A stretch of DNA of 64,000 nucleotides from Bacteroidota bacterium (GTDB lineage: Bacteria; Bacteroidota; Bacteroidia; NS11-12g; UBA9320), in the NCBI GenBank assembly GCA_024679565.1, contig JAIBDD010000016.1, positions 1 to 64,000 of the forward strand. The letters are read 5' to 3'. Position numbers and translations under genes: made by a program. The notes under the pieces are model-generated. The model ran no database searches and was not told the DNA's origin. It saw only the letters and a list, made by a program, of their open reading frames with translations. Numbering within the stretch: the first letter of the stretch is position 1; each line of letters opens with the position of its first letter. Of this stretch, positions 1 through 64,000 are shown piece after piece.

Positions 1-1
1 A

Positions 2-700
2 CCCGACTTGCCTAATACTTTGGAATGGCCAAAATACGACGGCAAATCGATGGTTTTCTTTGCACAACTTAACCTAGCCGAAATTGAAGAATTCCATAGA
101 CACGACTTCCTTCCTTCAACTGGTGTGTTGTATTTCTTTTCATATTTCCCAGAGCCTGAAAATGAATTTGGCGCAGCCTACGACTTTGTGCGTGAAAAAG
201 AAAAATCGAAGGTCATGTATTACCAAGGCGATGTTGCACAACTGAGCTCAACACCATTCCCCTCCGACCTCACCAGCGAATATCACTTTGCCTCGAACAC
301 GTTGGCGTTTGAAACGTTCTTCCACCTTCCACCATCTGCAGAAACAATTAAGATTGAAACCAGCACATTGTCAGATAGCGACAAAGAGAAAGTCGAGGAA
401 TTCAATGACGCCCACTGCGACCAACTGTACAACAATCAAATATTAGGCATTCCAAATCCAATGCAGTATGGTGTGGATTTTGACCTCGCGCTGGCGCATT
501 TGCATGTATCATTTGAAGACTATGAATCTTCAGAAGAAAAAAAGATCAAAATTGATACGACCAGAGATGAATTCGTCTACCTTTTAGCCATGCCGCAGTT
601 TGAGCGAATCGGTGATTCACAAGGCTATTTTGGCATCCATATCAACGACTTAAAATCAAGTGATTTTGAAAAGGCTTTGTTTGTCATGCAAGGCACGTAA
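2..700 (+). CDS. DUF1963 (YwqG-like) family protein, 5' truncated by window edge
   Basis: Frame is open from base 2 (PDLPNTLEWPKYDGKSMVFFAQLNL), matching the DUF1963 'LP...WP...G.p..F.aQinL' signature; the TTG at 8 is probably not the true start. Confidence 0.75.
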   Translation, partial: PDLPNTLEWPKYDGKSMVFFAQLNLAEIEEFHRHDFLPSTGVLYFFSYFPEPENEFGAAYDFVREKEKSKVMYYQGDVAQLSSTPFPSDLTSEYHFASNTLAFETFFHLPPSAETIKIETSTLSDSDKEKVEEFNDAHCDQLYNNQILGIPNPMQYGVDFDLALAHLHVSFEDYESSEEKKIKIDTTRDEFVYLLAMPQFERIGDSQGYFGIHINDLKSSDFEKALFVMQGT

Positions 701-812
701 TCCAGTAAAAAATGAGACGTAGAAACGAAATGAATCCATAAGCACATATCCAAAGACGCTAATGGCTACAGTCAAGTTTAAACAGAAACTGGATATATTT
801 GTTTAGTAACCA

Positions 813-1493
813 ATGAAGATTAAGGAACTAACATTATACACTTCTGAGCTTCACCAACAGCGTGATTTCTACCAACATGTATTTGGTCTCAAAACAACCA
901 ATAAATCACCCAACTCTTTTAGTGTTCGATTAGGCCACTCCAAGCTCCTGTTCGAAAAGAGTGAAAAGCCGCATGTCTATCATTATTGCTTCTTAATACC
1001 AAATAACAAACTAGCATTAGCCATAAACTGGTTACAAGACAGACTTAGCGTTATCACCTATGAGAATGGGCGAATTATTGAGCCGGGGCCTGATGATTGG
1101 AATTCGGAGTCGGTATACTTCTTTGACCCAACAGTAAACATTTTGGAGTTTATCGTCCGACATAACCTTAACAACTACTCTGACCGTGAGGGTTTTGATG
1201 CTTCTCAAATTATTTCGATGAACGAAATAGGTATGGCTTCAAAACATCCTGAAAGACTTAATCAGGAATTAAAACTGGTGTTAGGTTCAAAACTTAAATA
1301 TGGCAATGTCGATAGGTTTGGAGCAAATGGATCAGAAGACGGCCTTTTCCTTTTGGTAAACTACAATAAAAAAAGGACGTGGTTTCCAACAAACATCCCA
1401 CCTACTCCAACACCATTTAAAGGCATATTTGAACACGACAACAATCAAGTTTTATTGAAATTTGAAAATGAATCGGTGATAGCCATTGCATAA
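813..1493 (+). CDS. VOC (glyoxalase/bleomycin resistance) family protein
   Basis: N-terminal KELTLYTSELHQQRDFYQHVFGL and FFDPTVNILEFIVR are typical VOC motifs; TATATTTG at 794-801 upstream. Confidence 0.75.
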   Translation: MKIKELTLYTSELHQQRDFYQHVFGLKTTNKSPNSFSVRLGHSKLLFEKSEKPHVYHYCFLIPNNKLALAINWLQDRLSVITYENGRIIEPGPDDWNSESVYFFDPTVNILEFIVRHNLNNYSDREGFDASQIISMNEIGMASKHPERLNQELKLVLGSKLKYGNVDRFGANGSEDGLFLLVNYNKKRTWFPTNIPPTPTPFKGIFEHDNNQVLLKFENESVIAIA

Positions 1494-1540
1494 TTGCTAT
1501 TCGCTTTATATAATTGACACTCAGAAAAGAAGATTAGAAA

Positions 1541-2107
1541 ATGAATATATCAGAAATTAAACAGCGATTGACAGAAGGTAACGCAAGATTTGTTGAAGAC
1601 AAACTTGATGGCAAATTGCAAGACAGTAATAGAAGAAACACGTTGGTATCTGGACAAGAACCACATACGATCGTATTAAGTTGCGCCGATAGTCGTGTTG
1701 TTCCTGAACTTGCCTTTGATGCCGGTTTAGGTGAACTTTTTGTTGTGCGCGTTGCAGGAAACGTGGCAAACAGTTCGTCGTTGGCAAGTATGGAATATGC
1801 CGTTGCCAATTGCGGTTCGAAAGTAATTGTGGTATTAGGACATCAAAGTTGTGGTGCTGTAACTGCAGCTGTAAATGGTGGCGACAATGGTTACAATCTT
1901 AATCACCTGTTAGGCCATATTACACCAGCTATTAGTGCCTCTAAAGCAGGGGACTCTGTCAACGAAATTGTCAAAATCAACGCACAAATGACGGCAGAGG
2001 AGTTGGTAAACCGCTCTTCAATAATTGGTGATGCCGCTAAAAGAGGTGATATTGAAATCGTTTCGGCTTATTATAGTTTAGAAACCGGAGAAGTCACATT
2101 CTTATAG
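1541..2107 (+). CDS. beta-class carbonic anhydrase
   Basis: CADSRV, GELFVVRVAGN and LGHQSCGAV motifs (Zn ligands C, D/R, H, C). Confidence 0.93.
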   Translation: MNISEIKQRLTEGNARFVEDKLDGKLQDSNRRNTLVSGQEPHTIVLSCADSRVVPELAFDAGLGELFVVRVAGNVANSSSLASMEYAVANCGSKVIVVLGHQSCGAVTAAVNGGDNGYNLNHLLGHITPAISASKAGDSVNEIVKINAQMTAEELVNRSSIIGDAAKRGDIEIVSAYYSLETGEVTFL

Positions 2108-2247
2108 ACGCCCATCGACACATAGTTAGAGGTTATCGTAGATAGCTGAGTTATCTTGGCTAAGGTCATAACACCAGCAACATACGTATGCATGATAAAG
2201 TGTTTCATCTTTTTTTTTGAATAAATTGTAGTTCAATTCAATCCAAT

Positions 2248-2674
2248 ATGAGGTACACTTTAGTTAATACAATCAACCGCTCGCTTGACGACGTAATCAA
2301 CAAATTTAAGGACCCAGAAGGTGTAAAACATTGGATGGAAGGTTTACAAAAGATTGAACACATCTCTGGAACACCTGGTAAAAAAGGTGCTAAAAGCAAC
2401 TTTTATTTTGTCCATAAAAAAAAGGAAATGAAAATTTCCGAAACCATTCTTGAGGAAAACTTACCCGACCAAATCAAATTTGGATATACCAGTTCGATGG
2501 GATACAATGAAGTAGAAATGCAATTTGAAAAAATTGAGGACAAGGTTGTCAAACAAACAACAGCTACTTCGAAATGAAAGGAATCATGAAGCTTTTTGCC
2601 CCTTTAATGAAAGGCATGTTCAAGAAACAAACGATAAAATATATGACTGCCTTCAAGGCCTATGTAGAACAATA
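2248..2674 (+). pseudogene. SRPBCC-family protein with an apparent frameshift near 2555-2575 (ORF 2248-2577 plus continuation in a second frame to 2674)
   Basis: The first ORF ends VVKQTTATSK*, but the overlapping frame continues NNSYFEMKGIMKLFAPLMKGMFKKQTIKYMTAFKAYVEQ*, a typical C-terminal SRPBCC helix. Confidence 0.6.
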
Positions 2675-2684
2675 AACCTGTATT

Positions 2685-2927
2685 ATGAAATCAATGAGCT
2701 GTAACGAACTCGGTGGCGCATGTGATGTACTATTTAATGCCGCAACGTTCGAAGAAATTCAAGAGAAAAGTAAACAACACGGAATGGAGATGTTTCAAAA
2801 ACAAGATACTCCACATATTCAAGCCATGCAAAAAATGCGTGAGCTTATGCAGTCTGCGGATTCAGACGCTATGATGAAATGGATGGCCGAAAAGAGACGA
2901 GCTTTTTATGCAAAACCCGAAGAATAA
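2685..2927 (+). CDS. DUF1059-like small protein
   Basis: MKSMSCNELGGACDVLFNAATFEEIQEKSKQHGMEMF matches the DUF1059 pattern. Confidence 0.7.
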   Translation: MKSMSCNELGGACDVLFNAATFEEIQEKSKQHGMEMFQKQDTPHIQAMQKMRELMQSADSDAMMKWMAEKRRAFYAKPEE

Positions 2928-2940
2928 TCCACAAAAGCGT

Positions 2941-3495
2941 CTATTTAATTTCGACAATGGAGTGGTATACAAGATCTTTCGGAACATACCTTAATTCAGA
3001 TTCATCATAGATATTGCACCGGCTTATTGGTTTTGCATAAATATGCAAAGACATTGCGCGTTCATTTCCAACATTCTTCAATCGGTGGCAACCCATAAAG
3101 TCAATCATATAGGTGGTGTGACCTGCATGTGCAACACTGTTTTTAATAAGTGTTGGTTCGCCCAAATCATTTGGCTTGTATATCGTTTCTTCCAGTGAGC
3201 CGCTAATGATTTTAACCCAGCATTCCTCCCCACCATGATCATGAATGGGTGTAAATTGGCCCTTCTCCCAGCATAGTAATATTACCTCATACTGCTCATC
3301 ACAATACAAGCAGTTTCTGGTATAATGCACGTCACTCCAAGAACCGTATGGTTCAAAGTCACATCCCGAAAGATCAACAGCATTGATACACGCGTTAAAC
3401 TGCGATTTATTTAAACTTGCCATGCACGATAGCAAATCTTGGACTGAATTTATGTTTTCTGTTAAAATCTGAGTGGAGTTTGTACTAGAGGTCAT
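2941..3495 (-). CDS. cysteine dioxygenase family protein
   Basis: FTPIHDHGGEECWVKIISGSLEE cupin Fe-binding motif and late conserved His region (SLHIYAKPI). Confidence 0.85.
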   Translation of the reverse strand: MTSSTNSTQILTENINSVQDLLSCMASLNKSQFNACINAVDLSGCDFEPYGSWSDVHYTRNCLYCDEQYEVILLCWEKGQFTPIHDHGGEECWVKIISGSLEETIYKPNDLGEPTLIKNSVAHAGHTTYMIDFMGCHRLKNVGNERAMSLHIYAKPISRCNIYDESELRYVPKDLVYHSIVEIK

Positions 3496-3771
3496 GTGGG
3501 ATTAATCAATTATAAATCCAAGGACTACCCCTAAATTTAGTATCCGTCATCAGTTTTACCTTCAGAATCAGACACAAACGAAGTTAATCATTTTTGCCTC
3601 CTTTTAGCCATTTTAAGTCTATTTACGACATATTCCACCCCATTTTCGTCCAAAATGAACTGATTTTGGCTAAAATGTCGCCAATTCGACAAACGTCATA
3701 AGCCATGGAAAATCATGGATAATTTGTCAAAATACCTTTACTTCCAACATTATTGGCTAATATCCAAGATT

Positions 3772-5304
3772 ATGATTTCAAACCCACTTACAGTCAAATT
3801 AATTGTCTTAAGCATTTATGTTGCCATCCTGTTTTTAATTGGGGTCGTTGCATCCAAAAGAATTAAAAATATAAGCGATTATTATGTTGGCGGGAAAAAG
3901 ATGGGGTTCTGGGCCGTTGCTTTTTCTGCAAGAGCAACAGGCGAGTCTGGCTGGCTACTAATCGGATTGACTGGCATGGGTGCCATTGCTGGATATGCTG
4001 GTTATTGGGTGGTTGCCGGAGAACTTCTTGGGGTGTTTATTTCTTGGCAATTCATGGCAAAAAAATTCAAACGCAGATCTGACTCCTTTGGTTCCATTAC
4101 CATTCCAGATTATTTACAAAGTCATTTTAAAACAACTAATCATACATTAAGAGCTGTTGCTGCAGCTGCCCTTGTCATTTTCATTGTTATTTATGTTGCT
4201 TCACAAATAGATGTAACAGGAGTTGCCTTCAAATCAATGCTTGACATTGACTATAAAGTAGGGGCATTAATTGGCTTTTTAATTGTGCTCGTCTACATAT
4301 TTTTAGGTGGATTTGTGGCGGCGGTTTGGTCAGATTTATTTCAAGGTGTGTTAATGTTTATTGGGCTCGTTTTGTTGCCTATCGTGGTGTGGTTCTCTAT
4401 GGATCACGGCACAGGAATTACAGAAGGTTTAAACATGATTGACCCTGCCTTAACCAATATTTGGGGGAAAAGTGACGACATATGGATGAACATATTCACC
4501 ATCATAGGTTTTTCTATGATTGGTTTAGGTTTTCTTGGCTCTCCACAAGTGTATGTCCGATTCATGTCGATTAAGAATGAAGCCGAGATTGATAAGGGAA
4601 AAAAAGTTGCCCTACTCTTTACCCTGCTAACTGACGCCGCAGCAGTGACTATTGGTATTCTTGCACGTGTCATCTTTACCAAACACGGCCAAGATGCAGA
4701 GGTCATTTTAGGCATTGGAGGGAAAGATGTTTTGAGTATGATTACCGAACTATATCTACCACTGGTTGTGGTGGCGATTTACGTCGCGATAGTGCTCTCT
4801 GCAATCATGTCTACGATCGATTCATTATTGATACTCGCATCAAGTTCAATTTCTCGCGACTTCTATCAAAAGATATTTAGACCAGACCTTAAAGACGAAA
4901 ACCTCACCAATATCTCAAGAATATCTACCGTGATAATGGCTGTTTTGGCATTAGGTTTAGCCATCATTCTTAATTGGGTTTCACCCGACCGACAAGTTTT
5001 TTGGGTCATTATATTTGGTTGGTCTGGAATTGCCGCAACATTCTGTCCCGTAATTATTCTCACATTATTTTGGAAAGGCTATAGCGAAAAAGGTGCTATT
5101 GCGTCGATGATTACCGGATTTGCTTCCGTAATTGTCTTTAAGTTTTTTGTCCAATCCATAGAATCCGTTGGAAAGTACTTTATCGAACTAGACGTTCTTG
5201 CTCCATCATTTGCCCTAGCGATGATTGTCGGTGTAATCGTATCTAAGCTTTATCCACCTAGACCAGAAGCGGTCAAAAATTTAGACGAGATTGACAAATC
5301 ATAG
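3772..5304 (+). CDS. sodium:solute symporter (SSS family, PutP-like)
   Basis: Multi-TM protein with KRIKNISDYYVGGKKMGFWAVAFSARATGESGW typical of PutP-like SSS. ORF opens at 3715, but the ATG at 3772 fits the N-terminus better. Confidence 0.88.
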   Translation: MISNPLTVKLIVLSIYVAILFLIGVVASKRIKNISDYYVGGKKMGFWAVAFSARATGESGWLLIGLTGMGAIAGYAGYWVVAGELLGVFISWQFMAKKFKRRSDSFGSITIPDYLQSHFKTTNHTLRAVAAAALVIFIVIYVASQIDVTGVAFKSMLDIDYKVGALIGFLIVLVYIFLGGFVAAVWSDLFQGVLMFIGLVLLPIVVWFSMDHGTGITEGLNMIDPALTNIWGKSDDIWMNIFTIIGFSMIGLGFLGSPQVYVRFMSIKNEAEIDKGKKVALLFTLLTDAAAVTIGILARVIFTKHGQDAEVILGIGGKDVLSMITELYLPLVVVAIYVAIVLSAIMSTIDSLLILASSSISRDFYQKIFRPDLKDENLTNISRISTVIMAVLALGLAIILNWVSPDRQVFWVIIFGWSGIAATFCPVIILTLFWKGYSEKGAIASMITGFASVIVFKFFVQSIESVGKYFIELDVLAPSFALAMIVGVIVSKLYPPRPEAVKNLDEIDKS

Positions 5305-5461
5305 CCGCTCACGTTGTCAAAACATATAAACATCGCAAACTCATTAGCGTAACGGGTGTAAGAAATAATCGTGGTTTCGGTTGATATTTCCCACTTGCTT
5401 ATGCGAGAATAATCTACGTTGTTTGACTAGATAATTGTAACATCTTACGTATTAAAGCGTT

Positions 5462-6001
5462 TTGAAAGTAGTGCGGTTCATGAAGTTAATTTCGATTCTC
5501 CTATTTCTATTGCTGGCAACAACGTTGCAGGCACAACCTGCTTCTGTGGGTTCATCAATATATGGTGATTTTAATGGCGACGGAATTAAAGAATATGCAT
5601 TTTCGGTTCAGACCAAATCAGGCGTCGGCAATGCCGTTGAAAATGGAACTCCAGGCAGTTATGCTGTCTTCTTTTCAACAAATCTTATTCCAACCATAGC
5701 CGCTGGCTGCTGTGAAATTATTCTCATTAATGAAGGTGACTTAGACGGTGATGGCGCAGAAGATATTAGTTTATATCAAGCCCCAATGAATGGCAACACA
5801 CACACCATGACCACGCTATCTCTTAAAGACACTACTTGGGAAACAATCGTTCCAGTTTTTTTGATTCCTACTGGTGGCAAACCTTTAACCCCAAAGGATT
5901 TAGATGAACGTGTCTATAGTAAAGATGGTATTGTTTACTACCTAGACAACATCATAAACGATGAAAATTTAACGTTAATCGAGCAAGAAGTCCGATTGTA
6001 A
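5462..6001 (+). CDS. secreted protein with FG-GAP/Ca-binding-like repeats
   Basis: Signal peptide ending LQAQ, then DFNGDGIKEY and DLDGDGAEDI DxNxDG-type loops. Confidence 0.6.
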   Translation: MKVVRFMKLISILLFLLLATTLQAQPASVGSSIYGDFNGDGIKEYAFSVQTKSGVGNAVENGTPGSYAVFFSTNLIPTIAAGCCEIILINEGDLDGDGAEDISLYQAPMNGNTHTMTTLSLKDTTWETIVPVFLIPTGGKPLTPKDLDERVYSKDGIVYYLDNIINDENLTLIEQEVRL

Positions 6002-6029
6002 AGATTCGATAGCTGCTTTGAAGCTAGGC

Positions 6030-6737
6030 TTAGCTTACAAGCGTCCCCACCTCGTTGCCGTGAACCAAATTCACCAAGTTATCTTCTTTGTTCATATCAA
6101 AAACGACTATCGGTAGGTGGTTTTCTTGGCATAATGTAAACGCCGTCATATCCATTACTTTCAGTTGTCTTTGTATTGCTTCTGTGAAAGACAAGTTGTT
6201 ATACCTAGTTGCGGTAGCGTCCTTCTCAGGATCAGCAGAATAAATACCATCTACACGGGTTCCTTTTAGCAACACATCAGCTTCAATTTCGACTGATCGC
6301 AATGAAGCTGCAGTATCCGTTGTAAAATATGGATTGCCTGTACCTGCACCAAATATCACCACACGGCCTTTTTCAAGGTGCCTAATGGCTCTTCGACGTA
6401 TAAACGGTTCAGCTATCTGTTCCATCTTAATAGCGCTCAGCAAACGTGTAAAAATGCCTTGCTTCTCTAATGCTCCTTGTAAAGCCATTGCGTTGATAAC
6501 GGTAGCCAACATACCCATATAATCTGCCTGGGCTCTGTCTTCCATTCCACCTTCAACACCTTGGACACCCCTAAATATGTTTCCTCCACCAATAACTATT
6601 GCTACTTCAACGCCAAGATCCAAAACTTTCTTAATTTCATTGGCGTACCGCCCAAGAACTTCAGGGTCTATCCCATACTCTTTAGTCCCTAAAAGGGCCT
6701 CACCACTTAACTTTAGCAATATTCTTTTATACTTCAT
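6030..6737 (-). CDS. pyrH: UMP kinase
   Basis: [41 protein letters not shown]; located downstream of tsf. Confidence 0.97.
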
Positions 6738-6770
6738 GTTCCTTTAGGACTTCATTATTATTCAAAAAAA

Positions 6771-6803
6771 GGCAAAAAAAAAGGAGAAACTATGTTTCTC
6801 CTT
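6771..6803 (-). terminator. rho-independent terminator after tsf
   Basis: Perfect 10-bp stem AAGGAGAAAC-TAT-GTTTCTCCTT (6781-6803), followed on the minus strand by a T tract (poly-A on plus, 6771-6780). Confidence 0.85.
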
Positions 6804-6825
6804 ATCTCTTTATTTACAATTGTAA

Positions 6826-7656
6826 TTAACCAAGTGCAATTCTTGAGAAAGATGATACCTTTAAATCAGCGTCGATGCCTTTAAGCATGCCTTCAACGCT
6901 CACCGATGTATCTTTAACAAAAGACTGTTTAGTTAATGTATTTTCTTTATAAAACTTATTCAGCTTACCCATCGCAATCTTTTCGATGATTTGCTCAGGC
7001 TTACCTTCAGCACGTGCTTGTTCACGTCCTATTTCCAGTTCTCTTTCTATAACGTCAGCAGGAATATCATCCTGACCTACAGATACAGGGTTCATTGCTG
7101 CAATTTGCATAGCAACATCTTTCCCAGCCGCTGAAATGTCATCATTTGTTGGCAAACTCAATTCAACTAAAACACCAATTCTGTTTCCAGCGTGGATGTA
7201 GTTAATTACAGATGCTCCTGAAACGATATCATATTTGGAAACATCGATTTTCTCACCAATCTTACCCATTTCTTCAGTCAATCGCTCACTGATAACCTGT
7301 CCATCAATACTTAATGCTTTCAAAGCATCTAAGTCTGCTGCTTTGTTTTCTAAAGCAATTTTAGCGATGTTATCGGCAAGTGCTATAAAGTCAGCGTTTT
7401 TCGCTACGAAGTCAGTCTCACAACTTAATCTTACGATTACACCAACAGTGCTATCATCAGATGCCAAAGCAATAACTGCCCCTTCTGTTGCATCTCTGTC
7501 TGCACGGTTTGCTGAAATTTTTTGTCCTTTTTTTCTAAGTAGGTCGATAGCTGCCTCAAAGTCGCCACCTACTTCAGTTAATGCCTTTTTGCAGTCCATC
7601 ATGCCTGCTCCAGTCATTTTTCTCAATTCGTTTACTGCTGCTGCGGTAATAGCCAT
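6826..7656 (-). CDS. tsf: translation elongation factor Ts
   Basis: MAITAAAVNELRKMTGAGMMDCKKAL... EF-Ts N-terminus. Confidence 0.97.
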   Translation of the reverse strand: MAITAAAVNELRKMTGAGMMDCKKALTEVGGDFEAAIDLLRKKGQKISANRADRDATEGAVIALASDDSTVGVIVRLSCETDFVAKNADFIALADNIAKIALENKAADLDALKALSIDGQVISERLTEEMGKIGEKIDVSKYDIVSGASVINYIHAGNRIGVLVELSLPTNDDISAAGKDVAMQIAAMNPVSVGQDDIPADVIERELEIGREQARAEGKPEQIIEKIAMGKLNKFYKENTLTKQSFVKDTSVSVEGMLKGIDADLKVSSFSRIALG

Positions 7657-7687
7657 GAAAATATATTTTTAAAGTGTTATGATCCGA

Positions 7688-8443
7688 TTAATTAGCAGCA
7701 ACTTCTTTTGTTGCGCTTTCTTTATCTGCATCTTTCTTAGCAGCTTCTTTAGCTTGCTTTCTTTCGCTAAGACCTTCAGCAATTGCATCAGCAAAGCTTC
7801 TAGCCAACAATTCGATAGACGCAGACGCATCATCATTCCCAGGGATTGGATGATCCGCTAAATTTGGATTTGAATTCGTATCAACAATCGCAAAAATTGG
7901 AATATTTAACTTTTGCGCTTCCTTAACTGCAATATGCTCACGCTTTACGTCGATGATAAATAATGCAGCTGGTAGTCTGTTCAATTGTTCGATTCCACCA
8001 AGTAAACGTTGCAATTTTGTTTTCTCACGATCCTTCATCAAACGCTCCTTTTTGTTAAGGTGCAAGTAGGTACCATCAGTCACCATTTTATCAATGGATT
8101 GCATTTTCTTGATTGACTTTCTTACAGTAGCGAAGTTTGTTAACATACCACCTAACCAACGTTCAGTTACGTAAGGCATGTTTACACGTGTTGCCTCATT
8201 TTGAACGATGTCTTTGGCTTGCTTTTTTGTAGCAACAAACATTACTTTTCGCCCTGACTTTGTAATACTTTTTACCGCTGCCTTCGCATCGTTAAGTTTT
8301 GAAAGGGTTTTGTTTAAGTCAATGATGTGAATCCCATTTTGCTCCATAAAAATAAAAGGAGCCATTTTTGGATTCCACTTACTGGTAAGGTGACCGTAGT
8401 GTACACCTGCATCCAATAATGTTTTTGTCGTAATTTCTGACAT
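7688..8443 (-). CDS. rpsB: 30S ribosomal protein S2
   Basis: LLDAGVHYGHLTSKWNPKMAPFIF, PYVTERWLGGMLTNF. Confidence 0.98.
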   Translation of the reverse strand: MSEITTKTLLDAGVHYGHLTSKWNPKMAPFIFMEQNGIHIIDLNKTLSKLNDAKAAVKSITKSGRKVMFVATKKQAKDIVQNEATRVNMPYVTERWLGGMLTNFATVRKSIKKMQSIDKMVTDGTYLHLNKKERLMKDREKTKLQRLLGGIEQLNRLPAALFIIDVKREHIAVKEAQKLNIPIFAIVDTNSNPNLADHPIPGNDDASASIELLARSFADAIAEGLSERKQAKEAAKKDADKESATKEVAAN

Positions 8444-8452
8444 ATACGAAGT

Positions 8453-8839
8453 TTATCGTTTACTGAATTGGAATTTCTTTCTTGCTTTCTTTTGCCCAGG
8501 CTTCTTACGCTCAACCATTCTGTTGTCACGTGTCATAAACCCTTCCGCTCTTAAAGCTGGTTTTTGTTCTGCGTCAAGTTCAACTATTGCTTTTGAAATA
8601 GCTAAACGAAGTGCTTCAACCTGACCGGTTGACCCACCACCACTTAACACAGCTTTAATATCATATTGTCCATCTAACCCACACAAGCTTAAAGGCTGGT
8701 GCACTTTGTATTGCTGTGAAGCTGATGGGAAATAATCTTTGTAATCTTTTTTGTTAACGGTAATTGCGCCGTTTCCAGGAGTCATATAAACTCGAGCTAC
8801 TGCAGTTTTTCTTCTGCCTGATGTATTGGTAACTTCCAT
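8453..8839 (-). CDS. rpsI: 30S ribosomal protein S9
   Basis: SGRRKTAVARV N-terminus and KKPGQKKARKKFQFSKR C-terminus. Confidence 0.98.
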   Translation of the reverse strand: MEVTNTSGRRKTAVARVYMTPGNGAITVNKKDYKDYFPSASQQYKVHQPLSLCGLDGQYDIKAVLSGGGSTGQVEALRLAISKAIVELDAEQKPALRAEGFMTRDNRMVERKKPGQKKARKKFQFSKR

Positions 8840-8843
8840 ATTA

Positions 8844-9287
8844 TTACAATTCTAAGGTTTCAGGTTTCTGAGCGGCATGTGGATGCTCTGTCCCAGTGTA
8901 AACAAAAAGGTTATGAAATATCCTGTTCCCTAGTTTGTTTTTAGGCAACATCCCTTTCACAGCTTTTTCAACTAAAGCCTCAGGTTTTTTTGCTAACAAT
9001 TCTTTTGCTAATGTTTCACGCTGACCACCTGGGTAAGAGGTGTGTCTGATGTACACCTTAGTGTCCATCTTGTTCGCTGACATGGTAATCTTCTCAGCAT
9101 TAATTACAATGACGTTGTCACCACAATCAACATGAGGTGTAAAATCAGGTTTGTTTTTACCTCTAATTATCTTAGCGATTTCAGAAGCAAATCTACCTAG
9201 GGTTTTTCCTTCTGCATCAGCAACGTACCATTTTTTCTGAACGGTAGCCTTGTTGGCTGATTTTGTCTTATACGAAAGCGTATCCAC
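8844..9287 (-). CDS. rplM: 50S ribosomal protein L13
   Basis: KKWYVADAEGKTLGRFASEIAKIIRGKNKPDFTPHVDCGD. Confidence 0.98.
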   Translation of the reverse strand: MDTLSYKTKSANKATVQKKWYVADAEGKTLGRFASEIAKIIRGKNKPDFTPHVDCGDNVIVINAEKITMSANKMDTKVYIRHTSYPGGQRETLAKELLAKKPEALVEKAVKGMLPKNKLGNRIFHNLFVYTGTEHPHAAQKPETLEL

Positions 9288-9323
9288 TGTGTTTTCTTTT
9301 TATTATATCCTCAAAAAGGGCTG

Positions 9324-9354
9324 CAAAAGTAGTCCTAACTTTTTAATTTTTCAA
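9324..9354 (-). promoter_or_regulatory. putative Bacteroidota promoter for rplM-rpsI-rpsB-tsf
   Basis: Minus strand reads TTG-N20-TACTTTTG (-33/-7 consensus TTTG ... TAnnTTTG); -7 at 9324-9331, -33 at 9352-9354. Confidence 0.7.
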
Positions 9355-9416
9355 CGAATTTGACTAAAAAAACAGCAAAATAGACAATTGCTTAGTTTTT
9401 ATAGGAATTTAGGGGG

Positions 9417-12400
9417 TTAGCGGATGATTTGAATGGTGCCCTGAGTCTGTTGTCGAATGGTTTTCTTACCCTTATATTTAATGTAGTACGGATACACCCC
9501 TTTTGGCATGCGTTTTCCCATATAATTACCATCCCATTCAAAGTCTTTGTCATTCGTTTCAAACACTTGCTCACCCCATCGATTAAAAACAGCCATATAG
9601 AAGTCTGTCACACCTGCTGTGCGCACATGGTAATAATCATTCACGCCATCTACGCCAGGAGAAAATGCTGTTGGGATAACGACATACACCGAATCGTCAA
9701 CACACACATCGATGCTAAAGGAATCTTTACAACCACCTCTATTTTCTACATACAACCAAATAACATATTTATTGGTATCTGTTTTATAGATATGGCTTGG
9801 ATTATCCATCGTTGAATACGCTTGCTGGGTACTATCACCAAAGTACCATGTCCCTTGTGTAGCCCCAACCGTGTAGTTGATAATTTGCAACTCAGGGTCA
9901 AAAGGATTTAAACAGATTCCTTCGGTTGGTGTAGTTATAAAATACGCATTGATACGCGGGTAGGAAGGAATATATATACCCGAATCAAGGATACATTTTG
10001 TATTTAAGTTCTGTATTCTAAAGTCATACGTAGTTGCGACCTGTGCACTTATTCTATTCGTAAACCTTGGCGGAGTTGTAAACCACCTTACACTGTAAGG
10101 GTCGGTTAATCGAGGTTGCAATTCAGCAAAACCAACCGTCCCATAACATTGTGTGTCTGAGGTTATGGCATCCGTTTCTATTTTAGGAAATACATTAATG
10201 TATACACTATCACTATATGAATCAGAACATCCGTCGGTTATCGTTACATGAACCCATTGTGAATTTGGAGGCCGCACAAAAACATTACGCAGTTTTGAGG
10301 CTGAGGCCGACCAATTATATGCATAACTCGTACCTGCCCCTCGTAAGCCCCCTGCCACCAATGTAGACTGCTCTCCATAACAAAGTGAATCATCATCATA
10401 GGTAAAACTACCTTTTAAGGTGTCAAGCACATCAATGTATGCGCTATCGGTTGTATAACATGTTGCCGTACCAAATCGATACAATATTTTATGATTCCCA
10501 GACCCGGAGAGGTTTGGGTTAAATAGGCTATCTCCGAACGTTGTTCCTGTCCATGTACCTCCATAAGGTGTCCCAGATAAGGTTAAAGTGGTATCGCTAA
10601 AACAGTAAAAGGGTTGATATTGTGAGATACGGGCAATCGGTCTCGCCCCCACTTCAATTTCACAAGAGTCTATACAGCCATAACGTGAAAAATAATATAA
10701 ACGATGAGTTCCGACTCCAGCCGTTCCAGGATCAAATCTTCCTAAGCTGCTATCCAGCACACCAGGTCCGATGAAATAACCCCCAGATTGCTCTGCGTAC
10801 AAAATAATTGAAGGGTCCGTTTCACACAGCAAAGTATCTTGTTGGATATTTGACTGAGGGTGAACCACCATAATCATACTATCCCTGCAACCATAGGCAT
10901 CATAATAAAGCTTGTGCACGCCTCTACCTGCAACAATAGGAGTAAAGTAATTGCCAGATATCCCTGCACCAGTCCATCTCCCACCACCAGGCGTTCTTCT
11001 GGCACTTGACCAGTTTAGTAATAACCTTGGATCCTCGATACAAAACTTCAAAGTATCGTTGTAAATACGTGTTGGGCGCACGTACATAATCTTTTCATCC
11101 TTGCAACCATTTAGATGGTAAAACATCGTATCGTTATACGAAGTACGATTTATAGAGTATACAAATGAAGGGTCATATTCTCCAGTTATAGAGTCAACAA
11201 TTCCACGTCCTACCCAATATCCACCTGCAGGCCATCCAGCATAAGTAAATCCATTGCTCCCGTCTGGACACAGAACCTGATTACCTCTTGCGCTTATTGG
11301 TTTTACGTATACCAAGGTTGTATCCATGCAACCATTTGCATTATAGACAAGTTGTTTATTGCCGGAGCCAGCCAAACGCGGCACAAACCAACCCGACCTT
11401 CTATCATTAAAACCAGGACCAGACCAAACACCCCCTATTGGGCTAAAGTTGAGCAATATTGAATCTGTTGATTGGCAAACGGTGTCAAACTCTTGAGCAA
11501 AAACCGTAAATACGTTTATTCTCTTCGTATCGGAACAACCATTCCAGGTGTATGTTACTATGTAAGTCCCTGTATCAACAGGATTAAACAATCCAGTACT
11601 GTCTATATTCGGGCCCGACCATATACCACCTGCAGGGTTTGCTCCTGTTACTCGAAACGGGGACAAACCTGGACAAGATGCATCTGGAGGCCCAGCATCA
11701 AAAGCAATAACATGGACGATTGTGGTATCAATACATCCTGCAAAATGATAAATCTCAAGGTGTGAACCAGCACCGGCTGTTGGAGCGTCAAACAACCCAG
11801 TTGCGAAATCCGTGATGCCATTTCCAGTCCAATAACCGCCTACAGGAGTAGCTGTTAAATTAAAGGGATTGGCTGCTTCACATACGGTTGTATCCCCACG
11901 AGCCACAGGTGGGCTCACAACTTCTATCCAAATAGAATCTGTACCCGGGATTGAAACACCGTCAGAAACAGTCAATTTCACCCAGCCAGAGGTCAGCGGA
12001 CAATAGGTATGCGGACCAAAGCTGCCATTTATTCCTGATGACCAATTGAATACATATAAGCTAGAATCACCTCCTGTTACTTCTGCCGTTATTTCAGTGC
12101 AAGTTCCGTTACATACTGTATCCGGATCCGCAATTAAGTTTACATAAATTGGGCAATTGGTAATGTCAAATGTCGTATCAGAATGTAACGTCCAAGCCGA
12201 ATCACATCGATCATATTTTATAGCATCAAATTCAACTGTATAAGTCCCACTGCGGTCTAACATGGGTGTTACATTTAACACAAATGTGTCTGTTTCGTTG
12301 TTGGCGTCACAATTAATTGGAGTTAACGTCACTCCAGGATTGATTGGCCCTGTCACCGTAAAATTAGAACCTGATAATGAGTCGCAGTTCCACTTTTGAT

Positions 12401-12890
12401 CAAGTTTTATACCCACTTTAGAATCTTCACAACTCACCGTAGGTGGCATAATTTTCGGTGGCAAGATTGGTATAACTTTGGTTGTCCAACTGGCTTCCCA
12501 CCCATCACAATACTTACTCGCATCGCTATGAAAGTATATTGTTAAACATGAATCCGTCGTGGTATAAGAACTTGGCGTACTTGATCCTGAAATCTTACCG
12601 CTTAGCTTATTGGCCGTAGTGTCTTTCCCGTCATATAAGATAAGGTAATCCAGATCGGCCTCTGTACAAAACGATGAAAAACTTAACGTAATACTTTCAG
12701 CACCTGGTACACAAATCGTAAATATATAGTCTTCATTGTGGTCATAATCTAAGGATGTACTCCCGTTGTCGCTATCAAAAAAATTACCCTTACAATCACT
12801 CACCTTTGCATTACTCATGTAAAAGTCGTTTTGCGCGTAGCTTGTAATGGCAAAAATTAAAAATATTGATATGGCAATCAGTTGTCTCAA
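9417..12890 (-). CDS. T9SS type B (gliding motility-associated C-terminal, CHU_C) secreted protein with N-terminal CUB-like domain and tandem GGxWxGxG repeats
   Basis: Signal peptide; CUB-like N-terminus (LDYLILYDGKDT...); seven ~65-aa Cys-paired repeats; C-terminus VVIPTAFSPGVDGVNDYYHV...YNRWGEQVFET-like CHU_C signature. TTG start overlaps the upstream stop (TTGA). Confidence 0.88.
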   Translation of the reverse strand: MRQLIAISIFLIFAITSYAQNDFYMSNAKVSDCKGNFFDSDNGSTSLDYDHNEDYIFTICVPGAESITLSFSSFCTEADLDYLILYDGKDTTANKLSGKISGSSTPSSYTTTDSCLTIYFHSDASKYCDGWEASWTTKVIPILPPKIMPPTVSCEDSKVGIKLDQKWNCDSLSGSNFTVTGPINPGVTLTPINCDANNETDTFVLNVTPMLDRSGTYTVEFDAIKYDRCDSAWTLHSDTTFDITNCPIYVNLIADPDTVCNGTCTEITAEVTGGDSSLYVFNWSSGINGSFGPHTYCPLTSGWVKLTVSDGVSIPGTDSIWIEVVSPPVARGDTTVCEAANPFNLTATPVGGYWTGNGITDFATGLFDAPTAGAGSHLEIYHFAGCIDTTIVHVIAFDAGPPDASCPGLSPFRVTGANPAGGIWSGPNIDSTGLFNPVDTGTYIVTYTWNGCSDTKRINVFTVFAQEFDTVCQSTDSILLNFSPIGGVWSGPGFNDRRSGWFVPRLAGSGNKQLVYNANGCMDTTLVYVKPISARGNQVLCPDGSNGFTYAGWPAGGYWVGRGIVDSITGEYDPSFVYSINRTSYNDTMFYHLNGCKDEKIMYVRPTRIYNDTLKFCIEDPRLLLNWSSARRTPGGGRWTGAGISGNYFTPIVAGRGVHKLYYDAYGCRDSMIMVVHPQSNIQQDTLLCETDPSIILYAEQSGGYFIGPGVLDSSLGRFDPGTAGVGTHRLYYFSRYGCIDSCEIEVGARPIARISQYQPFYCFSDTTLTLSGTPYGGTWTGTTFGDSLFNPNLSGSGNHKILYRFGTATCYTTDSAYIDVLDTLKGSFTYDDDSLCYGEQSTLVAGGLRGAGTSYAYNWSASASKLRNVFVRPPNSQWVHVTITDGCSDSYSDSVYINVFPKIETDAITSDTQCYGTVGFAELQPRLTDPYSVRWFTTPPRFTNRISAQVATTYDFRIQNLNTKCILDSGIYIPSYPRINAYFITTPTEGICLNPFDPELQIINYTVGATQGTWYFGDSTQQAYSTMDNPSHIYKTDTNKYVIWLYVENRGGCKDSFSIDVCVDDSVYVVIPTAFSPGVDGVNDYYHVRTAGVTDFYMAVFNRWGEQVFETNDKDFEWDGNYMGKRMPKGVYPYYIKYKGKKTIRQQTQGTIQIIR

Positions 12891-13333
12891 CGGCGCACGA
12901 TACTTATTTCGTCGGTCTGAATTGGGTTGCTGGCATTACCCGCGCGATCTGTAAATATGAGTTCATAGGTTGTCAGTTCATTTTCGCTAGACCCTAGCAA
13001 AAAAGTATTTTTTAATTTTACCGTTAGTTCGCCTGCAATATCTAAATTGGCGTCGATTGGCGCTAACAAGCCTACATGCTGAAAATCTGAAGTTTCAAGC
13101 CTTAAATCATGAATACCAAGCGGCTTAATATCCGGGTTTTCGTAACCCAAATCGCCATCGGGATCTGAGTACTTAAATGTAATCAATATAGAGTCTTGAA
13201 ACTCTTTCACTTCACGTGGCTGAATATCTACGTACTCAATAATAGGAGGTCCAGAAGGTTTCTCGACTAGAGTTACCTCGGTACAACCTAAGGAAAGCAT
13301 TATTATAGTAGTGAGGTAAAGTAGTTTTTGCAT
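12887..13333 (-). CDS. lipoprotein, uncharacterised beta-rich domain
   Basis: Lipobox MLSLGC; paralog-like to 60581-61102. Confidence 0.65.
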   Translation of the reverse strand: MQKLLYLTTIIMLSLGCTEVTLVEKPSGPPIIEYVDIQPREVKEFQDSILITFKYSDPDGDLGYENPDIKPLGIHDLRLETSDFQHVGLLAPIDANLDIAGELTVKLKNTFLLGSSENELTTYELIFTDRAGNASNPIQTDEISIVRR

Positions 13334-13338
13334 GCGTT

Positions 13339-14286
13339 CTATTTCAATTTTAAGGTTGCGTATTCTTTCGCTCTAAACAGGGAGTTATCATTTGGCGCTT
13401 CGCTCGAATTGACTCCGTCAGAAACATGAGTTCTTAACCAAATCACATCCCCACTTTGCCAATCTGCTAGTGAAATAGTGGCTCGGTGATAAAATGACTC
13501 ATCTTCACCAAAATACCCTTTGGCCGTTTCGGGGCTGCCTGTGTAAGTCAGCGTCGTCATTTTCGTACTATCAAAATCATTCGCCATTATAGACAGATCA
13601 ACAGACGCGTTGGTGAGTTGATCTGGAGTTAACCCATCATCTTCAAACGACACCCAAATCTCAACACTTGAGGCACCCGATGGTATATTCATGGACTTAT
13701 AGATCCCATTTCGTGAGACAACGCTTCCATTTACTTTCGCGATTATTCCATTTAATTGAACTGGGTAATTTGACGCCGTTGGAACTTCCCCGTTTTGGTT
13801 TAACGCCCCATTGTCAATCCATGTTTCAATGTTCTTAATGTATTCGTCTTTCTTCTGAGGCCAATCGCTGTCGGGATCCGCCAGAATTGGCATTGTTCCA
13901 GAATTACCGTTAATATCAACCAACATCCGCCTTACAAGCATACTTGTAGACGCGTTGCCCGGAGTTACCCTTGCCGTTAGTGGGTTCATATCATCTTGTT
14001 TGATAATAGGCTGACCAATCAGTGTGTTGTAAGATGATTCAATTGTTCTAAAATCTGGCTCGAAATTTCCGTCATGACATCCTGAATTTGCACACGTTGG
14101 TAAGAATATGTTTGCATGTATCCCTTCAATGGTGTTCGGATCTAAATCCGCCTTTGAACCATCTACTTTTTCATGCTCTTGCCCTACGGTTTGATTATCG
14201 TAAGGATTGGTCACGTCTGGATCTGAACTGTTACATCCAACTGATAATAGTACCCCTAAAAAATATAGCGCACTTAGTTTTCTCAT
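13339..14286 (-). CDS. lipoprotein with cytochrome-c-like CX4CH domain
   Basis: Lipobox LLSVGC; IHANIFLPTCANSGCHDGNFEPDF... MPILADPDSDWPQKKDEYIKNIETWIDNGAL resembles planctomycete-type cytochrome c domains. Confidence 0.65.
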   Translation of the reverse strand: MRKLSALYFLGVLLSVGCNSSDPDVTNPYDNQTVGQEHEKVDGSKADLDPNTIEGIHANIFLPTCANSGCHDGNFEPDFRTIESSYNTLIGQPIIKQDDMNPLTARVTPGNASTSMLVRRMLVDINGNSGTMPILADPDSDWPQKKDEYIKNIETWIDNGALNQNGEVPTASNYPVQLNGIIAKVNGSVVSRNGIYKSMNIPSGASSVEIWVSFEDDGLTPDQLTNASVDLSIMANDFDSTKMTTLTYTGSPETAKGYFGEDESFYHRATISLADWQSGDVIWLRTHVSDGVNSSEAPNDNSLFRAKEYATLKLK

Positions 14287-15629
14287 ATCCTATCAAATAA
14301 TGATTTTGAACCAGGGTTTACGAATCCAGCATTTAACACCGCATCTTTTACACCGAATATATCTGCCACCGTTAACACATTGTCTGTAGTTAAACCAATT
14401 TGGTTCGACTCACTACCTACAATCATATTCGAAGGAACGTTGGGACCAGCCATCAAGCTCCATACACGTCTTGTGTTGGCATCGCCACTATGGTCATAAC
14501 CATACCAGTCATTTTCATCTTGAATTGGGTTCGGGTTTAAATTTCTACCACACTCTGGCGTAGCCAACATAATTGTCTTTCCAGCCATTTCAGGAATCTC
14601 TTTTTGAATGTAATCCCACAACCAGCCAACTCCGTGGTCCGCTCTATGCAATGATCTCAGATATCCACTAAAATTACCATGACACCCATCAACGTTGGTA
14701 AGATTGACTACCGTAATTTTGGGTTTAAAGTATTTCATTACCTCAGCTGCATACGCAAGAGTATTCAAATCACCACTGCTTCCTGCAGGAGGACGTGCCA
14801 GTCCGCCAGTTTGTTTTTTAGTAAACATCTCTCTGACGAATTTTTTAATATTTTCTTTTTCATCTTCTCCGTTGCGGATGCCTTGCACTTCTCCATTTTT
14901 GATTCTAAACGAATTGTTTAAGAATTCTCTCATCTTCTGAATCGGCTCAAGTTCCTCATCTGGATGATACACTTTGGCATTACTCAGTACGTCCAAGCCC
15001 TCGTTGCCAAACGTAATACTAGGCGCAACAAAATTTGCTCCATACTCGGTACCGTACATTTCATGATTACTTGAGTTTAGTAAAGGAAATGAATTCCCGA
15101 TACCAGAACCAACAAACCATACATCTGAAGCTTTAAACCCTCTGTGTCTCCTCAAATATTCAAAAATGGTAGGCGAATTGGGTCTAACTTTTAATCCTTG
15201 TGCTGTAGACCGACTTCCCGTTAATAAGGAATTTAGCCCCCCGTAATGCCCTCCATTCACCGCTTCGACTTCAGGAAACAACAAACCCTGAGACTGCAAA
15301 GTGTTGGTCAATAACTTGGGAATTGGTAGACTTCCTGTCGGCTCATTGGTCGGTGTTGTACCATACACAATCTTTTTGTCAGGAGCCGTCCCGTTAAACA
15401 TGTTGTACATGATATTGCCGCCGATGTCTACGCCTTGGCTACCAGACAAATATTGCTGCAATACCGATTCCTGCTGTCGCACACCTCCGGCAAATAACAC
15501 ATATATCACGTGATCTGCAAGCTCAGCGTTTGTTTTGGCAAACAATCTACCCGAAGGTAATATATAAGGGAACGCGGCACTTCCTGCTGCGGTCAAGCCT
15601 ACTTTTTTAACAAATTCTCTTCTTTCCAT
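14283..15629 (-). CDS. DUF1501-like protein with twin-arginine signal
   Basis: MERREFVKKVGLTAAGSAAFPYILPSG Tat signal; VIYVLFAGGVRQQESV resembles DUF1501 N-termini. ATGA overlap with the downstream gene. Confidence 0.65.
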   Translation of the reverse strand: MERREFVKKVGLTAAGSAAFPYILPSGRLFAKTNAELADHVIYVLFAGGVRQQESVLQQYLSGSQGVDIGGNIMYNMFNGTAPDKKIVYGTTPTNEPTGSLPIPKLLTNTLQSQGLLFPEVEAVNGGHYGGLNSLLTGSRSTAQGLKVRPNSPTIFEYLRRHRGFKASDVWFVGSGIGNSFPLLNSSNHEMYGTEYGANFVAPSITFGNEGLDVLSNAKVYHPDEELEPIQKMREFLNNSFRIKNGEVQGIRNGEDEKENIKKFVREMFTKKQTGGLARPPAGSSGDLNTLAYAAEVMKYFKPKITVVNLTNVDGCHGNFSGYLRSLHRADHGVGWLWDYIQKEIPEMAGKTIMLATPECGRNLNPNPIQDENDWYGYDHSGDANTRRVWSLMAGPNVPSNMIVGSESNQIGLTTDNVLTVADIFGVKDAVLNAGFVNPGSKSLFDRI

Positions 15630-15637
15630 AATGCGAC

Positions 15638-16135
15638 TTAATAAAACTGGTACTCATCTGCAGATGCAAAGGCCGTGTACACCAACTCTGGTGTGATATT
15701 CGGATTTGCTTCTATGTAATTAACGAAAAATGCTTTTTCAATTTCGGTTGGTATCCGTACAAAAAACAATTTGTACGTATCAGTAATAAACGAATCCAAG
15801 TCCGTTCTCATTTCATCGTTGGTTGGCATAACCACATTACCATTATTCATGTAGTTACTAACGATTACCTCATTTATCAGTGCTTTATCGCCAAACGATT
15901 CAATAACACGCTCTGTGCGTATCAATTGATTACTGGAAATTGCTTTCTGATGTAACGTGGTATACAGAATAGAAATGAACTGCTTATTGGACTTTGATCT
16001 GTCTTTTATCAAACTCTTATCTTCAATGTCGACATCGTTGACATCGTACGTAGCGATAACATCCTTTTTGCACGACGCAAGACTGATGATGGCCACACCT
16101 ATTATGATTAAATACTTGTTTTTAAAAATCCGCAT
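15638..16135 (-). CDS. small lipoprotein
   Basis: Lipobox IISLASCKKD; C-terminal FFVRIPTEIEKAFFVNYIEANP; overlaps upstream CDS by 14 nt. Confidence 0.6.
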   Translation of the reverse strand: MRIFKNKYLIIIGVAIISLASCKKDVIATYDVNDVDIEDKSLIKDRSKSNKQFISILYTTLHQKAISSNQLIRTERVIESFGDKALINEVIVSNYMNNGNVVMPTNDEMRTDLDSFITDTYKLFFVRIPTEIEKAFFVNYIEANPNITPELVYTAFASADEYQFY

Positions 16136-17054
16136 ACTCGTCTGTTATTATGATTTCTTTTTGAAGGTTTCTAAAGTCTTGAGTACTCTGGAGTGTTTGA
16201 AAATGACTGGACACCTCTGAGGTGGTTGGATCACGATCCAACAAGGTTAAATACGTCCAACGTATCAACCCTTCATAAAACTCATCCGATTCTGTCAACA
16301 GTTTGCAGTACCCCCCTTTTGTGGCAGCAAAACCGCCAAAGAGTGGACCGACTTCGTTTCTCTCTATGATGTTAAAGGCAATATCAAATTCTGTTTGGGT
16401 CGGAAAACGATAAAACAAATCGTCAAATGAAGCATTCACAAAATTGAATGTATTCATATTGATTTCGTCATAGACATTGTTGTTTAGCATCCGCGCAAAT
16501 ACTTCATTCAATGTTATTTCCTGATTCCTGAATTCATATTTGGCATCAAGGACTTCTTGATTTCGCTTAATCTTATCCAGTGCCGCAAAAACACGTATAG
16601 AGTCTCCAAGCAATCTTCCTTGTCTTAAAGAATTGTTTGCATTGCCTATATGCCTCGTAAAGGATGGCGTTTCAGCTCCTTCAACCATCCTTGACTTAAT
16701 AATTATATACAAGCGCTCTCCATAAGCGATTGAGTAACTAGAGTCGCCTACGACTTCAGCTGAATCCGTCTGTAATTTTGTAACTAGAGTCTCTCTACTT
16801 GCCTTACTTAAGTTATTCTCCTTAAGTAAATCAGTCTCAAACGCCAATTCGGTTTCAAGAGGTGTTCTGCCGATTAAATCAATAAATACACGTGTAACAT
16901 AGCCTTCAATCTTAATCGTAGGAATACGGTGGGGTGAAATGGCTGTATTGTTGTCAAAGTTTTTGTCTTCTGTTTTTTTACATGATACAAAAACCGTAGT
17001 CAATAAGACTAAACAAAAAACCCATTTAATAAAAGAATTAGAGGTACACGACAT
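16122..17054 (-). CDS. lipoprotein with DUF1549/DUF4214-like motifs
   Basis: Lipobox TVFVSCKK; YVTRVFIDLIGRTPLETELAFE and WTYLTLLDRDPTTSEVSSHF motifs. Confidence 0.6.
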   Translation of the reverse strand: MSCTSNSFIKWVFCLVLLTTVFVSCKKTEDKNFDNNTAISPHRIPTIKIEGYVTRVFIDLIGRTPLETELAFETDLLKENNLSKASRETLVTKLQTDSAEVVGDSSYSIAYGERLYIIIKSRMVEGAETPSFTRHIGNANNSLRQGRLLGDSIRVFAALDKIKRNQEVLDAKYEFRNQEITLNEVFARMLNNNVYDEINMNTFNFVNASFDDLFYRFPTQTEFDIAFNIIERNEVGPLFGGFAATKGGYCKLLTESDEFYEGLIRWTYLTLLDRDPTTSEVSSHFQTLQSTQDFRNLQKEIIITDEYADF

Positions 17055-17170
17055 GTTGAAGTAGCAAAAGCATTATACCAAATATACGAAAATCTCTTCA
17101 AATATTTGTCTCAAAACCCCTAAAAAGGTTGCATCAATTACACCAAAACATGTGAATATGGCAAAATAAT

Positions 17171-18385
17171 CTAGCCAACAGCCTCTAGTATTTCTCCGTC
17201 ATTTTGTTCCGATTTAGCTTTAACCTTCTGATTTTTAATCAAACCAAAAGTCATAATTAAACTGGTGAAGATTACTACATATAAGATTACACTTTCAGGG
17301 AAGGCTGTGGATATCAAATCAGAAGGGATAGAGTAAAACAATAAGACAGTAATCAACCCTCGAGGTGCAACAGCAAGTAACGGCTTACCTATTCCTTTGC
17401 CAAAAATCTTTAACAACAACCAACGCACCAAAAACATCATACTGGTAATCACCACACTTAACACCAAAGCTTTAACATCAAGAAGACTCGACAAAACCAT
17501 CGACATCCCGAATATTAGAAAGAAAAATGTGCGTAGCACAAAAGCGGTTTCGCGGGTAATAATGTGAAAATTATGCTCCATAAGTTTGAGCTCCATTTTA
17601 CTAATTCTATTGGCTAATGCCCCTCTAAAAACGAGTTGATTGTTTTTGAGCATTAACCCAAAAATCAAAATCAAAATCAAAGGACTTAGGTGTAGGCTCT
17701 TCTCAATGGCATAAAGTCCCATCAGAATGGCCAGAAATAGGAAGATTTTAACTTTGGTTTTTATGAATTTAAACAAGAATATCAACCCAAAACTAGTCAG
17801 TATGGAGATTACAATGGTGACCAGCAATTTTACCGAGAAATTGGTCACCTCTTGAACCGGATCCGGGTTATGAAGCATCCCAATAATGAAGTAAAACAAC
17901 ATGATGCCTAGGATATCCGATATGCAGCTTTCATATATTAAAAACTCCTTTTTATCAGGGCGCAATTGGTCGACACTTGGTATAACAATCGCACTACTGA
18001 TTACAGACAATGGCGTCGCATACAAAAACGCAGAGCCAATGGTCATGTCAAAGACGAAATAGAGTAAAAAAGCAATAACAAGAACGGACCCAATCAAGCC
18101 CAAAGCAGCCATACCCAACGACTTTTTTATCAGAGGTATACGCTCCTTGCTTAATTCTAAATCTAGCGCTCCCTCAAGTACAATCATAACCAAACCGACT
18201 ATACCCAAAACCTCCAGTGGTTGCGCCAAACTCGCTGAATCTATGGTATAGAACTGGCCTAAAATGGCCCCAGCACCTATTAGCATTAAAACCGACGGAA
18301 TACTTGTTCGCTTACTAAATTCTGTAAACAAATACGATGCTATAATGGCGAGTGAACCCGCAATAATCAGTTGATACGCAGTCAT
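17171..18385 (-). CDS. cation:proton antiporter (CPA family)
   Basis: Multi-TM; FTEFSKRTSIPSVLMLIGAGAILG, LVMIVLEGALDLEL, APRGLITVLLFYSIP. Confidence 0.85.
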   Translation of the reverse strand: MTAYQLIIAGSLAIIASYLFTEFSKRTSIPSVLMLIGAGAILGQFYTIDSASLAQPLEVLGIVGLVMIVLEGALDLELSKERIPLIKKSLGMAALGLIGSVLVIAFLLYFVFDMTIGSAFLYATPLSVISSAIVIPSVDQLRPDKKEFLIYESCISDILGIMLFYFIIGMLHNPDPVQEVTNFSVKLLVTIVISILTSFGLIFLFKFIKTKVKIFLFLAILMGLYAIEKSLHLSPLILILIFGLMLKNNQLVFRGALANRISKMELKLMEHNFHIITRETAFVLRTFFFLIFGMSMVLSSLLDVKALVLSVVITSMMFLVRWLLLKIFGKGIGKPLLAVAPRGLITVLLFYSIPSDLISTAFPESVILYVVIFTSLIMTFGLIKNQKVKAKSEQNDGEILEAVG

Positions 18386-18497
18386 AAAACAAATTTGCTA
18401 TAAATCATAACATAATCAAACCTCTTTTGTGCATTACGCAACCAATAGTCTTGGTTTGGTGTGCACTATTTTCTCAAATAGCGCGCTAAAAACTCAC

Positions 18498-19658
18498 CTA
18501 ACGAATCATGTTTTGGGCCATACTTAGGTATTCATAAATATCTATTGGGTGGCCTTTCTCACGAATATGAGGCCTGGTTTGACCAAGTCTAACCACAACT
18601 AAATCACTCTCGGGAAGAATTAAGATGTACTGTCCGTCAATCCCGTGGGCATAGAAGAAGGGCTCTCCTTTATAGCTTGTACACCACCACTGATAGCCAT
18701 AACGCTTATTAGCACCACCTATTTTATCGAGTAATGGCGAAGGCTGTGTTGCTTCTTTAAAATACCAATTCGGGATAAGGGTGTCTTCTCCAACGACCCC
18801 TTCATTGAGATATAGGTAACCGAATTTTGCATAATCTCGTGCATTCGTATTAAAACAGCAGTAAGCCAGTTCGTCTCCACCGTCGTGATCCAAACTCCAA
18901 AAAGCATTTTCCTTCGCTCCTATGGGTTGCCACAATTTCTCACTGGCATATTCACTTAGTGTTTTCCCTGTAGCTGAGCTTATAATAAGACCTAACAACT
19001 GCGAATTCGCAGATTTATAGTTAAACATTTTTCCCGTCTCGTCAACAATTTCATAGCGGTCTAACAACTTCCGAGTATCGTTACCATATAGAGACCGAGC
19101 GGTAAAACCAAACGGATTCTGATAGCTTTCATACCAGTTGTACCCTGTACTCATGGTCAATACATGGCGTAAAGTGGTTGTGGTATCGTCTTTAAATTCT
19201 GGTAAAAATTCCGATATCTTCTGATCAATATTATCGATATCACCCTCTTTTATAGCACAACCGATTAAATGGCTACACATGCTTTTGGCCATAGACCAAG
19301 AATTGGTTTTAGACGTATCTGAATAACCGTCCCAATACTTTTCATATATCAACTCTCCTTTATGAATAACCACATAGGCCTTTGTCTCATAAGTGGCGTG
19401 ATATGTCTCTTCTTCTGGAGTTAATTGGTTTGATGCATAATTCTCGCCAATAGGCCATTCTATAGGAGACGATGATGCCTGCACCACCCTGTTGTCATAA
19501 TATACATGTTCATCAATCGTTGGCCCCATCCTGCCTTCTAAAATGGTATGACGGATCATAAAGAACATATAGTGGTTGCCGGATATAACAATAAACAATA
19601 CAACTGCTGCAACAAGTCCTACAACACCAATCACCAATCGCTTTAATAGTTTCTTCAT
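18498..19658 (-). CDS. serine hydrolase (beta-lactamase/class C family)
   Basis: NSWSMAKSMCSHLIGCAIKEGDI (SxxK), YNYKSANSQ-like YxN region, membrane-anchor N-terminus. Confidence 0.85.
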   Translation of the reverse strand: MKKLLKRLVIGVVGLVAAVVLFIVISGNHYMFFMIRHTILEGRMGPTIDEHVYYDNRVVQASSSPIEWPIGENYASNQLTPEEETYHATYETKAYVVIHKGELIYEKYWDGYSDTSKTNSWSMAKSMCSHLIGCAIKEGDIDNIDQKISEFLPEFKDDTTTTLRHVLTMSTGYNWYESYQNPFGFTARSLYGNDTRKLLDRYEIVDETGKMFNYKSANSQLLGLIISSATGKTLSEYASEKLWQPIGAKENAFWSLDHDGGDELAYCCFNTNARDYAKFGYLYLNEGVVGEDTLIPNWYFKEATQPSPLLDKIGGANKRYGYQWWCTSYKGEPFFYAHGIDGQYILILPESDLVVVRLGQTRPHIREKGHPIDIYEYLSMAQNMIR

Positions 19659-19698
19659 ATATGTGATAACAACGGTAATGTATCAATAGTTGTGATAC

Positions 19699-20046
19699 CT
19701 ACCATCTCATTTTATTTTCAAAATAAATTATTGCCCCGTTTAAAGCATGCATCACATAGGCAATCGCCAGGTAATAATCTTCAACATCAAAGGACTTAAC
19801 AGCTTGGTTGTCGTTCCAATCTTGTATTGCCAAAATCATCCAAACTACGATAAAAGCAAATGGTAAGGTCAATCCTAATTTGACCTTGAGTTGGACAAAA
19901 AAGTAAATCAACCAAGTTACGTACACGGCAATAATACCATTACTAGGCCAGCCAAACTCTGATACATAATAGCAAGACAGCCCAACGGCAACAGACATCA
20001 TGACAAATTCAACAATAAACCGCCACTTGTTTTTCACAAACTCCAT
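19699..20046 (-). CDS. small integral membrane protein, hypothetical
   Basis: Several predicted TM segments; TACATTTG -7-like element 8 nt upstream of ATG (20055-20062). Confidence 0.55.
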   Translation of the reverse strand: MEFVKNKWRFIVEFVMMSVAVGLSCYYVSEFGWPSNGIIAVYVTWLIYFFVQLKVKLGLTLPFAFIVVWMILAIQDWNDNQAVKSFDVEDYYLAIAYVMHALNGAIIYFENKMRW

Positions 20047-20072
20047 TCGAGTCGCAAATGTATCCAGAAGTA

Positions 20073-20103
20073 AACAAAAAAAAGGGGTCGTTTCCGACCC
20101 CTT
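20073..20103 (-). terminator. rho-independent terminator after the giant gene
   Basis: Perfect stem AAGGGGTCG-TTTC-CGACCCCTT (20082-20103) followed on the minus strand by a T-rich tract. Confidence 0.85.
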
Positions 20104-20151
20104 GTTAGAACAAGATTTAGTTATTATGTGATTTAACGAGTTATCGTCTTA

Positions 20152-23100
20152 TCATTTTGTAATAACCACCCGTTGTGTAGAAGTGTAATCTCCATTCTTA
20201 ATTTGAACGAAGTATACGCCTTCAGCAACTCCTGTAACATCAATATTAAATTGAGTTGACGGTTTAGTAGTATCAACTACTGTTACAAGAACGCCTTTTG
20301 TATCATAAAGTGCGATTTCTACATCACCATTTATTTCAGTCATTGTTACCGCAAATGCACCTTTGTTAGGGTTAGGATAAACGTTGACTCCATTTTCAGT
20401 CGTCACGTCATTCACCCCAACTAAGTCAACATTCACATCGTTACACTTCTCTGAAGAACAACCTGCTTTATCCGTTAAGGTTAAGCATACGTTGAATGTT
20501 TGAACCACAGCACTTGAAAAACGGTGCACTGGTGCAATTGAAGTTGATGTATTACCATCGTCAAAGTTCCAGTTATAGCTAGTTCCACCCAATTCAATTG
20601 GAGAGAATGTTACTTCTCTTCCGCTAGTTGCATGTGTGAAGTCACTATTTGGAAGTGGATTAACCGGCACCAATTGCTCAGATGAATCAACACAGTTCGC
20701 ATTACTAGCAATTAACAATACTCTGTAATCACCCGTTGAGCTATATGTATTTGATGGATTTGCGTTGTTACTTGTATTGCCATCGCCGAAGCTCCAAGCA
20801 AATGAAGTTCCGTTTTGTGACGTATTCGAGAACATCGTTTCGTCACCTAAACAATTACCTACTGCTGTAAAGGCTGCAGTCGGGCTTGTACTGATAGCAA
20901 CCATTTTAGTTACTTCATCAGAACATCCATCGTTTGTACGCACAATCAGTGTTACATTTTTGTTTCCACTTGAAGCGAATGTATGTGATGGGTTTTCATC
21001 CATACTTAAGTTACCGTCACCAAAGCTCCAACTATGTGTATTAGCACCCGTTGAAGTATTGGTAAACGTTGTAGCTGCGCCTTCACAACCCGAAGGAGCA
21101 TTGAAGTCTGCAGTTGGGTTAGCACTAACTTTAATACTGCCTGTAACAACGTTAGAACATCCTAATGGGTTCATTGCTATTAACTCTACAGTATATGTTG
21201 AAGCAGATCCATACGTATGTGTAGGGTTTGTTAAGTTGCTTGAATTTCCGTCACCGAATTTCCATGCAGAGCTGCTCGCATTAGAACTTTCATTCGTAAA
21301 GCTAGCTGACTCTCCTAAACATACATCACTTGTGCTAAACTTAGCCAATGGCGCTTCATATACCGCGATTGGAGATGTCGTAGAAGTCATACAACCTCTA
21401 TTAGATGTAACAGTCAATGTTACATTATATACACCCGCTTTAGCATAAGTATGAGAATTTGATGTTCCAGTAGAGGCGTCACCATAATTCCAATTGCTAT
21501 TCGCGATTGATCCACCACCAATTGAACTTGTATTAGTAAAGTCAACGTTAGGTCCGGTACACAACGCTTTCGAAGTAAACGAAGCTACTGGATTTGGATT
21601 AACTGTTACACTACTTGTCATTGAGTTAGTACATCCTGCAGCCGTTGTAACTGTTAACTGAACAGCATATGTACCTGCACTAGCATAGGTGTGACTTGGG
21701 TTCAACAATCGACTTGTTGCGCCATCACCTAATGTCCAACTATTCGCCCCTCTTGTTGAGGTGTTGCTAAACGCTGCTGCACTTCCCTCACACGGAGAGT
21801 TTGCAGTAAACGCTACAGTAGGCTGCGGAGATACCACAACTGCTTGCTTAGCTTCCATTGAACATCCGTTTCCATTTGTTGCCGTTAACGTTACGTTAAA
21901 GGTTCCTGAGGAGTTATACGTATGGTTAGGATTCTTAGCCGCGCTTGTACCACCGTCTCCGAATGTCCAGGCGTATGTGTTCGTTCCTGCTGAATTGTTC
22001 GTAAACTGAATACCCGCTTTCTCACAACCCGAAGCTGTGGCGAATGCTGTTTTTGGTAATGCGTGAATTGTGATTTGACTTGAAGTTGAAGACTCACAAC
22101 CATTGCTATTTTTCACAGTTAACATTACCGTGTATGTACCTGCCGACTTGTATGTATGGCTAGGTGATGTAGTTGTACTTGCTCCACCGTCACCGAAGTT
22201 CCAAAGGTACGACCCAGTGCTACTTTTGTTTGTAAACGATACGGCTGTTCCTGCACAAGCGTCGCTTGCAGAGAAGTCAGCTGTTGGCGTGCCAAATACC
22301 GTTACACTAACTGATTTAGTATCTGTACAACCCGCAGCATTTTCGGCAGTTAATGTAACTGTGAAATTACCAGAAGCTGTATATGTATGTGATGGTTTAG
22401 TTGCAGTTGAAGCAGCGCTTCCGTCTCCGAAGTTCCAAGAGTACTTAGTAGCACCTCCAGAATAGTTAGAGAAACTCATTGCATTACCCACACAAACATT
22501 AGCGGTTGTAAAGTCTGCAGTTGGCACGTCATTTACAACTACAGTAGTTGTATACGAATTTGAACATCCATTAGCAGTAGCCATCAAGGTTACTGTGTAG
22601 TTACCAGCCGAACTGTATGTATGACTTGGGCTTGTAGCGGTAGATGTTGATCCGTCACCAAAGTTCCAAGAATAGGTTAATGTTCCGCTCGAGATACTGC
22701 TTGTATTTGTAAATGATGTTGCGTTACCTAAACACACTGTAGAGTTGTTAAACCCTGCAGTTGGTAAGTCATTCACTGTAGCAGTTGTTGTTTCTACTGT
22801 TGAGCAACCATAAGCACTATTAGCAGTCAATTTAACTGTATAAGTACCTGCTTTAGCATAGGTATGTCGTGGAGATTGTGCTGTACTTGAATTTCCATCG
22901 CCGAAGTCCCAATCATAAGATGATGCTCCTGTGGTTGTAGAAGTAAAGTACGAAGCTGTGCCTTCACAAACATCGCTTACAGACACACTAACTGTAGGTG
23001 CTTTGTACACCTGGATAGACTTAGTAACTGTACCAGAACAATTGCCTTGACCAGTTGTAGTTAAACTAACCGAGTAGTTACCTGCAGCACTGTAGCTGTG

Positions 23101-26100
23101 TGTTGGGTTTTCAGCACTTGATGTGCTGCCATCACCGAAGCTCCATGCATATGTTTTTGTACCTGACCCTCCAGTAGTTGCATTTGTAAATGTGGTTGTT
23201 CCACCTGCACAAACACTAGTAGCAGAAAAATCTGCTTTTGGAGTATCATATACTGTAACACTTGATCTCGTTGTATCCTTACACCCTTTATCTGATTCAA
23301 CAGTTAAAGTAACCGTGTATGTTCCTGCTTTATTGTATTTATAGGTTGGTGTAGTCGTTGTGAACGTAGCACCGTCTCCCATATCCCAGTGATTACCGTG
23401 ATTTGAAGTAGAGCTATTTGTTGCACTTACTGATTGACCTGTACATAAATTAGATAAGCTGAACGCAGCTGTTGGGTTAGGGAATGAAACAACTTTTGCT
23501 TCGAACGAATCGCGACAACCGTTGTTGTTGTATGCTACCAGTTTAACATCAAATGTTCCTGCTGAAGTGTATACATGTGTTAATGCTTTAGCCCCAGAAT
23601 TTGATGTTGCACCATCTCCAAACGTCCAAGCATATGAATGTGCATATAGCGTTCCATTGTTAAATGGTTTACCTGTATTCACACAACGATCATCTTTCGA
23701 GAAGTAAACAGAAGGTTTAACCTTCACTGTTACTTTCTTAGTTGTTGTATCGTCACACTCGTTACCATCCTTAGTAATTAATGTTACGTCATACGATTGA
23801 GCTACACGATAGAAGTGAACAGGGTTTTCAACTGTTGATGACGTTTTATCATCAAAATCCCAAGTGTATGAGGCAGCGTTTGTAGATGCGTTGATAAATC
23901 GAACGCTATCTCCGAAACACTCATCATTCGCCGTAAATCCAGAAACACCTTTCTTAGCTATAGTTACGTTTCTTGTAACAGAATCGATAAATCCACCTGG
24001 AAGGAAGATTTTAAACTTAACTGAGTACGTTCCTGTAGTTGCATACTTATGCGTTGGGTTTTGTGCAGTTGAACTAGAACCATCACCAAAGTCCCATGCA
24101 AACGCAGAGATTTTACCACAGTTCACAGAAGTTGCATTCTTAAACAACACTTCTTCCTTAACACAATCAAATACTTTCGTAAATGCTGGTGTTGGTACGT
24201 TAGACACATTCACTGTGCTAGTTGATGAATCAACGCAACCAATGTTCGACGTTACTTTTAACTTAACTGTTTTAATACCACTTGTTGCATAAACGTATGA
24301 AGGCACGCGTGCTGTACTTGTGTTTCCGTTACCGAAATCCCAAGCAAACCTAGTCAATGAACCTGTAGCCACTGTCGAGTTATTTGTAACCGGCATCACA
24401 TCATTGAAACAATGATTAGCCACAATAAATGATGACTTAGGCAATGGTGCTATCGTAACCTTTACAGAGTTTGTAGGTTTAGTACCACAACCACTTCCTG
24501 AAGTTACATTTCTTCTATAGAAAGTAGTTGACGTTAAACCTGTTGTAGAAGTAAACGATGCAGAAGTAGCTCCTGAGATATCCGACCAAGTCGTATTATC
24601 TGGAGAAGTCTGCCATTGGTATGTATATGAGTTGTCTCCACCAGAAGGGCTTGTTGTGCCATTCATTGGATCGGCAGGGCTTTGAGGACAAACACTGTGG
24701 TCGTTACCAACCAAACCAGCGTATAGATCATTGTAAACAAGAATCTTTGTCGCATTACTGGCTACCGAACCACATCCTGATCCACCTATAGACATTAATC
24801 TATAGTATGTTGTTGAGGTCAATACACCAGGTGAGTAACTTGTTGTTGTTGCGCCTGCAACAGAACTCCAAGAAGTTCCATTACTTGAAGATTCCCATTG
24901 GTGTGTCCATGTTCCGTCTCCACCAGTTGCCGAAGCACTTTGGCTAATCGTAGCAGGCATCGTGTTGTAACAAATATTTTGGTCTGAACCTATTAAAGCT
25001 CCAGCCAATTTGTCGTAAACAGTTATTTTTAAACTTCCCGTATAAGAAGGTCCACATCCTACATCAGTAGTTGCAGCTCTTCGGAAATACGTAGTAGTTG
25101 TTAATGTTCCACTTGTATAATCTGCGCTTGTAGCACCCGATATGTCACTGAAGTTAACATTGTCTGTTGACGACTGCCATTGGTACTGGTAAGCACCAGC
25201 ACTACCTGAAGCCGCAGCCGTAGATGTAAACATCGATGGTGCTACATTATAACATATTGTCGAAGCGCTAGATATAGTACCAGCTGCTAATGCAGTAAGT
25301 ACATTTACAGATTGTGTTGCTGTATCTCTACAACCAACATTAGACTCACTCATAATAGTAACCGTATAGGTACCATTACTTGCATAGGTGTGTGTTGGAC
25401 TTGTTGTAGAAGCTGTTCCACCATCGCCAAACATCCAGTCGGTCGAAGCCAATGAACCCGTAGCCACTGTGCTTGTATTTGTAAAACTCATAGCATCTCC
25501 TAAACAAGAATCTGACTGAGTAAACGAAGAAACAGGATACGCCCAGTAAGGTACCGAAGTACTTGCTGAATTATCGCTAGCATCTACATCTCCATCAGCG
25601 TTCGTAACTGTTATGACATTAGCAGTTGTTCCGCTTAGGTCTACAGTTAAAGGTAAGGTACGTGTATACGTAACACCTTTAGCAAAAGGTCCTGTTACCG
25701 TCACCAATGTTGGCGTTCCAGCATCAACGCTTACGTTGAAGCGTGCAGCTTGTTGAATGATGTCACCTTCGTTCTTGAAAGTAACCGACACTGTAGCAGC
25801 TGAATTCATTGTTCCACACATTGAATCACTTGTTACAGACATAACGTTTAAGTCTGGATTGATTTCTAATGCACCAATTGTTGGCATTGTTAGAGATCTT
25901 GTAGCACCAGCGATATCTTTCGCTGTACCCGTAGAATCACCTGCACCATAAAATCTTTCTTGATTCATATGGTAATCTGGAGAACTACTTGGATGAGGGT
26001 TCATATTCATTGAACTTCCATCACCAAGAGTTGAATAGGTATTCAATACAGTTGCTGAACGGTTGCCTCCTGAATAAATCAGATTTGTACCTCTTGGGTT

Positions 26101-29100
26101 GTAATAATTATTATTGTCTAACGTGATTAATGCACCTGGCGAAGTGGTTGAATAGTAAGCATAACTAGCTGTTGATACAATTGAACCAGAAACACTAAAG
26201 ATGTTGTTTCTAATATCTAGGTAGTTACCAGACGACCTGTAAAATGCTCTACATGCAGGAGAAGAAGAGGGGTTTACTTCTACTGTGTTATGGAAGTAGT
26301 CAACATAATCACAACCGTTATTGTAAATACCATAATTTGTACTAGTATACACTCTAAATCCAGAGATTACGTTATTCGCAAACAGTAACCTGTTGGTAGA
26401 TGCTCCATCGCATTGGAGCATGTATGCACCATAGATTCCAATATTCTTAATGATATTGTTTGTAATAGTAGTGCGAGACTGGGTACTACTTGAACCAACA
26501 TAACCCAAGTAAAATGGATAATACGAATACGTTGAAGTTGGATTCATTGTAATGGTATTGTTATGAATGGTAGCACCACTCAGATAATACATGCGTGCTC
26601 CGTAATAACCTGCATTCACCATTGTATTGTTCGTAAACATAAACCCACTGGTTCTCAAAGTTGAACTAGAACTTCTACCAACAATTGAAAAACCGTATCC
26701 TCCGTTTTCAAATCGACAACTATCAATATGCAGGCTATCTGAATTTCCAAGTGATCCTGAGCTATAACTCGTTGTGCTTGAATTCACAACCATAGGAGTT
26801 CTATTTGAAGAACTGGTTAGAGTTCCGCCAGTCTTAAACACACATCGATCAACGTTTACGTTGCTTGACATCATGATGTGCATTGGCCAACCATTATACA
26901 AGTTAGTCGACTGTACAGTTAAACCTCTTAAGTTTACATAGTCCGTGCTGCTAATTCTTAGTGTGTGGAAGTTGCCATACGAATTATTCGCAAATGTCAA
27001 AATAACATCGGCAGGATCTCCTGATGCTGATTGTAATGTGATGGTGTTGGTACTTGACGTACCTAGGATGTTTTCTATTGACCATTGGCCAGTATACGTT
27101 CCTGCTGCAATATTAAATGTAACAGCCCCACCGATACCAGCACATTGCATTTCATCGATTGCATCTTGTATAGTTTCAAAATCGCTTGAACTAGTTCCTA
27201 CTGTAAACACTCCACCAGCCATTGGCACACCTATAGTGGTCGTTGGGCCCTCATCGTTACTCGTTACGTCGTCGGTTGTACCATTTGGCAAGCTAGTCCA
27301 CGAACGTACTTGAACACAACCCGCAGTATGACTACCAGGGCTTGTAAACGTCAAAGTATCAGACGTACACCCAGCAAGAGACAATCCTGTAAATGTTTGA
27401 GATTGGCTTGTGGCACTTCCGAATTGATAATGTACCGTTAACGCCGTAATCGTTGTAGTCCCAAAATTCTTAACAGCCACCTTAACCGTTTGGTTACCGG
27501 CAGTAACTACGCCAGAAGGTGAAAGTATTTCTGTAACACCACCATCTAACGCTCCAGTTTCCACCTCATCTGCACCTGGGTGAGTTGTAGCGGGATTTCT
27601 GTTAGCGCCGTCCATATCCGTAGTTACAGACGATATGGATGGGAATCTTAAGAAACAACCATCAGCGATATGTAAGTCACTTGAGCTTTTAAACGGCACC
27701 ATAACCGATTTTGAATTCCTATCGGATGATGAGCTATATGTATTTAGTGCTGTTTTTGTTCTGTACCCACCATTATAACACGCATACTGCCCCGTTTTGT
27801 TGTAATAAACGTTGTAGTCTAACACACGTGTTGAACCATTTGCCGTGGTAGTAGTATAAAATGGCAAATGATTTGTAGTGTTCGAATTACCATTAACCAC
27901 TAAGATGTTGTTTCTAACATTATAGTAATTCACAGAGCTAAAATATAGTGCACGGGCTTGTGAGGTTGAGTTTATATCCAAAACCATTGTGTTATGATAT
28001 ATATCCCAATAATCACTACTGTAATTGTATAAACCATAAAACGTTGGATTACCTCTAAAAGATCCAATAGTATTGTTAGCAAAAATTCCTCGTGTTGTAG
28101 AACCGTTGTCACAATTATTCAGATAAACCCCTTGATAACCTGAGTTTCGAATTTGGTTCTGAGTAATTTGAACATTGTTTTTGACATAATAACAATAAAT
28201 ACCTGTATAAGCTTCAACAGCAGTTGAAAGGTTAATTACATTATTGTGCACAACCATACCGGTTTGATAGTATAAATACATACCGTAATAACCGAGGTTA
28301 TTCATGTTACAATTGGTTATCTCTAACCCAGGTGAAAGTGATGAAGTTGAAGACCCACCGCCATAAGCCGCGATTCCCCATGCTGCTTTAGAAATAGAGC
28401 AACTGTCTATTTTTATGTCAGTTGCCTTATAACCAGTATATTGACTTCTTGCACTACCGTTTACCAGAATGCCAATAAAATTAGACGATGTGTTTTCTGT
28501 TGTAGTCTGTATTACACAGTTACTAACCGTAATGTAATCTGACCTTAATAAATGTAGAGGCCAAGCAAATGTTGTATTGGTATTTAAAATTGTTAAATGA
28601 CGTAAAACAATATATTTCGAAGCGTTCAATTTTAACGTATGTCTAGCAGAAGTGGTCGTAGTTGCATTGGTGATTTTAACATCACTTGCGTTACCCGAAG
28701 CAGCTTGAAAGGTAATTGTATTGGTAGCAGATGCACCTGTATAACTTCCTAGTTCAAATTGACCTGTGTATGTTCCTGATGCAATGTTGAAAACAACTGC
28801 CCCACTAACACCAGCACAGTTCAACGCGTCAATGGCGTCGTTGATGGTATTGTAATCTGAACTTGTTCCACCTACTGTAAATGTACCCGACATGGCTACA
28901 CCAAAATTTGAAGTAGCTGTATCATTCGTTGCATCTCCATCTGTTGTGGAATTTGGTGCTGATGTCCAAGCATTGAGATTGGTACACCCAACGGTGTGAC
29001 TAAATGTTGTAGTAAAAGTGATGGTGTCGTTTGCACAACTTGCCAGTGTATTGGAAACCGCTTGTGAGACAGTTGAGCCACCAGCTACTTTGTAATTTAC

Positions 29101-31677
29101 ATTATAACCTGCAACAGAATTGTTTCCATAATTTCTTACAATCACCTTAACGGTTTGAGTTCCTGAAGATACAGTCCCTGAAGGCGATTCAACAGACACA
29201 ATCCCAATATCGTTTGATGCCGTACCTACTTCATCCGCACCAGGATGCGGAAAAACTGGGTTTCTGGTATCTCCGTCGATATCTTCTGATACTGCTGAAA
29301 TACCTGATACTTTGTCAAAACAAGCATCCGATAGGTGTAAGTTTGAAGCACTTACAAATGGTGGTTTAGTATTAATTGAATTCACATCTCCAGCCGTACT
29401 GTAGGTATTTAATACTGACGCAGTACGACTACCTCCTGAATATATAAGGTATGTCCCGTTCGGGTTATAATATACGTTATAGTCGCATTGCCGTGTTGAA
29501 CTTGGCGAAGATGTATTGTACATCGCATAATGATTGCTAGTAGACGAAGATCCTTGTACACTAAAAATATTATTTCTAATGTCTGAGTACGAAACTGAAG
29601 AATAATAGCAAGCCCTTACTGTTGAAGTACTAGATACTCTTATGTCTATCGTATTGTGGTAAACCTTCCAATAATCACCGCTATAGTTATAAAAACCATA
29701 GTATGTTGGAGACCCAGCAAAGTTCCCAATAATATTATTGTAAAACTCCCCTTTCTGAGTAGAAGGGTTATCACAGCTACTCATATAGATTCCATAGTAG
29801 TCCGACTTATAAATTTGGTTTCTATTAATACGTGATGGGGCAGTTGACGATGAACTACAGTAATACATGTACATGCCCGCATACCCATTTGAAGCCAAAG
29901 TAATATGGTTATCCAATAATTGGTGAGCACTTAAATAGTATAGCTGTAAACCATAATAACCTGCACTCGTCATGGTATTGTTTGTAAATACAAAGTTGTT
30001 AGAACGGCTTGAAGTATTTGACCCATAATTTGAACAAGCAGCATATCCCCCTTTGGTAAATGTACAGCTATCAATTGTAACGTCATTGTTCACAGTACCG
30101 GATGAATAGCTTGTCGCGTTGCCATTAATTACCAAGTTATTGTTGTAGCTAGATGAACCCGTGTATGCACACTTAAACTCGCAATTACTAAAACGTACAT
30201 TGTTACAACTCCAGATTTGTCCTGGCCAGCCGTAAGAAGTTCCTTTCGCTTCTAATGTTACATCTCGTACAACTATATACGATGTTTTCTTAAGCAAGAA
30301 CGTAGTAAGCTTGGTTGAGCTTGTCGACGAATACGCAAATGTTACATTCGCCGGGTTGCCTGTGGCCGACTTAAATGTCACTGTATTGGTGGATGAAGCA
30401 CCTGGTATATCACCTTCTAGAACCACTTGACCCGTGTATGTTCCACTGGCGATATTCATCACAACTGGTCCACATACACCAGAAGCCTTAAGATCTGCCA
30501 TCGCTGCCGCCATAGTTGCATAGTCGCTTGAGGATGTACCCACCGTATAACTGCCTGACAGCCCCTTATTGAGGCTATTTTTCAAAGTATCATTCGCCGG
30601 GTTGTTGTCTGTATTTCCATTTGGGTCGTCTGTTTTAAACACAAAATTGAACGTTGAGGCGGAAGTCCCATAAGAATACGAACCAAGGTTCACCGTTGTT
30701 GATGCCCCTGCCGCTAAAGACCCACTGTAAGAATATGTCGATTGACTAGTACCGTTTACAGACCAAATAACATCAAAATCGGTTACGGCATTGGTGCCTT
30801 CATTCTTAACTTTAACCTTTATGGAGTCCGAACTAGAACAGATAGCACCCGATGGATTTTCCAACGATTCTACCGTCATATCATCTGTAACCAACAATTT
30901 GTCTTCGAATAAATACCACTCGTTATTAGAATAGTTACTACCACCAGTACCAAAAACAATATTTGGTGATCCTGCAGATGAATTTAAGCCAGAAGTAACT
31001 TGTACTGCGGATGACGAGGACAATTGTGTACCTACCGTCATTGAAAATGCAGATGAATTGTAATGATAATTCATATCCACTATGTAGATATCATTTGTCG
31101 CTTCGTCTAACACTACAGCAAAATATGCATAGCTAGACGATCCCAGCTTCCATGAGTAATTCAAAATCCACAACTGTCGTTTTCCAGTGGTCGAGCCATA
31201 AGGAATTGCATAAATGTAGTCATAGGTCGATATATTAGTTCCCATGTTTTCCCAGAAATAAGCAATCGTTGAATCAGGTAAATTCGAATTCGGTAAACTG
31301 GAATTCGTATTCAACGACGTATTCACCGCTGTACCTGCTACGGATTTATTGAAGGTCAATAAACCGTTTTTTGATACACTGAATGAATCAACAGTGCCGC
31401 CATAAAACTTAAATGGAAAAGGGATAGCAACTGCTTTCGACCAATAATTTGTCGAATTGTAACTACCTGTAGATCCACCTGGCCCTGAATTACCTCTATG
31501 GATAATTGTCCCTCCAGTCGTTACATAGTCATAGTATGTGCTACGATAACTCCCTGGGTTCCCAACATCCAATGATGATTTTGACTGGTCGTACGTATAC
31601 GTTTGCGCAGACACATTAGTTGGAATGAACATGGCAATCACACCGATTACCATTAAAAATGAGTAAATTTTTTTCAT
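20152..31677 (-). CDS. giant secreted protein (~3841 aa from ATG at 31677) with 3x CARDB/beta-helix, Ig-like and 18 PKD domains, T9SS type A sorting domain
   Basis: Signal peptide MKKIYSFLMVIGVIAMFIPTNVSAQ; repeated WxFGDGxTSxxxNPxHxYxxxGxYxVxL PKD motifs; C-terminus VYPNPNKGAFAVTM...GVYFVQIKNGDYTSTQRVVITK. ORF track opens at 31785 but 31677 starts the signal peptide. Confidence 0.9.
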   Translation of the reverse strand: MKKIYSFLMVIGVIAMFIPTNVSAQTYTYDQSKSSLDVGNPGSYRSTYYDYVTTGGTIIHRGNSGPGGSTGSYNSTNYWSKAVAIPFPFKFYGGTVDSFSVSKNGLLTFNKSVAGTAVNTSLNTNSSLPNSNLPDSTIAYFWENMGTNISTYDYIYAIPYGSTTGKRQLWILNYSWKLGSSSYAYFAVVLDEATNDIYIVDMNYHYNSSAFSMTVGTQLSSSSAVQVTSGLNSSAGSPNIVFGTGGSNYSNNEWYLFEDKLLVTDDMTVESLENPSGAICSSSDSIKVKVKNEGTNAVTDFDVIWSVNGTSQSTYSYSGSLAAGASTTVNLGSYSYGTSASTFNFVFKTDDPNGNTDNNPANDTLKNSLNKGLSGSYTVGTSSSDYATMAAAMADLKASGVCGPVVMNIASGTYTGQVVLEGDIPGASSTNTVTFKSATGNPANVTFAYSSTSSTKLTTFLLKKTSYIVVRDVTLEAKGTSYGWPGQIWSCNNVRFSNCEFKCAYTGSSSYNNNLVINGNATSYSSGTVNNDVTIDSCTFTKGGYAACSNYGSNTSSRSNNFVFTNNTMTSAGYYGLQLYYLSAHQLLDNHITLASNGYAGMYMYYCSSSSTAPSRINRNQIYKSDYYGIYMSSCDNPSTQKGEFYNNIIGNFAGSPTYYGFYNYSGDYWKVYHNTIDIRVSSTSTVRACYYSSVSYSDIRNNIFSVQGSSSTSNHYAMYNTSSPSSTRQCDYNVYYNPNGTYLIYSGGSRTASVLNTYSTAGDVNSINTKPPFVSASNLHLSDACFDKVSGISAVSEDIDGDTRNPVFPHPGADEVGTASNDIGIVSVESPSGTVSSGTQTVKVIVRNYGNNSVAGYNVNYKVAGGSTVSQAVSNTLASCANDTITFTTTFSHTVGCTNLNAWTSAPNSTTDGDATNDTATSNFGVAMSGTFTVGGTSSDYNTINDAIDALNCAGVSGAVVFNIASGTYTGQFELGSYTGASATNTITFQAASGNASDVKITNATTTTSARHTLKLNASKYIVLRHLTILNTNTTFAWPLHLLRSDYITVSNCVIQTTTENTSSNFIGILVNGSARSQYTGYKATDIKIDSCSISKAAWGIAAYGGGSSTSSLSPGLEITNCNMNNLGYYGMYLYYQTGMVVHNNVINLSTAVEAYTGIYCYYVKNNVQITQNQIRNSGYQGVYLNNCDNGSTTRGIFANNTIGSFRGNPTFYGLYNYSSDYWDIYHNTMVLDINSTSQARALYFSSVNYYNVRNNILVVNGNSNTTNHLPFYTTTTANGSTRVLDYNVYYNKTGQYACYNGGYRTKTALNTYSSSSDRNSKSVMVPFKSSSDLHIADGCFLRFPSISSVTTDMDGANRNPATTHPGADEVETGALDGGVTEILSPSGVVTAGNQTVKVAVKNFGTTTITALTVHYQFGSATSQSQTFTGLSLAGCTSDTLTFTSPGSHTAGCVQVRSWTSLPNGTTDDVTSNDEGPTTTIGVPMAGGVFTVGTSSSDFETIQDAIDEMQCAGIGGAVTFNIAAGTYTGQWSIENILGTSSTNTITLQSASGDPADVILTFANNSYGNFHTLRISSTDYVNLRGLTVQSTNLYNGWPMHIMMSSNVNVDRCVFKTGGTLTSSSNRTPMVVNSSTTSYSSGSLGNSDSLHIDSCRFENGGYGFSIVGRSSSSTLRTSGFMFTNNTMVNAGYYGARMYYLSGATIHNNTITMNPTSTYSYYPFYLGYVGSSSTQSRTTITNNIIKNIGIYGAYMLQCDGASTNRLLFANNVISGFRVYTSTNYGIYNNGCDYVDYFHNTVEVNPSSSPACRAFYRSSGNYLDIRNNIFSVSGSIVSTASYAYYSTTSPGALITLDNNNYYNPRGTNLIYSGGNRSATVLNTYSTLGDGSSMNMNPHPSSSPDYHMNQERFYGAGDSTGTAKDIAGATRSLTMPTIGALEINPDLNVMSVTSDSMCGTMNSAATVSVTFKNEGDIIQQAARFNVSVDAGTPTLVTVTGPFAKGVTYTRTLPLTVDLSGTTANVITVTNADGDVDASDNSASTSVPYWAYPVSSFTQSDSCLGDAMSFTNTSTVATGSLASTDWMFGDGGTASTTSPTHTYASNGTYTVTIMSESNVGCRDTATQSVNVLTALAAGTISSASTICYNVAPSMFTSTAAASGSAGAYQYQWQSSTDNVNFSDISGATSADYTSGTLTTTTYFRRAATTDVGCGPSYTGSLKITVYDKLAGALIGSDQNICYNTMPATISQSASATGGDGTWTHQWESSSNGTSWSSVAGATTTSYSPGVLTSTTYYRLMSIGGSGCGSVASNATKILVYNDLYAGLVGNDHSVCPQSPADPMNGTTSPSGGDNSYTYQWQTSPDNTTWSDISGATSASFTSTTGLTSTTFYRRNVTSGSGCGTKPTNSVKVTIAPLPKSSFIVANHCFNDVMPVTNNSTVATGSLTRFAWDFGNGNTSTARVPSYVYATSGIKTVKLKVTSNIGCVDSSTSTVNVSNVPTPAFTKVFDCVKEEVLFKNATSVNCGKISAFAWDFGDGSSSTAQNPTHKYATTGTYSVKFKIFLPGGFIDSVTRNVTIAKKGVSGFTANDECFGDSVRFINASTNAASYTWDFDDKTSSTVENPVHFYRVAQSYDVTLITKDGNECDDTTTKKVTVKVKPSVYFSKDDRCVNTGKPFNNGTLYAHSYAWTFGDGATSNSGAKALTHVYTSAGTFDVKLVAYNNNGCRDSFEAKVVSFPNPTAAFSLSNLCTGQSVSATNSSTSNHGNHWDMGDGATFTTTTPTYKYNKAGTYTVTLTVESDKGCKDTTRSSVTVYDTPKADFSATSVCAGGTTTFTNATTGGSGTKTYAWSFGDGSTSSAENPTHSYSAAGNYSVSLTTTGQGNCSGTVTKSIQVYKAPTVSVSVSDVCEGTASYFTSTTTGASSYDWDFGDGNSSTAQSPRHTYAKAGTYTVKLTANSAYGCSTVETTTATVNDLPTAGFNNSTVCLGNATSFTNTSSISSGTLTYSWNFGDGSTSTATSPSHTYSSAGNYTVTLMATANGCSNSYTTTVVVNDVPTADFTTANVCVGNAMSFSNYSGGATKYSWNFGDGSAASTATKPSHTYTASGNFTVTLTAENAAGCTDTKSVSVTVFGTPTADFSASDACAGTAVSFTNKSSTGSYLWNFGDGGASTTTSPSHTYKSAGTYTVMLTVKNSNGCESSTSSQITIHALPKTAFATASGCEKAGIQFTNNSAGTNTYAWTFGDGGTSAAKNPNHTYNSSGTFNVTLTATNGNGCSMEAKQAVVVSPQPTVAFTANSPCEGSAAAFSNTSTRGANSWTLGDGATSRLLNPSHTYASAGTYAVQLTVTTAAGCTNSMTSSVTVNPNPVASFTSKALCTGPNVDFTNTSSIGGGSIANSNWNYGDASTGTSNSHTYAKAGVYNVTLTVTSNRGCMTSTTSPIAVYEAPLAKFSTSDVCLGESASFTNESSNASSSAWKFGDGNSSNLTNPTHTYGSASTYTVELIAMNPLGCSNVVTGSIKVSANPTADFNAPSGCEGAATTFTNTSTGANTHSWSFGDGNLSMDENPSHTFASSGNKNVTLIVRTNDGCSDEVTKMVAISTSPTAAFTAVGNCLGDETMFSNTSQNGTSFAWSFGDGNTSNNANPSNTYSSTGDYRVLLIASNANCVDSSEQLVPVNPLPNSDFTHATSGREVTFSPIELGGTSYNWNFDDGNTSTSIAPVHRFSSAVVQTFNVCLTLTDKAGCSSEKCNDVNVDLVGVNDVTTENGVNVYPNPNKGAFAVTMTEINGDVEIALYDTKGVLVTVVDTTKPSTQFNIDVTGVAEGVYFVQIKNGDYTSTQRVVITK
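25850..30870 (-). repeat. three tandem ~1.67 kb units encoding CARDB-like + right-handed beta-helix domains
   Basis: Unit starts recur at about 30535, 28870 and 27195 (TVGTSSSDYATM / TVGGTSSDYNTIND / TVGTSSSDFETIQD), each with SGTYTGQ...FNS-type beta-helix and a D(G)DxRNP...PGADEV closing segment (partly degenerate in the third). Confidence 0.8.
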
Positions 31678-32078
31678 AAATCTAAATCCTATTTGTTCTA
31701 ATAAAAAATGCAGAAACAGAGTCAACTCTACCCAGAAAAGGGAGAGATACCTAAAATTGGAAGGGTTTTTAGATACAAAACCCAATTACACACTACTTCT
31801 ACAAGTTCAAATGTTATGATAATGTCAGCCAAATGCAAGTTTTTATCCCCATTTACGCCATAAGTACACTTTTGATGACACTTTTTCGTTTCCCAAAAAC
31901 GCATCTTGAAGGCTGTTTTTAAATTAGAAACTCTACTTTTAGTTCTCAATTAAATGCCCTATCATTGCATCAGAGAGTCCCGATCAGGAATTCTTTTTTC
32001 TACATTATTTCCGAACCCTTTCGCGATTAATTTTAGAATCACAATTATTAAAAATCATAACACCACGTATCACTTTAT

Positions 32079-33791
32079 ATGTTTGATATTATAACGCTTA
32101 ATGACATGCTCGTTTCCGAGCTTAAAGAAATTGCAGCCAAACTAGACATAAATAGTAAAGGCCTAAAAAAACAGGACCTCATCTATAAAATCTTAGAAGA
32201 ACAAGCTGTAAAAACACCGGCGGCACCAGACAAACCTGCCAAGCCAGCCAAACCAGCCAGACAGGAAAAACCAGCGAATCAACGCAACGACAAGCCCAAG
32301 GCAAAGTCGGATAGACCTGAGAAATCAGAACAAAATTCTGAGGATAAACCAAAACCTCGTGAAAGACGACCGCGCAACCAGAATCAAGAAAAATCTTCTA
32401 GTCATCACGGAGACAAAAAACAACACTCAGGGGATAAATCTGAAAGAAAAAAGGACCACCACCAGTCGAACCAAAACGACAATAAGAAATCTGACGACGA
32501 CGCACGCATCATTGAAGCGATGGACAGCAATGAAGCACCAAGTAAAAATCAGAAAGACAACAATCAGAAAGACAGTCAACACAACAACAAGTCAAATAAT
32601 CGGTCACAGCGTGAGCGCGACCCTGAAAAGGAAAAACGCAAAGAAATGCGCGACAACCTACTCAACTATCTTGAGTTAGAAGGTGTTGTTAGTACCCAAG
32701 GTGTATTAGAGACTATTCAAGATGGATATGGTTTCTTGCGTTCTGCAGACTACAATTATCAACCATCTCCTGATGATGTTTATGTACCACCACATTTGGT
32801 CAAATCATTTGGATTAAAAACTGGCGACGTTGTACAAGGGACTATTCGCCCACCTAAGGAAGGTGAAAAGTACTTTGCACTTATTAAAATTGAGATGATC
32901 AATGGCAAGTCTCCAGCATTGGTTAGAGACCGCGTATCGTTCGAACATTTAACTCCTTTATTCCCAGAAGAAAAATTCAACTTAGAGTATAATGCAAGCA
33001 ATTACTCGACAAGAATCATTGACCTAATCACGCCAATTGGTAAAGGTCAAAGAGGGCTCATTGTGGCGCAACCTAAAACCGGTAAAACGAATTTGTTGAA
33101 AGACGTTGCCAATGCCATTTCTGCCAACCACCCTGAAACCTATATGATTATCCTTCTGATAGACGAACGTCCTGAAGAGGTTACCGATATGGCCCGAAGC
33201 GTGAAGGCTGAAGTTGTCGCATCCACTTTTGACGAGCCGGCAGAAAAGCACGTTAAACTTGCAAACATTGTTTTGTCGAAGGCAAAACGACTTACGGAAT
33301 GCGGACACGACGTTGTCATCTTACTTGATTCGATTACGCGTTTAGCAAGGGCATACAATACGGTGCAACCTGCATCTGGCAAGATATTATCTGGTGGTGT
33401 GGATGCAAACGCATTGCATAAGCCAAAAAGATTCTTTGGTGCAGCCAGAAACATCGAAAACGGCGGCTCATTGACTATAATCGCTACGGCTTTAATTGAC
33501 ACAGGCTCTAAAATGGACGAAGTGATTTTTGAAGAATTTAAAGGCACAGGTAATATGGAATTACAGTTGGATAGAAAGCTTTCTAATCGACGCATATTCC
33601 CAGCCATTGACATTATTTCAAGTAGCACAAGAAGAGAAGACTTGCTACTTGATAAGGTAACCAATCAACGTATGTGGGTGTTACGTAACTACTTGGCCGA
33701 CATGAATAGCGAAGAAGCTATGAATATGATGCTTAAGCAGATGCAAGGCACAAAAAACAATGATGAGTTCTTGATTTCAATGAATTCATAA
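32079..33791 (+). CDS. rho: transcription termination factor Rho with long N-terminal disordered insert
   Basis: [14 protein letters not shown] Rho_[31 protein letters not shown] Walker [22 protein letters not shown]. Confidence 0.96.
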
Positions 33792-33848
33792 GCACTTATC
33801 CACCAAAATCAACTTCCTATTCACCACCCAAGTGTATTAAATTTGGGT

Positions 33849-34307
33849 ATGATAAAGTACATATCCCTAAAATCCTTTTTGGTTATGGCATGCATATGCC
33901 TGTTTGGCTTTAATGGTTATGCCAAAAAATACAAATACGAAGTTCGCATTTACACCATCGTGTATAATGGAGACACCCTAGAAACAGGAGGCCATGTAAT
34001 TCGATCTGGCATTCTTAAGAAACACACCAACCGAATGCCTATCGCAACGCTTAACGACGGCAGAAGTTTACACCTAGAAATGTGGCTTACCGTGGAAGGT
34101 GTTATGCTCGACAAATTCAACGTGTTCCAACACAAATACTACGCTCTTGACGGGGAAGTTTGGTTACTCATGACTGTTTCACCTCGGCTGAAATTTCAAG
34201 GCAGACACTACGACAAGGGTCATTACACCTATCGAGATCAACGAACTGGCGAATCACTTGAAGTAATGTATCGACTAACCGTTGATAGGCAAAAGCAGAA
34301 AAAATAA
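33849..34307 (+). CDS. secreted hypothetical protein
   Basis: Signal peptide MIKYISLKSFLVMACICLFGFNGYAKK; ATG at 33849 preferred over the TTG at 33843, which lies in a TAAATTTG element. Confidence 0.55.
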   Translation: MIKYISLKSFLVMACICLFGFNGYAKKYKYEVRIYTIVYNGDTLETGGHVIRSGILKKHTNRMPIATLNDGRSLHLEMWLTVEGVMLDKFNVFQHKYYALDGEVWLLMTVSPRLKFQGRHYDKGHYTYRDQRTGESLEVMYRLTVDRQKQKK

Positions 34308-34311
34308 CAAT

Positions 34312-34346
34312 AAAAAAAGCCCTTCGAACGAAGGGCTTTTTTTATT
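34312..34346. terminator. bidirectional rho-independent terminator
   Basis: AAAAAAAGCCCTTCGAACGAAGGGCTTTTTTTATT between convergent genes. Confidence 0.9.
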
Positions 34347-34361
34347 ACCAGATTTTAGTAC

Positions 34362-35207
34362 CTATTTCTTTTTCGACCACTCTGAAATCGATTTCTCATT
34401 CATTCGCATATAATTCTCATTCCCTGCTTTTTCTGCAAGTTCTTTAGACTTATTTGCTGTTTCAATAGCGTCCTTATACTTGCCTAATTTGGCCTCTATA
34501 AGTGCTTTTTGACGTACCATCCAGAACTTTTCATTATCCACGAGGGCAAGCTTAATCCACTCATATGCCATTTCCATGTCTTTGTCGTTATTGTAATAAT
34601 ACCGTGCTGATTGATAATATGTCGCCGAACTAACACCTTTCATTTTGATGTCAATTTCTTTCAACACTTGCTCGTCAACATTGGTTTTTATGTCAAGTAC
34701 AACTTGTGTGTTGGCCCAAAGAAGTTCGAGGTTGCAACCTTCTGTAGTCAAGTTCGAAAACTGAAACGTCATCGTCTCAATAGCAACAGGATACTTGGAG
34801 TTCACCGCTACATCAAATCGTACAAGGTCTTCTTCTACTTTGTATTTACTCCCCCCAGTACCCCAATAACTAGTATTGGAATGAATCACTATTGTCCACA
34901 TATCTTGGTTAGGAATCGCATACAAAGCATATGTTCCAGCAGGCACGTCATGCCCATTAATAGTAATATCGTCTGACGTTTTAATTTTCGTACTCGCGTT
35001 TGCGCCTAAACGCCACATCGTTCCATAAGGCACAAGGTCTCCGAATATTGCTCGCCCTTTCATGCTCGGACGAGAATAACTAACACTCACATCCGTTAAG
35101 CCCACCTTTTGTTCAACTGTTGACAAAGGGCTAGGTGCCGGAACACTAATTTGTGCGTTTGCTGTGCCCGCCAACGCCAAAAGAATAAGTAAATTTCTAA
35201 GTTTCAT
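34362..35207 (-). CDS. DUF2911 domain-containing protein
   Basis: VSVSYSRPSMKGRAIFGDLVPYGTMWRLGANASTKI...DVPAGTYALYAIP; ATG at 35207 starts the signal peptide; CAAATATA (TATATTTG on minus) at 35226-35233. Confidence 0.85.
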   Translation of the reverse strand: MKLRNLLILLALAGTANAQISVPAPSPLSTVEQKVGLTDVSVSYSRPSMKGRAIFGDLVPYGTMWRLGANASTKIKTSDDITINGHDVPAGTYALYAIPNQDMWTIVIHSNTSYWGTGGSKYKVEEDLVRFDVAVNSKYPVAIETMTFQFSNLTTEGCNLELLWANTQVVLDIKTNVDEQVLKEIDIKMKGVSSATYYQSARYYYNNDKDMEMAYEWIKLALVDNEKFWMVRQKALIEAKLGKYKDAIETANKSKELAEKAGNENYMRMNEKSISEWSKKK

Positions 35208-35331
35208 TCTAAAATAATTTGATGTCAAATATAACACATGACCTCGGCTGAAAGTTTAAATTATTGTTACCTATTTTGGAACAAAAAAGCCCCACATAAA
35301 TGCAGGGCATAAAATTCGTTTTTAAAGGCGT

Positions 35332-36351
35332 TTAAAATTTATACTGAAACCCTAATCCAAACAATTCTTTGAATTGAGTGCGAGGTCCTTTAACACCAGG
35401 CTTGTTTACAGGGTCATATTCAATTTTTGTATCGTGATCATACTTTAAATGTGTAAACACGTTGGCGCCGATATATTTACCTAGTTTAAAGTCAAAACGT
35501 ACCTGCCAGTCAACATCAATATTCCCCTGGTTTTCTTTCACCACGTCGGTATAGTTGTTAAACAATTCTAAGCTCGTTCTCAATCCCACGTTTTTCAATA
35601 TGGCTTTATCTTGGTATATAAACGACGTCAATGCTCCGAACTCATCTCTTCTATTCGGATTGTCATGTGTACTAGGTATATAGATGTTTTGTGCTGCGAT
35701 GCTGTCATCCGTCACAAATGTCCATTTACCGGCAGCAGGAGAAATATAAATCGACAACTTATCGGTAGGTTTTAAATCAATTCCAAGAGACAGTTTCAGG
35801 TATGCTGGCGACATAAATCTAGAAATTACTGGTCTGTTATCGTTCTCATCATTAAAGTCAAAGCCTTGATCAAATTGACTCTCAAAACGAGTTAATGCGG
35901 CCCAACTCAATTTATCCGACGCTTTCCGACCCAACTTAGACTGAAAGTCAATCTTGTCTTCATTTTTTCTTAGATAATCTCCTTTGTTTTTCAAAACGCC
36001 ATAGGCCAGGTCTAAGTTGTTATCCCAAGTCCAGTTGGCGAATTTATAATTCGCAAACCCATTGGCTAGTGTCGTTAGCGATATAGCATTGACACCCCCT
36101 AAAGACCAATTATTAAACGAGCCCTGGTTAAAGTTTAAACTTACTACCCTACCTGATTTCCATTTCATTTCGGGTTGCAAGGCTTTTAACTGACCACTGA
36201 TGGCGTCAACTGCTGACTGAGCTTTAGCTAAGGCAACTTTCGCATCTGCTAATTCTTGATTTTTTTGAGCTATGGCAACCGAGTCGATTTGCGCAAAGAT
36301 CGAAACTGTCAAACTCAGCAATAGAGCTAAGGACAATACTAAATGTTTCAC
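35332..36351 (-). CDS. DUF3078 domain-containing protein
   Basis: NFNQGSFNNWSLGGVNAISLTTLANGFANYKFANWTWDNNLDLAYG; GTG at 36351 starts the signal peptide (ORF open to 36393). Confidence 0.82.
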   Translation of the reverse strand: MKHLVLSLALLLSLTVSIFAQIDSVAIAQKNQELADAKVALAKAQSAVDAISGQLKALQPEMKWKSGRVVSLNFNQGSFNNWSLGGVNAISLTTLANGFANYKFANWTWDNNLDLAYGVLKNKGDYLRKNEDKIDFQSKLGRKASDKLSWAALTRFESQFDQGFDFNDENDNRPVISRFMSPAYLKLSLGIDLKPTDKLSIYISPAAGKWTFVTDDSIAAQNIYIPSTHDNPNRRDEFGALTSFIYQDKAILKNVGLRTSLELFNNYTDVVKENQGNIDVDWQVRFDFKLGKYIGANVFTHLKYDHDTKIEYDPVNKPGVKGPRTQFKELFGLGFQYKF

Positions 36352-36499
36352 GAAAATATTTTTGACAAAAATAAAAACTAGTTGCCACCACAAGTACTTT
36401 GAACATTTATTTGTTTACACAATGTCGACTAAAACTGTTGTCTGTACGGAAAAAGTAGTTAGTTCTAATTATAGAATCAACAGCCCGAGCATACTGTCC

Positions 36500-36988
36500 T
36501 TACTCAAATCTGATAAGTACGTGATTTTTATCAACCTTTTCTTGGACTTCGACTTCAACTTTTGACACCACACCTTCATTTGGTGAGGCTATCACATTCT
36601 CCATCTTCATCGCCTCTAACACCATTAAGGCCTGCCCTTCTTTCACATGGTCTCCTTCAGAAACTTTTATTTCGAGCACTAGGCCTGGCATGGGCGATTT
36701 AATCTCGGATACTTTGTCAACAGCCTGTTTATCCATACCCATCTGAGCCAATAGCATGTCAAAATCATCTTCAATCTGAATACTAAATTTTTGGTTATCT
36801 AATAAAAGATTCACTGACTTGTTGTTGTAGTCAACATCAATTACCTCAGCAGAAATGGATTCGTTGTTTAAGATAATGTGAAAGGTCCCATTGGGCAATA
36901 GTTGACAATCAAATGAAACGGGCTCATTATTTATAGTATTACTATCGATATCAAAAGTATGACGCTGATTTACTGATGCCTTAAACAT
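36500..36988 (-). CDS. biotin/lipoyl-containing carrier protein (biotin carboxyl carrier-like)
   Basis: VLEAMKMEN biotinylation motif with SPMPGLVLEIKVSEGDHVKEGQ. Confidence 0.88.
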   Translation of the reverse strand: MFKASVNQRHTFDIDSNTINNEPVSFDCQLLPNGTFHIILNNESISAEVIDVDYNNKSVNLLLDNQKFSIQIEDDFDMLLAQMGMDKQAVDKVSEIKSPMPGLVLEIKVSEGDHVKEGQALMVLEAMKMENVIASPNEGVVSKVEVEVQEKVDKNHVLIRFE

Positions 36989-36996
36989 AATGCTGG

Positions 36997-37422
36997 TTAG
37001 TTTTCTTCTCCGAAGTATTCTACATAATTATTGTGGGTCTCCCACAACTTAATTCTATGTAATTTACAATTGTTTAAATGTGGTTCAATCTGTTCCCAGA
37101 TACCAATTGCCAAGTTCTCGATAGATGCCATTTTATTATGCATAAAAGGTACGTCCAAATTCAAATTTTTGTGGTCCAATACATCAACTACGTTTTCATT
37201 AATAATGTCACGTAGTTTCTTAAGATCCATAATAAAGCCGGTGTCTTGATTTGGCGTCCCCTTAACTGTTACATACAAGTCGAAGTTATGCCCATGCCAA
37301 TTTTTGTTAGCACATTTACCAAAAACCGCTTCATTCTCTTCTTCAGACCACTTGGGGTTAAACAGCTTATGCGCTGCATTGAAGTGTTCCTTTCGGGTGA
37401 TATATACCAATTTGTTCGCCAT
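36997..37422 (-). CDS. 6-carboxytetrahydropterin synthase / 6-pyruvoyl-tetrahydropterin synthase family
   Basis: EHFNAAHKL, CANKNWHGHNFDLYVTVKG, DLKKLRDIINENVVDVLDHKNLN; ATG at 37422 preferred over ORF start at 37446. Confidence 0.9.
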   Translation of the reverse strand: MANKLVYITRKEHFNAAHKLFNPKWSEEENEAVFGKCANKNWHGHNFDLYVTVKGTPNQDTGFIMDLKKLRDIINENVVDVLDHKNLNLDVPFMHNKMASIENLAIGIWEQIEPHLNNCKLHRIKLWETHNNYVEYFGEEN

Positions 37423-37435
37423 CGAAAATGCGATG

Positions 37436-37443
37436 CAAATATA
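37436..37443 (-). promoter_or_regulatory. TATATTTG -7-like element upstream of the 6-carboxytetrahydropterin synthase gene
   Basis: CAAATATA on plus, 13 nt upstream of ATG at 37422. Confidence 0.4.
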
Positions 37444-37450
37444 CAACGAC

Positions 37451-37458
37451 TACCTTTG
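37451..37458 (+). promoter_or_regulatory. TACCTTTG -7-like element immediately upstream of the MazG-like gene
   Basis: TAnnTTTG match ending 4 nt before ATG at 37463; no clear -33 seen. Confidence 0.4.
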
Positions 37459-37462
37459 CATT

Positions 37463-37792
37463 ATGACAATAAAGGAAGCACAAAAAAATATTGATACTTG
37501 GATTAATACAGTGGGCGTCAGGTATTTTAACGAGTTAACCAATACCGCGTTGTTAATGGAAGAAGTAGGTGAAGTTGCTCGACTGATGGCACGCATCTAT
37601 GGTGAGCAAAGTGCCAAAGAATCTGACCTAAAAAAATCGCTTCCCGACGAGTTAGCGGATGTCTTATTTGTTCTGATGTGTATTGCCAACCAAACTGGTG
37701 TGGACCTCACTTCTGCCCTTGAGAAAAATATTGAAAAAAAATCGCAACGCGACGACGACCGCCACCTTAACAACCCAAAACTAAAAAACTAG
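37463..37792 (+). CDS. MazG-like nucleotide pyrophosphohydrolase
   Basis: LTNTALLMEEVGEVARLMARIYGEQ...LPDELADVLFVLMCIANQTGVDL (ExxE..D MazG helices); ATG at 37463 preferred over upstream ORF start at 37304. Confidence 0.85.
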   Translation: MTIKEAQKNIDTWINTVGVRYFNELTNTALLMEEVGEVARLMARIYGEQSAKESDLKKSLPDELADVLFVLMCIANQTGVDLTSALEKNIEKKSQRDDDRHLNNPKLKN

Positions 37793-39075
37793 CGTTTTTC
37801 CATTGGGACCCAATCACGTGATACTGGTCCAGTGTAAATCTGACGTGGTCGGCCAATAGGTTGATTCTGGTCTCGCATTTCTTTCCACTGTGCTATCCAA
37901 CCAGGAAGACGACCCATGGCAAATAACACGGTAAACATTTCCACTGGGAATCCCATTGCTCGGTATATGATTCCAGAGTAGAAATCAACGTTAGGGAACA
38001 ATTTCCTTTCAGCAAAATACGGATCTGCCAAAGCTGTTTCTTCCAACTGTTTTGCAATATCAAGAACAGGATCGCTGATGCCCATTTTCTCCATGATATC
38101 ATCAGCTGATTTTTTGATAATCAACGCACGAGGATCGTAATTCTTATATACTCTATGTCCAAAACCCATTAAACGGAATGGATCATTTTTGTCTTTTGCT
38201 TTTTCAATAAAACGTTGTGCACCACCTCCATCATTCTTGATAGCCTCCAACATTTCTATTACTTTTTGGTTAGCACCGCCATGCAATGGTCCCCATAAGG
38301 CTGCAATACCTGCTGAAATACAAGCATACAGATTTGAATGTGATGACCCAACAATTCTTACAGTTGACGCCGAGCAATTTTGTTCATGATCCGCATGTAA
38401 GATGAGTAGCTTATTCATCGCTTCAACAAACACAGGATCAATTTCGTAATCTTCAGTGATATTTTTGAACGTCATGTTCAAAAAGTTAGAAGTATAATCC
38501 AACTTGTTTTGTGGGTAGATGATTGGGTGACCAACAGATTTTTTATGCAACATGGCCACAATGGTTGGCATTTTTGCAATTAAGCGTCTGATGGTTCTGT
38601 GTGTTTCAGCGTCAGATCTATTTGGATCTAAAGAATCAGGATAGAAAGACGACAAAGACGAGATCATGGCGGTAAGCTGTCCCATTGGATGCGAGCCTGT
38701 TGGCCAAGCTTTGAAGATATTCTCCATATCTTCATTCACCAATGTATGGTGTCTTATCTGGTGATCCCAATCTGCATATTCTGTTTCATTTGGCAATTCA
38801 CCATTAATCAACAGATACGCAACTTCTAGGAAAGTTGCATTTTTAGCAAGGTGCTCGATAGAATACCCTCTATGACGAAGAATTCCTTTTTCTCCATCTA
38901 AATAGGTGATACTACTGGTTGTGCTACCCGTATTTTTGAACCCAACATCAACAGTCACCGCACCTGTAGCTCCCCTTAGTTTGGAAATATCTAAACCTAT
39001 TTCCTTTTCTGAACCTTCAATTAAAGGTATTTCAACTTCTTTTCCTTGGAACGATAAATGGGCTGTTTTTGACAT
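37789..39075 (-). CDS. gltA: citrate synthase
   Basis: HADHEQNCSASTVRIVGSSHSNLYACISAGIAALWGPLHGGANQ, GFGHRVYKNYDPRA. Confidence 0.97.
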   Translation of the reverse strand: MSKTAHLSFQGKEVEIPLIEGSEKEIGLDISKLRGATGAVTVDVGFKNTGSTTSSITYLDGEKGILRHRGYSIEHLAKNATFLEVAYLLINGELPNETEYADWDHQIRHHTLVNEDMENIFKAWPTGSHPMGQLTAMISSLSSFYPDSLDPNRSDAETHRTIRRLIAKMPTIVAMLHKKSVGHPIIYPQNKLDYTSNFLNMTFKNITEDYEIDPVFVEAMNKLLILHADHEQNCSASTVRIVGSSHSNLYACISAGIAALWGPLHGGANQKVIEMLEAIKNDGGGAQRFIEKAKDKNDPFRLMGFGHRVYKNYDPRALIIKKSADDIMEKMGISDPVLDIAKQLEETALADPYFAERKLFPNVDFYSGIIYRAMGFPVEMFTVLFAMGRLPGWIAQWKEMRDQNQPIGRPRQIYTGPVSRDWVPMEKR

Positions 39076-39344
39076 CGAAATTATGGTGATTTTAGGTAGT
39101 GCGAAGTTACTCTTTTTTGGCCATTAATTTTTGGGTTGCTCAATAATTATTTTTATCCTTTAATACTGCTTCTGGTCCAAATGCAAAACGTTGATTTGCA
39201 AACAGATATACTTAGCAAAGCGCTAAGTCGATATGTGCATTAAATAGCAATTCGCACCAATACGAAAGTACTAACTATGATTACAATTTTTAGATAACTT
39301 TGTTTGCGCTACAATGGCGTTTTTTTTAGTTTAAACGAAATTCT

Positions 39345-40037
39345 TTGATGTCAGATAAAATCGAACAAATACTAACTGGACTTAATAACAAGGCAAATCT
39401 CAAACAAGATGTATATGGTCATTCGTTAGAAGTATTTAACGAGTTTAAAGCATGTGCGCTCAATGTGGTTGAGACATTGGCTCCAAAAATTTTAAGTAAT
39501 GCCCAAGGCGTCGAAATTAGTCTGAATAGCTTTGGTGATTTTGAATTTCACTTGAAATTTTCCGGCGACACAATTGTCTTTTTATTACACACCAATGTTT
39601 TTGCGTTCCCACCAAAACATGCAATCAATAAAAGTACATACGTGAAAGAAAACCCAAATCGAGGCTATTTTGGCATGATTCAGATATACAACTTCTTGAG
39701 CGATTCTTTAAAATACAATCGACTTGGCGATGAAGGCTATCTCCTTGCCCGTGTGTTTGTAAATAGCGAAAACGACTTTTATGTTGAAGGTAAGCGCCAA
39801 CTCGGGTTTTTATACAAAGAAATAGGCCGTCAAAAGTTAGAAAAAAAACACCGCCACAACATCATTGAACAATGTATGTTATACTGCTTAGATTTTGACT
39901 TATTCGTACCGCCAACAGACGCATTAAACCAAATTACAGTGCAACAGAAAAACTACTTTAACAACCCTTCTGGAATTGCTACCGGAAAGAGGCTGGGGTT
40001 TGAGGTTGTCAATACATTGAAAAATGAAACGAAATAG
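39345..40037 (+). CDS. conserved hypothetical protein
   Basis: Long ORF without a recognisable domain; TAACTTTG -7-like element at 39295-39302. Confidence 0.55.
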   Translation: MMSDKIEQILTGLNNKANLKQDVYGHSLEVFNEFKACALNVVETLAPKILSNAQGVEISLNSFGDFEFHLKFSGDTIVFLLHTNVFAFPPKHAINKSTYVKENPNRGYFGMIQIYNFLSDSLKYNRLGDEGYLLARVFVNSENDFYVEGKRQLGFLYKEIGRQKLEKKHRHNIIEQCMLYCLDFDLFVPPTDALNQITVQQKNYFNNPSGIATGKRLGFEVVNTLKNETK

Positions 40038-40776
40038 GGGAGAAATCTCATTCCTTATTGTGCTTAGTGTAACACTGCTTTTCGGCTGTGCTCAAAGACA
40101 TAGCCATATCCCAAGAGCACATCACTTGAACAATAAGCCCACCAAAATTGTGCGTTCAGGACATTATGTACGGCAAAACCAAAGGTTAGCCGTAACCACC
40201 CCTCAGCAAAAACTAGGAACCGAATTAGAAAAAGTAAATTCTTCTGTAGACCTCATGCCAACATCGAAACTGAGCGACGTGCTCCTTGAGTTAGATAATC
40301 TAAAAAAACCACTAAAGAAATCTCAATGGCGCAATGACTCAATCACCAAAGCAGACACACTTTCTCCTTACGACGTTGACCAGAAGCTAATAAAAGGTTC
40401 AGGAACAATGTTTGCCATTGCCTCAGGCATGAACGCCGCCCTGCTCATTACTCCTTTATACAATTACCTAAATATTGTACTTTTGCTAGGACTTGCTCTA
40501 CTTATCATAGGTTACTTTGTTTTCAAATTCGTTGAAAACACTAAGCAGAACAGAATTCAACCAATAAAATATCGAGCACAGAGTTACGCCAAGCTCAGTC
40601 AAATTAAAAAAGCGTTTAACATTCTAATGATTATCTCTGGTTCAGCATTTTCACTAGCGCTAATGACTGCGACACTTGGCTCCTTTGGCCTTCCAATATT
40701 CTTTTCAGCGATAGGTTTAATTGCCTTATTGGGAGGATTGATCGTCGGTTTAGTTTTCTTGATTATGGGCACTTAG
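40024..40776 (+). CDS. hypothetical lipoprotein with C-terminal TM segments
   Basis: Lipobox LLFGCAQ; overlaps upstream CDS by 14 nt; hydrophobic C-terminal segments. Confidence 0.55.
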   Translation: MKRNRGEISFLIVLSVTLLFGCAQRHSHIPRAHHLNNKPTKIVRSGHYVRQNQRLAVTTPQQKLGTELEKVNSSVDLMPTSKLSDVLLELDNLKKPLKKSQWRNDSITKADTLSPYDVDQKLIKGSGTMFAIASGMNAALLITPLYNYLNIVLLLGLALLIIGYFVFKFVENTKQNRIQPIKYRAQSYAKLSQIKKAFNILMIISGSAFSLALMTATLGSFGLPIFFSAIGLIALLGGLIVGLVFLIMGT

Positions 40777-41025
40777 AGCATCTATCCCTTTGGCTGTAAT
40801 TTGATAATAAAATGCTTCCATGTTATCCGAATCATATCCAATACTACGTACAAAACCACCATTGTCATTAAGTATCAATGGCGAAACCAGACCATCATGA
40901 AGTAAATTTTTTAAAATGTCCCCTACAATGTGGCGAGTTGTATTCATTCGGCACTCATCTACAATGTTGTTAAAGTGTTCTGGAAATAATAAAAGCTCCA
41001 AAACTGAAATAGAAAACTCATCCAT
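40750..41025 (-). CDS. small winged-helix-like hypothetical protein
   Basis: ILKNLLHDGLVSPL...FYYQITAKGIDAL resembles wHTH; overlaps 41018-42136 start by 8 nt. Confidence 0.5.
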   Translation of the reverse strand: MDEFSISVLELLLFPEHFNNIVDECRMNTTRHIVGDILKNLLHDGLVSPLILNDNGGFVRSIGYDSDNMEAFYYQITAKGIDALSAHNQEN

Positions 41026-42136
41026 GACTATACTTTCTTTGCTTCCATGTGTACGAATTAAACAAACTTAGCACTGCAATAGTAGAGATATAGATTGGAT
41101 GAATGAATTGTATTAACGCAACATATTTGAGTAACCTTTGTTGCTTAAAAAAGGTCAAGATTGATCCAAAAAACAAACAATCAATTATAGTTTTCGCAAT
41201 AAACACTATGGCTAACGATTGCCACAGATTCACATCATTCGACAAAACAGCAATTAATATGCTCAAAACGTAAATGGCATAAAATGCTGTCAACCCAATA
41301 ATATAGAAGTTATAACGAGCACCCTTAGCGTATTTAGTTTTTTTAGCCCACCTTATCCGTTGATTTAGGAATGAACTAACCGTTTTGGGTGGTGTAGTAT
41401 AAACCATCGCTTCTTGTTGTGTCACAAACGATATGTCATACCCCTTTTGAACAAATCGCTCTAATAAAAACACATCGTCTCCACTTGCAATCGATCGGTT
41501 GTCTGCATAACCTCCAACAGCCTTAAAGGATGCTTTACTGAACATCATATTGGCGCCATTGGCCAATACCGGTTTATTCCCTTTGATTAAAGATCCACCT
41601 AAAACAATCAGACTTATAAAATCCAGTTGCAAAAAGGATTGCCAAAGACCCTGTCGCAACTTAAACATCACTGGCCCTGCAGCAAACTGTGCATGATTGG
41701 TTCTACTCATGCTAGAAACCCAATTAGGCTCCATCACGCAGTCAGCATCACACATTAAAATGGTATCAAAGGACGCAGCTTCTACCCCTTCCTCAATTCC
41801 ATATTTTTTACCCTGTTTTTCGTCGCTTAATGAAAGGTGCTTCACCTGTATACCAGATACTAGAATCCATTGATCAATCAGACATTCAGACCCATCACTA
41901 GAGTGGTCGTTGACCAACACCAGTTCTATTTCTAACCCATCCAACTTCTGATTTTGGATAGCCATTAACAAATCTGGGAGTTCGCGTTCTTCATTCCTGT
42001 AAACGACAAGCAGTGATACAGGCTTTGGTTGATATGCTATTGATTCACTTTTACCACGTTTCCAATAGCGCATGACAAGCAAGATAATACATGCATAAAC
42101 AACAAATGAACTGAACAGTATTATACTAAGCATCAT
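41018..42136 (-). CDS. family 2 glycosyltransferase (membrane-associated)
   Basis: VSLLVVYRNEERELPDLLMAIQNQ, LVNDHSSDGS, MCDADCVMEPNW, QRIRWAKK. Confidence 0.9.
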   Translation of the reverse strand: MMLSIILFSSFVVYACIILLVMRYWKRGKSESIAYQPKPVSLLVVYRNEERELPDLLMAIQNQKLDGLEIELVLVNDHSSDGSECLIDQWILVSGIQVKHLSLSDEKQGKKYGIEEGVEAASFDTILMCDADCVMEPNWVSSMSRTNHAQFAAGPVMFKLRQGLWQSFLQLDFISLIVLGGSLIKGNKPVLANGANMMFSKASFKAVGGYADNRSIASGDDVFLLERFVQKGYDISFVTQQEAMVYTTPPKTVSSFLNQRIRWAKKTKYAKGARYNFYIIGLTAFYAIYVLSILIAVLSNDVNLWQSLAIVFIAKTIIDCLFFGSILTFFKQQRLLKYVALIQFIHPIYISTIAVLSLFNSYTWKQRKYSHG

Positions 42137-43107
42137 TTATTTCTGAACTTGTTTTGAGCTAAAAAGACCAACCCAATTAGACCAGGAACAATCAAATTAA
42201 CTATCCAAATAATAAATGAAATCAAGATAACTTCCGACTCCAATAAAACACTCGAAAACAAAAAGAGCATAATCAACCCTCTCACACCTATTTCGCTTAA
42301 GGCAATGGTTGGAACAATCGTCTGGATATAATAGTACACAGGTATGAGTCCTACAACAAGTATCGCCTCTTTACTGGATAGACCTCCAACAGTAATGATT
42401 AACACCCCTAACTGCGTGCAAAAAACGACATAGCGCAGTAATGACGACAAATAGGCTTTTGTTAATGCCTTTTTGGAAAAGGACGCCATTGAATCCCGAA
42501 ATTTCCCAAAGCGGTAAAACACTTTAATTCGGGTTAGAAGAGTGCCAGCAATTTCTGGCATCTTGTAATAGGCATAAAAACCAAAGAGTACGGTTAGACC
42601 AGCCAAAATCTGTGCCGTCAACAACCAATCCTTGGCAATCAGTTGACTTGCAAAAAACACGATTAAAGCACCACCGATTGTAATGGTAATGCATAGTTGC
42701 GACAAACTCCCTACGATACTGCTTGACACCGCTTGCTCGCGATATTTTTTCTCAACCACCCACATACGACCTGCGAACTCACCAACGCCGTTGGGTGTAA
42801 ACAAACCCAACGACACGCCCATTAATACGCCTTTCACCGCATTGTATTTTGAAATCTTAGTGGTATTAAGAAGTAATCGTCGCCATTTCAATGACTCAAT
42901 AAACCAGTTTAGTGGCATCAAAAGGAACACCAAAAGCAGTGAAGGCCAGATTTGAATAACGGTCTGCTTATACTCATTAAACAATGATACCGCCTGATGC
43001 CTGACAAATATTTCGTAGTAAAGAAATCCCAAGGCAATCAAAGCAACCAACCATTTGATAATGAGAATTCGTGTCTTGTGATTCTTATGGTTATTCAATA
43101 ATTGCAA
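42133..43107 (-). CDS. lysylphosphatidylglycerol synthase TM region / UPF0104-like flippase family
   Basis: Multi-TM; LLMPLNWFIESLKWRRLL, GVLMGVSLGLFTPNGVGEFAGR. Confidence 0.75.
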   Translation of the reverse strand: MQLLNNHKNHKTRILIIKWLVALIALGFLYYEIFVRHQAVSLFNEYKQTVIQIWPSLLLVFLLMPLNWFIESLKWRRLLLNTTKISKYNAVKGVLMGVSLGLFTPNGVGEFAGRMWVVEKKYREQAVSSSIVGSLSQLCITITIGGALIVFFASQLIAKDWLLTAQILAGLTVLFGFYAYYKMPEIAGTLLTRIKVFYRFGKFRDSMASFSKKALTKAYLSSLLRYVVFCTQLGVLIITVGGLSSKEAILVVGLIPVYYYIQTIVPTIALSEIGVRGLIMLFLFSSVLLESEVILISFIIWIVNLIVPGLIGLVFLAQNKFRNK

Positions 43108-43120
43108 CTACTTTTGACTA

Positions 43121-43705
43121 ATGTCCTCTCGCTTACTTGATACGGAATTCGACCGCATAATCCTTGGAATTGATCCTGGAACAAATATAATGGGATACGG
43201 TGTCTTGGGCTGTAAGAAGAAATCTATTCATTTAATTAGTATGGGCATCATTACATTGGGTCGGGTTGATTCACATGCATTAAAACTAAAAAAAATATTT
43301 GAGCGTACGTTGAGTTTAGTTGACGGTTACCATCCTGACGAAATGGCCTTAGAGGCTCCATTCTATGGCAAAAATGTTCAGAGCATGCTCAAGCTAGGTC
43401 GGGCTCAAGGCGTTGCTATGGCTGCTGGTTTATATCGAGATATCCCAATATTCGAATACGCCCCGAAACGAATCAAACAAAGCATTACAGGAAGCGGAAA
43501 CGCCAGTAAAGAACAAGTCGCCGGAATCCTAAAATCTTTATTAAAATTTGATGAAATCCCAAAGAACCTAGATGCTACAGATGGAATGGCTGCAGCCGTC
43601 TGTCATTATTTTCAAGGAGGCATTACCAGTGCCAAGCAACCCAATAAAAAGAACTACGGTAGTTGGGGTTCGTTTATTTCAGACAACCCTGATCGAATCA
43701 AGTAG
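43121..43705 (+). CDS. ruvC: Holliday junction resolvase RuvC
   Basis: [61 protein letters not shown]. Confidence 0.96.
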
Positions 43706-44101
43706 CTATTTTAAACATGCTCTGATAGATGAGGCAATTTCCATCATCTCTTCATGCTCAAATTTCATTTTCTCTTGTGAAAAGTCAATATCCGCAACAT
43801 GATTAATTGGGACCAAGTGAATATGCGTATGCGGCACTTCTAACCCAATAACGGCGGTCCCGATACGTTTACACGGCACTGCTTCTTTAACCGCTTTAGC
43901 AACAATTTTGGAGAACATGTGTAACCCAGCGTATGTTTCATCATCCAGGTCAAAAATATAGTCAACCTCCTTTTTAGGGATAATCAACGTGTGTCCTTTG
44001 CGCAATGGAAAAACATCCAAAAACGCCAGAAAATCTTCAGTTTCAGCTACCTTAAAACATGGGATTTCACCTGCTACTATTTTACTGAATATACTTGACA
44101 T
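43706..44101 (-). CDS. HIT family protein
   Basis: SIFSKIVAGEIPCFKVAETEDFLAFLDVFPLRKGHTLIIPK and HTHIHLVP. Confidence 0.93.
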   Translation of the reverse strand: MSSIFSKIVAGEIPCFKVAETEDFLAFLDVFPLRKGHTLIIPKKEVDYIFDLDDETYAGLHMFSKIVAKAVKEAVPCKRIGTAVIGLEVPHTHIHLVPINHVADIDFSQEKMKFEHEEMMEIASSIRACLK

Positions 44102-44574
44102 TAAATCGTGATTTCTAGAATCTCAAATGGGATTACACCTGCTGGAACCGTAACTTCAGCAACCTCCCCAACTTTACAACCCATCAAACCTTTACCTATT
44201 GGAGACTTAATCGATATTTTCCCCTTTTTTAAATCTGCTTCTTTTTCAGCGACTATCGTATAGGTCATTTCCTTATTCACCTTTTTATTCAACACCCTGA
44301 CCTTACTTAATATTCCTACCTTAGACAAATCAAGAGTGCTTGGATCAATAACTCGTGAATTGCCTAACGACTCTTCCAGTTTAGAAATCTTAAGCTCTAA
44401 CAAGCCTTGCGCTTCCTTAGCCGCGTCGTATTCCGCATTCTCAGATAAATCACCTTTATCTCTTGCCTCTCCAATCTGCTTAGAAATATTGGGACGGTCA
44501 ACCGTCTTTAAGCGTTCGATTTGGTTTTTTAGGTTATCGAACCCCTCTTGCGACATATAGTTTATCTGTGACAT
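44101..44574 (-). CDS. greA: transcription elongation factor GreA
   Basis: EARDKGDLSENAEYDAAKEAQ and SPIGKGLMGCKVGE. Confidence 0.96.
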   Translation of the reverse strand: MSQINYMSQEGFDNLKNQIERLKTVDRPNISKQIGEARDKGDLSENAEYDAAKEAQGLLELKISKLEESLGNSRVIDPSTLDLSKVGILSKVRVLNKKVNKEMTYTIVAEKEADLKKGKISIKSPIGKGLMGCKVGEVAEVTVPAGVIPFEILEITI

Positions 44575-44593
44575 AATCGTTTCTTGTATTGTT

Positions 44594-44634
44594 TAAAAAA
44601 AGAAACATTGCAATGGCAAGGCCAATGCAATGTT
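44594..44634 (-). terminator. rho-independent terminator after the PorV/PorQ-family gene
   Basis: 14-bp stem with one mismatch (AACATTGCAATGGC-AAG-GCCAATGCAATGTT), poly-A on plus (44594-44600) = U-tract on minus. Confidence 0.75.
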
Positions 44635-44691
44635 CCGCAAAGTTATATATTTCTTTTTTAGTGCTGCAAAAGCACCTTTATCACATCTTAA

Positions 44692-45771
44692 TTAATCAAC
44701 TAAAATTCTTACACCTATACCGTGTGATCCTCCAAAAGGATTACTTGCTCGGTAAGAATAATCAACGGCAAACTTGTTGTCGTTGTTTTTACTCATAGGT
44801 AAGTCAATTGAAAAACCTGCTACCAATCCGGTTAATGCTGAAGTTCTTTCATCAACGTCGAAAATACCTTTCTCGTAGGCAAATGCTCCTCTAAGTTTAA
44901 GAATTTCTTTGTACCCAAACTCTAAGCCAGCTGTTACTTGATTACGTGTATACGAATTAGACGTAAAGTTTAAGGCAGCCGTTAATCGCTTGTTATAGGT
45001 TTCTTTGGTATCATCAAGTCTGAAGTCATAAGACGCTCCGATATTAATCAATGTAGGCAATCCAAATCCAGCAGTTCTAAACAAGAATGACTGTTGTACA
45101 TCGTTGTTAGGGTTAGTCGCTTTAAAGGTTACACCATCCCCGCTATAACTAGCATCTGGCCCAACGTTTTTCATACTAATCCCGAATTTGATATCATCCT
45201 TTTTCAATTTGTCTGACTTGTCGCTTGTTTCAGTATATTGAATACCTGCGTCAATCGCTATTCCTTGAACACTTGCGTTAGGGATTGCTTCAGAATGTAC
45301 TCTAACAAGTACCCCTCCTGATATCGTTTTGGTAAACTTTTTAGCGTATCCTAAGCCAATGTTTGTGTTTTGCGGATTGATAGTCCCTAATCCCCCATCA
45401 GGTTGCTCTACAGTTGTTACTTCAATTTCTCCAAGATCCATTGTCATAACAGTTAAAGCTAAAACTCCTTCTCCACCTAAAGATTGTGCAAATCCAAACG
45501 CGTTAATTTGAACGCCAGATCCAACTAACCAATTTGTGTTCGAAAAACCTAACTCAGTACGTTTCGCATGTGCTAAGCCCCCCATGTTAAAGAAAGATGC
45601 TTCTAGCCCTCTAATACTCGATTGAGCAGCCCAGCCTAAACCACTTGACATTGCCCATGGGTTTATCATCAATTGACTTGCTCCGGATTGTCCTATTCGA
45701 TCTGGATTACCAGCCATTGCAGCTAGCGATAAACTCGAAATCAGGATTACACTATATATTTTCTTAATCAT
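44692..45771 (-). CDS. PorV/PorQ family outer-membrane protein
   Basis: GASQLMINPWAMSSGLGWAAQSSIRGLEASFFNMGGLAHAKRTELGFSN signature of PorV/PorQ-type barrels. Confidence 0.78.
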   Translation of the reverse strand: MIKKIYSVILISSLSLAAMAGNPDRIGQSGASQLMINPWAMSSGLGWAAQSSIRGLEASFFNMGGLAHAKRTELGFSNTNWLVGSGVQINAFGFAQSLGGEGVLALTVMTMDLGEIEVTTVEQPDGGLGTINPQNTNIGLGYAKKFTKTISGGVLVRVHSEAIPNASVQGIAIDAGIQYTETSDKSDKLKKDDIKFGISMKNVGPDASYSGDGVTFKATNPNNDVQQSFLFRTAGFGLPTLINIGASYDFRLDDTKETYNKRLTAALNFTSNSYTRNQVTAGLEFGYKEILKLRGAFAYEKGIFDVDERTSALTGLVAGFSIDLPMSKNNDNKFAVDYSYRASNPFGGSHGIGVRILVD

Positions 45772-45807
45772 TTTCTTTTAATCTATATCAATATTGGTTT
45801 ACAATCC

Positions 45808-48800
45808 TTAGAACGAGTCTAAGTCTAACTCTCTCATTATCCCCATCCATTTGATGACTTTTTCACCTAGCTCACCTCCATCTACATGGATTAAGTAAGT
45901 ACCACTGGCGATTGGCACCTTAGCATTGTTTTTCAAATCCCAAGTGACTTCAGTCGATTTGTCGTCTTTAATAATTCGACGTACAAGACTCCCATCCACT
46001 GTGTAGATTGAAATCTTACACGTCTCTGGTAGGTTTGTAATTTTAACCTTGTTCTCAACCGGGTTATTTTCATACTCTGAGTAAGCAAAATATGGATTAG
46101 GTACAAGTCTAATCGTTTCCATTGCTTCTTTTCCAAACTCAGCACTTCGCTCAGCAAATACGGCCTGAGTGTTGAATGAATATCTTGGATTGTTTCTATT
46201 TTCGTTTTCAGCGGTCACATAATACTGATATGGCTTTTTAACGCGTAGTTTAAATGTCACTTCAGTTGGCGGAACTGGCATACCGTTGTTGTTCGTTTCC
46301 ATCTCATATCCATTGGCTAGGTATGAAGGCATCACCCACATCGCATGATATAGTACTTGTTGGTTTAACTCACGGAAATAATTATCTCCTGTTAACCCAG
46401 CCACTCTATCCATGTACGTTCTACAACCATCATACGCCGGTCCTGAAGGATATAAAGACTGCAGGTAACTACTATCTGTATCCATGATATAGATATAGTG
46501 TCTTCCTCCAAATCCTGCGTAGCCAGAACTATAGCTACCACCTTGATCAGTTGGGTTCCATTTTAAGTCTCTACCATTATTAAGTCCTTGGTAAGAATCT
46601 TCACCTAAAACAATATTTAAGCGTTCTCCAGTTTCAACGTTGATTGCATAACCAGGGAACCATGTTCTACCTTGTTCTGCAGCATTTTCACTGCCATCCT
46701 TATTAATAGAATTGTGTTTTCTTACTTCAAACTTAAGTGCACCACCTTGGTTAAGGTTTTCCTCTTCACCCAATTCCAACACTAAACACTGAGACCATTT
46801 TGATTCGTCTTTAGTAAACACCAAGTCGATGCTACTTAAGTTGTCCAAATTGTACCAGTGCGACGGAGGTTGTGTTCCTTGATACGCCACTCCTTGAACC
46901 AATGTGTAGTTTCTAGCAGGCTGAGGGCTTGCGTTAGAAGGAATATTCTTTGAAGCTAATCGGTAAGGGGCAATTCGTCCATCCCAAATTCTTTCATATA
47001 CTTCGAATCTGTCAATGGCTGTACCATTCTCATCTCTAAAATCATGTTCAGAATAATCTGGCGTTGCAATAGTAGAACCTTCTCTACCAGCACGTATCCA
47101 GTTAAACCAAGCTCCATTATCGATATCTGGTATAGCCGTTAACCATTGCTTACTGTTGTCTTCCCAGCTCACACTCCAGCCTATTAGACCATTGCTTTGA
47201 TCGACATCACTGTTACCAGGACCAACAACTTGCTTGATAGTTACTGAAAGGCCCCAATCGTTCAATTCGTTTTCAGTACTAATTGCAGTGATTAATTGCT
47301 CGTTTTCGTAATCAATCGTATAGTCAGAGAAAATTGTATCATTTGTCTCTGTGTTAATTAACATCCAATCTGTTGCATCGTCTACCAAACCATTCAATCT
47401 TCCAATTGGTGATGTTGCGCTAACATCTTCTCTCAATATTAACTCAAAGTTCCCTTTAGGTACTTTTAATGGATCTACAACTTTAATGTTAACCGGTCCT
47501 TGTCCGATTTCGTATTCTGGGAATTGTGTTCTTCCGTTGGCCAATATCTCATTAATTGAGGCTTCGGTCAACTCAAGATCAATGCCTCCATTTCCACGAC
47601 CTTCAAGTCGTACAAGTTTTGGTCCATCACCGTATTTACCATTCACCTTTAATCCACCTTCCTCAGGTTCTGGGTTATGCGGAATTACACTGAACTCCTG
47701 AATCTTTCTACCCGCTAAATACTCTAGCTCTCTATGACCAGGCAATGCTGCGTAAGACACAACCATAAAGTAATATGGCTTATGGTTAACTAATGTTTTG
47801 TTACTACCAATAGCAAAAGCATCTTCTGTAATGGATACAGAGTGAACTAACCCTGTGTTTTTTCCATCAATCATTAACTTAGGTAGCGGTTGACCTAAAG
47901 CTTCATCAAAAGGTTGGTTAACCAACCTTGTGATACTATCGTCTAGGTCACAAGCAAAAACTTCTCTTGCCTTATCAATATCTTCTAAATCACCTGTTCC
48001 TACAGATGCGTTTTTAAGTTGGTAAATTCTATATCCTTGAAAAACATAAGTAACCGGTTGACCGTCACTAATCGTTACTTCCTTATATGCTTCAATTCTT
48101 TTCGTGTCGTTAAATAATAACACTACTTCATTGCTCAACTCTTGAGCCTCAACAATAGGAGCATCAGGACCATCAAGAATATCAAAACAGTTATCAAATA
48201 ATTCTTGTGCCTTTCTACTACTTGCTTTCAATAAATCAAGAGAACCAGTAGCGCCACCAGAACTAGCTTTAGCCCAAACAACACCAACAGTAATCTTATT
48301 TACTGCACCTTGCTTAAGTGTAAAAGGTCCAGAAGTTTGCAGGAATCTTCTATCTGCAGGTGTATTACCTGATGTAGTTTCTGACCAGTCTTGATTACTA
48401 TTTGGATCAGATTTACCTGGGAATATATAATCGGTACAATTACTTCCAGTTCTGCCGTTTGCTTCGTCTCTCGTTAAACAGTCACCATTTTTCCAAAGTC
48501 CTCTTAAGTAATTGTAGTAATGGATTGGCGTTTGTGGATTTCCAAAATTCGTAAAATCATTATCATAGTAAACGAACTTAGACATTCCTAGTTCGAACAA
48601 AGTATCGACGCCGTTGATGGTTGTATCTTTCTTAGGTCCTTCAAAGAAATCTACACCAATTGATGGAGGGTTCAATCCATATCCTAAGATACCTTCATCA
48701 TTGTCATCTCCATTGTAACAAAACCCTAAACTTAATCCAACATCGCAACCAACATAATCGTCAGAGTAGTTACCCAAATCGGGATCCACCCATTGACCAA

Positions 48801-49722
48801 AATATGTATTGCTCAAGTTCGAACCTCTATTGATGATTCGAGTTGTATAAAAGGTCATGTTATTAATTTCGTCATTCGTCGCATAAGCAAAAGCAGTTGT
48901 CTGCAATTCCAAACCTTGTGCCTGACCTTGTGTTTCTGAGTGAATATTACCTCTATCGTTATAGACAAACCAAAGCATTTGGTCTGGTTGGTCAGCAGGA
49001 GTGTTCTTATCTCTCGCTACCGGAACCCCACGGCATTCTGTTTGAAGAACTGGATAGTCTCCATTGAATGGCTCATACACACCATTACTATCTTGATCAA
49101 AAAACGGCGCTAGCATGTCTGGCTCATTGGCTCCTCGACCGTTACCTGGCCAATTCTTTACACCATCACTTAACGAAGTTAATGTGCCGTTTTCCCATGC
49201 TTCTCTGTGGTCTTCAATTTCTTCACGAGACACCTTATAGATTTCGTCATACGCTTCACAACGTGTGCTGTTTGTTGTTCCAGTCACTTTATCAAGTGGC
49301 CCAGGCCAAAAATCAGATCCGCCTTGACGATAAGTCATTGCTGCTAATTTAAGTACCCCTTCATCTTCACCACCAATCCAGATGGCTCCAGCAAACAGAG
49401 AGTTTTTTCTTACAGCATTAAGATCTGTCAGTTTAGGAATCTCATATCGTGCATTGCTTAAATCCCACCACATGTCACCACCGTTCAGGATACGGGTACG
49501 CACATTATTGATATCTAAATCCGCTTGCGCTGATGCTGGTTCACAATCAGAAGCAAACTTCATTAACTTATTTTTCACCTGTTGCGTTCCTGCTTTATTA
49601 GCATCGGAATTGGGCGTCTGTACGTTTACATTTTCCTTCGCTGAAGCGAAAAGAGCAGCCGTACACACAACAGCAACAAATCCTATCTTTCTTATATTTC
49701 TCATATCTTTTTCTCTTATCAA
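45808..49722 (-). CDS. large secreted/surface protein with T9SS-type or FlgD-like C-terminal domain
   Basis: Signal peptide; C-terminus VPNPYFAYSEYENN...ISIYTVDGSLVRRI...PIASGTYLIHVDGGELGEKVIKWMGIMRELDLDSF. Confidence 0.7.
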   Translation of the reverse strand: MIREKDMRNIRKIGFVAVVCTAALFASAKENVNVQTPNSDANKAGTQQVKNKLMKFASDCEPASAQADLDINNVRTRILNGGDMWWDLSNARYEIPKLTDLNAVRKNSLFAGAIWIGGEDEGVLKLAAMTYRQGGSDFWPGPLDKVTGTTNSTRCEAYDEIYKVSREEIEDHREAWENGTLTSLSDGVKNWPGNGRGANEPDMLAPFFDQDSNGVYEPFNGDYPVLQTECRGVPVARDKNTPADQPDQMLWFVYNDRGNIHSETQGQAQGLELQTTAFAYATNDEINNMTFYTTRIINRGSNLSNTYFGQWVDPDLGNYSDDYVGCDVGLSLGFCYNGDDNDEGILGYGLNPPSIGVDFFEGPKKDTTINGVDTLFELGMSKFVYYDNDFTNFGNPQTPIHYYNYLRGLWKNGDCLTRDEANGRTGSNCTDYIFPGKSDPNSNQDWSETTSGNTPADRRFLQTSGPFTLKQGAVNKITVGVVWAKASSGGATGSLDLLKASSRKAQELFDNCFDILDGPDAPIVEAQELSNEVVLLFNDTKRIEAYKEVTISDGQPVTYVFQGYRIYQLKNASVGTGDLEDIDKAREVFACDLDDSITRLVNQPFDEALGQPLPKLMIDGKNTGLVHSVSITEDAFAIGSNKTLVNHKPYYFMVVSYAALPGHRELEYLAGRKIQEFSVIPHNPEPEEGGLKVNGKYGDGPKLVRLEGRGNGGIDLELTEASINEILANGRTQFPEYEIGQGPVNIKVVDPLKVPKGNFELILREDVSATSPIGRLNGLVDDATDWMLINTETNDTIFSDYTIDYENEQLITAISTENELNDWGLSVTIKQVVGPGNSDVDQSNGLIGWSVSWEDNSKQWLTAIPDIDNGAWFNWIRAGREGSTIATPDYSEHDFRDENGTAIDRFEVYERIWDGRIAPYRLASKNIPSNASPQPARNYTLVQGVAYQGTQPPSHWYNLDNLSSIDLVFTKDESKWSQCLVLELGEEENLNQGGALKFEVRKHNSINKDGSENAAEQGRTWFPGYAINVETGERLNIVLGEDSYQGLNNGRDLKWNPTDQGGSYSSGYAGFGGRHYIYIMDTDSSYLQSLYPSGPAYDGCRTYMDRVAGLTGDNYFRELNQQVLYHAMWVMPSYLANGYEMETNNNGMPVPPTEVTFKLRVKKPYQYYVTAENENRNNPRYSFNTQAVFAERSAEFGKEAMETIRLVPNPYFAYSEYENNPVENKVKITNLPETCKISIYTVDGSLVRRIIKDDKSTEVTWDLKNNAKVPIASGTYLIHVDGGELGEKVIKWMGIMRELDLDSF

Positions 49723-49728
49723 TTTCTA

Positions 49729-52700
49729 CTAGAATGTCATTCTAAATCCAAGTCTTGCCAACCTAGGAATAGCAAAGTTTGATGGGTTATTCATTTTTAC
49801 ATTGTATAAATCCATGAACGACTGTTGATTGATTTGTTCTTGGATATACTGTTGTCCTTGTGGTGAATTCAAATAACCATCATCATTTGGCAAACCAGTG
49901 TAACCATATACACGGTCAACAATTCTGTTATTCAATAAATTCTGCACCCATAAGAAAACAGTGTATTGTTTAGTATCTGGTCTAAATTTCTTTTGGTTCT
50001 TTTTCTTGATTGCAAATGTTTTTGACGCATTCATGTCAACTTTAAATTGCCATGGTAATCGACTTCCAAATGGATTTCCGTCTAGGAAAGATCTTTGTAC
50101 ACGACCTAAATCAGATTGTGCTGAAGAAATAGCAATACCTTGTTTAGAGTATGGTGCTCCTGATTTTCCAGAAATTATAAAGTTTGCACCTGCATTCGTG
50201 AATACTTTTTTACCGAACCATACTGGCCCAGTGTAATCGTTTTTACCTTTAAAACGGTAATCAAATATCCCAACGATTTTGTGTCTCACATCAACGTCAA
50301 GTGGATATAGAGATCTTAAGTTAGGTTGATTCGCTGCGATAAGTGCACTTTGTGAATTAATATTACTTCCTGTTCCATCAGCAAACAATAAAGCGTAGTT
50401 AGCAGATAACGATACACGTCCTTCGCCTCTTAACTCATACTCAGCTCTAAATGACTTTGTTGTGCTAAAATCGATGTTCGAATACGTATTATATGTTACA
50501 GGATAAGCTTGGTACAATCTCACTAGACCAAAGTCGTTTCTTGTTTCTGCGTATTGTGCAATTAAGCTTAAAGCTGAATTATCTGACAATTTTTGCTTGA
50601 AACCTAATTCGTAGTTTGTTCGAATTCTTGGCTTCATGTTGGAATTGGCAATAGTTCTTGACTGAGATGCCTCTAAGAAATAGTACTGGTTAATCGGAGT
50701 GAAAGTCGCACCGTTTGTTGGACGTTGAGCCATCACATCATAGTTAGCAAAGAATTGTGCCTCAGAGTTAATTGGGAAGGAGAACCATACACGTGGTAAC
50801 ACGTTAACTTGTGGCTCATAATCCTTAAATGACTCCTTAACGATATCCTGATTTTGACCATCAACCAAGAAAGGTTGAACTTGTCCACCAGTTTCGTTTG
50901 CAATAACATCAGGCGTTGAGATTTCAACACCGTTGGCGTCAAACCAAGTATTGTCTTTACGATACCCCAATATTTCTGAAGGTGATTCTGAGTTATTTAC
51001 ATAGACTGCATAATCATCACCGATACTACTAGGGTGACTAATATCACGTCCTTGAATACTTGACACCTCTCCTGCTGTTTTCACAGGATATAGTGAATAT
51101 GGATCAGCTAGTACAAATTGGTTTGCATCGTATCTTTCGATACGTACACCTAGTCTGAAAATTAGATCTTTAAACGCAAATTTATCTTGTAACCAAGCTG
51201 CACTATATATAGGTGCAAATGACCCTACTCTTCTTGAGTCCTCATCATATAAGAACTCTGCTAAACTAGGTTTTTGTCTGTCTCGGTTACCAAGATGGTC
51301 GTAGCCATAATAAGAAACATAGCTGTTACCGTTGTTCCATAAGTCATCCGCACTAAACATATCAATCGAAAAATCTTCGGGTGATAAAGAGTTGATATCA
51401 ATAAACGAAGTTTCAGTAATAAGGTTACCGTGAACATCAGTTCTACCTTCAGCCATTAATTTAGCACGAAGGTTTTTATCAAATGTCTTTTGTGCATCCG
51501 AGTCAATAAATGTATTATAAGTAATGGTGTCTAAGAAACGACCATTCTCGTCATAATTATGAATACCACCCACAGTGTAATCACCAGTCTCAAAGTTGTC
51601 TAACTCTAAAATATGTGAGTTGGCTAACAAGGGCATCAAAGTCCAAAGACTATTAGCACTTAAAGAGTATCCACTGTACAAGTTCTGCTCATAGGTCATC
51701 CCGAATTGCAAGTCATGCTTATTCTTAAGGTTTAAACTTGCTTCACCCATCGCGTATGCACTAATTCTTTCCGCTTGGCTTTTTGAATATCCCGCTGCAT
51801 TGGTACCTGGGTTTAGGAATAACGAATATGTATTTTGAATTGAACGACCATTTAAAACACCAAGTCCTTCAAAAACTTGCCCGTCAGTAAAAATTCTTCT
51901 ACCCAGTTGTTCAGCGTTATTAAAGAAATTAGTGGTGTATCGAGCTCTCTCAACATTCTTATCGTCTGCTTTAAAAGTTAAAAGCGTATCCTGATACCCT
52001 GCTAATTCAAAATACCCTCTACGTGCAACTGTGTCACCGTTTTGGTCAATGAATTTCTTTTCATTTTGATTATATCTATAAACAGGCGACCTGTAATGAT
52101 CGAACTTTCCAACATATCCATAGTCAAAAATGTTATCACCGTGTAGTGCACTTTTTGAAGACCCAATTGATGTTTGATAATCTAGTCTAACAGTATAAAA
52201 TGCGTCCGTGATTAATGACTTAGAAGCGTCTTTGTCTTTATCGTCTGCGCTTGCATTTCTCAAACGTTGCGTAAATTTCAAGTATGTTCTATAGGTCTGA
52301 TTTATTGACTCTGCGTTGTTTTTGTAGTTTAAAAGGTAATGCGCTCTACTATACGAATTTGAGTTTCTGTAGCTTCCTGATCCAAATAATGTAACCGTTG
52401 AATGCTTATTCGGTTGGTACTCCAGTTTAGCTTGTAACGATCCTCTTAAGTAGTCGACATTTCGTCGTGCTTTCTCTAAAACGATGTCATCGTTAGTTAA
52501 AAAGGATGAAGCTGGTACAAAACCACTACCTTGTGGGTTAGGCGCCAATGGATTCTGCTCTAATTCTTCAAGAACATCATCTTTAACCACATATACCCCA
52601 CCATATAATGGTGATGGATCCTGCGTATAGTTTAGGTCGCCAGAAAGTTGAAATCCTAATGCCACATATTCTTTATCTCCTCCACCTTTATTTTTTATCC

Positions 52701-53478
52701 AAAGTGGACCTGACATAAACCCTTGTGCATAGTTATAGTGATAAGGGTCAAACAGAGAAGAACTAATAACCTCAAATGACTTTCGCACATAACGAGACGG
52801 GCCCTTCGTTGTATAGTTAATTGCTCCACCAGTAAAATCCCCATATTGTGCAGGAACACCTGACTGAATAATGTCTACCTGACTTTGAGCACCCTGTGGG
52901 ATACCTGCGTCTCCAATTACTGGAACACCGTCAATAAAAACTCTTGTTGCGTCTGTTCGTTGACCCAAGAAACTTACTCCACCACTTGCAGTAGTGTTTG
53001 CCGCTGAAGAAGTGGCAGCTAATGCTCCAGCACTTCGAACAGCCATCTTTACAAGATCTTTATCACTAAATGACTTTTGATTTTTATCTGGCTCAATAAG
53101 ATTCGTTTTGTATCGCGTTACGGTAACCGTTTTCAACTTTTCACCACCTTTTGACGGCGAAAGTTCAACGTTCACATAAGAGATGTTGTTTCCCGTAACA
53201 ACTACGCCCGAATATTGGCGTGTATTGTAACCAACATAAGTTACTTCAACTACATATTCACCTGGCTCCAGAGGCTTAACTGTATAGTTCCCAAGATCAT
53301 CCGAAAGACCACCACCTTTAGCGATCCCGTCTTTCTTCACTACAATCTCAGCATAATCTAGTGCTTTTTTAGTCTTGCCGTCTATGATTTTACCTCTAAT
53401 CTCTCCAAAGTTTGCTTGCCCAAAAGCATACATACTGGAGACAACTAGGATAACCGTTAGGTAGAGATATTTACTCAT
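49729..53478 (-). CDS. TonB-dependent receptor with CarboxypepD_reg-like N-terminal domain
   Basis: GEIRGKIIDGKTKKALDYAEIVVKKDG...; plug RVFIDGVPVIGDAGIPQGAQSQVDIIQSGVPAQYGDFTGGAINYTTK; C-terminal aromatic GFRMTF. Confidence 0.9.
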   Translation of the reverse strand: MSKYLYLTVILVVSSMYAFGQANFGEIRGKIIDGKTKKALDYAEIVVKKDGIAKGGGLSDDLGNYTVKPLEPGEYVVEVTYVGYNTRQYSGVVVTGNNISYVNVELSPSKGGEKLKTVTVTRYKTNLIEPDKNQKSFSDKDLVKMAVRSAGALAATSSAANTTASGGVSFLGQRTDATRVFIDGVPVIGDAGIPQGAQSQVDIIQSGVPAQYGDFTGGAINYTTKGPSRYVRKSFEVISSSLFDPYHYNYAQGFMSGPLWIKNKGGGDKEYVALGFQLSGDLNYTQDPSPLYGGVYVVKDDVLEELEQNPLAPNPQGSGFVPASSFLTNDDIVLEKARRNVDYLRGSLQAKLEYQPNKHSTVTLFGSGSYRNSNSYSRAHYLLNYKNNAESINQTYRTYLKFTQRLRNASADDKDKDASKSLITDAFYTVRLDYQTSIGSSKSALHGDNIFDYGYVGKFDHYRSPVYRYNQNEKKFIDQNGDTVARRGYFELAGYQDTLLTFKADDKNVERARYTTNFFNNAEQLGRRIFTDGQVFEGLGVLNGRSIQNTYSLFLNPGTNAAGYSKSQAERISAYAMGEASLNLKNKHDLQFGMTYEQNLYSGYSLSANSLWTLMPLLANSHILELDNFETGDYTVGGIHNYDENGRFLDTITYNTFIDSDAQKTFDKNLRAKLMAEGRTDVHGNLITETSFIDINSLSPEDFSIDMFSADDLWNNGNSYVSYYGYDHLGNRDRQKPSLAEFLYDEDSRRVGSFAPIYSAAWLQDKFAFKDLIFRLGVRIERYDANQFVLADPYSLYPVKTAGEVSSIQGRDISHPSSIGDDYAVYVNNSESPSEILGYRKDNTWFDANGVEISTPDVIANETGGQVQPFLVDGQNQDIVKESFKDYEPQVNVLPRVWFSFPINSEAQFFANYDVMAQRPTNGATFTPINQYYFLEASQSRTIANSNMKPRIRTNYELGFKQKLSDNSALSLIAQYAETRNDFGLVRLYQAYPVTYNTYSNIDFSTTKSFRAEYELRGEGRVSLSANYALLFADGTGSNINSQSALIAANQPNLRSLYPLDVDVRHKIVGIFDYRFKGKNDYTGPVWFGKKVFTNAGANFIISGKSGAPYSKQGIAISSAQSDLGRVQRSFLDGNPFGSRLPWQFKVDMNASKTFAIKKKNQKKFRPDTKQYTVFLWVQNLLNNRIVDRVYGYTGLPNDDGYLNSPQGQQYIQEQINQQSFMDLYNVKMNNPSNFAIPRLARLGFRMTF

Positions 53479-53519
53479 ATTGAATTTGTTTATTCTTTTA
53501 TACTTTTACTATAATCGGC

Positions 53520-53551
53520 GAAAGCTACTTAACTTTCTATTAAACTGCAAA
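53520..53551 (-). promoter_or_regulatory. putative promoter of TonB receptor gene
   Basis: Minus strand TTTG-N20-TAGCTTTC (one mismatch to TAnnTTTG), 42 nt from the ATG. Confidence 0.5.
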
Positions 53552-53560
53552 AAAAACAAT

Positions 53561-54553
53561 TTATCCGACAATTTGCCTATTCTTCTCGCTGGTTTCCGTC
53601 ATGATAATTCCCCCTCTAACGTAAGACGCAATTTTATCTCCTAGAACCTTCGATATTTTTACATATGACTCTTGTGACCACCCTGCCACATGGGGAGTCA
53701 AAATCACATTTTCTTGGTCATTCAACCACTCAAAATCCTGACGCTCTTGATCATTAAATGACTTCAACCTTTCATTTTCTAAAACATCAGTTGCAAAACG
53801 AGTGATTTTCCCACTTTTTATTTCTTCTATAACGTCCTGAATTTTCATAATCCCACCTCTTGAAAGATTCATCAACGTCACATTATTTTTTAGGCTAAAT
53901 AACCACTCTGATCGAATCCAGTCTGTTGTTTCTGAAGTTAAAGGAATATGGAATGATATAATGTCAGATTTCGACTCCAGATATTCCAGCGACACTTCTT
54001 CCACGTAATGGCTTGCAAACCCCTTTTTATATTTATCATATGCGATTACTCGACACCCAAAACCCTGCAGCTTTCTAGCGAGAGCACTTCCAGTATTACC
54101 AAAACCAATAATTCCTATGGTTTTAGTACCAATTTCTTGCCCTCTATTCCCCTCTCGATCCCACTTGTTTTGGACAAGCTCTCGGTTACTTTTTACAATT
54201 TTATGTTGTAACGATAAGAGCAATCCCAATGCATGTTCTGCTACGGCATCAGCATTTGCCTCTCCTGCGTTCACGCACATAATATTGCGTCTCTCTGCTT
54301 CGTCTAAATCTATGTTGTCCATACCCGAACCAGCTCTAGCAATAAATTTTAGCTGAGGTTGCATCTGCAAAAACTCAGAAGTAAGATGTAGTTTACTCCT
54401 AACAATAATTCCATTGTAAGACAACAACTCTCCTGGTATTGCGTCTACAGCAATTTCAGGACTATAGGTGTAATCAATGCCCAGTTCCTTTAAGCATATC
54501 ATGAGTTCCTCATGAACTTCATCAACTATTAAGATATGTAACTTATGATTCAC
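53561..54553 (-). CDS. D-2-hydroxyacid dehydrogenase (phosphoglycerate dehydrogenase-like)
   Basis: GTKTIGIIGFGNTGSALARKLQGFG NAD-binding motif; VTLMNLSRGGIM; ENVILTPHVAGWS. Confidence 0.9.
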   Translation of the reverse strand: MNHKLHILIVDEVHEELMICLKELGIDYTYSPEIAVDAIPGELLSYNGIIVRSKLHLTSEFLQMQPQLKFIARAGSGMDNIDLDEAERRNIMCVNAGEANADAVAEHALGLLLSLQHKIVKSNRELVQNKWDREGNRGQEIGTKTIGIIGFGNTGSALARKLQGFGCRVIAYDKYKKGFASHYVEEVSLEYLESKSDIISFHIPLTSETTDWIRSEWLFSLKNNVTLMNLSRGGIMKIQDVIEEIKSGKITRFATDVLENERLKSFNDQERQDFEWLNDQENVILTPHVAGWSQESYVKISKVLGDKIASYVRGGIIMTETSEKNRQIVG

Positions 54554-54636
54554 GTTAATTCAAATCTAAACTTTAATAATGGTTGCAAAAATGGCATTTT
54601 TACCACCGTCCAATACAAATTGAGAAACGGAATTTG

Positions 54637-57600
54637 TTAGAAATTTAATTTTGCTCCTAGGTTTACCAAACGTGGTGTTCCAAAATTTCCAGGGTTGTCC
54701 ATTCTTAATTTGTATAACATAGCAAAGGTTTCAGCATCAATTTGGCTTTGTGCAGCCTGTAAACCATGGGGTGAATTCAGATAACCATCGTCATCTGGTT
54801 GACCTGTATAACGGTATAAATTGGTTATTAATTTGGTATTCAAAATATTGTTAACAAGCATATACACAGAAACCGTTTTGTCTCCCCAACTGAAGTCACG
54901 TTGAATATTTAAATCCAGATTATGCGTCCAGGGCATTCTGCTTCCAAATGGATTGCCTTTTGTTTGGCTCCTTTGAACCACCCCATTTGTAGCCTGAGCT
55001 TCCGAAATTGCACGCTGTACGGCAGTGAATGGCGTGCCTGAAATTGACTGCATTGAAGCGCTGAACATGATGTCTTTAAAGAGTTTATATTTCCCTATTT
55101 GAGGGCCTTTGTATTTTAGTCTATTGCGTACAGATGAATCTCCACCAAATCTAAAACTGACCCCTGATTTTAATGTATGTCTGTTGTCGTAAACCAATGG
55201 GAACATGCTCCTTAAATTTGGTTGTCCGCTCTGTATCAATGTAGCTGCCGAATTTGCGTTAGACCCAGTACCATCTGCGAACTGCAAGGCGTAACTCGCT
55301 TGTAATGTTAGGTGAGGACTAACAAAATCGTATTCGGCAGTGTAACGCTTGATAGTTGAGAAATCAACATTACCATACGATGTATACGAATACGGAAACG
55401 CCTGTTCTATCCTTATTTGATTTACATCGTTTGTAATATTCGCATAAGCAGCCGATAATTTTATCCCTGCCTTTTGACCTATAGCTTGGCTGAATCCTAT
55501 ATTATACTCGGTTTTAACTCTTGGTTTTAATTCTGGATTTGCTAGCACCCCATTTAAATTGCTCTGCAGGTAGAAATATGATGTATAGGGTAGATACGTT
55601 TGACCTGCAGATGGATTTTGGGCGAGTTTGTCGTAGCTCATAAAAAACAAGCTTGATGTATTGAGTGGAAAAGAGATTGATATTCTGGGTAAGAAAAGGT
55701 TCTGAGCTTCAAACTTTTTAAACGAGTTAATGGTCAATTCCTGATTTTCAGGATCTACTAACATGGGTTGAATGCGGCCAGAAGACGATTGATTTGCTAG
55801 AAAATTTGGGTCACTTATTGGGTTACCAGATTCATCGAACCAATCATTTCCATCTCTGTACCCAACAATCTTGTTTGGATTTTTAGCGTCGTCTACATAG
55901 ACTACATAGTTGTCTCTTACTGTTTCTGGGTGCTCAATTGCGATTCCATTAATTTCACTGACTTCACTTACTTGCTTTATTGGATAAATCGAATACGCAT
56001 CTTTAAGTACAAATTGATTCCCATCATAACGTTCGAAGCGGAGACCTGCACGAATAATTAACGATTTCAACACCAACTTATCTTGAATCCACGCAGCGGC
56101 ATTAATTGGTGCAAACGCATCTATCGGTCTTAACTCCTTATCGGTTAGAAAACGCTGTAACCCGTGACGCTTGTTTGTCCGTTTACCCGTATGATCATAC
56201 CCAGCATAAGAAACGTAAGGGTTCCCATTATTTAATAACTCATCAGCCGAAAACATCGAAATATTAAAAACCTGTGGCTCAATGGCATTAATATCTATGT
56301 ATGAACTAGCAGTCACCGGATTACCGTTTATGTCAACATAATTCGTTGCCATCAAATGCGCTCTCAAATTTTCATCAAATGTTTTTTGACTTTCAGCATC
56401 AACATATGTTGGATAGGTGATGGTGTCTGTAAACCTTCCGTTATTATCCCTCTTAAAGTAAGGGTTCGAGCGATCGACATTTTGAAGGTGGCTATTTGCC
56501 AGTAGTGGCATAAGTTGCCACAATTGACTCGCATTTAAATTATAACTCCCGTTTATGTCTTGCTGAAAGTTCATCCCAAATTCTACGTCATGCCTGATAT
56601 TATGGTTTTTGTGTGGGTGTAAACTCATATACGTAGTCGCGGAGGCACTAAACCTTTTTTGAAATGACTTAGAATAATTACCATACACCGTACCTGGGTT
56701 TGCATATAATGAATACAACAAAGGAATATTTTGTCCATTGCTCAAACCACCAATGGATATAAGGTCTTGGAATGACCCAGACTCACCGAGTTTATTATAA
56801 AAAAAAGAAGTGTACTCCCCTAGAAACGGATTTGATTTTCCTGGGTTAAACCCAATAAGTGAATCGCGGTAACCCGTAAGCTCCATATAGTTTTTCAGTA
56901 TACGTTCATCCCCATTTTCATCGATAAATTTTGTTTGACCATCCTCAAGATAACTGTAAGTAGGCACTCTTACTGTTTGAAAAGTTCCGACATGACCATA
57001 ATTGAAAAAATTATCTCTATGGCGATAGCTCGAGACTTCTGAGTTAGATTGCTGGTAGTTCAAATCAATCACATATGAAAGCTTACTCACGAATTGACTG
57101 TCTCTTTTCAACTCACGGCTTTGATTGTAGGGTTCAATTACCTTGTGACTTATCTTTAATTGTGAATTTAGAAATCGGTATTGTTGAAGCGGGTTTTCAC
57201 TGCTATTCATAGGAACATAGTTCGATTGACTAATCCGGCGATTTGTATAGTCAAAGCTGTTAACAAAATCCATTTTAAAATGGTCGTTTGGTGCATAGCT
57301 TAGTTTCATCCGACCTCCGAAATCATGGCGCTGAGCATCTGGTCGAGCGGAAACTTGAGTTAAATCAGCGTTACCTAAAAACGTTGCCGCTGGCACGTAG
57401 CCACCAATCAATTCACTCGACACTAATGGGTCCTGTGCAATCTGTGATGCAGCTTCATCGCTTAACACATAGGGTTTAACACTGTTGGGGTTAGGGTCTG
57501 CCTGAAACTTGTAGTTGGCCTGAAGAGATATACCCAATCTCATAGCTTTTAATTCCTCGTCATTTACAAAGTGTGACCTGGTCAACAATGCCCGGGAAAA

Positions 57601-58335
57601 ATACAACACACCCAAGTTATGATGATACCCATCAAAAGGACTGGTAGATTGAACCTGATAATAATTTTCAGGAGTTACTCTAATCTCTTTTACTTGGTAT
57701 CTGACCCCTCCACCAGTAAAGTTACCATATCGAGCAGGAACGCCCTTATCTATCACTTCAACCCCTGAAAGCCCGGCGAATGTTCGTGGGGCCGGTCCTA
57801 TCATACCGATATTGGAGTTAATAAAACTTACTGTTCCACCGGGCCTGCCTAAACCCACTTCTAGTGCTCCTTTTCTTGCCTTTACATTTATCTGTGTTTT
57901 ACCGATCGAACCACGTTCGGGGCCAAACGGGTCTCCTTCCCCTAGTCTAATTTTAGTAACATCTTCTGACCCACGCGGTTTACGGATTACGGTTTCTTCA
58001 ATAACGCTAGACATCGCATTATTTCCGATGACAAGACCATATAACGTCAAAGTCTCACCGGCACTAACATCAATTTTTGTTTTGTATACGACGTCTTCAA
58101 ATAAGGAAATAAATAGTTCATACTTACCGGGATATACATTAGAAATGTCAAACATTCCTAAAGAATCAGTAGTGTGTCCATACTTAATATTGTTGTCTTC
58201 GTATAGAACAACATCAAGGTTGCTGATCGGCTTAAAAGAGCCTTTTGATAGAACAGAACCTCTAATTTCAGCTTGTTGACCTGTAGCCGAAAGACAAATA
58301 AAAGCAAGAAGTGAAATGGTAATGGTTATACGCAT
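54637..58335 (-). CDS. TonB-dependent receptor-like protein (paralog of 49729-53478)
   Basis: AEIRGSVLSKGSFKPISNLDVVLYED N-terminal domain; GLSGVEVIDKGVPARYGNFTGGGVRYQVKE; C-terminus GYLNSPHGLQAAQSQIDAETFAMLYKLRMDNPGNFGTPRLVNLGAKLNF aligns with the neighbour's C-terminus. Confidence 0.87.
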   Translation of the reverse strand: MRITITISLLAFICLSATGQQAEIRGSVLSKGSFKPISNLDVVLYEDNNIKYGHTTDSLGMFDISNVYPGKYELFISLFEDVVYKTKIDVSAGETLTLYGLVIGNNAMSSVIEETVIRKPRGSEDVTKIRLGEGDPFGPERGSIGKTQINVKARKGALEVGLGRPGGTVSFINSNIGMIGPAPRTFAGLSGVEVIDKGVPARYGNFTGGGVRYQVKEIRVTPENYYQVQSTSPFDGYHHNLGVLYFSRALLTRSHFVNDEELKAMRLGISLQANYKFQADPNPNSVKPYVLSDEAASQIAQDPLVSSELIGGYVPAATFLGNADLTQVSARPDAQRHDFGGRMKLSYAPNDHFKMDFVNSFDYTNRRISQSNYVPMNSSENPLQQYRFLNSQLKISHKVIEPYNQSRELKRDSQFVSKLSYVIDLNYQQSNSEVSSYRHRDNFFNYGHVGTFQTVRVPTYSYLEDGQTKFIDENGDERILKNYMELTGYRDSLIGFNPGKSNPFLGEYTSFFYNKLGESGSFQDLISIGGLSNGQNIPLLYSLYANPGTVYGNYSKSFQKRFSASATTYMSLHPHKNHNIRHDVEFGMNFQQDINGSYNLNASQLWQLMPLLANSHLQNVDRSNPYFKRDNNGRFTDTITYPTYVDAESQKTFDENLRAHLMATNYVDINGNPVTASSYIDINAIEPQVFNISMFSADELLNNGNPYVSYAGYDHTGKRTNKRHGLQRFLTDKELRPIDAFAPINAAAWIQDKLVLKSLIIRAGLRFERYDGNQFVLKDAYSIYPIKQVSEVSEINGIAIEHPETVRDNYVVYVDDAKNPNKIVGYRDGNDWFDESGNPISDPNFLANQSSSGRIQPMLVDPENQELTINSFKKFEAQNLFLPRISISFPLNTSSLFFMSYDKLAQNPSAGQTYLPYTSYFYLQSNLNGVLANPELKPRVKTEYNIGFSQAIGQKAGIKLSAAYANITNDVNQIRIEQAFPYSYTSYGNVDFSTIKRYTAEYDFVSPHLTLQASYALQFADGTGSNANSAATLIQSGQPNLRSMFPLVYDNRHTLKSGVSFRFGGDSSVRNRLKYKGPQIGKYKLFKDIMFSASMQSISGTPFTAVQRAISEAQATNGVVQRSQTKGNPFGSRMPWTHNLDLNIQRDFSWGDKTVSVYMLVNNILNTKLITNLYRYTGQPDDDGYLNSPHGLQAAQSQIDAETFAMLYKLRMDNPGNFGTPRLVNLGAKLNF

Positions 58336-58354
58336 GATGAATTAATTGTTTTAC

Positions 58355-58384
58355 CAAAGCTACTTCAGACAATAGCTCAACAAC
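58355..58384 (-). promoter_or_regulatory. putative promoter of second TonB receptor gene
   Basis: Minus strand TTG-N18-TAGCTTTG, 20 nt upstream of the ATG; shares AAGTAGCTTT with the neighbour's promoter. Confidence 0.5.
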
Positions 58385-58490
58385 AGGACAAGTGTACCAT
58401 GGTGATTAATCAATTCATAAACGGCAGGAATGCCGAACAATCGGAAAAAGCCCAATGAATAATATTAAACGAGTGGAGTGATTAACTCCC

Positions 58491-59270
58491 TTAAAAATTA
58501 AATAAGATGCGTTTCTCCAATTGAATGGATTCTCCGAAAAACAACTGTGCCGTTTTTTCAAATGACTTTGTTAGGTCAGATACGTAAAAATGGTCTTGAG
58601 GTTCGTCATCTTTTGGAGATTCCACCAACTTTGTTAATGAATTGGCAACTACATCAGGTGCATCAAACAATTTGACCTTTCCTTCAAAATATGCGTCAAT
58701 CTCCTTGCGAATAAGTGGATAATGCGTACACCCTAAAATCAGTGCGTCGATTTCGGGCAATTCCGACAAATATTCGTGTATTACCTTTTCTGCTATAGAA
58801 TCGTGGATGAACCCTTCTTCAATCATAGGTGCTAGCAAAGGCGTTGCGTGCTCAAAAACTTCTAAAGACGGATTAGCGTCATTCAATTGTTGCTGATACA
58901 CATGACTATTTATGGTGCGTTTAGTCCCGATTACTCCAATCCGTTTGAGCGATGTATCGTTAATGACACACTCCACAACTGGGTCAATTACATTCGTAAT
59001 AGACCTAAACGACGGCAAACCGGAAACCATAGGAAGCACTGATGATGCACTATTGCATGCGACAACAAGGTGCTGACACTTGTGTTCAAACAAAAAGGCC
59101 GAAATGGCCTTTATGTAATTTTGTATGTTTTCCGAAGACTTATCTCCATAAGGTAAATGAAGCGTGTCGCCAAAATAGATAAGCTTATGATTTGGTAAGT
59201 GCTTCTTGATGGCAGAAGCAACGGTTAAACCGCCGATCCCAGAATCGAAAACACCAACTGCACCAGACAT
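58491..59270 (-). CDS. murI: glutamate racemase
   Basis: VGVFDSGIGGLTVASAIKKHLPNHKLIYFGDTLHLPYGDKS; VVACNSAS; LILGCTHYPL. Confidence 0.97.
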   Translation of the reverse strand: MSGAVGVFDSGIGGLTVASAIKKHLPNHKLIYFGDTLHLPYGDKSSENIQNYIKAISAFLFEHKCQHLVVACNSASSVLPMVSGLPSFRSITNVIDPVVECVINDTSLKRIGVIGTKRTINSHVYQQQLNDANPSLEVFEHATPLLAPMIEEGFIHDSIAEKVIHEYLSELPEIDALILGCTHYPLIRKEIDAYFEGKVKLFDAPDVVANSLTKLVESPKDDEPQDHFYVSDLTKSFEKTAQLFFGESIQLEKRILFNF

Positions 59271-59795
59271 TTATAACTTGGTAGTTTTCAGTCTTTCTTT
59301 AACAGCTGCCATAAGATCATGCGATGGGTCACTGTAAATCATTCCCCCACCTTCACCACTATCAAGAACGTAAGTATATCCCAACTCAATGGCTACTTCT
59401 TGGATAACCTTCTTTAAACTATCAAATAAAGGCTCATATAGAGAGGATTGTTTCTTGGAAATTCCTTGACGGGCTTCTTGCTCTGTAGTTTGGTATCGTT
59501 GAACCAACTCTTCATATTCCTTTTGTCTTAACAAAAGAATATCAGGATCTTCAGTAGGGTTAGCTTCCCAAAATGTTTCTTTCTGAGCCAACTCTTTTTT
59601 GATGGCATCTAACATGCGTTGATATTCCTTTTGCAAGTTTTCCAACTTCATGTTTATGGTATCCACTTCTGGTAAGCCACTCATCAACTCTGCTGAGTTG
59701 ATATGTGCAATTTTCATTTGTTTGCCTTGTGCATTGGCAGAAAGCGTTAAACTTACTATGGCCAATCCGGCCAAAAATAATTTTTTGATGTTCAT
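59271..59795 (-). CDS. OmpH/Skp family chaperone
   Basis: Signal peptide; KIAHINSAELMSGLPEV, coiled-coil, YTYVLDSGEGGGMIYSDPSHDLM. Confidence 0.88.
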   Translation of the reverse strand: MNIKKLFLAGLAIVSLTLSANAQGKQMKIAHINSAELMSGLPEVDTINMKLENLQKEYQRMLDAIKKELAQKETFWEANPTEDPDILLLRQKEYEELVQRYQTTEQEARQGISKKQSSLYEPLFDSLKKVIQEVAIELGYTYVLDSGEGGGMIYSDPSHDLMAAVKERLKTTKL

Positions 59796-59832
59796 TATAA
59801 ATTGTTAACTGTTATATCTGTACTAATTGAAA

Positions 59833-60438
59833 TTAATCTTGCGGTGGCAAATTCTCATCAGGAGGATTACCATCGTCCTTTTTATCCTTTTCATCTAGAG
59901 GTGTAATACCAAGTTCTTCAAGAACTTCACCACTTTTATCAAAACGAGCGTTTGAGAAAAGCATAATCATATCACCACTTTTATCAAAAATAAAATCTAA
60001 GTCCTCACGTTTTGCAATCGTTTGTATTGCATCGAAAACGCGATCTTGAATAGGCTTTATTAACTGTTCTCTTTTCTTAAATAACTCACCTTCGTAACCG
60101 AATTTTTCTTGCTGAAACTTCTTTGCCTCCTTTTCTTTAGCAATTATTTCTTCTTGTCTCTGCTTTTTTTGTTCGCCATTTAACAAGACCTCTTCCGCTT
60201 TGTAATTTTTGTACAACTTGTCTATCTCGGAATATTTGGCATCAATTTCATTTTGCCATATCTCAGATACTTCATCAAGTTTCTTTTGTGCCGATTTATA
60301 ATCCGGCAATTGAGAAAGTATATATTCCGTATCTACATAAGCAAATCGCTGAGCTTGTGTATTTGTATACGCGAATAAACAAAGTCCCAAAAATGTGAGA
60401 ATACGTATGGGGTTTTTAAGATTACTAATTGTTCTCAT
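59833..60438 (-). CDS. OmpH/Skp family chaperone
   Basis: RFAYVDTEYILSQLPDYKSAQKKLDE, coiled-coil, LDFIFDKSGDMIMLFSNARFDKSGEVLEELG. Confidence 0.88.
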   Translation of the reverse strand: MRTISNLKNPIRILTFLGLCLFAYTNTQAQRFAYVDTEYILSQLPDYKSAQKKLDEVSEIWQNEIDAKYSEIDKLYKNYKAEEVLLNGEQKKQRQEEIIAKEKEAKKFQQEKFGYEGELFKKREQLIKPIQDRVFDAIQTIAKREDLDFIFDKSGDMIMLFSNARFDKSGEVLEELGITPLDEKDKKDDGNPPDENLPPQD

Positions 60439-60580
60439 GTTTTTCCTTTAATCCAATTAATCCAAATGTTGTTCCAAAACAGGTAGAATCTTCTGAATTC
60501 CTTAAAAGACCCGCAAACATAACCAATTTTTGCATGCTGGTTTAGTGGAATTTGACCAGTGGAACTGTATAGATTTATGA

Positions 60581-61102
60581 TCATTGTTGTCGCAATGAAA
60601 CGTCGGACATTCCAATAATATTACTCTCATTAAACAACCTATCGATAATTTTCAAATCAAATTCGACCGTATCTGCATGAATTTCATTTGGATCAACTGC
60701 AAATGACACGGTAATAGAACCGCTAATTTCTTTGTTTTTCCCTGTTGGGGTTAGGTCGGGTATTCTTTGATCAAAATCGGTTGGTATGGTCGTGTTTTTA
60801 ATCATTAATTCTTTGTATACCCCGTTTAACTTCTCCCTAAAGTTTATGTGCAAGTTGTTAAACCCTCTGAACTGGTCCGTGGTATCGGCATCCGACAACC
60901 CCAAGTTTCCGTCTTTATCTTCATACCAAAAATGAATCAGCAATAATGAATCATAACCGTCATTTCTTTCGATAATATCGACACCTTCAAGCCCGATTGC
61001 GGGTGCGTAATTTGTATCATCCTTATCTCCACAACCAAACAATATGGTTAATATAAAAAATGCCGAAAGCTTGTAAACTGATTTGCTAATTTTGCGATGC
61101 AT
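60581..61102 (-). CDS. hypothetical lipoprotein
   Basis: MHRKISKSVYKLSAFFILTILFGCGDK lipobox; paralog-like to 12887-13333. Confidence 0.65.
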   Translation of the reverse strand: MHRKISKSVYKLSAFFILTILFGCGDKDDTNYAPAIGLEGVDIIERNDGYDSLLLIHFWYEDKDGNLGLSDADTTDQFRGFNNLHINFREKLNGVYKELMIKNTTIPTDFDQRIPDLTPTGKNKEISGSITVSFAVDPNEIHADTVEFDLKIIDRLFNESNIIGMSDVSLRQQ

Positions 61103-62093
61103 GAAACTGCCAGTGTCGTATAGCGATGTATTTAATGTAAAGAAACACAATTTTAACGAAATTGCTCTTGAAATATTTCGTTACCAATCACAAGAAAATA
61201 GTGTTTATCGGAACTTTCTCAATCACGTTGAATGTAACCCAGATGAAATAACGCATTTTGAAGACATTCCTTATTTACCCATAGCGTTTTTTAAAACCCA
61301 TCAAATCACAACAGGTAACTGGATTACTAAAACCTCGAAATATTATGAAAGTAGTTCAACAACAGGGCTAAACACAAGCAAACACTACATCAACGACGCA
61401 AACTGGTATAACCAATCATTTACTAAAGGCTTTGAGCGCGTTTATAGCGACGTAACAGAGTGGTGTATTGTTGCCCTTTTACCCAATTACTTAGAAAACG
61501 AGCATTCGTCACTGATTGCCATGGTAGACCAATTAATCACATTGTCGAAAAACAAAGACAGTGGCTATTATTTAGATAAAGACGAGTCTTTACACGAACG
61601 TTTAAGAAGCAACGAATCTGAAGGTAAGAAGACCTTACTTATTGGGGTGAGTTTTGCATTGCTAGATCTTCAGCTGCCACCTAACCAAACCTTTCAGCAC
61701 TTAACTATTTTGGAAACTGGAGGCATGAAAGGTCGACAGAAGGAACTAACACGGGCTGAGCTGCACATGCACATTTCTACTACTTTTCCTGGAGCTAAAA
61801 TTCATTCGGAATACGGCATGACTGAGTTGTTTTCTCAAGCCTATATGACCGACGAGAATAATTTTGTAACGCCGCCATGGATGCATGTATCCTTAAGTGA
61901 ATTAGACGACCCCTTCAAGCAAGCCAGGTTCAACAAAACTGGTTTGATTCGAATTATAGACTTGGCCAACATTGAAACTTGCAGTTTTATTGCAACTTCG
62001 GATGTAGGGAAAATGCACAAAGATGATAGCTTTGAAGTACTTGGTCGGTACGACTATAGTGAACAACGAGGTTGTAATTTATTAATCGCCTAA
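61101..62093 (+). CDS. LuxE-like acyl-protein synthetase/acyltransferase family protein
   Basis: NEIALEIFRYQSQENSVYRNFL, SSTTGLNTSKHYI, ETGGMKGRQKELTRAELH, SEYGMTELFSQAY. Confidence 0.8.
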   Translation: MKLPVSYSDVFNVKKHNFNEIALEIFRYQSQENSVYRNFLNHVECNPDEITHFEDIPYLPIAFFKTHQITTGNWITKTSKYYESSSTTGLNTSKHYINDANWYNQSFTKGFERVYSDVTEWCIVALLPNYLENEHSSLIAMVDQLITLSKNKDSGYYLDKDESLHERLRSNESEGKKTLLIGVSFALLDLQLPPNQTFQHLTILETGGMKGRQKELTRAELHMHISTTFPGAKIHSEYGMTELFSQAYMTDENNFVTPPWMHVSLSELDDPFKQARFNKTGLIRIIDLANIETCSFIATSDVGKMHKDDSFEVLGRYDYSEQRGCNLLIA

Positions 62094-62902
62094 TGCATAC
62101 CAAACTCACTTGCGCTTTCATCTTAAGCTTATCTTTATTGTTTAGGTACAAATCCGAAGCACAAAATCGTTTGCCTGTGCATGCCCGAATAGCGATTACA
62201 CAAAAAATGCTTGAAAAACCTGAATGCTCTGTAAACATTCAAGAGTTGAAATTTACTGGCTCCAGATCACATTCAATCGGACTTGGTTTTGGACTTGATT
62301 TTGGTTTGAATCGATTGGATAGCACTCAAGTTCAATGGATCTTACAAGCCAGCGGAAACCTGTTTAGCGTTCCTTTAAAGTACAATGCTAGAATGCCAAA
62401 AGACATACATGGCTTTGATTATGATGTTTCATGGGATTTTGAGCGATACGCTGCTGGGTTTGAAACCAGCGTTGGTCTGATTCGTCAAACGCAACTGAAC
62501 GACAAATGGGATATTAGGCTCGGACTTGGAGCAAACATTCAGGACATGTACATTAATTCAAGCAAACTACAACACAGTGCAGTAATCACTCAAAATGGTA
62601 TTGCACAGGCTGTGCAAGTGGTTGGCACAACGTTTGACCCATTTACATTTGGCTCACCTCCAAGACAAAAACAAGATCTTCAATTTAACGCTGTTTATAG
62701 TGTTGGGTTTAGTACTAAAATTGATGCACATCGTACCTTCCTTATTGACTTAAGAGTTTGTCATTCTGGTCAACAAATCTTAGAGCCTTATAATTTTATG
62801 TTTGGTGATGTGGCTGAATTTAAATATCAGAAATCCTTCGTTGGCATTGACCTGGCTTACCGATTTTCTATAAACCGTTTCTTGTCACAGCCCGGGATCT
62901 AG
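62093..62902 (+). CDS. hypothetical exported/outer-membrane-like protein
   Basis: TAATG coupling to upstream gene; signal-like N-terminus; beta-rich alternating pattern ending RFSINRFL. Confidence 0.5.
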   Translation: MHTKLTCAFILSLSLLFRYKSEAQNRLPVHARIAITQKMLEKPECSVNIQELKFTGSRSHSIGLGFGLDFGLNRLDSTQVQWILQASGNLFSVPLKYNARMPKDIHGFDYDVSWDFERYAAGFETSVGLIRQTQLNDKWDIRLGLGANIQDMYINSSKLQHSAVITQNGIAQAVQVVGTTFDPFTFGSPPRQKQDLQFNAVYSVGFSTKIDAHRTFLIDLRVCHSGQQILEPYNFMFGDVAEFKYQKSFVGIDLAYRFSINRFLSQPGI

Positions 62903-64000
62903 GGATATCTGCTCATCCCCATCTTCATAATCAAGGTAGGTAATAATGAATTGAAACATTTCGTCTGTTGTACGCATAAGCGCACCGTCTCCATCATATC
63001 GCTCAGACACCTTTATTGGAGGATTATTGGGATTGTTTTTATTATTAACCGTATTGTCGAAAGTGGCCTCTACCACAATTACTGCCCCTTCAGGTAACTT
63101 CAATATGTTAGGAAAAGTATAAAAGTATTGCCATCTAAAGTCCCATCTATTAATCCTGATTAAAGGAATCGTGTCATTGACATTTGTTACGGCAAACGCT
63201 TTCAGTGATTTACCTAATAAGTGCATGTGTGGATTGATGGTTAATACAGACATATCAGCGTGTATTCTAAAACGGGTAGAGAATGTTTTAATAGAATCTG
63301 CAGGGATCACCAATTGGGGTCTGATAGGGCTTAAGCCATTGGTCCCTAACATCATTTCCTTTGTCAACCTTGTTGGTGGTGTTTTGCTGTAGAATATGTT
63401 GTAGTGACTATGATCCCATTGGTCTTTTTGAATGGGTGCATAGTGTATATCTCGGGCAAAAAATGCCCCTTTCCTATTAACACGATATCCACCTATTCCT
63501 TCTGGATATATTGTCCCAACAACACCCGGTAAGTAGTTTACCGCACTGTGGTAAAAAAATGGCAGAGACCCGTCATCATGATGTGTCTTCAACGCTTTGT
63601 AGGCCAATTCATACTCTTCCGGATGAATTTCTTCATCAACGACACGGATGCCGTCAAAAACGTCTGCCTTTTTGCCCTCTTCGAACAAAATGAGGTCGGC
63701 GTTTAAATGATGTACCATTTGATTAGGTCCAGGAACGAACTCTATTGCGCGAATAAAAGTGTCATGTGGAATTTCGAAGGGAGATTTAACCACAAAAAAC
63801 TTATCTAAATTATTGCCAGGAACAAGAATCGAATCCATTGGCACGGTTACATCAGGTTCGCCGAGGTTGGAGACCTTACTGTACTTTGGCAATTCTGGTA
63901 GTTTCGTGCTGTCTCCAAATCTGGCACCTTGTTCAATCCATTTATATATTATTTTCTTTTCAACCTTGGTTAGAATGTTTTCACCTATAAAGTGACTATA
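62885..64000 (-). CDS. copper type II ascorbate-dependent monooxygenase-like (PHM-like) protein preceded by a cytochrome-c-like segment; 5' end outside window
   Basis: NQMVHHLNADLILF, FYHSAVNYLPG and INPHMHLLGKSLKA motifs; frame is open to base 64000, encoding YSHFIGENILTKVEKKIIYKWIEQGARFGDSTKLPELPK, typical of cytochrome-c-type C-termini. Confidence 0.65.
   Translation of the reverse strand, partial: YSHFIGENILTKVEKKIIYKWIEQGARFGDSTKLPELPKYSKVSNLGEPDVTVPMDSILVPGNNLDKFFVVKSPFEIPHDTFIRAIEFVPGPNQMVHHLNADLILFEEGKKADVFDGIRVVDEEIHPEEYELAYKALKTHHDDGSLPFFYHSAVNYLPGVVGTIYPEGIGGYRVNRKGAFFARDIHYAPIQKDQWDHSHYNIFYSKTPPTRLTKEMMLGTNGLSPIRPQLVIPADSIKTFSTRFRIHADMSVLTINPHMHLLGKSLKAFAVTNVNDTIPLIRINRWDFRWQYFYTFPNILKLPEGAVIVVEATFDNTVNNKNNPNNPPIKVSERYDGDGALMRTTDEMFQFIITYLDYEDGDEQISLDPGL

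Follow-up and report, generated by a model that had tools for sequence, protein, structure and literature searches.

The window analysed here, a stretch of 64,000 nucleotides, contains a run of six tightly spaced genes, all on the minus strand: g1 (16122-17054, 310 aa), g2 (15638-16135, 165 aa), g3 (14283-15629, 448 aa), g4 (13339-14286, 315 aa), g5 (12887-13333, 148 aa) and g6 (9417-12890, 1157 aa; it starts with TTG, after which comes a plausible signal peptide). All coordinates and junctions given for these genes in a preliminary description of the locus agree with the ORF list. g1 and g2 overlap by 14 nt (16122-16135), g2 and g3 are separated by 8 nt, g3 and g4 overlap in an ATGA (14283-14286), g4 and g5 are separated by 5 nt, and g5 and g6 overlap in a TTGA (12887-12890). 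The spacing is alike in relatives, with a g1/g2 overlap of mostly 14-26 nt and often ATGA-type g3/g4 and g4/g5 junctions. Furthermore, the -7-like Bacteroidota promoter element that had been noticed at 17079-17086 (minus strand; TATATTTG) is indeed present, 32 nt upstream of the ATG of g1. The element TAnnTTTG occurs upstream of g1 more often than expected by chance: it was found at a distance of at most 150 nt in 17 of 27 loci, compared to ~3.4 expected from shuffled sequences (note that the genomes include some close relatives).

Conservation of the gene cluster in Bacteroidota

The six genes had been proposed to form a co-inherited operon, and they do co-occur elsewhere. In 50 of the 57 loci with enough flanking sequence on both sides (a few of the counted loci are duplicates of the same record), g1-g6 are complete and found in the same order and on the same strand. 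As the six-gene order is intact in these loci, it can be ruled out that unrelated genes have become neighbours by chance or by hitch-hiking. The genes flanking the operon vary from genus to genus. Among the other loci with sufficient flanks, four, belonging to a distant clade, possess g1-g5 without g6, and three (from two genomes) have retained g3 as the sole operon gene. In the order-level sample, g3 is present in 60 genomes, and 59 of them also possess g4, the single exception being a fragmented assembly; the remaining 37 genomes have no strong match to either g3 or g4. Nearly all of the genomes searched have a single copy of the operon; its carriers are many uncultured Bacteroidota. A co-loss of the operon with the type IX secretion system (T9SS) or Tat was looked for in the genome sample and was not found, because both T9SS and Tat are nearly universal there.

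Predicted properties of the encoded proteins

The predicted lipoprotein g1 (lipobox Cys25, followed by KKTED) appears to be all-helical (model pLDDT 91.6), and the best Foldseek match of its model is the phycobilisome linker 3osj, with a probability of 0.99 but an E-value of 0.6. Its orthologs match the Pfam families DUF4214 (E-values down to 6e-07) and PBS_linker_poly (8e-09) and, weakly, PSCyt2/DUF1549 (0.012) and PSD1/DUF1553 (0.003). The DUF1549 match is seen in 6 of 17 orthologs and in no case comes near the significance required by the family cut-off. A direct hhalign comparison of g1 with DUF1549 resulted in a probability of 65% and an E-value of 6e-5 (note that pairwise hhalign E-values of ~1e-3 can come from signal peptides alone), and when genomes with DUF1549 proteins were searched with the g1 profile, these proteins were not retrieved. 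Of the original designation of g1 as a DUF1549-like lipoprotein, the lipoprotein part stands, whereas the similarity to DUF1549 is weak. The g2 gene encodes a small predicted lipoprotein (CKKD) with DUF4214-like C-terminal helices (weak DUF4214 match in 12 of 18 orthologs, best E-value 1.7e-05); its hhalign probability with DUF1553 is 47% with one alignment and about 10% with another.

The g3 protein is predicted to be a Tat substrate, as it has a twin arginine at its start (RR in 38 and RK in 2 of 40 orthologs) and a TatC gene is present in the genome. Its structural model (pLDDT 83.9, pTM 0.85) supports an alkaline phosphatase (AP) superfamily fold with a DUF1501-type altered active site; the best 50 Foldseek matches all belong to the sulfatase/AP superfamily (best E-value 5e-9). 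The active-site signature consists of G48, G49, R51, H128, D314, H317, E359, G361, R362, D379 and H380 and is invariant in 40 orthologs, except for E359 (38 of 40). This corresponds to the DUF1501-type signature (Gly for the first Asp, His for the nucleophile, D..H, E-x-G-R and DH), which is also kept in the solo g3 genes of sister lineages (H128, D314, H317 and H380 invariant). The canonical two-metal ligands are lacking: the first Asp is replaced by Gly, the nucleophile Ser by His128, and the second metal site is lost, with E359 and mostly Cys or His at position 360 in place of the canonical D-H pair. g3 thus does not possess the combination of a Ser/Thr/Cys nucleophile and both metal sites characteristic of canonical two-metal hydrolases of the AP superfamily. 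End-to-end hhalign alignments with DUF1501 sets (E-values 2.5e-7 and 4.1e-8) likewise agree with the previous view of g3 as a Tat-type DUF1501-like protein. Neither g3 nor any of its 21 aligned relatives was matched by the DUF1501 model of Pfam (PF07394). Phosphodiesterase/sulfatase-like proteins of 365 aa score better against g3 than DUF1501 does (E-value 1.8e-17 vs 2.5e-7); they are common in Bacteroidota and belong to the same superfamily (Pfam Phosphodiest/Sulfatase) but, unlike g3, have kept the full two-metal, Ser-nucleophile site. A PDB sequence search with the g3 profile revealed a weak match to an S1_8A sulfatase (E-value 0.06).

g4, described previously as a CX4CH lipoprotein, is cytochrome-like. 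Its haem-type motif CANSGCH (CX4CH rather than CXXCH; of 36 orthologs, 35 have CX4CH and one has CX5CH) is followed downstream by MP and WIxxGA, and residues C65, C70, H71, M132, P133, W156, I157 and G160 are invariant. The protein shares with PSCyt1 (PF07635) the motif, the MP ligand region, the WIxxGA end and a similar profile, CX4CH replacing CXXCH; hhalign with the PSCyt1 part of DUF1549 proteins gave an E-value of 1.2e-9 (probability 96%), and the Pfam model of PSCyt1 matched neither g4 nor its relatives. A weak match to cytochrome FoxE (E-value 0.03) was found in a PDB sequence search with the g4 profile, and the genome also contains genes for cytochrome c assembly. g4 is therefore likely to be a haem protein with a PSCyt1-like c-type cytochrome domain. 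Its C-terminal domain beyond the PSCyt1-like part is of no recognised type.

The g5 protein is a small predicted lipoprotein with a conserved Y-x-D-x-D-G-D-L-G motif and the invariant residues C17, G60, G63, D76 and R78. It is encoded in all 54 loci with sufficient flanks that contain more than g3 alone; no Pfam family was found for it, and its profile had no match in a PDB sequence search. g6 contains a CUB domain (3e-11), Gly/Trp-rich repeats and a CHU_C domain (8e-18), the latter also recognised as T9SS type B sorting domain (TIGR04131, 1.2e-13), as the preliminary description had suggested, and its orthologs are conserved over the full length. With this domain and T9SS in the genome (SprA is present, and T9SS was found throughout the sample), g6 qualifies as a predicted type IX cargo. 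The families of g1, g2, g4 and g5 share the consensus C-K-K-(D/E)-(D/E), which agrees with the published optimum C-X-K-(D/E)2-X of the Bacteroidota surface-lipoprotein signal (PMC5080379), the only signal used for comparison; the copies in the window agree with it only partly. The four lipoproteins may accordingly be exported to the surface.

Relation to known systems and possible function

PSCyt1-DUF1549-DUF1553 proteins paired with DUF1501 proteins are found in Planctomycetes, Verrucomicrobia and some Bacteroidota. As in these pairs, a cytochrome c domain, a helical partner and a twin-arginine DUF1501-type protein are encoded side by side in the operon, and the canonical PSCyt-DUF1549-DUF1553 genes of Bacteroidota directly adjoin the DUF1501 gene, like g1/g2 next to g3. 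The canonical proteins combine their domains in one polypeptide, whereas here the comparable parts are distributed over separate lipoprotein genes in the order g1-g2-g3-g4, with CX4CH as the haem-type motif; a T9SS CUB protein and a small lipoprotein are extra components. The earlier proposal that a PSCyt/DUF1501 set has been split up gains support from the DUF1501-type site of g3 and the PSCyt1 match of g4, and HMM searches assigned none of the operon genes to unrelated known functions. As no Pfam or NCBIfam family was found above cut-off for g1-g5 of the window, the operon represents a divergent, split variant of PSCyt/DUF1501 systems rather than a formal member. We hold with moderate confidence that g1-g6 are transcribed as a unit and encode a cell-envelope complex of this kind. 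DUF1800-DUF1501 pairs, one of which is present in this genome (L065), are comparable as well: the partner gene adjoins that for a Tat-type DUF1501 protein, whose signature (SHF, DTH, SEFGR, DHG) resembles that of g3. In contrast to the operon, no cytochrome gene was seen adjoining the L065 pair, and its DUF1501 protein itself has a T9SS tail.

DUF1549 and DUF1553 occur 41 times each in Rhodopirellula baltica (PMC2754498), PSCyt/DUF1501 families of Verrucomicrobia are found in the context of sulfatases and carbohydrate binding (PMC5615132), and some DUF1800-DUF1501 pairs neighbour chitin synthase (PMC5122149). The literature searched on these abundant families contains correlations only and no proven function.

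Could g3 be an ordinary secreted phosphatase or sulfatase, with the other gene products as accessory binding proteins for nutrient scavenging? Its fold, the sulfatases among its best structural matches and the proximity of its profile to the 365-aa proteins would fit; the loss of the two-metal ligands and the fixation of G48, G49 and H128 in 40 of 40 orthologs do not, nor does the domain search, in which no SusC/SusD pair or glycoside hydrolase was found among the six proteins, and we regard this explanation as quite improbable. Somewhat less improbable, though still unlikely, is that g3 is a dead enzyme in a structural scaffold that holds the large CUB/CHU_C protein g6 at the outer membrane. 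The resemblance of g1 to a phycobilisome linker, a scaffolding fold, points in this direction, as does the long, repeat-rich g6, whose gene accompanies the others in most genomes. The site residues kept even in solo g3 copies and the complete cytochrome motif that g4 retains in the distant clade without g6 would, though, be dispensable for a pure scaffold. That clade, having g1-g5 alone, also argues against the operon being an accessory module for gliding or for the type IX secretion machinery, a role for which the sorting domain of g6 and the presence of T9SS throughout could be cited; moreover, the operon is missing from one genus (g10), most genomes of which possess SprA, and we consider such a role very unlikely.

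Our best guess for the product of the split PSCyt/DUF1501-like operon is a surface redox/hydrolase complex. In this complex, the helical, linker-like g1 and g2 would provide an outer-membrane scaffold for g3 and g4, the latter would shuttle electrons to or from a substrate bound or cleaved by g3 at a single-metal site, and g6 may tether the complex to a polymer or a neighbouring surface outside the cell. More tentatively, and with considerable doubt, we suggest that uncultured Bacteroidota widely possess an undescribed redox complex at their surface: a single-metal AP-fold protein with His for the nucleophile would be coupled to a CX4CH cytochrome lipoprotein, and Tat, the export of lipoproteins and type IX secretion would act together in the delivery. 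Such a compact version with one part per gene would allow the division of labour to be tested by deleting genes one at a time and by pulldown. The signature with His at the nucleophile position, being shared, also hints that the DUF1501 group as a whole may be something other than ordinary phosphatases.

Gene order and distribution of the operon

The six genes, g1 to g6 in order of transcription, all lie on the minus strand of the window at 16122-17054, 15638-16135, 14283-15629, 13339-14286, 12887-13333 and 9417-12890. Recomputed ORF coordinates reproduced the ORFs and overlaps of the preliminary description, and the TATATTTG element proved to be at the position reported there. Computation supports one operon encoding all six products.

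Relatives were gathered from an order-level sample, a species-level genome collection and longer regions; note that this locus set holds some duplicates (e.g., L033/L066, L045/L075, L047/L076 and L064/L071 are one record each). Among 57 loci sufficiently flanked at either end, a six-frame profile search found all six genes, with identical order and strand, in 50, i.e., the genes proposed from the window to belong together co-occur elsewhere. In the same search, a distant clade contributed four loci (L102, L103, L109, L112) with g1-g5 and no recognised g6. In three loci, representing two genomes (L115 repeats L056), g3 is the sole operon gene left, and in L078, which ends early downstream, g3 (4844-6181) departs from the conserved order, g1 and g2 being unrecognised across 4.8 kb upstream.

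The outside neighbours vary by genus: an antiporter-like gene and rplM-rpsI-rpsB-tsf flank the operon in the window's genus, and quite different genes do so elsewhere. The presence of g3 and g4 is concordant in 96 of 97 genomes, the single mismatch being a fragmented assembly. In a phylum-wide sample, only 2 of 393 genomes (one of them the window's own) possess a strong g3 ortholog; the operon is thus frequent in certain uncultured lineages but rare outside them. Among the record titles of the species-level collection are Bacteroidia, Flavobacteriales, Cryomorphaceae, Chitinophagales and Saprospiraceae. The five-gene core is also present on the L103 contig, titled Saccharospirillaceae (Gammaproteobacteria); this title may be wrong, because the locus resembles L102 (Flavobacteriales).

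The predicted altered active site of g3

Pfam DUF1501 does not match g3 or its relatives. The AlphaFold model of g3 (pLDDT 83.9, pTM 0.85) matches structures of the alkaline phosphatase (AP) superfamily, chiefly sulfatases (best E 5e-9). G48, G49, R51, H128, D314, H317, G361, R362, D379 and H380 are invariant in 40 orthologs, and E359 is nearly so. Compared with the motifs of canonical relatives (D-G-x-R, S-Y-P-G, E-T-D-x-x-A-H, D-H-G-R-G, H-G), g3 has Gly for the first metal-site Asp and His128 for the nucleophile Ser, and the D-H pair is replaced, mostly by E-C or E-H. Motif reading and sequence alignment would place H128 at the nucleophile position and H317 at a metal ligand. The other metal site seems to be retained, and we infer that the site binds a single metal. 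Solo g3 copies of sister lineages also have the signature, which suggests selection on the site.

DUF1501 proteins have comparable changes. Profile comparison links g3 with two DUF1501 sets (E 2.5e-7 and 4.1e-8), and signature residues fall opposite one another in the end-to-end alignment with the first set. By raw score, g3 is nearer still to 365-aa phosphodiesterase-like proteins (E 1.8e-17) and is therefore DUF1501-like rather than a DUF1501 member.

The lone copies in sister genomes (L056:8384-9385, L057:8090-9091, L058:5203-6300, L059:8074-9162) are shortened, with key signature residues retained and without g1-g2 or g4-g6. A widespread 365-aa Bacteroidota family (L117-L144) carries the full AP-superfamily site (DGxRWQE, SYPGY, ETDxxAH, DHGRG), with modest matches to Pfam Phosphodiest and Sulfatase.

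Lipoproteins and export signals

Canonical PSCyt-DUF1549-DUF1553 proteins have a PSCyt1 domain to which the N-terminal half of g4 aligns (E 1.2e-9, probability 96%), with the putative haem motif, a downstream Met-Pro and the WIxxGA end in register. This alignment takes in the signal peptide, which by itself scores ~30 in such comparisons; the g4/PSCyt1 score is 81. The CX4CH motif is present in 35 of 36 orthologs, and the own genome encodes cytochrome c assembly genes. A ~236-aa protein encoded elsewhere in this genome (contig C21, 21114-21572) weakly matches the g4 profile (E 4.5e-5) and is possibly another cytochrome lipoprotein.

The g1 product is predicted with high confidence to be all-helical (pLDDT 91.6). 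The PDB structure it resembles most is a phycobilisome linker domain (Foldseek probability 0.99 but E 0.6), consistent with weak DUF4214 and PBS_linker Pfam matches of its family; g2 shares the DUF4214-like helices and may be related to DUF1553. For the preliminary designation of g1 as DUF1549-like, DUF1549 matches in 6 of 17 orthologs and a profile comparison (probability 65%) are no more than suggestive, and a genome search with the g1 profile failed to recover DUF1549 proteins. The small lipoprotein g5 has a conserved D-G-D-L-G motif and matches no known family.

All aligned orthologs of g1, g2, g4 and g5 have the lipobox Cys, followed by the consensus K-K-(D/E)-(D/E), a putative surface-export signal. 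It agrees with the optimum signal of Capnocytophaga surface lipoproteins, C-X-K-(D/E)2-X (PMC5080379). Furthermore, g3 starts with a twin-arginine motif and TatC is encoded in the own genome; g6 contains CUB and CHU_C domains, and SprA is present. A further gene of the window (20152-31785) encodes a protein of 3877 aa that has numerous PKD-like repeats and, judged by eye, a T9SS tail of type A.

Relation to PSCyt/DUF1501 systems

In Bacteroidota, canonical PSCyt-DUF1549-DUF1553 genes had a DUF1501 gene directly adjacent at each of the 12 loci examined (3 genomes). The cytochrome and DUF1501 parts of these sets have counterparts in the window operon, on separate genes, and the DUF1549/DUF1553 parts possibly do as well. 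As the operon lacks the fused architecture of the PSCyt-DUF1549-DUF1553 system and g1-g5 score below the Pfam cut-offs, it was classed as a divergent variant of PSCyt/DUF1501 systems. The association of the parent families with carbohydrates is no more than correlative (PMC5615132, PMC5122149).

Computation supports a set of four lipoproteins, the cytochrome-like one among them, a T9SS cargo and a Tat-type protein whose AP fold carries a DUF1501-type altered site. At the outer membrane, these products may assemble into a single complex, in which electrons would pass between g4 and a reaction at g3, and g6 would contact an external surface or polymer.

On contig C34 of the own genome (L065:7011-10226), a DUF1800 gene precedes a DUF1501 gene; the DUF1501 product has a Tat-like RR motif at its start and a T9SS sorting domain at its end.
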